From NCBI GenBank assembly GCA_963855995.1, contig OY979725.1, forward strand, positions 12,442,383 to 12,506,382: a stretch of 64,000 nucleotides of DNA, in the 5' to 3' direction. Shown here in pieces: positions 1 through 64,000 of this stretch (positions are counted from its first letter, which is position 1; each line of letters opens with the position of its first letter). The position numbers were made by a program, and so were the translations under genes. A model generated the notes under the pieces. That model did no database searches and had not been told where the DNA came from. It saw only the letters and a program-made list of their open reading frames with translations. This DNA is from Muricea muricata (taxonomy: Eukaryota; Cnidaria; Anthozoa; Malacalcyonacea; Plexauridae).

Positions 1-96
1 AACGAGATGAACAGATATTTGACATGGCAATAAACACACAGCAAACGATTGGACTCCTATCCTACTCGTACAGATATTTATATTTATATCTCTTAC

Positions 97-557
97 AATC
101 AACCACATGATGAGACCAACAACATACGAGGAAAACACCAACACGATAATAAACGTCCATGAATTTAGGATCAAGTTCATCACTCTCCCTGATTCGTTAA
201 ACGAGTTAAAGGAACTAACAATAAACGCTGCTCCAGGCGAATGAACCAGAGGAACGTAGGGAAATCCATTGCCGTATGTTGTCTTGTATTTTGTTCCATG
301 GATTGGAAAATGAAAGTCTATGTCTTCGCCCAAGTGTTGCCTTACTTCAATGATTCCTCGTTGTAATGATTTAGTTTTATTGCTTCCAACAAAGTTTATC
401 GCGGCTTTGTCACCGTATACACATTCACTGCAGCAGAATTTGATGGCGTGTTTAAGCACATCTGGGAATATTCCAACTGCAGTGTTATCTTCGTCTGTCG
501 TGTACGGTGTAAGTTGCCACCAGTTCGTTGTGAAAACTTTTTGACAGGTGCACGTTT
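97..557 (-). other. Ligand-binding lobe S1 and first membrane helix of paralog A channel
   Basis: The exon starts ETCTCQKVFTTNWW and carries VGIFPDVLKHAI, the counterpart of the SBP/iGluR S1 segment that follows the binding-site loop. EVRQHLGEDIDFHFPIHG then contains an arginine aligned with the conserved carboxylate-binding arginine of glutamate receptors (inferred alignment). VPLVHSPGAAFIV precedes a hydrophobic segment, SWTFIIVLVFSSYVVGLIMW, taken as M1. A donor GTAAGA follows directly. Reading on to the window edge gives open but unrelated sequence without a pore motif, so I end the exon at 97. Confidence 0.75.
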
Positions 558-3500
558 CTAAAACGAGATACAACCGTTGAAGGAAATCCACAGTAATCTC
601 TCTGAAGGAATCTGACATGAATACTAAGGTGACTCTTACGGTGTTAGGTTAGGGCTTTGGTAAATTATCCTCAACTTGACCAACCCAAAGGCTTTCTTAA
701 GCGCCTGTGGCGAAAAGGTCACTTGGGGGATAATTATCAACCACCTCGTCTGAATCATTAATTTGTACAGATATCCCCTGCCCATCTCTGTATACCCCGT
801 AACTTTTCTCGCTCTTTGCACTATTTCCAATGGAGGTCACCCCCTTCTCCCCACCTCTGCATATCTCCGTAACTCTCCTCATACTCCACTCTATTTCAAA
901 CAGAGATGACCCCTCCCCACCTCCTACATACCTCTATTACTCTACTCGCTCTCCACGCCATTTCCAGTGAAGTTGACCCCCCCCCCCTCTGTCCTCCACC
1001 TTCTCTACATACCTCCATAACTCTCTTCGCTCTCCACACCATTTCCAATAGAGGTGAATGCCAAAACTTGAATTGCGTAGGTAGTAAACGGCATAAGTCC
1101 TGTGATCAAATATTCCAGCTTATCTGGACCTACTTTCGTCCATTTGAATGTAGCATTGATGGCCTTTATCGTATCTCTCACAGGTTTGTATTTTATTCGA
1201 TACCCACGGAGTATGCCATGGACGTAGTATGAGGGCGTGATTGGTTGCCAGAATATGGGAATCTCTGTGGAGCTCCAGTGGGAACGCACTTTCAAGTCTA
1301 TGGGTGGTCTTGATGGTACTAAAGAGAATGAAAATGAGCCACATAGCCAAGGAGCCACGCCCTTTTTTGCTAGTTGTCAATTTTACCGACAATTTCACAG
1401 CGACTTGTCATTTGTAGGCTTGTTACAACTTTTTGAATCAACTTGTACAAGCCATCTATGGTACAAGCCTGTGGATAACAAGTTATGACAATCAACTTGC
1501 AACAAGTCTGCTCGTCAACATACTGTCACACAACGCATCCTGGTATCGGCTTGTTCACAACAAGTCTGTTGAAACTGGCGCGTTTTTGGCCGTGAATGCC
1601 GGTCAAAGCGATAGATAGTTGAAAGGTGTTTATGGGTGAGGGCTATTGTTGATATATCAAATCATTTTGTAGCTTTATTCGTCGTGTGTTTTTCGCAAGG
1701 TTACAACCCATATTAGTTGTTACTTACGATCTTCAAACGTTGTACAATTTATCTCGTTGCTTGCTTTGCCATCTCCAATACTTGTGTACCCAATCACTCT
1801 GATGCCATACTTCGTAAACTTCATTAAATTCTTCAGGACGATTTCATACGTGAATGGAATGGTCTCGTTTACCATATAATCTCCGTCATCATCGATCGCA
1901 CGAAATAAAATCTTGTAGCCGCGAAGGATACCGTGGACTTGATCCTGGTGTATTCGCCCCCATTTCACTTTGATGCTTGTAGAGGCTAAGGCATGAGCTG
2001 TTACGAAATTCACTGCACGACTTGGAACTAAGAAAGGGCATGGATAAGTTCAGTACATCAAGTTAAGGTTATGTCCAACCTACAATTCATTTGCATCAAT
2101 TGTCAACAGAGAACTAATCTAATCTCAAATTCCAATCTACAATTCATTTACATCAATTGTCAACAGAGAACTAATCTAATCTCAAATTCCAACTTACTGT
2201 CTTCAGCCGTTGGCAGCCAAATCAGTGCACTCTTCTTTCCGACTCCCTTTGACGTGTAGCCAGCCATTCTAATATTATACTTGGTAAATTTTCGCAGTCC
2301 TGTTATTTCTATTGCCCTCGTTGTTGGTGAGGCATAGCGTAGTATCCACGGTCGATTTTGGTAGGCTCGTCGCTTGTAGTAAACTATATACCCACGCAGG
2401 ACGCCATGGGTCTGTGCTTTGGGGAGTGGGTCCCATTCGATGAGCAGCGAGGTTGAGCTCGTGTTGACCGCTAAGATTCCTGGAGGTGGTGCACTTGGTA
2501 CTGTAATATGAAAGAGGATTTTAATACAGAGTCAAATTCAGCGGATGGGAAGAGCAATGACTGAAGGGAGTAGCGGGGGAGCAATGGTTGAAGGGGGAGA
2601 GAAATGACTGAAGGGGTAAGGGGGGAACAATGCCTGAAGGTGGCAAAATGGACCAGTGGCTGAAGAGGGTAAGGGGTAGCAATGACTGAAAGGGAGGAAT
2701 GACTGGGGATAAATAGGGAGCAATAGCTGGGGGGCATTGGCTGGGGGAAGGGGTTAAGATAGTGAGGTTGAAGATGTTTGCAATAGTGAACGTGAAGAAA
2801 TCACAAAACAGTAAACAGGACAAAGGACAAGGAATAGAGCACAAGCATCCGAGCGACTTATCAGTCTCTTCAACTGCTAAGTAAAAGCTGAAATATCAAT
2901 TGTAGCCTTACTGTCTTCTTCTGTCAATGCAGGAATCTGTTTACAAGGTTTGCCGATTCCTTTAACGGTCAATCCAGCCACCTGTATATAGTACTTCTGA
3001 TATTTTCGCAATCCAGTAAACTCCAGACTATGTACATCCGGCAGTACGGTCAAGTTGTTCCATATGTGAACATGCTCCGCTCTGTAGAACATTCCATAGC
3101 CACGTAAAATGCCGTGGACATGTTGAGGTGGAATTGCATTCCATGATATGTTTAAGCTTGTTGAGCTGGTATTGACCACTTCGATGTTTGGAGGGTGCTG
3201 ACTTGGCACTAGAATATATATGAAATTCTGGATAATTAGTAACTTTTGAAGGTTAAAGAATGTCTTACTGATATGGAAATAGTAATTTCGGGTTTCAATA
3301 GTGTAGGCGATGTAATTTTGTAAACCTAAACAACCAATGAAGTCATCTCACCGTCTTCATCTGTTGTGATGTAAAGATGACTTGCTAGTCCTTCTCCGAT
3401 CCTGTTGAATCCTGCTACGGCGATTTCGTACGTTGAAAACTTTTTCAAATCTCTCACAACTACGTACAAAGTACTCGTATTCAACGCGAGAGACACCCAC

Positions 3501-6500
3501 TCATCTGAAGAAGTTAACAGATACATATAAAAAGAAGTTTAGAACCTACAACATTGAGAGGTTGACCTCCGTGGTCTTTTGTTTTCCTCTTTGGTTAGAA
3601 ACTCAACCATTCCTTATTCGCTATCGGCTCTCTTGTTACATATGGTTTTTGAGCAATGATTTTGACCGCTCGTTTGCAAATACGACGTATTTTGATAAAG
3701 TAATGCAATCAGTAAAAAACACTATTGGTAGTAACTGGTGCAAAAATATGCAAAAGCAAAATTTTGAAAGATTTGGGGCTGCTGAAGAATTAAACCCTAT
3801 CACAAAAACTTTGAGCTTTTCTAAATTAGTTAATCGAGCATGTGCTTGTCCTAATTCCTAACTGGGCAGCATTTAAGCTGTGCTTTTATAGTAACCTTTG
3901 AGTTTAGCACTCGGATATTATCATCTCTTCTCTTTAAGTTTACAAGGACATGTGTGTACCTGTGTTCCTCAGACGATACTTCACCGCGTATCCTTGTAAT
4001 ATTCCCAGATGGTTCTCTTCAGGAATGGCGGACCATTGTACAGAGATGCTTGTTGAACTCAAGTTGTGCGCAGATCGAATCCGTGGGGCTGCGTTCGGAG
4101 CTAAGGTGGAGGAAAACAAAAATTAACAAGAACGTAGTTTTTCTTACATCTTACATCCTAGATTCCTATCTAATCTAAACTTGTTGAGTAGTAGCCTTGA
4201 TTACAATGTAACACGCTATTCCGTCTGATTTCTACACGTGCGTTCATTTCAACCCTTGAGAGAAGAAGATAACTGGCGAGCCAGTGTGGTTCCCTACGGA
4301 AAAAAGTTCAGAAATGGAAATCATTTATTTACCCTCCATTTCAGTCCAAACAACTAAGGGCAAACTCGTTACGCCTTCTCCTCGTCTATTACGCGCCACA
4401 ACTCTGATCTTGTAAGGCTGGAATATTTGTAAATTCTTTATCTCTGCGTGGTAAGAGTTTGGGGGCAATATCGTCTTTGTGTACTCTGATGTATTGCTCT
4501 CGGCATGCAGTACGACAAAATTTGTGAGGTTTCCATTGGACTGCGATAGTGGAATGTCTTTCCATGCGACTTTGATGCTTCGTGAGCTTGTGTTATGCGC
4601 TGTGATGTTGTCGGGAGGTACAGAGGGAACTGATAAAAGTAAATGGATCATTCTGTTAGTATTGGTAATCGTAACATTAAGGTTTGAACGGTCCAATACA
4701 TGTTGATGTTCTTGTCTTACCATCAATACTTTTCATATCCATACCAATCACATCTAATTCTCCCAGTTTGTTTTTTAAAAATATTTCGTCCTGTAAGTCC
4801 ATCACGCCAGAATAGAGACGGTTGAAGAAATGCAGCTCAACCAAAGCAATAAGGCTTCCTTTCCTAGGTAGGAAAATTCTCAAAGTAAAAAAGGAACATT
4901 TTTTGAAAAGTCGTATTCCAATGATATGAGCTTACCAAAACTTTAAAACTTTCATTCTGCGCAAAGGAGATTTCTCGGCATAAAAGTCTCTCACCTTAAG
5001 ATAAATCGATTCGAAGTTGTAAAGTAACAGAAAGATCAATTTATTAAAGTAAAAACTAAAAACATACTTAGGCAATTCTTACATTTTTCAATATTTTCTT
5101 CTCAAGGTTCTGGTAGTACAGACTGTTAAAGTTTAACAACGAGTCCCTCCATTCTTCGGACGTGATTTTAATCGTTATTGTGAAAAGAATATCTGTAAAA
5201 GATACATAAAGCTATTCAGTTACGAAACAAGAGCGTTAAAACTTATATTCTTCAATTTGTTTAAATTACCTGGACATCTTTGGGGATTACATTCCTCGGA
5301 GTCGACCCCAAGCTCACCAGAAACCACCGTACATTCCCTCCCTCCGTACTGTGGAGGTGGGTTATCACATGCCCTGATCCTCACTCGCCTACCACTCTCG
5401 CACGTTTTCGAACACCCAGAGAACTTGGACCATTCGCTCCAACCACCATCAATGGGACATGGAAAAATATTACATGCCCGTATTTGCCTGGCCAGCCCCA
5501 GTCGGGCACATGTGCGCCCGCCGAATTTAGGGGCTGGGCTGTCACATTCCCGCGTACGTGTTTGATAGCCCTCCTCCCCACAACTTGTGCTACATTCTGT
5601 AAAGCTTTTCCAGGACCCATATGCACCATCGACCGGGCAATTTCGTAGAAAGCACGAACGCGTTTCGCTTTCAGGGCCCAGATGACTGCAATTTTGCCCG
5701 TTATGCATTGGCTTTGGGTCAGTACAATTTCGGGTACGAGTTTGAGTGCCATTGTCGCAAGTTGCGGAACATGGGGTGAATTTTGACCAGGCGGTGTAGT
5801 TCCCGTGGACAGGGCACGGGTGAGCGTTACAAACTACTTCGTCGAGACTTGGTCCGAGTCTCGCGCAGTCTCTCCCTCCGTGGGCAGGCGAGGGGTCAGT
5901 GCAATTTCTGCGACGATGTTTCGTTCCGTTTCCACAGGATTTGGTACAGACGCTAAAGTCTCCCCAATTTGAGTAACCTCCATCAACAGGACAGGGAAAG
6001 TCATTGCATATGTCCCACCTCCACATCGATTCCCCCGACACTTCCTCGCAACTCTTGCCCCCATGCTGGGGCGTGGGGTTTTCACATTCTCTCGTCCGAA
6101 AACGCTTACCCCTCGCACATGTTCGTGTGCAACCCGAGAACGGCGACCACTCGCCCCAACCTCCGTGTATTGGACACGGAAAATCATTACATACTTGAGT
6201 ATCATTTTCTGGACCGAATCTTGAACAGTCTAAACCGCCGTGTTGTGGTCTCGGGTTATTGCAGGTTCGGTTTCTTTCTTTGGTACCCCTTGCACAGCTC
6301 TTGGTACACTTTGTGAATTCACTCCAGGCAGAATATCCACCATTAATGGGACAGTAGTGGGTGTTGCATGGTCTAGTATCGTTGCTCAACCCCAAGTGGA
6401 AACAATCTCTCCCACCGTATTGTGGAGTGGGGCTGGTGCAGGACCGCACCCTTGTCTTTACCCCACCGCCACAGGATAAGGTACACTCAGAAAACGCAGA

Positions 6501-9500
6501 CCACTGAGTATACCCTCCGTGAATGGGACATGGATGTGTATTACAGCTGTCATTATCAATGCTTGGACCAATTATTGAGCAATCCCTGCCCCCGTGTTTT
6601 GGCGTGGGGCTATCGCAGGATCGATTCCGCGTCATGGTTCCATTTCCGCAACTTTTAGTACAAGTAGTAAACCCGCTCCATTCGGAGTAACCTCCGTGAA
6701 TGGGGCAAAAGTGCGTATTGCATCTCCTAGTTTCATCGGCTGCCCCCAAATACGAGCAATTACGCCCGGCGTGTTGTGGGGTGGGTTCTGTGCAAGTCCG
6801 CACTCTGGTTTTTTTGCCCCCTCCGCATGTGACAGAACATTCGGTAAAGTTAGACCATTGCGAATACCCGCCGTGAATTGGACAAGGAAATTCATTGCAC
6901 GCAAGAACTTCTAAAGACGGACCCAATCTCGAGCAATTCCTTCCGCCGTGAAGAGGTCTCGGCTTATCACAAGTTCTCGTTCTGAATTTCGTCCCATTTT
7001 GACAGCTTTTACTGCAGACGCTAAAATTCCCCCAAGCCGAGTACCCTCCGTGGACTGGACACGGATTGAGGTTACACACACGAATTTGTCGAGCTTGTCC
7101 TAATCCCGAACAATTTTTCCCGCCATGCATTGGCACAGGCTGGGTACATGTTCGTATACGAGCCGAGTACCCTCCGCCACAGGATTGGCTGCAATCGTTA
7201 AAATTACTCCACTCCGAATAACCGCCGTGTATTGGGCATTCACGATCAATGCATGACGTAATCTCTGTGGTGGATTCTTGTCGGCTGCAGTTTCTCCCTC
7301 CGTGGGCCGGGCGGGGGTCCGTGCAGGTTCTGTACCGAGCGTGGATACCGGTGCCGCATGTAACTGAACAAGGTGTGAATTCCGACCATTGGCTGTATTT
7401 ACCGTGAACTATAATGAAAAAGAGAAAGATAACAGTTCACATCAATTCTGGTACGTATTTTTGAAAGCATTAAAAGTTCGAGCGAGTGTTGGTGAGAGCT
7501 TCTCAAAGTTACCATGGTATCTCTTCAACTATCCATGATGTTACCGATAAAACCTGCTAAAGCTAGCTCTTTGAATTAGCTCAAAATTAAGTGCATAAGA
7601 GTTGGCAGTCAAACTCGATCGAAGAGTGGCAACTGTATATCTTTGAGACTTCAATCTATCTTTGTTGGGAGTGAAACTTATACAAATCTCTATTCTGTGC
7701 TACTCTCTTCCATCATCTTACCACGTCGCGCATAAAACACGTGACATATTTCTTCCTTCATCAATATGCCGTCCCAGACCCCCAACTCGTCCATCTCCAC
7801 TTCACCGCTATTGGTCAATTCGTAATCTGCGCCAACGATTAAACGTTCCGGCGGTCCGTAGCGATGCGCAGCGCGGTCAAACGAGACACCGCCCGATACA
7901 TAATCAGCTTCTGAACAATTGAAAAAGATTTTCAGCTCTCTAACTTCGGAATTCCACTGTAAGCCCACGTGAGTCCATGTCTTAAAATTCCAATTTGTGT
8001 CCAAGAACCTCCGAACAGTCCGTGGGAAAATTTCGTGCCATTCAAACCCAGTTGTAGAAAAACGTAATTGTCCTTTCTGGATTTCGAGGTAAAACCCTCT
8101 GGCCTCCTTTTGTTTAACAGCATTCAGCAGTACTGCGTTCCGTTGTGGTGTCGCTTCCATTCGTAGCCAGAACAGGATGGTAAATCCATGCTCGCATTGG
8201 AAAGGTTTTGGAATGCACGAGGAATCCAACGAGCCAAGGTCCAGCCAAGATAAGGAAGAGTTAGTGTAGCTCGAGAGCTTGACGCCTTGCTCTAACATCC
8301 CCGAGACGTACTCCAACGTTTGATTTTTAATCTCTTGCTGGTCTTGCCCGTCGAACGACCAATAGTACCTGGCATGTCTGTAGTAAGGATCTAGGAGCAG
8401 CGAGTATTTATTAAAGCCGAAGTATTAATTAAAAATCAAGCCCGAGTGGAACGAGGATGTAAGATGATGAGAATACGGAATACGTAAATTTGTTATTGCA
8501 AAGCTCTAGATCTTGATCGGCTTGGATCTTTGTTGGATGAAGATCCGAGCTTGCGAATTGAAAAGCTTTGCAAGAACAGATTTACATGACGATTCCTCAA
8601 AGCTAAACTTTTTGAGCTGGTCATCCGATTGTGAACGAGAAACACCATTTTTAAACATGTATAGATACGCGTACCTGGTCCAAGCGAGATTGCTTCTACT
8701 GTCTCCTGCGAAGACACATTGAAATCGTAAGCAAAATGAACGAATAAAATGTGGCAAAACCATTGAAATGAATTATTATCAAGTGTTCATGATTAATTGA
8801 GGATTGAGTTGTATTGTCATTTTGAATTTTTTATTGGCAAGCAAAAAATTCACGTTTACGTAAATTGTGACAAAACCCTGTCTGATATTGCATGTCGAAG
8901 CTTTAATACGATTAATATTACACGTATTTTCTAACTGAATGCGTTTACAATGTATATTTTAGAAACATTCAGTCCGGTGAAACAGTCTCTTTAAGAAATC
9001 ACTAAGCCGTTTCCAAAATCATTACAGTTAATTGCGTTTAAGATTTTAAAGTATTTACAAGACGAAAATCAGTTTTAAAATTACACTAATATTTGTAAAC
9101 AAGCTAGACGCCCTACGTTTGGCAGTTCAACAACAGGTATAGCAGCTTGTTATGTATGCTAAACTGCAAAGTGGTTTTCTTAATAAATCTTACTCTTTAA
9201 AATACTAAATAATGAAAACTCGTGAAATTAACGGCGAAATCAAGCCATCATTATTGAGCATAACCACAATATTTAGTATTTTTATCTGCTATTTAAAAAT
9301 ACATTTTAATTAATTGAGGATCAAACCAATTTTCAACACAAACTCTATATAGTATGTGCCGCATTTAGCCTTTATACATTTGCCCGCATTCCGCTCTTTG
9401 CAGCTAAATCACAACGTATTTTTACACATTTCTCCGGCAAAACTTTGAAGGAGATACACGGAGACTGCCTTACGTTTAGCAACATGCAATGCCGGTTAAA

Positions 9501-9822
9501 AACGAAAAAACAGCCTCAAACCAAACTTTAGAGGAATTCGAGATAACAAAATATATATCGGCATAACAATATGTGGTTTTATAAATTATCAACCCCCCCC
9601 CAGATCGGTCGATATTTTCTTTTGCAAAGTTGCCGTTGGAAAATCATTAGAAAGTGTTGTAAATAGAGCACACTGCAGGCTTCCGTACGAAACTGAACTA
9701 CAAAACCATTCACGTCGAGCAATAATGCACGATAAAAATCTATTATATTGTTAATAAACCCGTCTTACTTTTAGCTGGTTTATCAGCAACAACACGACCA
9801 AACTCCATGATACGATCAACAT
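97..9822 (-). CDS. Giant adhesion-type glutamate-receptor-like channel, paralog A (3' part off the left edge)
   Basis: I chained 15 exons by GT/AG borders in one frame: 9822-9769, 8705-8675, 8390-7722, 7408-5270, 5192-5083, 4994-4936, 4863-4721, 4629-4333, 4100-3960, 3504-3352, 3208-2912, 2500-2198, 2027-1728, 1318-1013 and 557-97, giving about 1821 residues. Exon 1 encodes a hydrophobic signal peptide (MLIVSWSLVVLLLINQLK) ending at a phase-0 donor. Next come a LamG-like domain, 12 thrombospondin type-1 repeats in one exon, a SEA domain over three exons, six FN3 domains, and lobe S1 plus M1 of an iGluR-like channel. A donor at 96/95 ends the visible part, so the pore, S2 and M4 must lie beyond position 1. 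Exon order and phases match the plus-strand gene at 29106-43434, which is strong support for the model. FN3 number 2 is split by an extra intron absent from paralog B. Exon 1 and the 31-bp exon 2 are the least certain; a transcript would settle them. The function is inferred: a surface receptor-channel. Confidence 0.85.
790..1056 (-). repeat. Exon-end tandem repeat copying the FN3-6 splice donor (paralog A)
   Basis: The last 45 bp of the FN3-6 exon and its donor (ending GGAG|GTATGT at 1013) recur three more times downstream in the intron, near 927-975, 859-907 and 790-837, with a spacing of about 68-79 bp. Later copies carry stops or altered donors (ATAGAG|GTATGT in copy 2, GATATGC in copy 3, GGGTATAC in copy 4). 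Copy 1 is taken as the real exon because its frame and phase match paralog B. Confidence 0.75.
2074..2190. repeat. 57-bp tandem duplication in paralog A intron
   Basis: Two copies of a 57-bp unit (TCCAACCTACAATTC... and TCCAATCTACAATTC...) start at 2074 and 2131 and differ at a few positions. The array ends a few bases from the donor of the FN3-4 exon. Confidence 0.9.
2530..2765. repeat. GA-rich degenerate minisatellite
   Basis: Irregular copies of GGGAGCAATGACTGAAGGG-like units of roughly 25-30 bp fill much of the intron between FN3-3 and FN3-4 of paralog A. On the coding strand this is an extended polypyrimidine stretch. It makes long open frames on the minus strand that are not genes. Confidence 0.8.
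5270..7408 (-). other. Twelve tandem thrombospondin type-1 repeats in one exon (paralog A)
   Basis: A single intronless exon of 2139 bp encodes 12 TSR modules of about 57-59 residues. Each begins GGYSxW or GNYxxW, continues with C-S-x-[ST]-C-G-x-G and R-T/N-R-x-C, then P-x-P-x-x-G-G-R-[ND]-C-S and ends CPIHG or CPVHG. Six cysteines per module and many N-C-S and N-F-[ST] glycosylation sequons are visible. Most modules have one tryptophan in the first strand rather than the WxxWxxW ladder of classic TSRs. The family mediates extracellular adhesion and matrix binding. The exon length differs from the paralog B array by only 6 bp. Confidence 0.93.
7722..8390 (-). other. LamG/concanavalin-like exon of paralog A
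   Basis: This phase 1-1 exon of 669 bp encodes about 223 residues. It opens with YYWSFDG, close to SYWDFDE in paralog B, and contains GFTILFWLRM, TWTHVGLQWN and a late DELGVWDG motif. These are the strand motifs of laminin-G/pentraxin-type jelly-roll domains (family knowledge). Paralog B has the matching motifs GFTISFWLNL, IWHHVALTWN and DDFAIWFE in the same order. The ligand cannot be read from sequence; extracellular binding of carbohydrate or matrix is the usual role of such domains. Confidence 0.75.
8497..8576. repeat. Short palindromic MITE (GCAAAGCTT family)
   Basis: TTGCAAAGCTCTAGATC at the left and a diverged inverse ending GAAAAGCTTTGCAA at the right flank a core with GATCCGAGCTTGCG. 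Related sequence occurs near 11930-12030 and 45070-45112, so this is a dispersed family. It lies in intron 2 of paralog A. Confidence 0.6.
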
Positions 9823-12545
9823 ATTTACTTCAAATCAAGCTATCCTCTTTACAGCTAGCGTAAACACTTCATAACTTTCTCCAAAACATACCGCAGCTAG
9901 TCAGCGAAAAATCCAGATCGTTACATTGAAAACATGTTTTTCCAAAACATCTTAATCAACCACCAATCATCAGCGAGTGCGGCCAAAATTGTTTTCAAAA
10001 TCACCTGCAAAACCGTTTATTTTCCAAAATGTTTTTTATTAGCTACTATACTCTCGCCGTTAGCTTATATTTTTCACTGAAAATTCATTCATTGAAAGAG
10101 CTTTGAATGGAGCAAAGATTCCCCCAGAGAAACGAGCTAAACGGGTGTTAAAAAAACACTTATCTTGCTTAACTGGGGCCGTTTGTTCGGAGCCTGTTTA
10201 GCGTAAACGGTGGATAAGTCAAAATTAAATAACTTTTGCATCACTCGTTAAACAGTTAACTTAAATATTTTGCAGTAAATATGTAGTTGCAAGCATAATC
10301 ATTCTATTAAGGTTCAAAACTTTTAGTTTGGTTGTTGAATGAATTTATAAACTTGGTTTCTATTTTTAGCTTAAAGGGAAATGGCAACAAAAAATTTTAT
10401 CGTCTCATTTGAAAGAGACTCTAAAACAATAAATAGAAGTCTATTGCAAAATTCTGTTTTACTTCGGGAGATATTCTCACCTAAATCAACGAACTGTCCG
10501 CCATCTTGGATTAATTTTTCACCTCATTAACAACATTTTGGTGACGTTACAACAGGGATAAGCCTGTCGAAAATCCTCCTAAATTCCTACCAACAATCAA
10601 ATATTGTTTGAAATCTTCTCAGTCCGTGCTGAAATCCGAAACACTTGCCGTACATGCGGTTATGAGAGCATATTGACCATTGTGTCGTAAGAAAAAAAAA
10701 TCGCGTGATCCCAGTTGTGACGCATCGTGCATATCCACAAGTATCCAAGATGGCGGGCAACTAAAGATTTCAAGTTAAAATATCTCACCAAATAAGGCAG
10801 ATATAAAAATTCTGTAATAGACTTCTATATATTGCTTTGGAGTCTCTTTCAAATGAGATGATAAAAAATTTTGTTGCCATTTCCCTTTAACCACCGTTTA
10901 AGCTAAACGGGCTTCGAACAACCGGCCCCTGTATACTACTGTATTTACACAGGTAAACTAGCCAAAGAAAGATAATTTTATTTAAATTTAGATTTAAAAA
11001 AGTTTCATGCAAAAATATCTGCTGCCACGATAAGTCGATAACGCGGAGCAGTCAAAACAAAATTGTGGGAAATAATCGGCACGTTACTGTACTCTGTAGG
11101 TTTCAGTAGAGAAATGCGACATTTTGCTCGGTATTTTATAAGATGGTCGGTATAGTCGATAAAAAATCTACAGTTGCTGAAGGATAATAATTATTTCCCA
11201 AGTAACTAGGTTACGATTTGGATTAAGTACAAATAAGATCCATGACTGCTTTGTACAATTTTCGTTGCATTTTGTGGTAAGACGATGCAATATTTTTGTC
11301 GACTCGTCGATGAATTGATTAAAAGTTGTGTGCATGTTTATCAAAAGAATTAATAAGGTTGGTGCAGAAAGAGAAACACATCACATTTAAAATTTATGAT
11401 GGAACATGCATGATCAACTTTGTATTATGCTCGGTCTTCTCAAAGACAACAAATTGAAAACCAAGGTAGAAGTTCATAAATTCCTGGGGTTTTTTCATTA
11501 TTTCTCACCTTCAGACAAATATTTAAATACTGTGCTAAGAAATAAAATTGATCAATTCAGCTACATCACTGTCGAGTCATTTGGGTGATGGTTTTAATGC
11601 AAACTGTTGCATGCAAATTTGTTTCATGCAAATTTGTTTCGACAACATCGCAGGCTTTCTCAAGGCCGGTACTTCCATGAAATATTGCGATAAAAAGATG
11701 GCATGCACTAAAACACTTCTTAATGTCACAAACTTTGCTTTCTCTGTCACAACAAATGTAAAATTTCCCTATTTGGACCATCATTCGAACTACAGAACGG
11801 TGTAATTGATTTGCTAAGCCAAGCTGTTTCTTTGAGCAATCTTACAAACATCATTTTGTTCAATAAGCTCCTTATACGTTCAATATAACTATAATTTTAT
11901 GGAAGCACCACATAAATAAATTTACTATCGCAAAGCTTTCGATCTACGAGCTCGGACTTTACCAGTGCTAATAATGTAATGATGATAATGATAGCGTTGA
12001 TTAAGATCCGAGCTTACGGATCGATAATAAATTTTCGTAGTGTTTCCACAGACTTATAGCTGCATATACCTTGGCTGTTTACATAAGACAGGCTAGTCCG
12101 GTAAACTTTGCTGACTAATTTCTTCTTTACCTTTAATATAGCATCTTCAGAACTTGTCAAGTAAATTTGAAATATATATCCAGTGTGTACACTAGTTGTA
12201 AACTTTCTTAAGTTATTCAAGATTGTCTCATCTTAAAGAGGAAATACTTCATAACATTTCATAACATGCCAACCAGCCCGGTTAATTGAGCAAGAATGTC
12301 TCGTGTAAATAGCCCCCAACTTCGAAACATCGATGTTGTGGCAAACCTGAAAGACGTTGTGGCGAAAAGACCTGGCGAGGAGGTCTCCACTGGGGAGATC
12401 GTTCGTGCAAAGCGTGTGTACGTTTTGTTTTGCATATGCTTTGAACAAATTATGTATCTAAACATTCTTTTAAGTATAGAAAAATCACTTTGCACGATGA
12501 AAATTGCCAGTGAAGATCCACCTCAACGTGCAACTAATTTCTTGT
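9823..12545. other. Intergenic region between paralog A and P4HA
   Basis: No supportable gene was found. It should hold the paralog A promoter (upstream of 9822 on the minus strand) and the P4HA 3' UTR. It also contains a 755-bp foldback element and a copy of the GCAAAGCTT-family MITE near 11930-12030. The reading frames at 11406-11805 lack family similarity or splice context. Confidence 0.6.
10176..10930. mobile_element. Foldback MITE-like element of about 755 bp
   Basis: The left end GGGGCCGTTTGTTCGGAGCC and the right end (reverse complement GGGGCCGGTTGTTCGAAGCC) are inverted repeats. Inner inverted segments match as well, for example AAAGGGAAATGGCAACAAAA near 10374 against its reverse complement near 10870-10890, and CATCTTGGAT near 10502 against ATCCAAGATG near 10743. 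No transposase is encoded, so it is a non-autonomous element. A clear target-site duplication was not found. Confidence 0.8.
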
Positions 12546-15500
12546 TCATTCATCTTGTTCGTTCAGACCGCAGGGCCGTTTGAATTCCTGTCCACGCTCG
12601 TGGAACCACTTGTTGGCAACTGAAAAAGCATTAAAGTGAGAATATCAGATCAACAGAGTCCAGTAATGTGAACGGGGCAGGTACAGTAAGCTATCTGCTC
12701 AAACGAAGCGACAAAAACTTGAATATCTAAACGTTTTCGTACCCCATTTTGTGCCTGAGATAATCGGACAACCAGCATGCCGCGTTCTGAAGTCACCATC
12801 TCCTGATCTCATTAAATTATGCCAGAACACGAGATCACCCTAGAAAAGAGTTCAGAAAACAATATTACTTTAACACGTATGGCAACGCTATTTGGCTAAG
12901 TGTACAACACGCGTTGTAGTGAATCTTGAGCGCCGATTGAAGTGCAGAACAGGATAGCAAGCAGTTTTAGTTATCATATAGTAATTAGTCCGATAATTTA
13001 ATCCTGCTCCGCCAGTTTCAACCGTATCATCATTTATTTCTTTAGAAAGTCATTGTTTTAACATCGTTGAAAGACGAAATGTTGGCATAGCTACGCTATT
13101 GTATTCAAATACATATGGTGTTCCGGTGTGACGAATGTTTCGGTCTTATTTATAGGGCGTATAAAGCTTAGAATTTAGGACGAAATATTCGTGACACAAC
13201 GCATTGACCTACACTTCCTACTCAGATGCGATAAAAATCATCTACACCGGATTATGTAAGCCACTTTGCCGGGACAAGATAAGCCTCTTGTAGATTTTAA
13301 TCTTTTGACGAAACTTCTACTTTATTAGTAATTCATTAGTCTAAGAAACTGCACTGTTTTTCTCGATCTGGCGAGTAAGTATGGTATATTTGCAAACTAA
13401 AATATAAAGTGACAACTACAGTAATTTTGTTGATCTACGAAATCATCTAGCCAACATTTTAATTTCTTCACTTGCGATGTAATCTTTCGTTTTGTACTAA
13501 TAGTTATGCTGACTTGCACCAAAATATTGAACTATTTAATCGACACCTGTGCAAACGCATTTGAAACACAACCCAAAAAAAATGAGCTGATTTGATTTGC
13601 TATATAGTATTTTCTAGCACAAACATTCAAGTTATTATACGTATCCTGCAAGCTATTAAAATGATCATTGATTAAAATTTCATTTCTCAACTGTCATTTA
13701 TCATGAATAAATTCATTCCACATGTTTCGTTTTTATCCCGATCTATAAATAGCCAATTGACTCCGTTGGATCCACTGAACGAAATGATACGAATACCGAT
13801 ACCAATCTACGCGAACCTGATTCGTCCAGGCTTTATTAACACGTGTGTATATTGTACTTTGACTGAAATAAAAGCAGCCCAGTGTAATTTCGTGCCGATG
13901 TGGTGTAAAATAAATACCTCTTAACGTTTATACAGACTTTTTTAGGAACGTCTTATCTTTATTGCTCTTTAGAACGAGAAATGTGGTTCGCACGCAAACA
14001 CGCGAAGGTCTAGGAATGTGTGTCGTATTCCAGCAAACTCAGGGAGTATCTAGTTAAAAACCGCAAGAAATTTCGCGATCTTAACGAAAGATAGGATTTC
14101 AAGATATCTGACCACATCGTTTGTATTACATTATATATAGTGCAATATACCTCAGATGGTGTCAAACGGGCTCCCACATAGGGAAACACTGTTGCTCCGC
14201 CGGCTTCCACTTTATTCATCTGAAAAACGAAATTGTGCTGTTATGAAAACGACGGAACGAAGAGTAGCGTAATCGCGTTATGTAATATCCCACGCGCGAA
14301 TCGAGGTATGTTTCATTTTTCTATCTTCACTGGAACATTCTTTTCAGCAACAAATATTTCAATGCTCAGTATACATGCAGCGCTTATGTTTGCAGCGTTT
14401 TTTTTTCAACAGTTGTTAATCGTGAAATCTCTCACGCTCGCCAAGCATTTGCTATTTGGAAAAGGAGGCTTGACGCTTTCCTTGTCAACGAAAATCTGGA
14501 TAATTCCTAACTTTTTGTTAAACATACACTGTGGGAAGATCAATCGTTATCTTAATTAATCAAAACAATCGTTTTAGAGAGTAGTAAAACTCGCCTTTTA
14601 GATACTGTTATTTTATTTCCACAGAGTAAACGCGCTTAAAAATTATTCTCGAGTGGAAATCATACACATATCATTCAAGACGGGAACAGTTGAGAAAAAT
14701 ATTGGTGCTCCAGCAGGAATTGAACACTCGCTTACATACAATCTGACCTACGCAATATATATATAAACCTCAAACAACAACAAAAAACCATCAAGAGAAA
14801 TATAAACTTTATTAAGTTTCGGAGCAAGAAGTGACGAGAAGCAGAAATGAAGAAGTGTCACAAAATGAGAAGAAGGAGCTTACCCCGAAACGTGATAAAA
14901 TTTATATTTTTCTTCATAGTTTTTTGTTGTTTGACATCTTGATCATACGCAAATCATCATTGATTTACCCTGTGGCCTGTGTTATTTTAATGGACATGTA
15001 ATTTCATGCCACTTACGTATAATAACGCCGTCGCAATTCTGTTGCCATCTCCAAAGCTTTTGATCAACTTCAGCTCGTGTTCCTAAAAGGAAAACCCGCA
15101 TTGCCATTCAACGGATGGATATTGTTTGGAGTATTTGAGAACATAAATGTTGCATGATCATCGCACGAATGATTATGAATCTATTGGTTAACGAATCAAC
15201 ACGGTATTGTACGATATTAAAGCTCGTTTACTTTTGCAATGCAAAAGTACGAAATGCGAAGAACAAAGTTCCAATTCAAGATATGAACAATAGCAAGAGA
15301 AGCAATTGAAACATTGAGTTTTCCTCGACTTTAAAACAAAATCGAAAATATGTACATACAGTTTCAACTGCTTGTCCCAAACGAACCTCGAGTATATAAA
15401 CTTACTTTAGCGGCGCGAGCCTTATCAAGTTTAATCTGTGAACACAAAGAAATGTGAAATTAATCGATACATGTACAGTCTCATGATGCCAATAATTTAA

Positions 15501-18500
15501 ACAACAATCATTTTGCGCTAATCATGCCACATATATGCTTCCGTTATTGACTATGCGCCATAAACCAGTTTTCTTTATATACAGTAGGTGTAGTAACACA
15601 GGCGTGATTTGATCATAGTTACAAGAGCGGGAGGGGGGGGGGTGCACAAAAGGTGGACAGCACTAGCTATAGCACTATCCAACTGCCACAGAAAGGTATA
15701 AAAGCAGTGCCACTAGGGATATACTCGCAAGAGATAAAAAGTGACTTTAACTCCAAGATGCTGAACTTTAATATGGGTTTACGAACATTGCGGTAACCAC
15801 TGAGTATTTTGATAAAATACATAATAACGGTAACTCCGAAAAAAGACAACATTTTTGTGATTCTACGTTTCGACTTTATTTAGTCATCATCAGGAATGAA
15901 TCATTCCTGAACATGCTTAGAAAGTTGGAGAAAATCACTGTGTGGTGGGTAGAGCTATTCATCTTCCGTACAGCCAGCCCCTGTTTTGGAAATGTATTAC
16001 AGCATTATTATTTATCTGTGTTTGTTTAGGTTAATTCAGGAATTAAGCTTTTGATCGTTACTGTTGTTTTAACCTGCTGATCCAACAGGAATATTGAAAT
16101 CTCACAGGATTCAAGGTAGGATGTTTAAGATAATAATTATTTCCTCACCCTGGAGAAGTCAAAGTGTGGATCATATTGACCAGCCATGCCGTAGTTCTGC
16201 ACCTGAAACAGTAGATTAAATTGATGTCGTAGTTGAATGATAAAAAAAATAAAGAATTAGGCAATATGAGGTTTGATCAGGAGACTCAAACAATTTCGGG
16301 AAAAAAGTTAAAAAATGAATTTGGCATTTGACAAAGTCATCTTAAAATTACAAGCTGCTTAAAGTTGTATATCGTAATTGAGTAAATACAGTAAAATTTT
16401 CTTTCTCTAAGGTAATTTGTAATTTGTTTCATTTGCACAAGTTACTTTAGAAGAACAAGAGGTTATTTGACGCTTCTCAGTCTGTATCAATTCATCCCCT
16501 TTATAAAGGAACTTCTAATTTCACAAATTGAGACTTGTGACTCAAATCCTTTATTGTATGAAGACGATATTATTCACCAACCTGTAAACCTTCTGCAGTA
16601 GAAACATCTAACTGAGTGACCGCCCCCAGTCTAGCGTTAATTTTTGCGACAGCCTCTCCATCCTGGTCATAGAGCCAAGAACTGCGAAAAAAGGATTGAC
16701 GCTAATTACAGTGTATCTTAATTCCTCTTCATCATCAATCTTTGATCTCATCAAACGTTTGTTGTTCTATACTACACTTACAATTCACTGATTCTATAGC
16801 TGGCGAATTCAATTTTTCCAGTCGTAGGATTGTGAACGGTTGCTCTGGACAGCTTGAAAGAAAATAATTTCAAAAGATTTAAGCATTACTTTTGATGTCA
16901 TTAGCTCGGTATATTATCGTCTTTTACCTTCTATGTATACATGTAAATCAAATTTACTTAGTTAGAACTTTTCTCTGCAAATTTTTCTCTGCTTTTTGAC
17001 ATCTTTATTGCATATTTTAAAAAAACGTTCCTCAGTCACACATTTTTAAGACAGTGATATTCGAAACGACTTACCTGCGGACCAGAGATTGCCTTGAGAT
17101 CTTCAATTTCTTCCTTGCTTGCAAAACCCCGGAAGATATAAATTGGCGGTTTCTCCCAAACTCGTTCCATCCTGGCTGGCTTGATTCTCAACAAAGGGTC
17201 TTTGTTGAAGTAGGAACATTTGAGTTTGTTATCGTTTTGTTTTTCCTTGATAAGAGAGAGGTAAAATTTAGTCCAATTTGTTGTTAGCCTTAACTCAAGG
17301 AAAACCGATTGAAATCGTGGAAGGAAAACCATGTAAGATAAGGTCAAGAGGCACAGAGATTATAGCATGGAGATATCAAGATGTAGAGTAGTATGGTACC
17401 GAGATTGAGATACATGGCGAAGAGATGTAATAAGAAGAAATGAAGAAGAATTGGTCGCTGACATTATGGAATGAAGATCAATAATTGCGCTGGACATGTA
17501 AGAGGATCCTGAAGCGGTAGAACGAGAGCTGGGAATGACCCATTTTTGCTAAGAAAATGGAATTCCATCCACTGGGGCTGGGATTCCAAAAAACAATAGA
17601 AAATTAAATGGAATTAAGATTTGAGCAAGACAGTCGTTAGGACTATGGTATTTAGTCAAAATGTGGGCTGGGAAATGGGAACAGGGAGCCTTTCAGGACC
17701 CTGATGTAATAAGGAGAGGTGGTTACCGTGTATGTCAGGATTTCATCCCCACGACACAATCGTTTGTAATTTTCTTTTTCAGTTGGCCAGTCAAAGTTTC
17801 GCAAGTCATATCGTTTTCGTTGATGAGGTTTCAACTTCTTTTTCTTCTTTTCCTCAACCGGTTTTTGCATTTTGCTGCTGGTGTCTCCCATCTGTCTCTC
17901 TTTCTCTCGTGTCAAGTGAATCAGATTCGTTCTCGCTCGTTTGTGATCTGGATCTAAACAAAGAAAGAGGTTCACACATACAGTGTATGAAATACATACG
18001 ATGTGCTTCTTCAATAGATTTGAAGATATGTAGATCTTGCGCCTGACATTCAGCTTCATATCAAACATTTTTAAAGGTAACTACATACAGTAGTTTACCA
18101 ATGTTTCTCCTTACCTAATCTTAACCATTCCACTGTATAGTTCACGGCTTGATGAACATTTCCTAACTAAAGAAAATGCGTAAAGATCAGAAACAAGATG
18201 AGTAATCGTGTAGCCTTGACATTGAAGACGGACAACGAAGGTCTACTGTAGTTCTTTGAAATAAACTTTCAAACAGCATGTGTATGATGTTGAATAAATT
18301 TCAAGAAATCGTTTGCAGGAAAGAAACTAGATCGTGTGTGAGTGAATTCGTGTTGGAACAGAGATAAACAAGCAACCTAACACTAAGGTTTACATTGACA
18401 ACAGACCGCACAGCAGAAAACGCCAAGTTGCGACAACTGTGTCGACATGTTGTTAGACGATATATCAACAAGGTTGCGTTTGCATGGCTTGCGACATTGA

Positions 18501-20787
18501 CGACAAGTCTGTTTCAAGTTGTCAACAGACATGCTGCATGTTGATTGCCAAAACTTGTTATCCGAAAGCTTGTTACAAGTATTTTTCAACAAGTTAATTT
18601 CAACAGAATTGTTGTGGGCAAGTGATATTTATAAGTCCGTCGGCAATTTCCAACAGATCTGTCGTCTTTTTGGCTGTGTAGCAAAGCGTTGTGGTTGTTT
18701 ACTATGGTCAAAGGCAGATAAAGAAGTGATATACCTTAAATTCTACCCAGCTCAAGTGATCGAGTATGTCGCCCATCTTCACGCCATCTTTTTCAACCGA
18801 TCCGTTCATCTGTCGAAGCGTCTCCTCCATCCATACCTTGGTATTTTGATATTTCTGTTCAATGTACGAGCTTCTTCCAATGGTGTACGTGTCATAAACA
18901 CCCAGTTGTGATCCGTCAGTTGCACTCTCGCGCAGTCCTGCCGTGATGTACGAAGGTGGAAGATGGTAGGTCTCTTGGATTCGAGCAATCGCTTTCAGCG
19001 CTCCGTCCAAGTCCACTTCTGACGGCATGAGATCGTTGTAGTTTCTGAGACGGCCAAGAAGCAATTCTACGCGTTCCAAATGGAAAGGAAAGTCTTGATT
19101 GTTTTATCATAAGTAATATCATGATATGAGGGAAATTAGTGATTAAATGTCCCCGAAAGCCGAGAATTTAGCGCCGAGAAGCGGCGGTCTGGAAACCCGA
19201 AGATGCGAGTCCAAATCCCTCTCAAGACAACAAATTTTTCGTTGTTCTTTGCACTGTCAGTTTAATATGAATGTAATTGTTTCATATCTCTAAAAACGGT
19301 TCTGAAATGCTTCTGAGAGTGTTCTTATATCATCGTAACTCTCTTTTCTCCGTGCCAGCAGAGAGATACTGTACCAACACGCTTAAACTCTGGTTAACTT
19401 ATCTAATTTCTATTGTATCATCTCTATACTGTAGTTATGTAGATCTCTTCCTATCAAAGTCACACGAAATGTGGGAATTTTTGGCAAAGGATGAATATCT
19501 AACTTAAGACTATTTGTGTTTTATCGGTTGCATGGCAGGGAACTTGTCACCTTGGAGCATGTGCGTAGCATAGGTAAAATATTAGCGCTATACTGTGGCA
19601 GAATGAGCCTTTCCACGACAAACATAAATGGTATTAAATTATTAATACCACAGACAGAATTCATGTACTAATACTTGTATCTCAATGCACAAAATACCGA
19701 ATTACAAACTTGTATACTAATATCGGAAGTGTCCTTTGAGCTTTTTTGACTTTTTTCACACGGAAAAGTTTTACAATCAGTCCATTGAAATCGTACTTGT
19801 GAAAGAACAAGAAAGAACACAGTTTTCTCTCTGTAATTTTTCTCTCTGTATAGTTTAAGCTCTAAATGCATGCGCATTCTTGACGTCGATAAATTGGCAA
19901 CCATGCAACGCAGAGATTCTAGCTTGGAAACGTGAAAGGCTTTCTGTGAATTACTGTATATTTTGAGAGTCACTTTTTTTATAACATTTTTTACTGTTGG
20001 GTAAATATGTAGGCTGGGTGATAAATGAGGAACGTGTCGCACTGCATGCCTTCAATAAACAATGAAACTATTACATTTGTGACAAATGGGTAATTGCATC
20101 ATTAAACATAATTATAGAGTTATTTGTGCTTACCACAAGCGTTGCACTATCAGTAATTGAGAATTGAATACACAAAGTAAAAATGTTCTATTGATCTGCA
20201 GTACTTGGGGGTTTAAATATTAAGAGAGATTAATAGATTTGGTTGAGAAACCGTTCCTCAAAGTATGACCAGAAAACTATTCCATTCAAATTAATCATCT
20301 GTTAATTGACTTGAACTTGTTTAATCGTTTGGTTAGCCACGATGGATCTCTCGCATGTATCTTACAGACACGAAATGATTTTACCAATAAAATTACGTGT
20401 TAAATTATAAGCATAAAAACTGCACTCGATCACTATACCTTTTTCTCCGTCAATTTTTTGCTTAATTTGCCTCCAGTGCCATACGAAGCGCTTCATCATC
20501 AGGTACGCACGGATTGGATTCGAGGCATAATCTGGTAGCGTGGTAGTTGCGTCTGATTTCAACTGTCTCGCGGTGGCGATGATCTTCGCGAAGGCACGCA
20601 ATTCCATCAGTTTTGTCTCCTCCGAGCTTATATAATCTTCCAAGGCTTGATGCAACTCGATTTCGACAGACGCAAGTTTCGCCATATGATTGTATGCTGT
20701 GAATATATCGCGGCATATTACCCCGTTTCGTGGTAAATATACCATCCCGAAGAATAGCGCACAATATAGTATTCTGGCTGAAGCCAT
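12546..20787 (-). CDS. P4HA: Prolyl 4-hydroxylase alpha subunit (collagen P4H)
   Basis: The enzyme hydroxylates X-Pro-Gly prolines of procollagen in the ER, using Fe(II), 2-oxoglutarate and ascorbate, as an alpha2beta2 tetramer with PDI (family knowledge). Thirteen coding exons chain in frame to about 563 residues: 20787-20439, 19066-18735, 18166-18115, 17953-17727, 17245-17075, 16852-16782, 16681-16582, 16202-16149, 15435-15406, 15082-15017, 14219-14151, 12839-12743 and 12619-12546. A signal peptide at 1-25 and an N-terminal P4Ha_N-type helical region precede the peptide-binding TPR-like part. The C-terminal dioxygenase has HFD (His447, Asp449), distal His528 in TRHAGCP and Lys538 in GTKW; the 10-residue His-Lys spacing equals human H483-K493. 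The end VANKWFHERGQEF is typical. A lysine-rich insert near residues 270-285 and a 30-bp exon (IKLDKARAAK) are unusual. It may serve collagen made for mesoglea or skeletal matrix (inference). Confidence 0.93.
14770..14934. mobile_element. Palindromic MITE of about 165 bp in a P4HA intron
   Basis: The left arm CAAACAACAACAAAAAACCA and the right arm TTTTTTGTTGTTTG are inverted, and the match continues through AAATATAAACTTTATTAAGTTTCGG against CCGAAACGTGATAAAATTTATATTT with a few changes. It sits between P4HA exons 10 and 11. Confidence 0.75.
15660..16000. repeat. Dispersed repeat shared with BBS9 intron
   Basis: Segments such as ATGCTGAACTTTAATATGG and GAACATGCTTAGAAAGTTGG, followed by CTTCCGTACAGCCAGCCC, recur with changes at about 47730-47835 in a BBS9 intron. 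It lies in a P4HA intron and has no coding signal. Confidence 0.55.
18385..18610. repeat. ACAAGTTG-rich dispersed repeat (one of about eight copies)
   Basis: The segment is dense in ACAAGT, CAACTTG and AAACTTGTTATCC. Related copies occur near 1425-1575, 22320-22460, 31400-31515, 39005-39300, 50495-50750, 62290-62340 and 62790-62880, in both orientations and in introns of several genes. TTTGCATGGCTTGCGAC is shared exactly by the copies at 18478 and 39090. No coding capacity is visible; it behaves like a non-autonomous element family. Confidence 0.7.
19169..19295 (+). repeat. tRNA-derived SINE-like element, copy 1
   Basis: The segment GAAGATGCGAGTCCAAATCC resembles a pol III B-box/T-arm, and is followed by a tail with TTTTTCGTTGTTC, CACTGTCAG and TTTCATATCTCTA. 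The same body and tail recur at 21075-21195 (inverted) and 21319-21418. It is upstream of P4HA exon 2 on the opposite strand. Confidence 0.6.
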
Positions 20788-21074
20788 CTTTTAACCTAGG
20801 TTGGCTTGCGACTACACTTGATTCGCTCGCGAAGTAATGATAACACAGAAAAACTCAACTGCCTTAATGTGGTTCGGCCATCAAATCTGCAACTCAAAGA
20901 CACTTTGTTTTGCTGTGTAAAATAATATTGGCTTTCACGCTCGATGACGTAGCGTGGAATCATTTTTGTTGGCCGTAATTTGAGCTGTGGAAACCGGAAG
21001 AAAATTTTAGATTGAATCTTGATTCACAAAACGAACGAACTAACGTTGCTAGTGTAGGTATACTGTGAAAATCT

Positions 21075-21418
21075 TAGATATAGAATCTTATTAATCTGAC
21101 ACTGCAGAGAACAACGAAAAATTCGTTGTCTCGAGCGGGATTTGAACTCGCATCTTCGGGCTCCTAGACAGCCGCTCTTAGGCTCTCGAGTCAAAAAGTT
21201 TCAGCTATCGAGTCAACTGGGATTCGTAGCGAGTCTTGCCCAATTTAAGTGCGCGAAATATTTTCACGACAACTTAACGCTTGTCTTTGTGGACGTGCAG
21301 TGTTTCAATTCTATTTCACAACCGAAGATGTTAGTTCAAATCCCGCTCGAGACAACGAATTTTCGTTGTTCTCTGCAGTGTCAGATCAATATGAATCTAG
21401 TTTTTCATATCTCTATAT
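21075..21418. repeat. Inverted pair of tRNA-derived SINE-like copies
   Basis: A minus-oriented copy (21195-21075, B-box GAGTTCAAATCCCGC) and a plus-oriented copy (21319-21418, TTAGTTCAAATCCCGCTCG) share the tail CAACGAAT...CTGCAGTGTCAGAT...TCATATCTCTA. The two lie head to head about 120 bp apart, just upstream of P4HA. A functional tRNA is unlikely because no complete cloverleaf could be folded by eye. Confidence 0.6.
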
Positions 21419-24332
21419 TTCAACAAATGCATATTTTATATTCTGGTTTGACATGCAATGACTTTGAAATAGAGACATAGAGTCGAAATATCTCCGCTAA
21501 ATTGTGGTCTTGTTAAGCTCACATCTCGAGTTTACAAAATGTTATTGTTAGGAGCATGTTTTTTTTTCTCGTAAGGAACTTATTTTAATTTACTCAATAT
21601 TTTAAATATATTAACCGAATATATTTATTCAACTGAGTCATATATGTGAGTGGATATACGAGTAGAATATTTCCGCTTTCACTTTAAAGAATATTTCCGC
21701 CTAATTCCGCCTATAGCTGTTGTACTTTATACTCAAATTCCCACATTCTCCAGAAGTGTGTTTTATTTTAAAGGATGTTTTCCTAAGGACTGCTTTCCGC
21801 GTTACTCCCGTTGCCAGGTGATTCTAGCATGTCTCAAGAATTTTGGGCACGTCAGCATGCCCATGTTCATTTAGATAATCATACATAATTAAAGTCACTT
21901 TTGTACCGTTTGCTTCCGTCTTGGGCATTTAACTTTTCTTAGAAATACATTAAAGTGAGTGTTTATTGATTGAGTGTGGTTCACAAAGAAATGCTCCATG
22001 CTCCAAGAACACATACAGTAATTAGGAGAAAATATACGGACTTTGATGAACAAAATAGCCCTACTCGCGTAGCCATTTACCAGACCGTCCACCAATGTAT
22101 ACTATAATATTAGTGTCTTAATTAAAATTAATGGAGCTAGCTAATCGTGCTAGCATGATAGTACAAAATTTAATCTAGTTCATTGAGCTTCGAGAACTTG
22201 TGCCTTTATTAGGTTTGTCATTTAAACATTCACTTACTAATTGCATTGGAATTAAAATTGGGACGCCGTGTCCGGTTTCTTAAATGTTTCAACTGTCCGA
22301 AACTTGGTAATTTTCAAATCAGGCTTGTTGCAACTTGTGCAACCATTACAATTTGTTTGGAACAAGTTGCAAATCTTGGGCATCTAATCCTTATATTGTC
22401 ATGTTGTGACGTATCTATTTCAAGACGTGATCGAACAGCTTGTTGCGGCTTGTGCGTTTTTGGTTGTGTGTATAATGATATAAAGGTTCCAACGAATTTG
22501 TTAGAAATATCCATGAATTCTGAATATATGAAAATTATCTGTAGTCTATTTATACTGATGTATACTTCAAGATAGATAAAGAGAGAAGGGTGGCAATGGA
22601 ACTACTGATTTTCCAGTTTTGACTTTATTTCTGAGTGTCATCCTCATCATTCCACTTGATCCCTTGATGATGACCTTGAAATGAACTCGAAAATTCACAA
22701 TTCAATTTCTTCTCTTGTTAATCTCATTTATATTTTATGTTGCGAGATGTGTTTATTGTATTTTTTGTTTAGACTGTTTCAGTTATTGCAGTTACAGTAT
22801 ATAAATATTTTATTATTCGAAGTGTTTCTGCATATAATTACCCCAGTTAGCGCGGGGATATATATATGCTTCCCACAGTGCGACTAATAAGTTAACGCAA
22901 CACAACAACGTGAAAGTAGTTTCTTCAACTGTCTGCTGTTCTTTGCTTTTTATCCAGCCTTGGGAAAGGTCTTTTGGTGGCCAATTTGACGATCGAGAGA
23001 TGGTTTGAAAAATTATCGTTCTCAACTTTATTGCTTCGGATGGCCCGGCCAGGACTTGCGTAACATTCACTAGCTTCTCAAGTGGTCGAAACCCTGGGGA
23101 ACAAGTTGTCTTTAAAGACCACATGAGGTACTGAGCTTTGCATTGTTGTATTTCATCAAAATTATCAATTTCTTGTCGGAAAGTAGCGCAATTACATGCT
23201 GTTGTGCAAAATATTCGGCATGCTAGGGGGAGATGTTCACATGCGGGTAAGCTTAACTCGGGGTTCGGCTCAAAGTTCAGGGCAAATTTTACAAGAGTGT
23301 GTTTGTAAACTTGAAAGTATTTGTTTCATAAGTATTTGTTGTATAAATCTAGCACTAATATCTCCAAACATATGGCTCACGAAATGTATTTGACGTTTTA
23401 TCGTACAAAGATGAATAAAAAAAATTTAAACATCGGCGTTTAACACTAACATTCAAATTAGCATCAATTGAATTTATTAATTATAACAACGTTCTAGACG
23501 CTTGAAGAACAATCTTTTATTATGCGCAAAATTTTAATTTGATTCTTTTAATCAAATTTCTCCCACTCTTTCGGTAAGGTAGTTTGTTTCCTACACTCCA
23601 AACCCCTACTGTGTACAAGGTTTGCAGTAAAACATATGAAAAAATCCACTAAATCCAATACAAAGATTTGAAAATTGAAATAAGGATTACCTTGGAGAAA
23701 ATGGTAATTAACTTTAAAACAAAATAACATTGTATATAACGAAGTTCGTCTGTTTAACGTGACAAATTAGCAAAAGCTAGCGCGTTTTTAAAGTATATAT
23801 AAAGGACTGACATAAAGAATTCGTAGGAATGAGATGTTAAATGGAAAAGTGCGTGTACAAATGTAGTAGAGTAGTAGAGTATAAATATGGATACAACATA
23901 TGGCTGTTTGATGTTTGTGTTGCTAATACTCTGTACACTGGACAAACTGAGAAGTGAGATACTTCCTTGACCACAGAAGGCCAGTCAAACCTACCTGACC
24001 GCGTATAGTCGAGTTGGCATTGGAAAAGTCATGGGTTCAATTCATGCCGTGGTCAGGAATATTTTTCAGCTTGCCTGGTGACGGTGTGGACGGCATAGAC
24101 TCAAACATCTGTGTCACCTGAGTACATACAACACCAGCAGCATGACCAAGCTATAGAGGACTAGTTAGTATGGAGTCGATTCTTTGGAATCAGGATGCCA
24201 TTATGCATACTTACAAGCTTTCTAGTGCATGACGAGCGTCTATGATGTGTATTCGTGTACAGCTGGTTTAATTAATGTCGTCTTTGCCAAGCATAAAAAC
24301 TGTGAACTATGAGCACGCAAAGGATGATGCAT

Positions 24333-24576
24333 TAGAGAGGTTAAGATTTATGTTTACGGCAGATCGGTAACCACAAACGCCAAACTTCAAGTCGGATTTG
24401 AAGGTAAGTTCTACAAGTTTTGGAAGGTTTCGACAAGTTTTTAGTCAATCCATTCTTCAATAATAATGCACAAATTATCCTAATTTCGAACAGCTAACAC
24501 TTCACCTGAAAATCCGACTTGAAGTTTCGCGTTTGCGGTTACCGGTCTTACGTAAACATCAATCTTAACCTCTCTA
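24333..24576. mobile_element. Palindromic MITE with long terminal inverted repeats
   Basis: AGAGAGGTTAAGATTTATGT at the left pairs with ACGTAAACATCAATCTTAACCTCTCT-type sequence at the right, with few mismatches, and the inverted match continues through ACTTCAAGTCGGATTT. Loop length is about 110 bp. Sequence just outside the left end resembles the ends of the element at 31577-31778, so the two may belong to one family. Confidence 0.8.
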
Positions 24577-26733
24577 TTATCGTTTATTTAGACCCTGCTT
24601 CATACTGATGGAATTAAGTTTCCTATCGGTGCCCTCTACGCTGTTTCAAATGAATAATTCCGCGTTTAGAGGTGAAAATAAGGAATAACCTATCACTCCG
24701 TTCACGCTTTTGAAAGGAGAACCTGAAGAAACAAAAAACACGAACATACAAATTATAAAAAATATTGCACCTAAAATGCAGCAAAATTGTCTTTATTTTT
24801 ACAGCCATTTTTATACTAATTCCGTACTAAATATTTCCAATTGTAATATTTTCATCGCCTGGAAAATCTATATCCAAATTGATGTGGTGTAATCGGATCT
24901 AAACATGCGGCCTTCCTCTGACAACCGGATCCTAAACGCCGAGGCAGATATTCCCTTTATCCTGTCGTGGTTGCTTTCTTGAATATTTTTGATCAAGCTA
25001 AAACGCAAAATAAATAGCTTTGATATTTATCTATAAGGTTTTGTGTGCGTGTGGGCAATTTGTTCGTGTAGATGGTCGGATTTATCTCAACGTATAAAGC
25101 TTATACAAGCGCTGTAACCACAAAGATTATTTCTTTAGGTCTAAAAGAGGATAATGACATTCGTTTCGTTTTTGCGACTTAGCATTCAATTGCGTATTTC
25201 TCGTGCTTATATATCAATATATGTACTGTTTTTCTGTTTTCCTATTAACTGGAAATATGACTCTAGAAATATACTTCCGGCCATTCAAAAAAATAGGCAG
25301 CATTTTCTGCTTGGCATATGGCTAAAGTCAGTGTACCTTCTCAGATCACATGAAAATTCAAATTACATGATCTCATATCTGAAATGGGTTAATTTACATA
25401 AAATCTGTTTGAGGAGGTCTCAGTACACACAGTACTGTACATTTCATGGTAGGGTTCATGCCCTGTGATCAAAATGGCTAACTTTTATTGGCCGTTGTTG
25501 TAAACAATATTGTTTAGCATTGTTGAGCCTGATCGCGGGCTGATTCAGGCTCAAAAATGCATGCTGACAATATACTGTGGAAAACATTGAACAGCAAAAC
25601 ATTTGTGGACAGCAAAACATTGTTCAAGGCTATTTTGATCAGCCCAAAACAGCTTATTGTTCATTTTCCTACGTGTACTGCGTATTAATTGTAATACGTT
25701 GTGTCCCCTTGCAAGGATTCTATATACCTTGTTGTCTTGGCATCAAACTCATTTTTGTAGAAGAGTCACTGTGTTGTGGGAATGCTATTAAATCATCATC
25801 ATCATTATATTATTACTACCATAAATATCATAAAATTGTCATTTGTGCATAATCTGCATATGAGAGACGACCCAAATGACCCACTAGATTAAACAACGGT
25901 GCCAGATGGATGCATACGAAATTGCTTCCATCGATCTGACACTGAGAGATTGATAGTGGTGAATTAAATTATTATTAAAATATAAGTTAGCAAGCAGTAT
26001 GGTTCATTAATTCGGTGACAGTATTAGAAGTCATTGCAGTAATTAATTGCAATGTTTTTGACTATTTTAGGCGAGAACGTTTTATGATATAACTACTTTA
26101 TGCCTCATTTTTAGTAAGGAATTAAACGTTTCCATTTGGCTGTTTTGATGTAGTAAATTGTTTATGATATTCACTTGTACTTAATTCATAATTAATGTGC
26201 CTTAAGGACAAGTCTAATGAAAAACATATAATTCGCGCCACTAGTTGATAATGCAAAAAGTGCTTTTTAAAAATGGCAAAAAGCCAGTCGCATCCACTTC
26301 AGAAAACGTGCGAATTTTCCCGCTTTAATTAACGAGCTTGATGCTTCAGTTTGGACCTTCTTCAATATTTAATCAATTCTCACAGTTCTGCATGTGCTGA
26401 TTAAAAATAGCTCACGTCATATTTTACAGTTATTGTTTACATCCTGTTGAGCGCGGGAGAGTTAATTGATATTGAATGTTTTGATGGCTTGGTCATAGAT
26501 CAATGACAATTTACCCAAGGAAAGGAAGTAGAAAGGCTCATATATAAGGTATGAACAACTGTTTCTATCTTTCCTCAGATAAACTTGTGCTATTTTTTCA
26601 ACGTCCATTTAACATCTAGATAAAAGCTGTTGGTGGTAATATGTATTTAAATCTATACCGGCGTATATTTGTAGAGAGTGACAAGTTTGATATTTGTGGT
26701 GGAGCTTCCATCAATCTAGCTGTTACTGTCCAC

Positions 26734-26921
26734 CCGATCCGAACGTTGTATTCCAATAAAATTATTGTAGCCAATAAATTACTGGAATTATAACGGTTAG
26801 GGTTAAGGTTGGGGTTTGGGTCAGGGTTCATTTTATATGCATGAAATGACAATTCCAATAAGTATTGGAATTATCAAACGTTGTACCCAGTAATTTTATT
26901 GGGGCACAACGTTCGGATCGG
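26734..26921. mobile_element. Palindromic MITE with telomere-like interior
   Basis: CCGATCCGAACGTTGTATTC at the left is inverted at the right (ACAACGTTCGGATCGG). CAATAAAATTA continues the match. The centre holds GGTTAGGGTTAAGGTTGGGG, a degenerate TTAGGG-like stretch. Confidence 0.75.
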
Positions 26922-29105
26922 TTGCACGGTCGAGCAAAAATACTTTCAAGTAAATTTTATTTGAGGATGTCACTTAAACTAGCTGAACGTTGAGGACAAT
27001 TATAGTTGACAAGCGCGCAGAAGGGTTGTATATTAATTTGCACGTTGATTGGAAAGAGGAGCAAATCTTGAAAACTCTGGTAACTCTCGCCGTCTCGTTG
27101 GGCAGTCCGCCACATCAACCCGGCACATGTTGGCAAAAGGCCCCCCCCCCCCCCCCCCCGTTTTCCATGGGTGCAATGGAAGTCAGTTTGATTTTGATCA
27201 TGCGTTGAATTAAGTAACTTAGTTAAATTCTCTTGAGTCCTAACTGTGTAAGTAGCACTTCCCGTCATATGGAGCTCAATCAATCCGGGCTGCGTATCAG
27301 AGATGTCGAAAACCTAACGTGCATTTTATAATTTTGTGCTAGTTTCAAATCTTTTTATTTACATCAATGCTTTTAGCATTCAAAAAAATGTACACGAGAA
27401 CTTCAGTTCATATTAACATAAAAAAAAACATTGCCATTAGACAGAAATAAATGTCTCAACGAATTGAAACAATTTTATACCTTTATTAAAATGATTTGCA
27501 ATTTATGTGCATGTTTTCTTCAAGAAGAACGGATTCTGTATTCTGTTTTAAAAGATTAAATTTCAGAATGTCATATTCTTAACTCTACAGCAGGTGACAA
27601 GTTATTCTAGTACATTTGTGTTTACACTATACTCGCACATTGATTAATATGTCAACTTGTACATCGAGAGCATGAATTAATAAACACAAGGCAAGATGAT
27701 TAAAACTGTGAATTTTCGAAAATGTTCTTGAAAATTCAGAGTTGCAATTGCTTGTCTTGCTTTCTACTCGTATCTTGAATTGCAAGTGACTTTAATTTTC
27801 GGAATTCGTTCCTTTTTATACACACCAATGTCATTGACATTGTTTTCAGTGATGGATTAAATATGGAATATTTCTAGAAGCGTTAGGGGACTGAGTGTTT
27901 ACGCGGATTAGTTTGAGTTTGTTATCATCGAGAAGCTTCATATAGAGCTGTTTGTGATCTAGTTCATTCTTTTCATTTATCATTCCGTTTCTTCCCTTTT
28001 CTTCTTTTGACAACCCAGATCATTCCCACCACTTCACATTCTCGATTTCTTTTTTATTATATTAAGCTTCGCCACAAGGGCATGCTTAGCACAACAACAT
28101 GTGCCAATTACTATGGGACATTAATGCCTAGTTATGTTGATTTTAGTAAGGGAAGATAACCAGAGTACCTGGAGAAAAACCCCTCGAAGCACAGCAGAGA
28201 TCAACTAGCATGATCTTCCACACCAGAGAGGCACAAGCCACAAGGCACAAACGTGGACAAGCGATTTAAACCTTGTTTCTATCATTTTCTTCAAAATATC
28301 TACCACCTGGCATCTTTTTTTATCGTTTCATCCTATATAATAGAGAGACAAAGATCTATGATGTCAGCAGCTCAAGTACAATGCCAGAGCTTCGTCACAA
28401 AGAAACAGCGAATGTTTACTAATGTCCTAAAACAAATATATTCGAATCTTCTAATCTCTTCGTTCCATGATCTCCTCTAATCCCCTTCGCTTCTCATTTC
28501 ATGTCAATACCTAAGTTTTTCTTTTCTTTCAGTTCTTTGAAATGTCTTTCATCTTCTTCCACTGATCTTCTCATTCTATTATTTTTAACTCTTTGTTCCT
28601 ATCCCTCCTATGTATCCATAAGTGTACACTCAATACCACTCTTTACTTTTTGTCAATATTGTTTTCTCTAGCCGACCCAAATTCAAATCTTGTGTCTTGG
28701 CGTTACTACTGTACGTTGTGGCTTCATTAGCATTCAAGTCTTGTTATGAAACTTTTACTGTATAAGATGTCATGCTAAAAATGATCCAAATCGCGAGCTT
28801 GACATTTTGTTTGAGATAATTTCAAAAGATAAATTCAGTTTCGACAATTCTTAAATCATTGTGTGGCTATTGAAAATTTGCATATCAGAGAAAATCAAAA
28901 AAGCAGATATCAATTATACAGTTGATACGCAGTGTGGCGCTTACTGAAACAGATGCTAAATTGTTTTAAGCTAGTTAAAGTGTTCCTAATTGTAAAGCAA
29001 TCAGATTGCTTAGTCATAAAAAATGCATAGATACACTCGTTTGTAGTTGATATTGGACTTTGTATTTTTCTCCAAATATAGGATGCTGCTTGAAGAATAA
29101 GCTCG

Positions 29106-29740
29106 ATGAACACCCTCCTCTTTGCCCTCGGTATATTTTTATCGGTAAGCAATTTTTTGTTTATTTAAAATTAACGATGGATGAATAAGTAGTGCATCTT
29201 CATTCTTCGGTTTCGTTGTATTTCACAAAATATTGATACTATTTGGGAAAAAGTTTTAGAATGCGATTGGATCACAAAGAGTTTGTACGTAACTCGTATC
29301 GTCTCTTTGCCGATTTCTTTCAGTACTGAGCAGATTTCAAAAAACAGCGTGAATTAGCACTTTCCTGCATAATAATTACTTTCCTGGTAAATTGTTAAAG
29401 GCGTTTATTCCTAGCTGATAATTTTGTCTTTTATTTTGGGCTGACACAACTTTGTAATTCTGTAGTTATCGGGATGAACCGACACAGTTATTTTATGCGT
29501 TACAAATAATGTTATTCTCTGCTGCCGATAATCTTTTCTCAGTTTGTCATGGTGATCAACTTTAAAACCAAGCATTATTTTATTGCTGTGCTATCAATTT
29601 TACTCTTGTCGACTGGAATTTTTCGCAGAATATTTCCATGCTTATATCCTGAATGTGATTTTGCTTCATGATTGAATATGTGTTTAAACCTTTTCTTCAG
29701 ATTTCTTTGACTGTCGCCAGAAGTCTTCGGAATAACAATG
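29106..29740 (+). other. Signal-peptide exons of paralog B
   Basis: ATG at 29106 opens MNTLLFALGIFLS, followed by donor GTAAGC at 29145. Acceptor CAG ends at 29700 and the 40-bp exon 29701-29740 adds ISLTVARSLRNNN, ending in phase 1, which is the phase required by the LamG exon at 32257. Together they form a hydrophobic leader with a likely cleavage near the ARS sequence. I chose this start because the phases fit both neighbours and because paralog A has the same two-small-exon arrangement. Confidence 0.7.
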
Positions 29741-32700
29741 GTGAGTGGCATGATAGGAAAGGGCAGGGTATAGACACAGTTATATAGCCTGTTTTTTTCC
29801 TGAAGAGGTCAGGGTGTATGTGTTGAGATTAGCCCCTATACTGCCCCTTCGGTCGCTCCTACATTCCGCGCTCAGAAATCAGAGTCATAATATGGCTAAA
29901 ATCGCCGGAAAGTTAAAAAAAATCGACTAGCCGAATCTAAAAGAACTTAGATTTTTTTTTAAAACATCTAAATAGCTGACAATTATTCCCCATTGTTTTT
30001 CGTTTATCGCGCAGTGCTCAATAATATCTTATCCGATTCATTTAAAATGCAAATAAGGTTATAATTCGTTTAGTTTCAGGAGGCAAGAATTCGGTTAGAT
30101 AGCACTCGAAAGGCCAGCAAAAACCTTATAACAAAACAAGTATTTGTTATTACAAGTTTCTCGTCGAATTGTGTCGTAATTTTTTGAAGTGTCCAATTTG
30201 TTTCGCAGCGGTATTTTTATTGAATGGAACACTTGTAAATTTTCGGTTTATTGTTAAAATTGCGGTTAACCTTTCCTTTTTTATAACAGCGTACTTGCTT
30301 GTCGAGATATCTCGGAATTGGAATAATATGTGCAGAATATCTTCCACAATAAGCTGCACTGCTGCAGTTGTTTACGATAAAAATATAAGAAACTACAGGG
30401 GGATAGCTTTCTAGGAAATCCCCCTGGCTGAATGTATTATTGCGGCATGAAAAATGGATTAGATTTTTATTATTTTCGCGTTTGTCGTCGAATCGTGTTT
30501 GCCGAAATTAAAATGACATGGTGAACATGAATTTTTTACAACTATTTATAACAATTTAAATTAAATTGAATATTCACCTCAACTGGAAGCACATTCTCAC
30601 AGTCTAAAAGCTTGGCAAGTAATTTGTAATGGCAGCTTGAAAGTCAACAGGAACACTGTTTAAAACTGCGCAAACACAAAAATAAACAATGGCAATGCAT
30701 AATTAAACCATTCTACTAAATCTCTCCAAAACACAGCTTTAACGACAAGGTTCTTACTGCAAAGCATACCACACGAAATGTTTTAAACGAAAAGTTTTAT
30801 ACGGATTCTCTGGGAAACGATTGAAGCTCTTTTGTAAAGTTTTTGAATTTGGCAATATACACAGACAATGTTTTCGTCGTGTTTCTACCTAAACAGCTGT
30901 ATCCTCATGCCACGTCAACTTGGACCAATTTTTTTCTCGGCAGGAGTGCCTTGTAACTGGCCGCAAGCTTATCCCATCACTGCAGTAGTCAAAAATATTT
31001 CATTATTCATATCATGCTCTGTTCCATGTACATTCCCTAATAGACTTGCAACACTATTTAACGAGATTTCCGTGAAACATGGACACCGACGTGGAACATT
31101 CTAATACAGACAATTGCATTTTCCATGGCTTTGAAAAAAATACCACATAAGCCGCAACGAGACCCAATTGTTTACGTTATTTTTATGTAACCTGGGTATT
31201 GTAGACAAAATGTATTTTTGTTTTGTCTACAATGTTTCGTTCGTCTACCCTGCGCATGCAATGTGTACTATAAACAGCAAGAAATAAACAAGTCTCTTGT
31301 ACGCTTTGCACTCTCCGGCCCGACACGCAGCTAGACTATCTAACAGCATACAGACTTCATGAAAGTCCCTAGTTATAATAAGTTGTTTGTGTAAGTAAGA
31401 CTTCAATTCAACTCGGTATTTGCAGACTTGCTTAAAGTTGCTTAGACAAGTTGCGTTAAAAACTCCTGACAATCAACTTGACAACTTGCAGGAAACTTGT
31501 TTCCATTAAACCAGATAAGCAAGCGATGCGAGCACATTTAGGTGCAGCTAGTTCAATCAAGGTTGTTCTTTCAAAAGCGTAAACTGTAAACTATAAGCAC
31601 GCCAGGGATGACGGAGTATTGCTTATTTTTACCTCTAATAACCTTTAAAACTGCATCGAAGGCGCTTAGGAAACTCACGACGGCAAATTTACTTGCTACA
31701 AAGGTAATTTCCTAAGCATCAGGGCCTAAATAAACAATAATGCATCGTCCCTTGCGCCTAGTAGTTCACAGTTTACGCAATTGCTGTTGAAATAGCTGTA
31801 TACAAAATTAGATGCTATTTTAAGGTACTTGTAGGATTATCAATAGACTGGTTGCAGGTAAACGTGAGTTGAAACTAAGCTTTTTGTGAAATTTTCACTA
31901 TGAAAATCTCCAGAACGAAACTGCTCAATATAAACGCAAAGTGACTCACTGACTGTCACTCGGTTCAAACGTTTTCCATCAACAGAAATCTTAGAACTAT
32001 CAGTAAGTTTATTGATGTTGTGCCGGGACCCTATTAGCATATGTTCAGTTTTACTAAAAATATATTTATCCACAAGCTTGATGCAAGCATGTTTTCGTGA
32101 ATTCTTGATATACCAGGCTGTTTGCAAGCATGTTTTCTTCCCCGAGTCTACATCGATACTAAGCAGGTTGAAGAATATGCCTGAACGCGGTTGAAGTCGA
32201 GCTTCTATGATCTTTGGAATGGCGGACGACCCAATTCTTGTTGTAAATTTTCATAGGCGTACATCTCCCATGGTACCACGATGCTGTCAGCTACTGGGAC
32301 TTCGACGAAAGCATTCGCGATTTGAAAGGATCCCGAGTTTCAGAAATCACTGGAGACTATACCTTTGTTCCTGGACCTAAAGGCAGCGCGATAGAATTTG
32401 TGGAAAAAGAGAATTCGAGCTCGGCATCGTATCTGACTTTGGGAAATTTCAGTGATACTTGTCTGCCTGATCCAGGACGGTGCAAATCTGGATTTACCAT
32501 CAGTTTTTGGTTGAATTTGAGGAAGGTCCTCCACGATGGGGTCTTATTTCAACTGGGCTTGAGCAGAAGAGGTCGTGGGATAACTATAACTACGAGACAC
32601 AAAGGTGGAGGCATATCTCTTCAATTTTATGGGAATACACCAAAGAGAATGTACGTCATCGAAGCAGATCTGTCATCGCACATTTGGCATCACGTTGCAC

Positions 32701-35700
32701 TTACTTGGAATGTAACGGCTAACTCAAAGATGGCCTTGTTTGTCAACTGTACCGGTGGTGGTTTTACTTTTAAAAAAAAGATACGCGATGACAAAAAGAA
32801 AGAAGATCGCTGGATGGTTTTGGGCGCGAATCATGGGGGGAAGAAGTCTATTCCAATTGCGGTTGATGACTTTGCCATTTGGTTTGAGACTTTGAGACAG
32901 GAAAGATTTTGCGAGATGATTAATCAAAGAAGAGGTGAGTTGAATACGTTGTGCGACTTTGATTAGTTATATTCAAACGAGGTAACAGTTCTAAACAGGT
33001 GCAATGTAACCAACCTCCCACTGACCCTGTGTTTTACTAGAAGAAAGCCCCCAAGGCAATATTCGAAAACGCAGAGACTAAACCTAATTCACTAAAATTC
33101 AGAGTAAAAATATGTTGAGAATCAAGCAATCTGTGCCTGAAGTGAATTACTCAAATACACGACCTAGCTGCATTTTTTATTTTACTACTCAATTTTTGAC
33201 TACTCGACGCTTCAGTGTAACGTTTTTCAAAGATGTATATACAAGACCACTTAATGAACTTCACTTCTCTCATTGTATACCATGCTCTTTCATTGTTTCC
33301 AATTGCTTATGATCCGTAGGTCATTTGGCAAAACTCATTACAGCTATTGCAGCTTATATGTCTTTTGGGGGTTTTTGTAGTTCACGGAAATTACTCGTCA
33401 TGGTCAGAATTTTCCTCTTGTTCTGTGACGTGTGGAGGTGGAACAAAAACTAGAACAAGAAAATGCAACAGTCCCGCGCCTGATTATGGAGGAAGAAACT
33501 GCAGCATCTTGGGTCCATCGTCAGAAACAGTGGAGTGTAATGCAGAGGGTAAATGTCCCATCAAAGGGGGTTACACCCTTTGGTCTGTGTTTTCAAAATG
33601 TTCTGCCTCATGTGGGGGTGGGGGTACAAAATACAGAACCCGAAATTGTACCAACCCTATACCTCAATATGGCGGTCAAGATTGTTCTGAAATTGGTCCA
33701 GCGATTCAGACAAAGTCATGTAACAAACAACCATGTCCAATTACAGGGGGTTACAGCTCTTGGTCTAATTTCTCAGAATGTTCTGTTTTATGTGGTGAAG
33801 GGGGTACACGATCTAGAACCAGAAATTGTACTAACCCAAAACCTCAATATGATGGGCAGAACTGTTCTAAGATAGGACCAGCAATTGAGACAGAGCAATG
33901 TAACAATCAACCATGTCCTATTCCAGGAGGTTATACCTTTTGGTCTAACTTCTCAGAATGTTCTGTCTCGTGTGGTGAAGGGGGTGCACGCTATAGAACC
34001 AGAAATTGTACTAATCCTAAACCTCAGCATGGTGGGCAGAACTGTTCCAAGATAGGACCAGCAATTGAGACAGAGCAATGTAACAATCAACCATGTCCTA
34101 TTCCAGGAGGTTATACCTCTTGGTCTAACTTCTCAGAATGTTCTGTCTCGTGTGGTGAAGGGGGTGCACGCTATAGAACCAGAAATTGTACTAATCCTAA
34201 ACCTCAATATGGTGGGCAGAATTGCTCTAAAATTGGACCATCTTCAGATATTCAAGCCTGCAACCCGATTCCTTGTCCTATACATGGTAACTATTCTAAA
34301 TGGTCAGCGTTTAGCTCCTGTACTACTTCGTGTGGACATGGTTATAGATTTCGAAATAGGACGTGCACAAATCCAGCACCAAAACACGGTGGTCGAAATT
34401 GCTCGGTGTACGGATCAGATGTTGAGGTCGAAGCTTGTCATCTGCAGAAATGTCCTGTTCACGGCGGCTTTAGTGAATGGTCAAATTTTTCAGCCTGTTC
34501 TCAGAGTTGTGGCAATTCTACGAAAACCCGGACCCGGATATGTAATAACCCAACTCCGAGTAACGGAGGTCGAGATTGCAAGACCCTGGGACTAAGTTCG
34601 GACACAGTTCCTTGCCAGACGCCGCCGTGTCCAATCCACGGAAATTACTCGGTTTGGTCGGAATTTTCACCTTGCTTTAAAACTTGTGGAAGTAGCTTTA
34701 AATTTCGACGACGATATTGCACGAATCCCGAGCCTCGCTTTGGAGGAAGAAATTGCTCGGGTTTAGATTTTGAAGAGGTCCCATGCTATCAAACCCCGTG
34801 CCCCATACATGGGAATTTCTCCGAATGGTCAGAATTTTCTAAGTGCTCGCATACTTGTGGAAACGGTTTCAGGAAACGGTTTAGAAATTGTACTGATCCG
34901 GCACCAATGCATGGCGGGAGCAATTGTTCGTCGCTTGGATCCAACATTCAAATTGTAAACTGTAACGAACGGCCTTGCCCTGTCGACGGCAACTATTCTG
35001 CGTGGTCGACATTCAGTGCATGCAGTCGAACGTGTGGAAATGGAACCCAGTTTCGAACTAGAGATTGCATCGAGCCATTGCCTCGTTTTGGTGGGCGTGA
35101 CTGCTCCACTCTCGGGCCCAGTAACGACACTCGCGTCTGCAACATGCGACCATGTCCGATTCACGGGAAATTCTCTGAGTGGTCTGAATTTTCCGGCTGT
35201 AGCGAAACCTGCGGGTTAGGAATCAGGATTCGCTATCGATATTGCACAAATCCCGAACCTCGTTACGGCGGGAATAATTGTACTGAGCTTGGCCCTACGA
35301 GTGACGTCGTTTCCTGTCACGTGAGATCATGTCCCATTCACGGAAACTACAGCACGTGGTCATCGTTTGGACCGTGTAGCAAAAGTTGTGATAACGGAAC
35401 GCAAGTTAGAAGAAGGTTTTGTACAAGTCCATCGCCTCGTTTCAATGGAAGAGATTGTTCTTCTTTGGGATCCAATGTGGACAGGAGACATTGCCAAACT
35501 CAACGATGCCCAGGTAATTGTGACAGTGTGAGTTAGGTAGGTACACTTTATTTAAGCACGCTAACCGCTTCTATTACAATTTGATTTCCAAGAGGGCGTG
35601 TACTTAGAGCGTCCACAGATACCAACTTTAAGCATGCCCGGTAAGCATGGGTTATTTGGAGGGACAGTGGGATAAAGAGCACCAGTCATGGAACGAATAG

Positions 35701-38700
35701 TGCAAAATACCTTTAAGGCTTTTTTAGAGATAATGAGGCATTTTATATTTTCTTGCGCTAATTTTAAATTTTAAAGTTTCCAGTCACTTTGTGTTGTCTT
35801 TTCAAACAATTCATAGATGCTCTGTTGTTTTCAATTGCTCTACTAATAGTTCTTCAATTTTCTTTTTTTACATCAGATATTGATTTCACTGTAAAATTTA
35901 AGCTGAATCATATCACTTGGACTGGCGAACTTTTGGACAACTCTAGCAATCAGTACCAGAATTTAAGCAAGGAGCTGAAAACGGCTGTAAGTACATACTC
36001 GTATCGGAACCTGTGTGTAGATTGGTTAGTTAATTTTACGGAAGATTTTATCATTTAGATATTCAGACTTCATAGAATCCAGGCTATAAAAGAGATAAAA
36101 ATCATGGAATATAGGTAAATGTCAAAGTTTTTCTATTAGGTTTACTCCTTGGACCTTGCAGAGAACAGCAAATGAATTTAGTAGATTTATTATGCAAAAA
36201 ATATGATTTGTTTGTTACCATCAACCAATGATGAAGTGAATTGAAATACAATATGGACACATCACATCACATGGAGTCGATGAAACCGTCCTCGCTTTGC
36301 TTTAAGAGTGCTCTGGTAGTGTGAATATCTTTACGATACGAAGGACTCCAATTTGGAACACAGTTTGTGTGTACACATGAGTTAGCATCGTAGCTTTTGG
36401 CTTTTACAATGAAAAAAGTTCACTTGTAGAGCAATGTATAGTATTATTTATCTATTTCAGTCCAGGCAGTGTTGTGGCCACTATGGAAGTGATATACTAC
36501 TCTCGCGATTTTCCTGGTGCAATAGCTCTTAACGATGCTTTTTACATTGACCGAAGAATTGGTCCGCATGAGGTTACACCATTGTTCTTCACTTCAACAG
36601 ACGGTAAGCTGTTACTAATTGTAGTCACCAGGACTTAATCAGGGCGTACGCCTCCCTCCCCTTTGCTGCCGTTGTCATTTTTACCTCGTCATTGACACTG
36701 ACATGGCTATACCACAATGCCCGATTCAAAACACTCGGGTATCATAATTATTAGCTTCCACCGAATTCCCCCCCCCCCCCTCCATCCCTCCATTTGAAAG
36801 TTCTGGCTACGTCTCTGTTAATCGGAGAAGTGGCGGAGGCATCGAAATACAAGGAAGAGTAGTTACGTTTCGGTTTTACCGTCAGGTAAGACTACGCCAC
36901 CAACGAAAAACAGTTGCTAAAGCATTGCTGAAGGTTCAGTAAATCTAAACGGCCTGTATCGATTTTTCTTACAGTTCCAACAAACCAGGTTAAAAATTTA
37001 ACCGCCTTCAACCGTAGCTCCACAAGTCTTGAGCTTCATTGGAGCCCCTTGTCTAGTCAGCCAGGTCAGGGCGCTATCGTGGGATACTCCGTCCTGTACG
37101 AGAAGTTACTCTATCCTAGTCGTGTAAACTCAATCAAGACAAACGTTGCAGTGTTTTTAAATACAACCAGAGGCACGCTGAGTCCGTTGCATAAGTATAG
37201 CTGGTATAAAATCCGAATCGCGGCCATGAATGAACGTGGGACTGGAGTTCCCAGTGATCCTTTATTCGTCCTTACCGATGAGGATGGTGAGTGTTATGGC
37301 ATATTATGATAACATAGAGGAAAAATGAATCTGTTTCACAAATTCTTCTACTAAAATCATATCACTACATATTCACGAATCTGTGATTAATTCTCTGTAT
37401 CTTCCATTTCTTTCACAGTACCAAATGCTTCTCCGTATCTGAAACCTGCTGGTTTTAACACGAGCTCCACATCTTTGAATATTAGCTGGAAAGACATAGC
37501 ACAAGCCGATATCAATGGAGTTCTTCGCGCCTATGCCGTCTTCTACAAACCTCGCTCGACTCAAGGGACCTATCGGAACTTAACAGTGCCCCCTGATATT
37601 GTGTCTGTTCGTTTAACTGGTCTCAGAAAGTACACAGAATACGATTTGCGAGTTGCTGGTGTTACATCGAAGGGAACTGGAGGCTTGTCAGAAAAGAGTC
37701 TTGTTTTTACGGATGAAGACGGTAGGTAAAATTTACTGAATTTGATATTTTGAAGTTGTAAAGTTAGATTCCTGGCGGGTGATCCATTGTTTATGAATTT
37801 TCCCTACTGTTCCTGGCTCAAATTTTGATATGGAAAAATTATCCTAGTGTTAACTTTGTTGTAACATTCATCCTTCAAACCGCTTTTAACGCCTCAAAAT
37901 CTGTATATTCAAAACATTTTCTTTCTATAGTGCCTAGTGCATCACCCGTGTTCCACTCGTACCGCAACATAAGCTCAACGTCAATTCAGCTTCAGTGGCA
38001 CAAGGTCCTTAGCAACCACCAAAATGGTGTCATCCTTGGTTACCGCATATATTACCGACCACGCCTTCGGAACAATTCATGGAACGTGACTGACGTCGTT
38101 GGAGAAAGTCGAACACGTTTGACTATCAAAAATTTAACGATGTTTATTGGATATTATGTGCGGATATCTGCGTTCACAAGCAAAGGTGAAGGAAACATTA
38201 GCGAGAGTATTTTGGTTTCAACAGACGAAGATGGTAAGGAGTCTTTAATATATCTTGGCATTATTTACTCAGGCGAAAATGATGCTTGTGGTGTTACTTT
38301 GATTATGGATGATGATGACGGTTCGAATATGTGTTCGAATTACCCTGTGTGGATATAGACTTAGAGTAACACCACAAGCACCTTTTTCACCTAAAGGTCC
38401 TGTCACATGGTGCAATTTTTCTTGAAACTTGCAACGCAATTCTACTCTTAAGAGATGTAAATTTGTGACAAATGTTGGTATGTTAAAAATATGTTGGAAA
38501 ACTGTGATGGAAACTTGTATTTGCCAATTTTACTTCTCCCAAGAGTATAGAATTTCATTGCAAGTTGCAAGAAAAATTGCACCGTGTGACAGGGCCCTAA
38601 GACACAATAAAAATCATGAATACTTTCCTTTAATTTAGTTCCTTGCTCGGCACCGTTCATTCTTGAGAATGGAACAACTAATTCGACGTCAGTTTGGCTA

Positions 38701-41700
38701 AAATGGAGTCATCTACCACCTCGTTGTCACCAGGGAATTTTGCTTGGGTACAGAGTTTCCTACAAAACAAAACACGATGAATTCCTCAACGCAATTGTTT
38801 CACCGACGAGTAACGAAGTTACACTTGGAAATCTTTGGAAATACTATGTGTATGATATAAAAGTGGCTGGATTCACCGCAAAAGGTCCCGGACCATTCTC
38901 TAAAATCCTTGAAATTCGAACGATGGAAGATGGTGAGACAATTTGCATGCCAAACAAAGTTTAAATTTAAGCTTTGAATTTTGGGAATTCAAGTGACACC
39001 GATCCCAATTACACAGCAAAATTACTTAAGTTGCAACACATCTGTTGATATCTTGCAACAGACTTGTTATCAAGACGACATCAGGACGCGTTTGCATGGC
39101 TTGCGACTGCTTGTTGACGGCAAGTTGTCAACAAACTTGTTGCAAGTCGACTGTCAAAACTTGTTATCCACAGGCTCCTTCCTACAAGTTGTTTCGACAA
39201 GTCATAGCAAGTGTGCAAATCACAATGAGTTGCGTCAGGCCTGATTTTAACAGCAACTTGATGGAATTGACAAGTGGAATGCAACTTGTTGACATGCTGG
39301 ATCAAGCTGGGAAAATTGACAACTTTAAACGAGTCTGTGGCGTTTTACGCCGTGCTAACAATAATTTTGTTTCTTTTCTCTCTCAGTTCCTAGCTCATGG
39401 CCGGAAAACATCCAGGCACGCAATACCAGTTCCACTAGCATTCAGGTCAGCTGGGGACTGATTCCTCAATCTCAAATACATGGCAAATTGAAAGGCTACC
39501 GTGTCTTTCTCAAGAGAGCAGGCGAACCTGAATGGGAAAGGGTAATAAATTACACCGATTGTTATTTGGGCTGCGAGATTAATAATCTTTGGAAGTTCAC
39601 AAAATATCTTTTCCGAGTTGTTGGCCATACTTCCGTTGGCGCCGGAGTAGCAAGTCCTGAAATTTCTGTTTGGACGGATGAGGATGGTAGGTGGAGAAAA
39701 AATTGTTGCAACCTTGTGTGATCAACCATGTTGGTACAATTACCTTCGGATGGTCATCAAGGTTAAAAACATAGGATCGTTATAAGTGCCTGAAAGGATC
39801 TGCGCCGAATTCAACGTTCCGGGCAAACACCCTTGATCGGGAAGTTAATGGCGACTATAATACCTTCCCGTGAATGGGCTTTCGCACGAGACGTCGAATT
39901 TGTGATTATCGTTTCAGGTTTCTAAAAGATGTTTTTATGGTGTTTTGACTGAACTGCCGACATTGGTAACGTTAAATCGAGATTATCAACGGAGTTTTGA
40001 CTTTTTAGTGCCAAGCCACCCACCTGAACAATTCAAGACAATCAACGAATCATCTTCGACCTCAATCCCTCTGACTTGGGAACCAATAAGCGATCCATTT
40101 TACATTCACGGCATTTTACTTGGCTATAAACTTGAGTTTCAAATGACGCACGTGGCCGGGAGAAGGCTGGATAAAGACGCGGATATTGTGATTCGCACCA
40201 CTCCTCCAGGCACGCTCTCGTATGTTTTGACAGATCTGGTCATCTACGCTGTTTATAAAATAAAGATACGGGCATTTACTGTGAAAGGAGACGGTGTAGC
40301 TCGTGAGATTTCGGCAGGTAATTTAAGTGCATAGTGTATTTTACTTTAGTTCTTGAGGTGTGAAATCTGAGACTGAGAAAACTGAGAAAGTGCCGGAGAT
40401 ATTAAACCTTGGGTGTATATGTAAAAGTCCAATGTTAATAAGAACTATGGCCGAAATACCCTTAAGCAGTGTGTTACATTATATTCAAAGGCGTCGATCC
40501 TCGGGGGGGGGGAACGCGGATTGTCACCCTTGATAGTATTACATACGGTTTTTTTCTAGAAACATGCAAGTGTGCGCCAGTTTACAAAACAAATTGGTGG
40601 AGCAACCCTCCATATATTTACAAGAACAGAAGCAAAATTTCAGGAATTTTCCCTCTAATATTACCAAAGATGGTATCGAAATGTTGCGGATTTTGTCACG
40701 AACACAATGTGACAGCCACGCATTTCGACGGCCACGTGCTAGCCGCTTCAAGCTATCACAAGTCTGGGGTCTCGGACTTCCGGTCCCATGTGGGTGATTC
40801 AGCCGAGCTCCATTTTCCAATGTACGGTCAGGTCCATCAAGAGAAGTACTACAAGCGGTACGAATTTATACCCCTAGTCGAATCCCCTGGCGTGATTTTT
40901 CTCGTATTGGACGATGATATCCATCTATCGTCAATGCTGATGTTGTATACAATCGCAGATACTTTACCCATCGTCCTTCTCATGGTCTCCTCCATTTCTA
41001 TGATTGGTATCGTTACATGGTTTGTGGAAAATTCGAGCAATTATAACCAATTTCCACCGTCCTTTCTTCATGGTGTCTTTCATGGAATATGGTGGTCCAT
41101 GGTTTCCATGACCACCATTGGGTAATATAAACATTGTGCATTGAATAGCTCAATACTAGAATAACTAAACTAGGTTTTTTTACCGGTTTGCTCTATTAGT
41201 TTGAAATTGTTCTTCCTAGAAGTAGTGTCTTAATGGTCCAGTGTTACTTCAGAAGGAAACCTAAACTAAACTAACTTTATTTTTACTGAATGGCTCTATC
41301 AGCTCTAAACTATTATTCCTAGAAATCCAGTAAGGGTCATCACTAATAGATCCAGTGTTACTAAGGACGGAAACCTAAACTAAACTAACTTCATTACCGC
41401 TAGATGGCTCTATCAGTTCTAAACTGTTCTTCCTAGAGGTCTAGTATGCATCGTGTCTTATTGATCCAGTGTTACTACAGGAGGAAACCCAAACTAAACT
41501 GACTTTATTCATACTGGATAGCTGTATCAGTTCTAAAGTGTTCTTTCTAGAGGTCCAGTATGGATCTTCTCTCATTGATTCAGTGTTGATCTACAGGAAA
41601 CCTAAATTAAACTAACTCTATTTCCTCCATATCAATAATAGTTATGGGGACAAATATCCACGCAGTATCGCTGGTCGAATTATTGGAATATGTTGGATAT

Positions 41701-43434
41701 TAACAGGTTCTATCATAATGGCCTTGTATATCTCTGTTGTGACTTCACACATCACGACCGAAGTGGCAGCAGAAAAAACGAAATTGTATGGCACCAAGGT
41801 ACGTTATCACTGGTGTAAAATCTTGATCACAATTAGCCTTTCTTACGATGAAAATTAATCTGTCTGTCTGCTTTCATGAAAGATTCTCGAACATGCGAAC
41901 ATTACATTCTAGCTCCTGCCATATCTCGTGATGCAACATTCTGACAATTCTTCACGCTTTACCGCAAGTTGATTTGCTTTTGGACATTACATGTGTGTGT
42001 AATTGTTTTCCTTTTTAGATAGCTGTTATTCAGAATTCTTCAGAACACCAACTGGCAGTGAGGAAAAATGCCCGACCTGATTTAGGTATTGTCTATACCA
42101 TGTCTAGACTGCAAGATATTTGACTATAAGTTAACATGCCTATACAGGCTTATACAGTATACAGCCCAGTAGACGGTGTTAGGTATTTTACCTAAAATGC
42201 TTTCGTAGTCCATCACGTTTTAAGTCCTTTTTTTTTTCAGAGCATCCTTACAACAACCTGTATGACGTATACAACGCCTTAAACGAACGTTATGTAAAAG
42301 GAGCTCTCGTTGACGCGTATACTCTTGGTAGTCGGAAAGATCTATTTGATAAAATCGGTGTTCGCATCGGTAAAATCTATGATTACTCATCCGCATACGG
42401 TGTGGTCTTGGCGGGTGAGGCCAAGAAGCTACAGAAATGTTTTCGCGGGTATGTCGGTGAAAATAGAAAAGATATTTTCAAGATTATCGAAGATCACGTC
42501 CATAGGATCGAGGTGAGTAGCTTAATCACTTGAATATTACTTCCCTAGCTTGAAGGAGTATCGGTGACTCAGTTGTTACGAACGCGACATTTATATAAAA
42601 AGGAGTGCCTTTTTTGTGCATTATATGTGTCGACTTGGAAAAGTTTTGGAACATTGACAGGGTTGTCAAGAACATTTGTAATTGCTTCGTCGAAATTGTC
42701 GATACTTTCCATTCAGCTAGGATTGTATACATCATCCTATTTTGCCCAGAGGAACCCTGTATTGCCGTTTGGTAAAAAAATCATAGCCCATAGACCCATA
42801 TCTAAAGACTTTTTTTATAGTTCAGTGAATCAAATTTCCTTTCTCACTTTTTTAGCAAAGTGACGTGACCACGTCGGTGAAGCGCGCAAAGTCTTTGATT
42901 GATCCCACGTTCATTGTTTATCGATATTGTCTTTTCATTTCTGCTGTTCTTTTATGCGTCGCTTTTCTGTTGGGAGTCTTGTACGAGTTCTTCAAGAAGC
43001 CATTACAACGAACTTTTTGTCGCACAAAGTTCAAGACAGGTAGGTATTCGCGCTGAGAGGCTTCAATATGCAAGCATTTTGCCACTAACTTACATTTTTT
43101 TTTAGATATATCATCCACCAAGAAAGCTAACCTTTTGGCGATCCGATCTTTGAAATGTGAGATGCAAGCAACTATGCTCGAGTTAAAAGCAAAATTGAAA
43201 AGATTAAAGGACAGACATCGACGCGAGCTGAACAAGTTGGTTAAGTTGAAAAAATCGGTGAGGCGCCGGAGGCGTACAAGTGAAGATAGTCTGATTTTCT
43301 CTGCTTCCGTAGTAAGATATGAAGAACCGTACGAGTCGCCATTATTAAATCTGAGGAAACTCATGGATAACGGCAGTAAGTTAGAAAGCAACTCACAAAA
43401 TGGCACTAGGCGAGAAGAGGAAACTATCGTGTGA
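29106..43434 (+). CDS. Giant adhesion-type GluR0-like potassium channel receptor, paralog B (complete)
   Basis: Nineteen coding exons join without a frame break into 2196 residues: 29106-29144, 29701-29740, 32257-32934, 33381-35513, 35877-35986, 36059-36114, 36461-36603, 36975-37286, 37419-37721, 37931-38233, 38639-38932, 39387-39686, 40009-40317, 40560-41121, 41642-41798, 42019-42085, 42241-42512, 42856-43039 and 43106-43434. Approximate residue map: signal peptide 1-20, LamG 27-252, 12 TSRs 253-963, SEA 964-1066, six FN3 1067-1673, S1 1674-1806, M1 1807-1829, pore 1844-1864, M3 1873-1897, S2 1914-2045, M4 2050-2075, cytoplasmic tail to 2196. The filter TTIGYGD is rebuilt across the 41121/41642 splice. 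The topology is that of ionotropic glutamate receptors, but with a potassium-channel filter, as in bacterial GluR0 and rotifer AvGluR1. The large ectodomain suggests an adhesion or matrix sensor coupled to potassium flux (inference). The upstream gap of 2.5 kb in front of the LamG exon is intron. Confidence 0.88.
31577..31778. mobile_element. MITE in the paralog B intron before the LamG exon
   Basis: The ends GCGTAAACTGTAAACTATAA and TAGTTCACAGTTTACGC are inverted, and the match extends through AGGGATGACG against CGTCCCTT with a few changes. It is 202 bp and lacks coding capacity. Confidence 0.75.
32257..32934 (+). other. LamG/concanavalin-like exon of paralog B
   Basis: This 678-bp phase 1-1 exon encodes about 226 residues. 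VSYWDFDES at the start, GFTISFWLNL, HIWHHVALTWN, ALFVNCTG and DDFAIWFETL are ordered as in laminin-G-like jelly rolls. Four N-glycosylation sequons are visible. It is the most N-terminal folded domain and so likely the most distal part of the ectodomain (inference). Confidence 0.78.
33381..35513 (+). other. Twelve tandem thrombospondin type-1 repeats in one exon (paralog B)
   Basis: The exon starts right after TTTTTGTAG and ends at CAG|GTAATT. It holds 12 modules beginning GNYSSWSEF, GGYTLWSVF, GGYSSWSNF, GGYTFWSNF, GGYTSWSNF, GNYSKWSAF, GGFSEWSNF, GNYSVWSEF, GNFSEWSEF, GNYSAWSTF, GKFSEWSEF and GNYSTWSSF. Modules 3, 4 and 5 follow each other at exactly 180 bp, and 4 and 5 are nearly identical at DNA level, which shows recent tandem duplication or gene conversion inside the exon. 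Each module keeps six cysteines and several N-x-[ST] sites. Confidence 0.94.
35877..36603 (+). other. SEA domain of paralog B (three exons)
   Basis: Exons 35877-35986, 36059-36114 and 36461-36603 join in phases 1-0, 0-2 and 2-1. The product begins DIDFTVKFKLNHITWTGELL, continues through YQNLSKELKTA, and reaches PGSVVATMEVIYYS. In SEA domains the cleavage site is G/SVVV; GSVVA keeps the Gly-Ser pair and most of the hydrophobic stretch. Autoproteolysis would leave the TSR part bound non-covalently to the FN3-channel part (inference). The middle exon is short and rests mainly on phase and on the paralog A match. Confidence 0.78.
36975..40317 (+). other. Six FN3 domains of paralog B, one per exon
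   Basis: Exons 36975-37286, 37419-37721, 37931-38233, 38639-38932, 39387-39686 and 40009-40317 each encode one FN3 domain of about 100 residues and all are phase 1-1. Shared features are VPS/VPN at the start, SSTS before the B strand, W in the core, a GY or AY motif, a final Y-x-[IV]-x-[VI]-x-[AG] strand, and T-D-E-D at the exon end in most. The last domain lacks TDED and ends VAREISAG where it joins the channel. Introns between them hold MITE-like repeats. Confidence 0.9.
38392..38600. mobile_element. Palindromic MITE in an FN3 intron of paralog B
   Basis: GTCCTGTCACATGGTGCAAT at the left is the inverse of ATTGCACCGTGTGACAGGGC at the right. The arms run about 57 bp each, through TTGCAACTTGCAA-type sequence to AAGAGTA. 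It lies between FN3-3 and FN3-4. Confidence 0.8.
40560..43039 (+). other. Glutamate-receptor-like channel module with K+ selectivity filter
   Basis: Lobe S1 (40560 onward) has NWWSNPPYIY, SGIFPLILPKM and DFRSHVGDSAELHFP, which follow the order of SBP/iGluR lobe 1; the Arg in DFRS is the candidate amino-acid carboxylate anchor. M1 is about TLPIVLLMVSSISMIGIVTW. The pore helix GIWWSMVSMTTIG joins YGDKYP at 41642 to give TTIGYGD. M3 is GICWILTGSIIMALYISVV. S2 starts KIAVIQNSSEHQLAV, and ALVDAYTLG carries the candidate ligand-binding acid. M4 is about CLFISAVLLCVAFLLGVLYEF. Ligand identity cannot be told from sequence. Confidence 0.85.
41165..41625. repeat. Tandem repeat of about 120 bp next to the pore intron acceptor
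   Basis: Roughly four diverged copies carry AAACTAAACTAACTTTATT, GGCTCTATCAGTTCTAAAC, TCCTAGAG and GATCCAGTGTTACT. The array fills the intron that splits the GYG filter codons (41122-41641). Confidence 0.85.
43106..43434 (+). other. Basic cytoplasmic tail of paralog B
   Basis: The last coding exon gives about 109 residues. It opens with a lysine/arginine-rich, heptad-like stretch (MQATMLELKAKLKRLKDRHR) and a KSVRRRRR cluster, suggesting a membrane-proximal coiled coil. The end, REEETIV, finishes in a short hydrophobic triplet (T-I-V) compatible with a class I PDZ ligand (x-[ST]-x-hydrophobic). The PDZ idea is inference. The stop is at 43432-43434. Confidence 0.7.
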
Positions 43435-44027
43435 GCGCAAGTCTGAGAAAACGTGTGTGTGGTTGAATTGAGACGAGATGTGAACATCTGGAGTTTCCAA
43501 AAAATCCCATTTACCTTGCAATGGATGTGAAGTCGAGTGAAAGTTGTCCCACAAATTCAACTTTGGAATAACCTTTAAGCTGAAGTTAAACGTCCTTCAA
43601 ATTAAGCTTTGAAAGCTGTTTAGCGAACATTGTACCCATCGTTGTCATCATCATCATCGTTCACCATCATCATTGATAATCATGATTATGATTATCATTA
43701 TCATTGACAGCACCATCACCGTGATTATCATAATCATCTTTGATCATCATCATCATCATCATCATCATGTAATCATAGATCATCGCCATTTTCATTGTTA
43801 CTGAAAATATTTTTATTAAAACTGCTATTATTAAACTGTTCTAAATCTATTCTTAACGAAATACAAAGTTCTTGAATGTAACTGGCTTCCCACATCCCTT
43901 CCCGCATCCCACTTTTATACGCAGCAAAAAATGAACTATTTGTTCAGGGTTGATGAAAATAGGATTGAACAATGTTCTGCTGTCCACATGCGACCTGATT
44001 ACGGGTTAATTTGGGCTCAGCAATGCT

Positions 44028-44225
44028 GGGGACCGGTTGTTTGTGCGCCGAAATTTAGCTTAAGCGGTGGATAAGTCCAATTTAGATGACTCCCAGTTCA
44101 TTTTTGCGTACGACTGGACTTAAATATTAAACACTAAATATGTAGCTGAATAGGTAAGCGTTCTTTCTAGGTAAAAAATTTTTAATTTGGTTGTTCAATA
44201 AACACACAAACCTGGTTATATCATA
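44028..44225. mobile_element. Partial copy of the 10176-10930 element family
   Basis: The sequence GACCGGTTGTTTG, then AGCTTAAGCGGTGGATAAGTC, CTAAATATGTAG and AATTTGGTTGTTCAATAAA follows the order of the left part of the element at 10176 (GGCCGTTTGTTCG, AGCGTAAACGGTGGATAAGTC, TAAATATGTAG, AGTTTGGTTGTTGAATGAA). Only one end is present, immediately upstream of BBS9. Confidence 0.75.
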
Positions 44226-44334
44226 ACCTGGCGGAATTTATGCTAAGACAAAATACAACAAAATCCCTTGGGCTTGCTGTGTAGATTACTACCGTGAAAT
44301 ACAGCTGACTAAACAACATGGTGGGCTCAGCATT

Positions 44335-44348
44335 GTTACCAATGGCGG
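44335..44348 (+). promoter_or_regulatory. Possible degenerate RFX X-box upstream of BBS9
   Basis: GTTACCAATGGCGG lies about 65 bp before the BBS9 start codon. It resembles the RFX X-box (GTnRCC, spacer, GRYAAC), with a good first half-site and a poor second one. Ciliary genes including BBS genes are commonly under RFX control. The match is weak and could be chance. Confidence 0.2.
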
Positions 44349-44413
44349 CGAAAACAAGCAAAACAGAATCTAGAAAAGAAAGCGTAGAATAAGTCTCTTG
44401 AAATAAACACCCG

Positions 44414-47400
44414 ATGTCGTTGTTTAAAGCTAGAGATTGGTGGTCTACTTGGGCAGGGAGTGAAGAAGATTTCGACCTGGGATGCTTGTGTGTGGCAAAT
44501 ATTGATAACGATAATACACCTTCAGGTATAAAATGGAACATATGATTTTGTTCTGCACAGACTGTGTACTACTTTATAAGATGTATTGTTGTAAATAACC
44601 GTTGGTTTTTCTGAAGATAAGCAACTGCTGTTTGGATTGTGTTGTAGTTTAGCTACCTTATTTTAACAGTTTTTATGCCTTTTACCTGCTATAAAGTTAT
44701 TCATAATTTGCTTTGTATTAAACATTGACAATTCTTGGTTTGCAATCAATCTCTTGGGATGCAGCGGACAATGTCAGCCACACACGCCGGCTGGATCCGA
44801 CACTGGAACTAATAACATATTCTTTTGTGCTATACCTCCAACATGGCCGCCGTGACGTTATATGCAAACTGTCAATATTAATGGTAGTCTAATCAGACAG
44901 CCTCGAATTTAAGTCTGCATCATAAATAAATTCACTACATCCGTATAATATATAAACACAAAGTATTGAAAGCTACCCAAAAATACAGATTTGCAGTCTG
45001 AGATTTTTGTACATTTGTTCAAGCATTATATGAAATTATAATAATCTGGAGACGCCATGTCAATTTATTAGCTGTGATGAAGATCCAAGCTTGCAGATCG
45101 GAAGCTTTGCAAACAAAATTATACTTTGATATGTTTAAAAGCAGCATGCAAACAAACAAGAAAATTTTCATCAAACATTGTACTTTGGCTGTGTTTTCGC
45201 AGCCACTGCAAGGCAATATTTCTGAGCAAATAGCGTTTATTTTAGATAAAATCATTGTGGGTAGCTATCATGGCATTCTTCGTATCTTCATGCCTCGCAC
45301 AGCAGAATTCAAGGCTGAAGATCTCATGTTGGAAATACAAATGACGCAGCCAATACTGCAAGTGGAAGCAGGACATTTTGTCTCGTTAGTATCAAAACAA
45401 AGAGGTTTTGTTTACTTTAAAGCCAGTTTAAATGTTTGAGCTGCAATGCACCCCAGCGTGGCATACTAATTTTTTACTTAATGTTTGCTACACTTTCCCA
45501 ACATTAAATGACTGATTGTCATGAAATTAATTGCTGAATTTCTAATATGTGTCATTTGGTGGGACTGCTATGCATTCATTCCGATGCTTTTTAAGTCATC
45601 AACTACAACTGCAGTACAGTTTGCACAAATATGGTGTGATTAAAGGGCGCATTTTCTTTTTTCCACAGGAGAGGGGGGGGGGTTGTAGGTGATATGCAAG
45701 CCATGCAACATTATGTATATGCCGTTCTTCATGCCTTAGGAGGGGCAAGAAATGACAAACCAAGTGTGCCAGGAGGGTGAAGTGACATTTTAGTGGGGAC
45801 AAACATTTTCTAAAGGGGCTAGGAAAAATTGGGGGGTGGTTCACCCCCCCCCCCCCCCCAACTTCAGGAAAATCCACCAATGGCATAATTTGTAGTTCAT
45901 TTGCCTGTTGTTGTCTGGAGAGGAGGATATACTTAGCTTACCTGTATTTTTCTTGTAGTGGTAGTGATCAGCTTCATCTCGGTCTTCTTCATCCAAGAAA
46001 ATTTTCTGTTTATAATGTGTCAGGTATGGTAAAAACATGTAAAATTTGGGCTGTATTCATACTTGTGATTCCTGGCCCTTTTGTCAGAAACTGGCATGCA
46101 GAACAACCATTACAGCATCTTTAACTATAATTTCTCTATGTAGTGATATCAGGAGCTGTAGAACATGGTAATCACTTCACCTTGAATCTTGTGTATGAGC
46201 ACATCTTGGACAGAACGTCCTATTCATTTACGTATGGACCTTTTGGTGGTGTCAAAGGTATGCAGCTAATCCATAAATTGTCCAACTTTTTGTTTATGGA
46301 ACTTCATTCTTTCTGTTTATGGAAGTGTCATGGATTCTTGGATCTTGCTTTTGTTTCCTGGGTTTGGAGAGGTCATTTATATATCTGCTTGTTTTTGCTA
46401 TGTTTCTTTTTGTAGGAAAGGATTTCATTTGTGTTGCCTCTATGGATGGGATGTTGTCTTTCTTTGAACAAGAAATGTTTGCTTTTGGCAGATTTTTACC
46501 AGGGTTTTTACTTCCAAGTCCGGCTCGATATATTGCCAAGACTGACTCCTTTGTCACTTGCAGCTCATCACGGCTCGTTGAGTGCTACAAGTATGTTCCG
46601 GGTTTTGATTCTTTGGGCATGTGGTAGACTGAATGACAGTTAAGAGCAAGGTAGCAGTGGCCTGTGTATCTTTTTGACCTGAGCCTGTAAGTTTTTGTTC
46701 TAGATACCAGACCCTTGCTGCCGCCACAGAGGCTGAAACCAAGGACAAGGTAGAGCAGAAAAAAATATCTGGAAAACGACTTGCGGTAAGAAAACACACA
46801 TATTACTCAGGGTTTGTACACCCCCTGGATTTTTTTTAGTCCTGGAATCAAACCCTTGAAAACTATGGAATTCTAAATTTATCCCTGGAAAACCCTGGAA
46901 AACTGAGAAACTAAGCTAGGTATAAAATCATACCTAAACTATTTAACACTACCTTTGAAAGAATTAAAAAGTTAAATTTTTCTAGTATATGCAACATTTC
47001 ATTTCAAATATCCTGGCAAATTTCTTGAAAAAGGATGAAAAAGTCCTGGAAAACCCTGGACATTTAAATTACATATGAATCCTTGTTGTCTCAAGGTGTT
47101 GTGATTGGGTTTGTTTTTAGCAAATGCACTTGGGTTTATTGTTTTTTAAGGTATATATACCATTGCATTCTGTATATATGTGGTGAACTCAAAGCAGATG
47201 GTTTTGTTGTTCAGTGCAGATGGTTTTATAGTTTTTGTGACTCTTTCTATCATTTCTAGGCTGACTGGACATTCAATATTGGAGACAATGCTATTAACAT
47301 TCTTGTAGTGGTGTACAACAACACATCTGCAATATTTGTTCTAGGTAAGATTGAACTAGATCTTTGTAACAGTCATATTTAGCTGTAAACCAGAATGATC

Positions 47401-50400
47401 ATTGGGGTGGATAGCAGTGGCGGATCCAGGGTAAGTCAAAATAAATTATAGCAGCTCAATTTTAAATTCAAAATAACTTTATAACAATGTCATAGGCTAT
47501 GAATTTCAAAAGAATAAAATCTAACCAATGCAGTTGCTTTGAAGGTATTTTAAAATGTAAATATATCCTAGAATGAGCTGTGGTAATTTATTTTGACTTA
47601 CGCTAGATCCGCCACTGGTGGATAGTGCTATGTACTGGATTGTGTTTTTTCAACTGCTGCAGAAAAGCACAAGAAAAATGATGGCACCAGAGATATTGAA
47701 TTTCCGAGAAATAAAAAAGACTTGCTCGAAAATGCTGAACTTTAATATGGCCTGTACCAGTTAGTGAACATGTTTAGAAAGTTTGAGAAAATTCGCTGCA
47801 TAGCGCTATTTACCTTTCGTACAACCGGGCCCTTCCGTAAAGCTTTATAGTTGTTTCTCCTGAATGATATATTTTTTTCAACAGGTGAAAGATCTTTCTA
47901 CTGTCTTCAGTGTAATGGTGCTTTACTTTTCATGAAAAAGTTCGAATACAATGCCAGTTGTATCTTGCCGTATGGATCTTGTAAGTATAGCAGAGAAAGG
48001 CCTATATATTGATATGATTCCTTCCTGGTAGACGTGAATAGCTGTAACTATTAGTGATTTATGAGTGTCAAGCCTTAGGCAAACTAGGAAACATTGATTT
48101 TTGTGAATGCTTTGTCATGCGTGGAAAAACTAGGAATAATTTTCGTCAGAAACATTTAAGTTTGCACAAATCTGGCTTAAAAGCACTGCACGAAGGACGG
48201 GTTTTGAGGTAACTGAATAACTTGCACGAATAAAACAGTTTTGGCTAATCAATGAGCATCATTTCAACAAACACAAGTTCGAAATAGCGGAGTTCAGTAA
48301 CTGCGTCTTCATATGACTTCCGTTTTAAAGTTCGTCCCAATATTTTTAGTCAAAGAAGACACGTTTAATCTGATGGTTGCAACACATAGTAAGACTTTGA
48401 TGATCTATCAGAATGTTACATTAACCTGGGCTGCACAACTTCCTCATGTTCCTGTTGATGCAAAAGTCGCTAATTTTGGGTATGTTTGTCTGCTTGGAAG
48501 ATCTAACACAGGATGACATATTGTCTCATAACAATACAAACAGAATTCGACTTCTGGAATGACCAACTTGCCATCGAAGGGCTTTTGCTGGTTAAAGTTT
48601 GATATTCCGTTTTTATTGTTTGATTAGTAAACGATTCTATGTTTTTAATATGTGCTTTTGATGGCACTGCATTCTCTGCAAAAACTGTGACATTCTCGAT
48701 GTTCTTCTGTGTAGCAATTTAAAAGGCATAATTGTTACCCTCGATGAGACTGGTTACATTTACTGCAGTTATCTTGGAACGGACCCATCGTTATTTGTTA
48801 CTCCACCCGCACAATCACGTGATGTGCAATATGAGGTGAGTAATTGCAAAAAGTAACCAAACAGTTTAATGGACTGGAATTTACTTTGTTTATAATGTAT
48901 GTTTCTGCTGGAGAAATGTCTGTAAATCTTCTAGGATACTGTATGTCTATGGGATGTCCCGTTCCGCACAGGAAATACATTTAGCTTTTGTTCATGTAGG
49001 AAGTGGAGGATGAGATGCGAGAGTTGTACAAAGTTATTAAAGATTCCGCCTCGAACTCGGGTAAGTAACATTCCTAGAGCTTGTGGCTTACACTGTATTG
49101 TCTTCTCATTGTTTTCCATTATTGATTAGAAAGAATTTTGTATATCTTCATTAGCCTTCAATATCACTGGCATCTTCTTTAACAGCGCTTTTCTTTGTGT
49201 TGTCATAGAACTGGTTGTGAAAGCGAGTGAAAAAGATGAAATTACCATGAAGGCTACAGTCCCAACAAGTTTAGACAAGCATTCAGTAAGTTGGTTGTAT
49301 GTTCGATATTTGTACCATGGAGACGAACCAGTATATATGTATAGATGTTTCAACATCCAGTTTTAGCTACATTAAGTATTGTTGGTGGTTTTAGTGTGCA
49401 GTTCCGGATGAAAATGGCGAGACATTTCCGTCGATAACTGTGAAAGTAAGTGACGTTTAGTCCGTAACTACAGCATATTTTTATTCCATGTTCCTTTGCC
49501 ACAGAATGAATCGGATGATGTTTGTATAATTTTCTCCCTGCTGTGTTTTTGTGCACTTTTGACTGCACTACGGACGGATGAGTAACTATGAGCTGTATTG
49601 TATTTTCAGCTGACACTAGAATGTAATTCCAATCATGCAATTGAGAACGTGATGGTGACAATCGACGCTTGTTTCCCGATCATGTGTGATAAACCTTCAT
49701 CTGTGATACCAAGCATAGGTAAAGTTATGAAACTGATAAGTTGAGTTAAGGCTGCTTTCCAGTTATCCGTTTTTTACACGTACGTGCACGAACGTGAAAG
49801 TTAAGTCTTCTAAGTAGTTTGTATTTAACAAATAGAATCACTAAAGTATGCTAACTCGTAGGGAATGCTGAGTTCGCTCCATCAAAACATTTGTTCATTT
49901 CAAATATAACATTGATATTGATTTAGACTTTTACGTGCGTGTACGTGCGTGTGTAAAACGCGTAACTGGAAAACAACCATTAGTTCCGACCTTCGATCTT
50001 CCTTGGACATCATTGGCCAGCCTCGTTTAGCTTGTGCCAAGACATTCTTGCCTTCAATTAGTGTTTCTTATCTTTCCATGTGATCAAATGTTTTTGTAAT
50101 TATACGCCAGCCTGTCTAATAAGAACTAAACATCGAATACAGTATTAAAATATCATTCGCACAGACCACTGTATACGGGAATAAACAGTAGGGCAACTCA
50201 GCAGTGCAACATGTCCATGATAATAACGGAACAGCCAGTTCAGGTTTCTATTGGCCAGAAAAAGCAATTGACTGGCCAGAGCCTGCATAATAAAGATGGG
50301 TAATGCGACATTGTTTTGTTTTGTTTGTTCCAAAGGCGATACAAAAGTGAGCAGTGATGTTGAAGTGTCATTTTACCTCTGTGGTGGTTGTGTGCCGTCA

Positions 50401-53400
50401 ACGATGAAGATTCAAGCTATCGCGACGTTCACTACTATTTCGGGTATGTGGTAGCCCGCATGCCAGGTGGCGTTGATACCATTTCACACTGACAAAAACG
50501 CGCAAGTTGGAACAAGTCTGTTAAGCATCTTGCAAGCGAGTTATTATCAGCAAGCCGATGTCAAAATGCGTTTGCAAGTTGTCAACAGGCTTGTTGCAAG
50601 TCAAAACGTGTTATCAAGAGACTTGCTGCAAGTCCTTTCAACAAGTTGTAACAAATCTGTAAACGAAGGGTTGCAAGAAGCATGACTTTACAAAACGTGT
50701 TACAACTGCATGAAATTGACAAGCTTGTTGCAACTTGTGGACAAGTTGACGGTCCAGGGGCGCAGATTGTGGTATGGACGGGAGACGTGGAAATCACCCT
50801 CCTTAACCCTCTTAACTTGCAGTATGAGTGTGGGGTATACTCTCAACGAGTATACATCAAATTAAAGTATTTGGCACTCTGTTTACTTCCTCTCAATCAC
50901 AAGACTGCCGCATTTGTTTTCCAGATGCTCCTCGAGTGTGTCAATGTGAATTTGAACTTCCCGTTTGCTTGGTTTGTCGCGGATGTCCCCCGGTCAAGAA
51001 TGCGGTTTGTAAGGTATGAACGATTCTTGTGCATCAATTGCTTTTGTTTTAATGCTTGCAATTTTCTTTAAACGTTCGTTTTTCGTTACAGTTGACCTTG
51101 GATACCAACAAGCCTCCTGTGAATCTTGGCGAATTATTTCCTGGTATGCAGTAGCATAGTTATTTTTTTCGAAGGACTTTGTTCCCTTTTCTTTTCAGGT
51201 GCTGTTTACATGACCTGATCAAGTCATCAAAATATAGAAAGTCGAGGGTCCATTTTGTCATTGTCGATAGCTTCACCGCAAACATATTTTCTTTTCGTGT
51301 TAACATTTCCTGTTCTTCTTTTCCAGAAATGGTTGAAGACATGCTTGTTCCTCTAGTTGCACTTGGTGTCGAATATTATAGCGGGCCTGTTGTCACGATT
51401 CTTGCGTCCAAAACCTCTCGTAAGTGAATCCTGGACGTGGCATTGCCAGAGTGAATACAATTATTACATATGTACATAAATTTCGTTTCATAGGAACTTT
51501 AATGCATGTCGGTCCTTGATATTGAGTTCCTAGTTTTGCGTCCCATTTTAAATCTCTGCATTGCGTCTGAAAGCTCTCCATTCTGAACAGTTCTTTGTGC
51601 ACTTATGCGAAATATCTGTGTAAATCTCGCTGTTTTTCAATAGAAAGATACAGAGTCCAGTGTGATAAATTCGAAGGTCTGTGGATGATAGTTCACGAGC
51701 TGGTTTCAAGACTGAAAGACCATTTCGCTGAGCTGAGAGATGGCGTGGCTCTGCGTTTATCCTTCATGGGGCCTCTACCGCTTCAGTACTATTTTGAACT
51801 GATTGATAATCATTTCGAGGTACATGTAGATTTACATTAAAGGAAAAAGTCAGCTTTCTTCATTTATACCGAATTGCCAACATTTTGCAGCTTACAAGGC
51901 AATGTGTGTGTGTTGTATAACAGGGTTGTATATTTGTTTTTAAAACGTTGTTTTCTCAACGAAATAAACTTCTTTGTATTTTAGCAAAGGCTGAACCAGC
52001 AAAAATACCGTGAAATTCTCGGCCAGCGGTCTGCTCAGTTTCGAGCGATACAGCGGAGACTGTTGACGAAGTACAAAGACAAAACTCCATCTCCTTTGGC
52101 TAATTTGGACACATTATTGGATGGTACATACCGGCAGGTTAGTATACCGGCAGGTTGGTATACCGGAAGGTTGGTAACTTAGTAGACAGTTGGGGTTTTC
52201 TGTGTATTATTTGTGCAGTGGGTCATATGTGACCTTCTCAAACTCATTAATAGTTCATGAAGAAGGTACAAAGAAAATCAATACCGTGGAGAACGTGTGG
52301 AAATCGGAGGAAGAAATTACATTAGGCCAGCGTTTCCTTCATTTTCTCGCAAAGTGCTCGTACGTTCAAACACTCGTATGGAGGACTTCATGCGATTCAA
52401 AACACCTCGAAGGTCGTTAAAAATACTCAGCTTCACCTCTTATTTAATTCTCGGTGTTTGGAAGTCGGAGGAAGTCCTCCTACTCGCGTTTGAACTATTG
52501 CTTAAAGGCCTCCCAGGGTTAAACGTACTACTTTGAAGGTTCGTGGTGTCAAGTGACTTAAGAACTGTGCCAGACAACGAAACATCTTGGGGGTTCGATA
52601 TGAAAGTGCTAGGATCAACGGAATGTCTCTATTGTTTAGCTTTTAGCTCTTGGCGAGGCTGAGGAAGATTGTCAACGATGTATACAACGAACTGTTATCG
52701 CTTTATCTTGTGGAACAAGATTGATTAACCTCTTGATAAAGTAAGACTGATTAACCTCTTGATAAAGAAAGATTAATTAGCCTCTTGATGAAGTACGATT
52801 GATGGAGCAATTTGCTGGAACCAAACATGAGTACTTTTAAACTTCATTCAACGAGGCCAACAATGTTGGATGCAACATATTGGCCTCGCTTGAATACTGT
52901 TTTGGATGATGTTGCATGATGTTGGAAGATGTTGGCTTTAACTTGCTTGGTTTAAACTTAGGCTTGTTTCTAACAATGTTGGACGATAAGGCTCTGACTA
53001 TCATGTTGCGGCAATCTTTAGATTATGGACGAACATGACCGACAAGGAGTTCAAGATTCTTGAGTCGACATTATGCGCAGATATTGCAGAGACGGAGAGT
53101 CAGGTACGGGTACATATGGTAGCCCTGGGACAGTAGCGTAGCCAGCCGAGGATTTAGTCCCGCTATTCAAATATTTCCGTTTTCATTGACTGTGAAAACA
53201 ATCAACTTCTAAGAAAAATTGATATGATAGTAATTTCAGGACTAAATTGTCGAGCTGACTGGGCCGCAAATACATGCATGCAGTCTATGGAATATACAGT
53301 CTTACTTATCGTGAGAATGGTTCATTCTTCTGTAGGGTTGGGAGGAAGTCACAGATATGGCTGTCACTCATCTACTGAAAACTTGTTTATCAAAAGGTGC

Positions 53401-55080
53401 CAAAGATCAAGCAGGTAGAGCGGCCACGATTACTGATTTGATACAATTTGAATCTATTGTAACATCATCGGCTGTATCACTTTCACCATCATCTTTATAA
53501 TCGCTACCAAAGTAACAATCACCATCTGACAGTGTTATGATGCTATAACGAGAATCACTAGAACTTTGGTAAATAGGATTCGGCATGGTTTGGAGGCTTT
53601 TTTACACAACAATAGAACCATGATTATCCATGTTATCGTCGAGGTTTATGCAAAAATCAGTGCCTATCTTATTAAGTGCCTATTGTGTTTTACGAAAACA
53701 GCCAATGTTAGTCTCGGCTGTTCACGGGAACAATTACCAAACTACATGTCACTATTGCTTGATTCGAAGTAAATACAATAGACGACATATGATCTATATT
53801 TTTGCAACAGTCTACCCCAACATACATGATGAGCTGTATTGTGTTTTCACATGCATTGTATTAACAGTGACGAGAGCGCCTTGGTACTTGTGATGCAATT
53901 ATAACCATCATTAGTAGAATCATGCTAGCATACTCATGCAAATGCTGTAATTTGATTGGGTACTCTATTCGCTAACTATTGCTCGATAGATAGCAAGTAG
54001 CAAAACAATAATTTTTCTGGTGTGTTTTTTCCATTTAAAAACATTTTTAGCAAAATGACTTAAAAATCAATTATATATCTCAGATTCTACTAACAATTAG
54101 ATTACTCGCTCTCAAATTATTATAATCACAACCACTTCTTGTTTATTCTGCTGGAGAGATTGTACATTTCACAAGGCACTTCTATACGACAGTTCTTTTC
54201 TTCTATCTGTAGTCACTACCCAATCTCTGCATTTTCCAAAAGACACGACTAAACTGAAGAAACACATTGCGCTGCTTTGCGATAGACTTGGAAAAGGAAA
54301 TCGTTTGGATCTGCAACAAACATCGCAGTCCACATCCTCTAACCCTCCGCCAAGCCCTAGGAATGAAGTGGTCCATAACCCGACATTAGAATCAGTTCAA
54401 GAAGAGAGATCAGGTATTCAAATATAATTGTTGCACGCTGGATATGCCTGTGAATTCTAGACGTTTTGTAAGATCCCGTGTCACTTGAACAGGAAGCCAA
54501 AGCTGAAAACGATAACTTAATTTCTGCAGCAATACAATGTTCACAGGCCCTCATTTTAAATAGCCAATCCTGCATTACTTAGTGCATCCTTTAAAACGTC
54601 ATTTCAAAGGTCTATTTTGTGAAGGTTCGTCATGTCAGAACAAAGTTTGTATTCTGATTTGAAATGTATGGCTTTCCTTTTGGTCCGAGAAAGAGCTTAC
54701 TTGAAATTTTATTCTTTGAGATCAATATCTATTCGTCAAGTTTAGTATTGGAACTGGCATTCAACAGTGCTTAATATAAATTTTCTGCCATGCGAAGACA
54801 AACGACGAAGACTGCTATATCCAGTTCGCTGCAGCAAAATACGTCTTCGTTGACGTACTTCATTGCCGTGCTTAAACTCGTTGCTTTTCTCCGTGTAGAC
54901 AACTCCAAAAGTCCAACTCTGTCAAACAGCAAAACTTCCCCAGAGTTGGAACAGCCGCGAAGCTCTACACATCTAGGGAAGTTACCGTCCTTAACGGATG
55001 CGAGACCTAGACATGATTTGGATTCGAGTGGGATGTTATCCAGAGACTTCGAAAGTATGAAACCATTCTCCGGAACATGA
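44414..55080 (+). CDS. BBS9: BBS9 / PTHB1, BBSome subunit
   Basis: BBS9 is a core subunit of the BBSome, which sorts membrane cargo into and out of cilia. The start MSLFKARDWWST and the motifs DKIIVGS, FGGVKG, FEQE.FAFGRFLPGFLLP, LGTDPSLF, ILASKTSQRYR and YFELIDNHFE follow the family in order. Twenty-five exons chain in frame to 910 residues (human about 887): 44414-44525, 45246-45384, 45959-46023, 46144-46257, 46416-46590, 46704-46785, 47260-47344, 47885-47980, 48350-48479, 48715-48835, 49000-49060, 49209-49285, 49395-49445, 49610-49718, 50336-50443, 50925-51013, 51092-51143, 51327-51419, 51644-51819, 51985-52137, 52640-52740, 53022-53103, 53336-53414, 54213-54413 and 54899-55080. The order is N-terminal beta-propeller, GAE-like domain, then C-terminal platform and helices; the C-terminal tail is low-complexity. 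Two exon ends are followed by copied donor sites. No disrupting mutation was seen. Confidence 0.96.
47407..47625. mobile_element. hAT-type MITE with 8-bp target-site duplication
   Basis: The element 47415-47617 has terminal inverted repeats CAGTGGCGGATCCAG and TAGATCCGCCACTG with GTAAGTCAAAATAAATTA continuing inside. It is flanked on both sides by GTGGATAG (47407-47414 and 47618-47625), an 8-bp duplication typical of hAT transposons. It lies in a BBS9 intron. Confidence 0.92.
52129..52176 (+). repeat. 16-bp triplication spanning a BBS9 splice donor
   Basis: Three copies of TACCGGCAGGTTAGTA-like units (52129, 52145, 52161) cover the end of the exon 51985-52137 and its donor. The used donor is CAG|GTTAGT by frame; the second copy (CAG|GTTGGT) would add 16 bp and shift frame. 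Confidence 0.88.
52720..52797 (+). repeat. 26-bp triplication spanning a BBS9 splice donor
   Basis: The unit GATTAACCTCTTGATAAAG with the following donor repeats three times at 26-bp steps. Copy 1 holds the real donor AAA|GTAAGA at 52741; copy 2 has GAAAGA and no GT; copy 3 has GTACGA. Confidence 0.88.
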
Positions 55081-58000
55081 CGTATCCTTTATCAATGGCA
55101 GACTCGCTTTAATTACGTCCTGAAGTTTTACTCGCTAAAATTATATTCTTGATAAACTGAAAACACATTGCTGAAGACTGAAGCTACTGTACTGTAGTAG
55201 TTGAACTGAGATATCAATCTCTGCAATTAATAGGATTAATATCTGTGCCATTCAAGGATAAAGATTGGCACTATAAATATGACCGACATTACTCTAGGAT
55301 AATTTATTTACGATAGCAGCTGACCACAGAACATACTGTAAACATTTAAACTCTTGTAAATACCGCTAAAAACCAACAGTTTTAAAAACCGTAATATATA
55401 GTTACCTAAATTATTATTTCAAATAACTTATTAAAATCTAAATCTCACTAAATCGTTACTGCTTTTTTTTTGTTAGAGAGTAGATATTTGTCTGCAGCTT
55501 AGCGTAATTTCATCGTTAGCCCTTACTTGTGCCTCAGTATTAAGACTGTTAATGCTTAGGTTTTAGGAAAAATGTTTCGCTGGAAACTAACCCAGAAGTG
55601 TTTTCAACCTATTGAAATCGCAAGATCAGGAAAGGCAGATCTATCCTAGAATACTTGATCGCTTTACGTTTTTCGCCTTGGATATGCACATGAATTGAGC
55701 CCGTGCGAGACATAGATATTGGTATGTTGTATTGACTATAACGGGAAATTTCCAGCTTCGACCAAACTGATTGCTATATGCGTATTCCGACATGACTACA
55801 GACGCATATACATTGCTGGAGTCTAAGCGAAAGACAGCTTTATGGATTACTCGTGTGAATTATAATGAAAAATGTTTGGTCACAAAATAAACGTTTTGGG
55901 GGAGAACATAGCATGCACAGATGAATTGTTTCTTAGTATATGTACTGTCATTGCTATATACAAGTGCACAGCAATGATACAAAAGAAAAGCTTGACGAGA
56001 GAACATATTACCCTCGATTGTTGTTAGTATATACAGTCATGGATGTGCAAGTACACAGAAATGATACAACAGAAATAATGACAAGAGAACACATGTCATG
56101 GAACTGCGTGAAGGTGTACGTTAGTATATGTACTGTCATTGATGTATACAAGTGCACAGCAATGATAACCCGTGCCGAAGACAGAACTACTTCGTGAAGT
56201 ACAATGTTACAGGTACATTCACCTTGTTCATACGGAAAAATGAATTGATTGAGAAAGCATATATGGGAAAACATCTTCAGTTAATTCTATTAAATAAGTG
56301 CTCCAAAGACGTCATAGCGCAGTTGCATTACTGAGTATGGAGTAAAAAAACGATTAACATTAATCGACAACATTCGGTTACTATTCGATAGACGAGCACT
56401 TCGCACGTTCAAAACACTATTTTTGATACAAACAGTGTGATTCTGGGGCTCCTCCAACAGAAATACGTAAACAATCCTTAAAGTTTACACTATGAGGAGG
56501 CCGTGTCAGGAACGTGTATGAATGAGAAAAACTTTTTTGGCGTGAAAAGAATAGCGGTGGAAACTGATACAAAAAACTTTTTTAAATCGAAGTAGCTGAT
56601 GATAGATTAAAAGAATTGTTCAAAATACACGGGGATTATTGAAGAGGTCAAAAGAGCGTGTGCTTAACGTGATATTGCCGAGTAAATATTACTGGACTGT
56701 GGACGAACATTTCGCGTGAAAATGGATGGAGGGAAAATTAGATTTGTGACCTTGTCGGACAGGCGTTGTGGAGCTCTTGGAATGATTTATACCTATTCCA
56801 GAAAGTGATATGAAGAAATATTCCTGGTATATTGCTCGTGAAAAGTTGTTTGTCATGGTGTTCTACCAAATCAGAAAATGGTTTACTTACAAGCAGCTCG
56901 TGGTGAAATGAATGATGCCAAGGATTATGGGATTGTATGTGCATTTCGGAAGTGATCTCACGGCAAAGATACGAGCAAGGATTAAGTATACTTGGATCAA
57001 ACAAGGATGAGGTAAGGTAACGCTTTTCATTCAAATTGCTATAAAAACTTATTCGTGTTCCGAGTCAACTCTAATCATCAACTCTTAGTTTCGTTTGACC
57101 ATTAAATGCACAATAATTGGCAGCTCGTGTCAATTCTAGCACGCTCTCATCGCGTTTGAACTGGGCCTCATTATGTATTTCTGTTAAAAGGCAGGATACT
57201 CATCTACTATGTATAAAATATTTATTTCAGGTGAAAAAAATATAAAATCATATTATTTACTATGTACTCTGTAACTTTGGTGTGATATTATGGATTCAAT
57301 GAATCGTTGATCACTTTCATATTTTATATAAACACCTCAAAAAAGAATGTTCCTCCCGAGTATTAGCAAAGTAGTGTCTGAATAATCACATGTAGAACTG
57401 CTTTGGCTTGTGTTCGTCCTTGGCTAAATACTCTGTGAAGAATATAGCCATTTATGCCTGAAAAAGTCACACTTGAATTCAAGTTTTAAAGTGATGCTTG
57501 TTAATTATAAAATTGAACATGTTTTTTCTTTCAATTCACATTAGTCATTGTTTCAAGCACGAATGAAGTCATTCTTCACAGGTTTTTATATAGGCAAATA
57601 CTGCAAAGTCTTTCAGAACTCGTGAATTTTGGACTTATCTTTATATATTTAGCTTGGAACTTTTTTTCGTGCGGCGTTCAACTTTGCGATCAATGTCTGT
57701 AACAACTAATTTTACAAAAGATTCTGGAAAATTTTTTACAAATTGTTATATCAATGTGCGTCTCAAAATTATTTTTCATACTTTTAAAGTACGTAAAAAT
57801 TTTGAAATATATACTGTAGAATATACTGTCAGTACCATCTATATATACACTATAACATCTAAACTACAGTCCTTTTTAAGGTACATAGCTCTCTTCGTTG
57901 TATTTGACCCGCAAATACAGTCTGTTTAATTCTCTTGGCAATGTTTTGGTGTATGTCTTCTTCACACCTCGGTCATGCAGCGTGTGATGCCCTAACCAGG

Positions 58001-59983
58001 AGCATCGTCCAGCCGCAATTACGGAAGAGAAGGAACAGCGTAATTTTTTTAACATGGCAGAATCATAGAATTGGAAATGGGACAGAGCTTGAAAACGATT
58101 GATAATAGACTACGAGCAAGCTGTTTCCTGTACATTGAACCAAAACCAAGCCAAGAGAACATGAACACGAGCTTCATGTTATATATTTGTTCGTTTTATA
58201 ATGTTTTTGGTTATAAATTATGTGCACACAGCGCCCATTTCGTTCGGTCTTGCGCACGATTGATTTCCAACCATCTCTTTTGTTATCCAGTCTTCATCAG
58301 AACGACTTTGTTCGAAGCTGAACACTTCAGTGGACAAAAGTCTTTCGTTTCTTGGACCTGAAAGAAACGAGCATTCATTTAATGTATTGTAATAGTAGTT
58401 GATATAAGTGTTTGTGCCAGAGTAAGCAATATTTGACCTGGGCTGGGTGCAATAGGGTTGGTTTTTGGGTTGCTTTAACGTCAGGGTTTGGTAGTTCTGC
58501 AAAAACATTGGTTGCTAATACGCTGCGGAAATACTTTTGTTCATCCCCTTCTATTACTCTTAGATATAGAGCTGGAAACATGAAATCTGAAAACTCTGGC
58601 CAGTTTGTAACACCGTTATCTATTGAAAGGCTAAACTGGTAAGCGAATAGTGTATTAAACTTGCATGTAAATGAACCATTAACCTGTTTCAGATCATGTG
58701 ATCAGAAATGGCTTACTTTTACTAGCCATTCGACAATCGTGTGATAATTATTGTTATTATCAGAATAGTATTTGCCCAGTTAGCCTACATCGAAACAGAG
58801 CCTTTCAGGAGGACCATGTGATCTGAAATAGGTTAATTTACATCTAAGCTGCGGCGGTCTGTTGTTTAGATGATGAAAATTTTTTAGTATTGATCCCAGG
58901 ATATGCACGAAACCAGAATAAGACTTGTGTATTGCAGAACGATTTAAAAAGAAAGTCACTGATCTTCATAAACCTTTCCTACTGAGGCGTCTTAAAAACG
59001 TAGAATGCATGACCTTAGACAAGATATGGTTCACCATTCCTGCTTGAAATCCGGAATTTGAACATATTAGGAATTAACAAAGTCTGTAAACCACGTAAGA
59101 TTACGGCGGCATGACAAAAGAACCAAATTTAGAATGGCTGTTCATCCTTTGTGTATACAAAGATTCAGCTTAATTTTCTTCGATAATCTCAGCACATCCT
59201 GTTTGCTACTCTTGTTGTTGTACTTCTGGCATTACTATGGTTACACCATTTGAAGGTGTGAAGACATATTCGTTGGCTGGAGGGATTTCGATCAAATCCA
59301 CTTGTGCGACAAGGGGTTAATGCCTTAAAGAAATGCAGGCTGTATTCTTATGTCTGTTGTGGTTGCCTTGTCTATTCCCCAGGATGTGCAAGCAAAAAGC
59401 TTGCCTAAGATCCTATGATTGCTAAGAGCCTATGATCACCATTTTCAATGGACAGACCGGGGCTCAATATCAAAGTGATCAAGCAGGAGTTTAGGACTGT
59501 GTTGTAAGCATGCAATCTCATTCACACCCATAAAACATAACTACAGTTATTATCGATATGAAACTAAAATCCGAAATTACAATGCATTCTGTGCAATTGC
59601 ACAATTACAATGCATTCTGTGCAAATGATGTCAATTTCTGTGCAGGATTTATTCAGGCTCTATTAATAAAAGCAGGTATCTCAAACAGTTAGTATTTCCG
59701 TGAACTCACATCGTGATTTCTCAAAGATTCGATTACATCTTAGAGACTCGATGAAACAAACCCCGAAAACCCGAGATACATATTGTAAACTTTCCTACCC
59801 TTCTTTTGCAGGGTCCTTTACTGTCTGCAATCGGTATATCTGATAAGTAATAATGTCACGTGTGCAATGTGCGCGCTCTTAAAACTAACTAAGGTCAATG
59901 CCAACCCGCAATAGCAGACGCAATTACTGCATCTCCATATATAGAGCTTAGTGGGGTTGCCGTGCATAAACAACAAAGCTTAC
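55081..59983. other. Intergenic region between BBS9 and the BMPER-like gene
   Basis: This 4.9-kb stretch separates two convergent genes. An AATAAA near 55885 may serve BBS9. A tandem repeat of about 95 bp lies at 55930-56180. A small minus-strand open stretch at 58375-58640 begins after CGCTTACCAG and has unknown meaning. No other coding signal was found. Confidence 0.6.
55930..56180. repeat. Diverged tandem repeat of about 90-100 bp
   Basis: Three copies contain GTATATGTACTGTCATTG or TATATACAGTCATGGATG, then AAGTGCACAGCAATGATA or AAGTACACAGAAATGATA, and GAGAGAACA or AAGAGAACA. It lies downstream of BBS9. Confidence 0.8.
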
Positions 59984-62215
59984 CTACTTTGGACATTTAG
60001 ATGAAGTGATGCACTTCTTCCTGTGCCAGACTTTCCCGGCCGGACACTGACATCCAGCCACGCACGGCTTTTTTTTACACGATTCATCTTTGTTGTGACA
60101 TGTCCGACGACAGGCCGGACCACAGTCGTCATAAATTGCACCTCCTTTACATTTTATACCTGGTTTAGAGAAGACACATGTTAGAAGGTTGAGTCACTGT
60201 TGGAAAGGTGTGGGTGGTACACTCTCTTCCATTGCTGAGGCTTAACAAAACCTCGCACTAGGTCATTGACCACACCCAGCCCACCCTCTCTATTAGATCT
60301 AGCTGGATCTTTCTCTGAGCCAAGAGCGGTTATATACGTATATAACATTCTTTCCCGTGCACAAAAGGACGCAATCATTCGCTTAGGTGTAGCAATGCAT
60401 GCTTACCACAGACGCTTTTTGATCTCCATTTGACGAAGATTCCCTCCTGCTGACACGCTCTGGCGTAAGCAGTGAGACTTTGACACAGACAGGAGTGGAC
60501 CTGTGACCATGGACAATGACACATATCGTTGACGCAGGATTGGTAATGCGGTCTAGGGTTGACGACGCCATGACACCTGGCAAACTTCGTGTTCTTCAAA
60601 ATAAAACACTGCTTTCTGGCGTGCATAAGGTTCTCTCCTTTACACCGTGGTGGATAGTGCGAAGAACTGGCTGAGTCATCTTCACAATTTGACATCCTGT
60701 TGTTCCTTACTGTCCAACTCGATGCGAACTCTCTGGGGTTAGATTTCACCTGTCGAAGAAAGTCGTTTGTTCAGGTTTGTTTACGTCTTCAGGACTTGCA
60801 GGGCTCATATAAAACTTGGTAACGGTTGAGCTAGACCGTAAGCTACAGTGTGAATACTTGCATCAGTTATTCTGAAATTGCACACCTCTGGTTAATTTTA
60901 TTTGGGTACATCGTATGATGGACTGTGGATGCTATATGCATGTCGGAATTCAAGCCGAGAACAGTCGAGAAACATTCAATGACCATTACAGGTCGTCCTC
61001 CGGCAAGAATCAAATCTGCACCTTTGTGACGAGGCGATGCACTGCTCTGATTACTGAGATATGGAGGCTGCTACTTTTCTAGTGAGCTCGTACCAGCTTG
61101 AGTACACGGTCATGGCTAAAGGGGATGGACGAGAGGTAGGTTTTCAAGATGGCGGCTGTTTTTCAAGATTCTTAAAACGAGAACGAATCAACAACCAGAC
61201 ATTTATAGCATTCCTAAATTGTGGTTAGGTTTAGGGTTAGGGTTAGGGTAAGCTTTAGGATTGATATAAATCTTTGGTTGTTGATTCGTTCACGTTTTAA
61301 GAATCTTGAAAAACAGCCGCCATCTTGAAAACCTACCTCTCGTGCATCCCCTTTAGCCATGACCTTGAGTACACACAGCAACAATCATTAAATCGATGGT
61401 GCTTCGATATTTACATACATAGATATCATCACATATTAGGGAACGACTGTTATATGCAATGACAATTGTAAACAATATAAAATGTTTAAATTATACGAAG
61501 ATATATTGTAGTAGCATTATCTCATGATGTATTTTTTTAGATAAATACTTTCACTTTGTTAATATGTTAATGCAATCTTGTCTTCTTCATGTATCTTAGC
61601 ACCCAATAATAATAATGGAAACTTTTATTAATTTTTAACGATACATAAATTACAATGATAAACCTCTCTTTAACAGGTAGTTTATCAGTGTCTACTTGAA
61701 GTAACTCTTAATAATAATAATAATTATAGTAATAACTTCGCATGATTACTTTACCTCTCCTTGTGGTGTTTGAAAATCATCGTCAGGATCGCCATTAAAA
61801 TTACCACAAAACCCGCAAGTCTTGTTCCTGTACGATATGGGCGCATGTACTTCTGTGTAACTGTCGCCGTCCCAAACAACCTCCAGGCCAATTCCCGTAG
61901 TGACGGTCATGAGATAGCCGTTCTCCTTGATGTATAAGTCTGGCCGTTTGTAGTACGGCAAACTAATTGCTTCTCCGTTGATCTTCACGCGTAAATTCTG
62001 GAGCAAAGCCACTTCGATTCCTTTGTAATGAAGGAATACGGATTTTGTCCAAGAAAACGTACGCGAATGTCGTCCCTCGTTCTTAACTTGCACGCTAAAG
62101 TTGTTCGTTGCACAGTCCTTCGCGAAAATGTACTTGCACTTTCCCTGGTAGTTGTACATGCGGTTGTCGAATGTTTGGTAATGAGGGTCGCCAAACGACG
62201 TGCACATTGCGGTTT
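59984..62215 (-). CDS. BMPER: BMPER / crossveinless-2-like protein, C-terminal part (VWD-C8-TIL)
   Basis: Three exons chain in frame: 62215-61755, 60749-60407 and 60159-59984, about 325 residues ending in a TAG stop. The first is a von Willebrand factor D domain with CTSFGDPHYQTFDN, GKCKYIF and a closing CGFCGNFNGDPDDDF. The second completes the domain (GEVKSNPREFASSWTV) and has a C8-type cysteine pattern. The third is a TIL-type domain (GGAIYDDCGPACRRTC, CQCPAGKVW). VWD-C8-TIL ending the protein is the BMPER/CV-2 order, and FGDPH is the known CV-2 acid-catalysed cleavage motif. BMPER binds BMPs through N-terminal VWC domains, which must lie upstream (above 62215) and are not recognisable before the window ends. 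Alternatives are other VWD proteins such as mucin-like or SCO-spondin; the position next to BBS9 favours BMPER. Confidence 0.82.
61098..61374. mobile_element. Palindromic MITE with 10-bp target-site duplication
   Basis: The element 61108-61364 has near-perfect inverted arms of about 90 bp, starting GGTCATGGCTAAAGGGGATG. It is flanked by TTGAGTACAC on both sides (61098-61107 and 61365-61374). A 9-11 bp duplication is typical of Mutator-like elements. The loop holds TTAGGGTTAGGGTTAGGG. It lies in the intron between the VWD and C8 exons of the BMPER-like gene. Confidence 0.92.
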
Positions 62216-64000
62216 CTGTAAAAATCGTGAAAGAGTACGAACGTTATACCGAGCGTTATACGACCTGCTGAATCTGCACACACAATAATTTCGCATGAAT
62301 TTTGCAACAAGTTGGACCCGAACATTCGAACAATCTGGAACAACTTGCCGCAATCTTGTACGTATGTATGTGTGTATGTAAAACTTTATTTAATTACGAT
62401 AGCTTTATCTGCAGATGCTGGTTTCCGTGGAGGTATAAGTTTATCCTAAGTTTTAACATTGCATGGGGCCGGTAACCCGCCGGTTGTTCAAGCGTCTGTT
62501 AGCGTAGCCCAAGGTTAGCGGGAAGATTGAAGGTGATTTCAGAGCTGCTTGTTTGTAAGTTTGGAAGTATTTTTACAATAGTCTTGTCTGGATCAATAGT
62601 AGTTTTGTTATCTAATGTTTCGAAGCAAATGGAGGGGTAGAGAGACAGAAACCAGTACAGTGACTTAATCTTTTATCAGGGGTTTGCCCTAACCAAGCTT
62701 TGAACAACTGGCCCTAAGTGGATACAAATTTCCACAAAATTATAGCGATTAATCTTGGTAATGTTATCAGACTTTTTACAACGTTGCTTGTTTCGTAACA
62801 GGCTTGTAACATTTTTAACAACTAGTTTCAAAGCTGTTGAAACAAACGATGAACAAACTTACGACAAGCATTGCAAACATAACTTAGTAAGTAATCAAAC
62901 TCTCCTCCCACAGGGAAAGTTGACAAGGTGGGTTAGAATAAACAACGTTAAGACGGTAATGTCACAATTGTTATACAGATAGAATGCTCTCTATTCTTGG
63001 GATTCAGCTAATAATACCTGAATGTTAATCCTGAAGTCTTATTGTTTAAAAACAATGTGTTCAGGATAATTCCAAATACGGTAAACTCCTGCCTCGCAGA
63101 CACCTCGTTATTAAGGGCACTTTTGAACTCCCTGGCCGAAACTAGTATATTTCTGTTCAGTGGCATTTTGAATTTGCACCCGTTTATCAAGTGCTTAAAG
63201 TTAGAATGAACTAGCAAAAATCACTACTACTTTGTGCTGACATTGCACACCCTGCAATTGGGAAATTTTGTTTGGGAAATTCTGCAGACTCTCACTATGG
63301 CACCAAAGGACGTCGCTCCGTTATAACCAGAGTTATCAATTTAGCAATGTTTCACCGTACAAAACACGAAAATTCGACGTTATACCTTCTACGCATGATT
63401 CACAACAAGCACCGGGCCTCAAGCCTTTCTTCATTCCCTGGTATAGAAAGAAAGATGAGATTTACCATTAAATATTATAGAGGATGCAATGATGCAATGT
63501 AATTTCTAGACTGCACCTCTGAGCCCCCTATGTATACCTGGATTTAAGAACTTCAGTCATTTAGCCTAAGGACTTTAATCTCAGTCTTGTGTGGTCAACA
63601 TTGCAGCATGTATCACTGTGTTGACCTTGCACAGGACTATGATTGGCTCCTAGACATCTTTCGCTTCAATTTTTCGCTCTAGTTCCGACTCCAGATGTAC
63701 ATATGGAGATCACTGTTACAATATTTCATCATCGTACTATTACAAATCCTATTTTCTGCGTTACATGGCCCCCAGGAAGCCGTAATAGCAGGACGCTAAA
63801 AGCTTTAAGTAATTGGTTTTATTCTTCTTACGCAGTAAAGTACGTTTTTCTACTGTATCTTTATGTGCTTAAGGCTATTTGGCGGTGGTTTAATTTAGTT
63901 CCATTGTCTTAAGCGAGGTAACTTAAAGGACCGCATAGGAGGTTAAACCTTTGGATAAAACCAGATAAAAATGGCGGTATGAGATGTTGTCCAAGGTCAC
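62216..64000. other. Upstream of the VWD exon to window end
   Basis: No VWC or other cysteine-rich exon was recognised here on the minus strand, so this is probably intron. It contains ACAAGTTG-rich fragments and a diverged inverted-repeat element at about 62466-62712 with ends near GGGGCCGGTAACCC and TTTGAACAACTGGCCCTA. Confidence 0.5.

What the first reader, a model, noticed from the sequence alone, without database searches (positions are those of the whole stretch)
29106..43434. A potassium-filter glutamate-receptor-like channel fused to LamG-TSR-SEA-FN3 adhesion modules
Seen: 19 exons chain in one frame, with TTIGYGD split across a splice site, three hydrophobic helices plus a pore loop, and an SBP-like lobe on each side of the pore. 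Known: bacterial GluR0 and rotifer AvGluR1 combine an iGluR-type binding domain with a potassium-channel filter, while animal iGluRs carry an ATD rather than TSR/FN3/SEA arrays. Inferred: a matrix- or cell-contact-sensing, ligand-gated potassium channel. I know of no described receptor with this order.
Basis: partly seen in the sequence, partly recalled or inferred. Interest (0 to 1): 0.95.

Follow-up and report, generated by a model that had tools for sequence, protein, structure and literature searches.

The report
Coral potassium receptor with adhesion arm
A soft-coral gene, one of a large family in its genome, predicts a receptor that joins a bacterial-type potassium channel and small-molecule sensor to a very long sticky arm of the kind used to hold on to other cells or to the matrix, a combination I found described in no paper I could search.

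Summary
Observation confirmed. Window 29106-43434 (+) holds 19 AG/GT-bordered exons in one open frame of 2196 aa: signal peptide, laminin G, 12 TSRs, SEA, 6 FN3, then S1-M1-P(TTIGYGD)-M3-S2-M4 and a basic tail. A head-to-head paralogue whose LamG exon begins at window 8388 (-) has the same domain order and intron phases, with 812 of 1996 aligned residues identical, so the order is conserved, not an exon-joining error. The mitochondrial contig points to an octocoral.

The channel is neither a Kv channel nor a canonical animal iGluR. It matches bacterial GluR0-type K+-filter receptors from S1 through S2 (286 columns, 68 bacterial rows). S2 is supported on its own (in part); S1 is not. All 14 complete members, this gene included, keep a K+ filter; about 33 places match the pore exon.

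The ligand-site Asp is kept in 14 of 14; the Arg falls in a gap in 14 of 14. SEA keeps a G|S autoproteolysis-like site. Best reading: an inhibitory K+ channel gated by contact or by a non-amino-acid ligand. Expression, structure and function are untested.

The parts
29106..29144 (+). exon 1: start codon and signal peptide, first half
   Evidence: ATG, donor gt, hydrophobic stretch aa 4-22; weakest part of the model, no cDNA
29701..29740 (+). exon 2: end of signal peptide
   Evidence: AG/GT borders and frame
32257..32934 (+). exon 3: laminin G domain
   Evidence: Laminin_G_3 E 1.9e-12
33381..35513 (+). exon 4: 12 thrombospondin type 1 repeats
   Evidence: TSP_1 12 stretches, E 2.9e-112; 12 starts counted
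35877..35986 (+). exon 5: SEA domain, first part
   Evidence: SEA E 8.8e-5, 23 bits against cut-off 26.4
36059..36114 (+). exon 6: SEA domain, middle part
   Evidence: needed to keep the frame; matching 59-nt exon in the paralogue
36461..36603 (+). exon 7: SEA domain, last part, with the GSVVA autoproteolysis-like site
   Evidence: aligned with GSIVA of ADGRF1, weak hit E 0.19; GSVVV or GSIVA named as autoproteolytic in PMC6954182 (passage)
36975..37286 (+). exon 8: FN3 domain 1
   Evidence: fn3, 6 stretches over exons 8-13, E 1.4e-66
37419..37721 (+). exon 9: FN3 domain 2
37931..38233 (+). exon 10: FN3 domain 3
38639..38932 (+). exon 11: FN3 domain 4
39387..39686 (+). exon 12: FN3 domain 5
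40009..40317 (+). exon 13: FN3 domain 6
40560..41121 (+). exon 14: S1 half of the binding domain, helix M1, pore helix, filter up to TTI
   Evidence: hhalign to 68 bacterial GluR0-type proteins over S1-S2; S1 alone not significant
41642..41798 (+). exon 15: rest of filter (GYGD) and helix M3
   Evidence: Ion_trans_2 3.4e-13, Lig_chan 1.3e-7 across exons 14-15
42019..42085 (+). exon 16: start of S2 lobe
   Evidence: S2 profile against PDB, hhalign E 2.4e-10
42241..42512 (+). exon 17: S2 lobe, with Asp1960 at the conserved column
   Evidence: Asp in 14 of 14 coral and 67 of 68 bacterial rows
42856..43039 (+). exon 18: end of S2, helix M4
   Evidence: hydrophobic 2050-2068
43106..43434 (+). exon 19: basic cytoplasmic tail, C-terminus ETIV
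   Evidence: 33 K+R and 16 D+E in the last 128 aa; a likely paralogue tail frame ends SLV
1..8388 (-). head-to-head paralogue A, LamG (7722-8388) to S1M1 exon (97-557), rest beyond the window's left edge; its signal-peptide exons were not sought
   Evidence: spliced alignment, 812 of 1996 aligned residues identical, no stop, same phases at shared introns

Best explanation
It is a real, conserved gene for an animal channel of the GluR0 kind: four subunits form an inverted K+-selective pore (M1-P-M3, plus an animal-type M4) that is opened or closed by an extracellular two-lobed domain made of S1 and S2. The usual amino-terminal domain of animal glutamate receptors is replaced by a long arm of six FN3 domains, a SEA domain, twelve TSRs and a terminal laminin G domain. 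The likely working: the arm holds the channel to matrix or to a neighbouring cell; the SEA domain may cut itself at G|S, so that pulling can shed the outer arm; the S1-S2 domain, which seems to have lost the amino-acid-binding arginine but kept the acid, answers to a ligand that is not a plain amino acid, or couples arm tension to the gate; opening lets K+ out and quiets the cell. Shown here: gene structure, domain order, K+ filter, kinship of pore and S2 to bacterial GluR0-type channels, a gene family, and purifying selection between two close members. Inferred: tetramer, orientation, K+ selectivity, gating, SEA cleavage, cell role.
For: One open frame over 19 exons. Same domain order and same phases at shared introns in paralogue A at 41% identity: identical/aligned LamG 59/209, TSR 356/706, SEA 27/103, FN3 212/589, channel 148/398. 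Pfam hits; all 14 members match Ion_trans_2, Ion_trans and Lig_chan at E up to 1. hhalign of 14 coral against 68 bacterial rows: 286 columns, S1 to S2, probability 100. S2: with the pore cut out the best of 15 PDB matches is an ancestral amino-acid binding protein (E 1.5e-5), then GluR0 of Synechocystis and of Nostoc (E 0.039, 0.056); hhalign S2 alone E 2.4e-10. Filter T[VI]GYGD in 13 and TVGFGD in 1 of 14. Asp 14/14. dN/dS 0.16 for the pair H/Lg. GSVVA in the gene and GS at the same place in the paralogue.
Against: No cDNA, structure or recording; the structure tool was off. S1 alone is not significant (E 0.066), and of two crosswise controls one, coral S2 against bacterial S1, scored E 6.1e-5 (probability 65) over 36 columns, so parts of these lobes resemble one another. 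No Pfam binding-domain hit in 14 S1+S2 sequences. In one search only the first of 15 hits is significant, and 6 of 15 are unrelated (four Far1, two farnesyl-diphosphate synthase). By whole-channel sequence or profile the best PDB matches are Kv pores. SEA is under Pfam's cut-off in the window gene and its PDB hit is weak. The M3 gate motif is degenerate in this gene (ALYISVVTSHIT), clearer in relatives. The channel could be a non-conducting or heteromer-only subunit.
Confidence: 0.62

Rival explanations
1. Two neighbouring genes: a secreted or membrane adhesion protein (LamG-TSR-SEA-FN3) and a separate channel gene that only happens to follow in phase.
For: No transcript was available; FN3 exons are phase 1-1 modules that can join anything.
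Against: The same junction, phase and order recur in paralogue A at 41% identity. FN3 pieces lie upstream on the same strand in F (11), P (6), N (6) and C (1) of 5 other members looked at; B had none in 6 kb. By the hydropathy scan the FN3 part has no membrane anchor and the channel part no signal of its own.
Confidence: 0.06
2. A Kv-type channel pore, right side up, with adhesion domains, and no true binding domain.
For: Best PDB hits are Kv pores, by single sequence (E 4e-10) and by profile (E 9.7e-14; best 60 shown in each). Kv rows joined the coral clade in one tree, weakly (89/44, long branches).
Against: One helix, not a voltage sensor, precedes the pore loop. The M1-P linker carries the GluR0-type pattern G..W..E...N...F......G...G.WW, and the alignment to GluR0-type proteins runs on through S2, which Kv channels lack (recalled).
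Confidence: 0.05
3. A contact receptor whose channel no longer opens by ligand: S1-S2 is a relic hinge, and the gate is driven by tension or by shedding of the arm at SEA.
For: Arg column a gap in 14/14, S1 strongly diverged, long arm with an autoproteolysis-like SEA site.
Against: Asp kept 14/14 and a YG motif near the end of S2 nearly invariant; dN/dS 0.16 over S1, pore and S2 together in one pair speaks for a kept function, though not for a ligand.
Confidence: 0.27

Closest known systems
GluR0 (Slr1257) and prokaryotic 'Group 1' glutamate receptors with a K+ filter
   Same: S1-M1-P-M2-S2 with TTVGYGD; M1-P linker pattern; S2 lobe. Described as glutamate-activated, K+ selective, with two transmembrane domains in PMC12332018 (passage) and, as a group, as bacteria-only so far in PMC2950845 (passage)
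   Different: Here M4 is added, the Arg column is a gap, S1 is diverged with conserved cysteines, and an adhesion arm of about 1650 aa precedes; animal gene with introns
AvGluR1 of the rotifer Adineta vaga
   Same: Animal receptor with eukaryotic layout and a K+ filter (PMC12332018 and PMC12226733, passages)
   Different: Amino-acid activated; the passages seen mention no adhesion arm. Its own papers were not read: one is not held, the other was not looked up
Canonical animal iGluRs
   Same: S1-M1-P-M3-S2-M4 order; Lig_chan matches; FTAN-like M3 in some family members
   Different: K+ filter, no ATD, and no Lig_chan-Glu_bd match at the family loci known here
Adhesion GPCRs and mucins with SEA domains
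   Same: Adhesion modules outside, SEA with a GSVVV/GSIVA-type site (PMC6954182, passages)
   Different: Membrane part is an ion channel
Cnidarian TSR proteins (PMC5446238)
   Same: Anthozoan arrays of TSRs
   Different: That survey's main text held no 'ion channel', 'fibronectin' or 'SEA domain' (find only; figures and supplements not seen)

Membership tests
GluR0-type (prokaryotic Group 1) receptors | K+ channel filter in the P loop | tested here: met
   TTIGYGD here; 14 of 14 complete members T[VI]G[YF]GD
GluR0-type (prokaryotic Group 1) receptors | S1 and S2 of a binding domain flank M1-P-M2 | tested here: inconclusive
   S2 supported alone (in part); S1 only within the whole-module alignment
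GluR0-type (prokaryotic Group 1) receptors | only two TM helices | tested here: not met
   a further helix M4 at 2050-2068; two-TM is stated in PMC12332018. Hence 'GluR0-like', not a member
GluR0-type (prokaryotic Group 1) receptors | Arg and Asp that hold the amino acid | tested here: not met
   Arg column 65/68 bacterial, gap in 14/14 coral; Asp 67/68 and 14/14. The alignment is weak at the Arg. That these residues hold the ligand is recalled
Canonical animal iGluR | ATD (receptor-family ligand-binding region) | tested here: not met
   Pfam on all parts shows LamG, TSP_1, SEA, fn3 instead
Canonical animal iGluR | glutamate/glycine-binding S1 (Lig_chan-Glu_bd) | tested here: not met
   0 of 14 members; 15 exon matches in the genome, none at the family loci known here
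Canonical animal iGluR | M1-P-M3-S2-M4 layout and Lig_chan match | tested here: met
Canonical animal iGluR | M3 SYTANLAAF | tested here: not met
   ALYISVVTSHITT in this gene; SLFTANVTAVLTT-like in relatives
Kv channels | S1-S4 voltage sensor before the pore | tested here: not met
   one strong helix before the P loop
SEA-domain proteins with autoproteolysis | SEA fold with G|S cleavage site | tested here: inconclusive
   SEA sub-threshold in the gene, above it in the paralogue; GSVVA and GSLIA present; cleavage untested
K+-selective ligand-gated channel (function) | K+ selectivity and gating by a ligand | not testable with these tools
   needs recording

The most novel reading that the evidence does not exclude
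This octocoral has an expanded family of K+-selective, inverted, GluR0-like receptors, and two of them at least are contact or force receptors in one molecule: an adhesion arm over 1600 residues long, a self-cleaving SEA 'breakaway' link, and an inhibitory K+ pore. They would be to ion channels what adhesion GPCRs are to GPCRs, and would let the loss or making of contact directly silence a cell.
Probability: 0.3. Interest if true: 0.93.

Novelty: new variant of a known kind. Interest (0 to 1): 0.8.

Why it matters
K+-filter glutamate receptors were known only from bacteria to the authors of a 2010 survey (PMC2950845, passage), and one rotifer receptor is the animal case named in two 2025 papers (PMC12332018, PMC12226733, passages). 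An animal family with about 33 pore-exon places bears on how glutamate receptors arose from K+ channels, and it gives native animal proteins in which the fusion of a binding domain to a K+ pore can be recorded. The adhesion arm makes a testable proposal for direct contact- or force-to-inhibition signalling in an animal with a simple nervous system, and the SEA site gives a single-residue test.

Tried and rejected
Rejected: two-gene reading (replicates the fusion); plain Kv channel (M1-P pattern and S2); canonical amino-acid iGluR; bacterial contamination (introns; 13.9 Mb contig). Unresolved: origin. A tree of 41 rows (14 coral, 24 bacterial, 3 iGluR) puts the coral rows together (100/98), but holding coral and iGluR rows together is not rejected (AU p 0.464), so transfer from bacteria and descent with animal iGluRs both stay open. 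In the first tree (50 rows) Kv joined coral weakly and long branches met.

Led nowhere: a SEA query found only the gene itself; Pfam SEA in the genome gave 23 places, none at a family locus known here (SEA split over exons would be missed); NCBIfam on S1+S2 gave only weak matches, one of them, in 1 of 14 members, to a substrate-binding protein (E 0.065). Rows dropped before the 14-member counts: D1, D2, E, N1, N2, because not all their exons were fetched; D1/D2 and N1/N2 may each be one gene; N1 and D2 do show TTVGYGD. Four further weak matches (C14, two on C6, one on C1) were left out of the count of 33.

Paper searches: nine aimed at such a receptor (two searches returned no paper, some others hundreds or more with 12-15 listed), one on SEA cleavage.
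Full report
WHAT IS THERE. The window lies at G000:C10:12442383-12506382 in a genome of 453,007,491 bases in 74 contigs. Contig C74 carries a COX1 match on one strand, frames that I read as cox2, atp8 and atp6 on the other, and a MutS_V match, E 2.3e-32. From recall, a mitochondrial MutS and this gene order mark octocorals; no species was identified. Between 29106 and 43434 (+) 19 exons with AG/GT borders give one frame of 2196 aa. The 56-nt exon 6 was found only after an 18-exon model broke the frame.

DOMAINS. Signal peptide; Laminin_G_3 (E 1.9e-12); 12 TSP_1 repeats in one exon (E 2.9e-112); SEA over three exons (E 8.8e-5, 23 bits, under the cut-off of 26.4); six fn3, one per exon and all entered in phase 1 (E 1.4e-66); then Ion_trans_2 (3.4e-13) and Lig_chan (1.3e-7). 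There are 53 N-glycosylation sequons up to aa 1790. The tail is basic (33 K+R, 16 D+E in 128 aa), with a stretch that looks like a coiled coil by eye, and ends ETIV; a frame that is probably the paralogue's tail ends SLV. Both fit a class I PDZ ligand as I recall it; this is a hint only.

THE FUSION IS REPLICATED. On the other strand, with its LamG exon beginning at 8388 and the rest running off the left edge, a paralogue (A) has the same order. A spliced alignment with aa 27-2075 of the window gene gives a 2041-aa frame without a stop (the script penalises stops), the same phases at all shared introns and 812 of 1996 aligned residues identical. By module, identical/aligned: LamG 59/209, TSR 356/706, SEA 27/103, FN3 212/589, channel 148/398. 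The model of A has two introns more: one inside the second FN3 domain and one between M1 and the pore helix, which in the window gene share a 562-nt exon. A's SEA passes Pfam's cut-off (30.6 bits). Such long kept divergence with intact frames is not expected of two genes joined by mistake.

THE FAMILY. Searches with two members list family-like exon matches on contigs C1, C3, C4, C6, C9, C10 and C16, besides Kv-like ones elsewhere. By my reading of those lists 33 places match the pore exon: 31 exon matches, the window gene, and O; four weaker matches were left out. Some may be broken; the tool calls its counts lower bounds. Of 18 stretches besides the window gene that I tried, 13 gave a complete module; with the window gene that makes 14, 29-36% identical to it. 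Filters: 13 of 14 T[VI]GYGD, 1 of 14 TVGFGD (J). Further pore or M3 exons on C16, C9, C3 and C1 read TTVG or YGD, and several have M3 with SLFTANVTAVLTT, SLFTANTTSIIT or the like, close to the SYTANLAAF of the genome's own iGluRs. Ectodomains vary: FN3 pieces upstream number 11 in F, 6 in P, 6 in N, 1 in C, 0 in B, within the 6.0 to 9.0 kb examined. In those same five members no LamG, TSR or SEA match was seen; the window gene and A are the only two known to have them. The pair H/Lg has dN/dS 0.16 (dN 0.063, dS 0.393); of the other five pairs run, two gave 0.136 and 0.142 at dS above 2 and three were saturated.

KINSHIP OF THE CHANNEL. L084 has SBP_bac_3, Ion_trans_2 and Lig_chan (the only one scanned). 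A profile of 68 of the 80 bacterial proteins aligns with the coral profile over 286 columns, from PPY/PPF near the start of S1 to the end of S2. All 14 coral rows keep the bacterial G, W, F, G, G, W columns of the M1-P stretch; its E is E in 11 and D in 3, and its N is N in 13. With the pore cut out, the best of 15 PDB hits is an ancestral amino-acid-binding protein (E 1.5e-5), followed by GluR0 of Synechocystis (two distinct sequences, E 0.039) and Nostoc (0.056; the genus is recalled, the entry says bacterial homologue); five more are bacterial binding proteins (E 0.51-1.9), four are Far1 (E 0.1-0.12, in S1) and two farnesyl-diphosphate synthases. The binding-protein and GluR0 matches lie at 109-230, the end of S1 and S2. 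Only the first is significant on its own. S2 alone against bacterial S2: E 2.4e-10, probability 96.8; S1 alone: E 0.066, probability 0.8, though in register; controls crosswise: S1 against S2 E 0.53, S2 against S1 E 6.1e-5 (probability 65, 36 columns). So S2 is shown and S1 is likely by position, not by its own score. PDB hits of the whole channel were K+ channel pores, by sequence and by profile (best 60 shown).

LIGAND SITE. In the joint alignment the bacterial Arg of the T..R motif (65 of 68) falls in a gap in 14 of 14 coral rows, while the later Asp (67 of 68) is kept in 14 of 14 (Asp1960). The alignment is weak around the Arg, so a shifted Arg cannot be excluded for single rows. From recall, these two residues hold the alpha-carboxyl and alpha-amino groups of amino acids. 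None of 14 members matches the canonical glutamate-binding model, and its 15 genome matches lie elsewhere. I therefore expect a ligand other than a plain amino acid, or no ligand.

MECHANISM. Most likely: a tetramer with the binding domain outside and the pore loop entering from inside, as in iGluRs; K+ outflow on opening; the arm fixing the channel to matrix or a neighbour. The SEA domain has YSPGSVVATMEV; [quoted passage not shown] The paralogue has GSLIA. A breakaway arm is thus plausible and untested.

KNOWN AND NEW. PMC2950845 (abstract and passages) found K+-filter glutamate receptors only in bacteria as of 2010. PMC12332018 (passages) and PMC12226733 (passages) name AvGluR1 of a rotifer as a K+-type animal case. 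Nine searches of open-licence PMC listed no receptor with an adhesion arm and K+ filter; they list titles and starts of abstracts, at most 20 papers each. Subscription papers and eukaryote databases were out of reach, so other cnidarians may have, and databases may already list, such proteins. A survey of anthozoan TSR proteins has no 'ion channel', 'fibronectin' or 'SEA domain' in its main text (PMC5446238, find).

ORIGIN. The coral rows form one group (100/98, 41 rows), but a group with animal iGluRs is not rejected (p 0.464). Transfer from bacteria, and loss of the K+ filter in other animals, both remain open.

VERDICT. Observation confirmed; interpretation partly supported; a new variant of a known kind, with function untested.

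Noticed in passing
window 1-8388 (-): Head-to-head paralogue with the same LamG-TSR-SEA-FN3-channel order, about 20 kb from the gene; a further relative (B) lies beyond it at C10:12430038-12434088 with no FN3 found in 6 kb upstream.
   Followed up: yes
G000:C1:38414782-38416095: A second cox1-like stretch with one TAA in contig C1, perhaps a nuclear copy of mitochondrial DNA.
   Followed up: no
L102, L104, L119: Bacterial GluR0-type channel frames of 734, 587 and 550 aa whose filters lie 381-565 residues in, so they carry long N-terminal extensions; what these are was not examined.
   Followed up: no
L057, L058, L061, L062, L067 (C16, C1, C3): Family members whose M3 reads SLFTAN, half-way between bacterial SFTA and animal SYTANLAAF motifs, while keeping the YGD filter half; useful for dating the filter change.
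   Followed up: partly
G000:C10:10858545-10861775 and 10883819-10887073: Two nearly identical S2-M4 segments (members E and D2) 25 kb apart, a recent duplication.
   Followed up: no
window 42918-43556 (-): A 212-aa open frame antisense to exons 18-19, probably chance.
   Followed up: no
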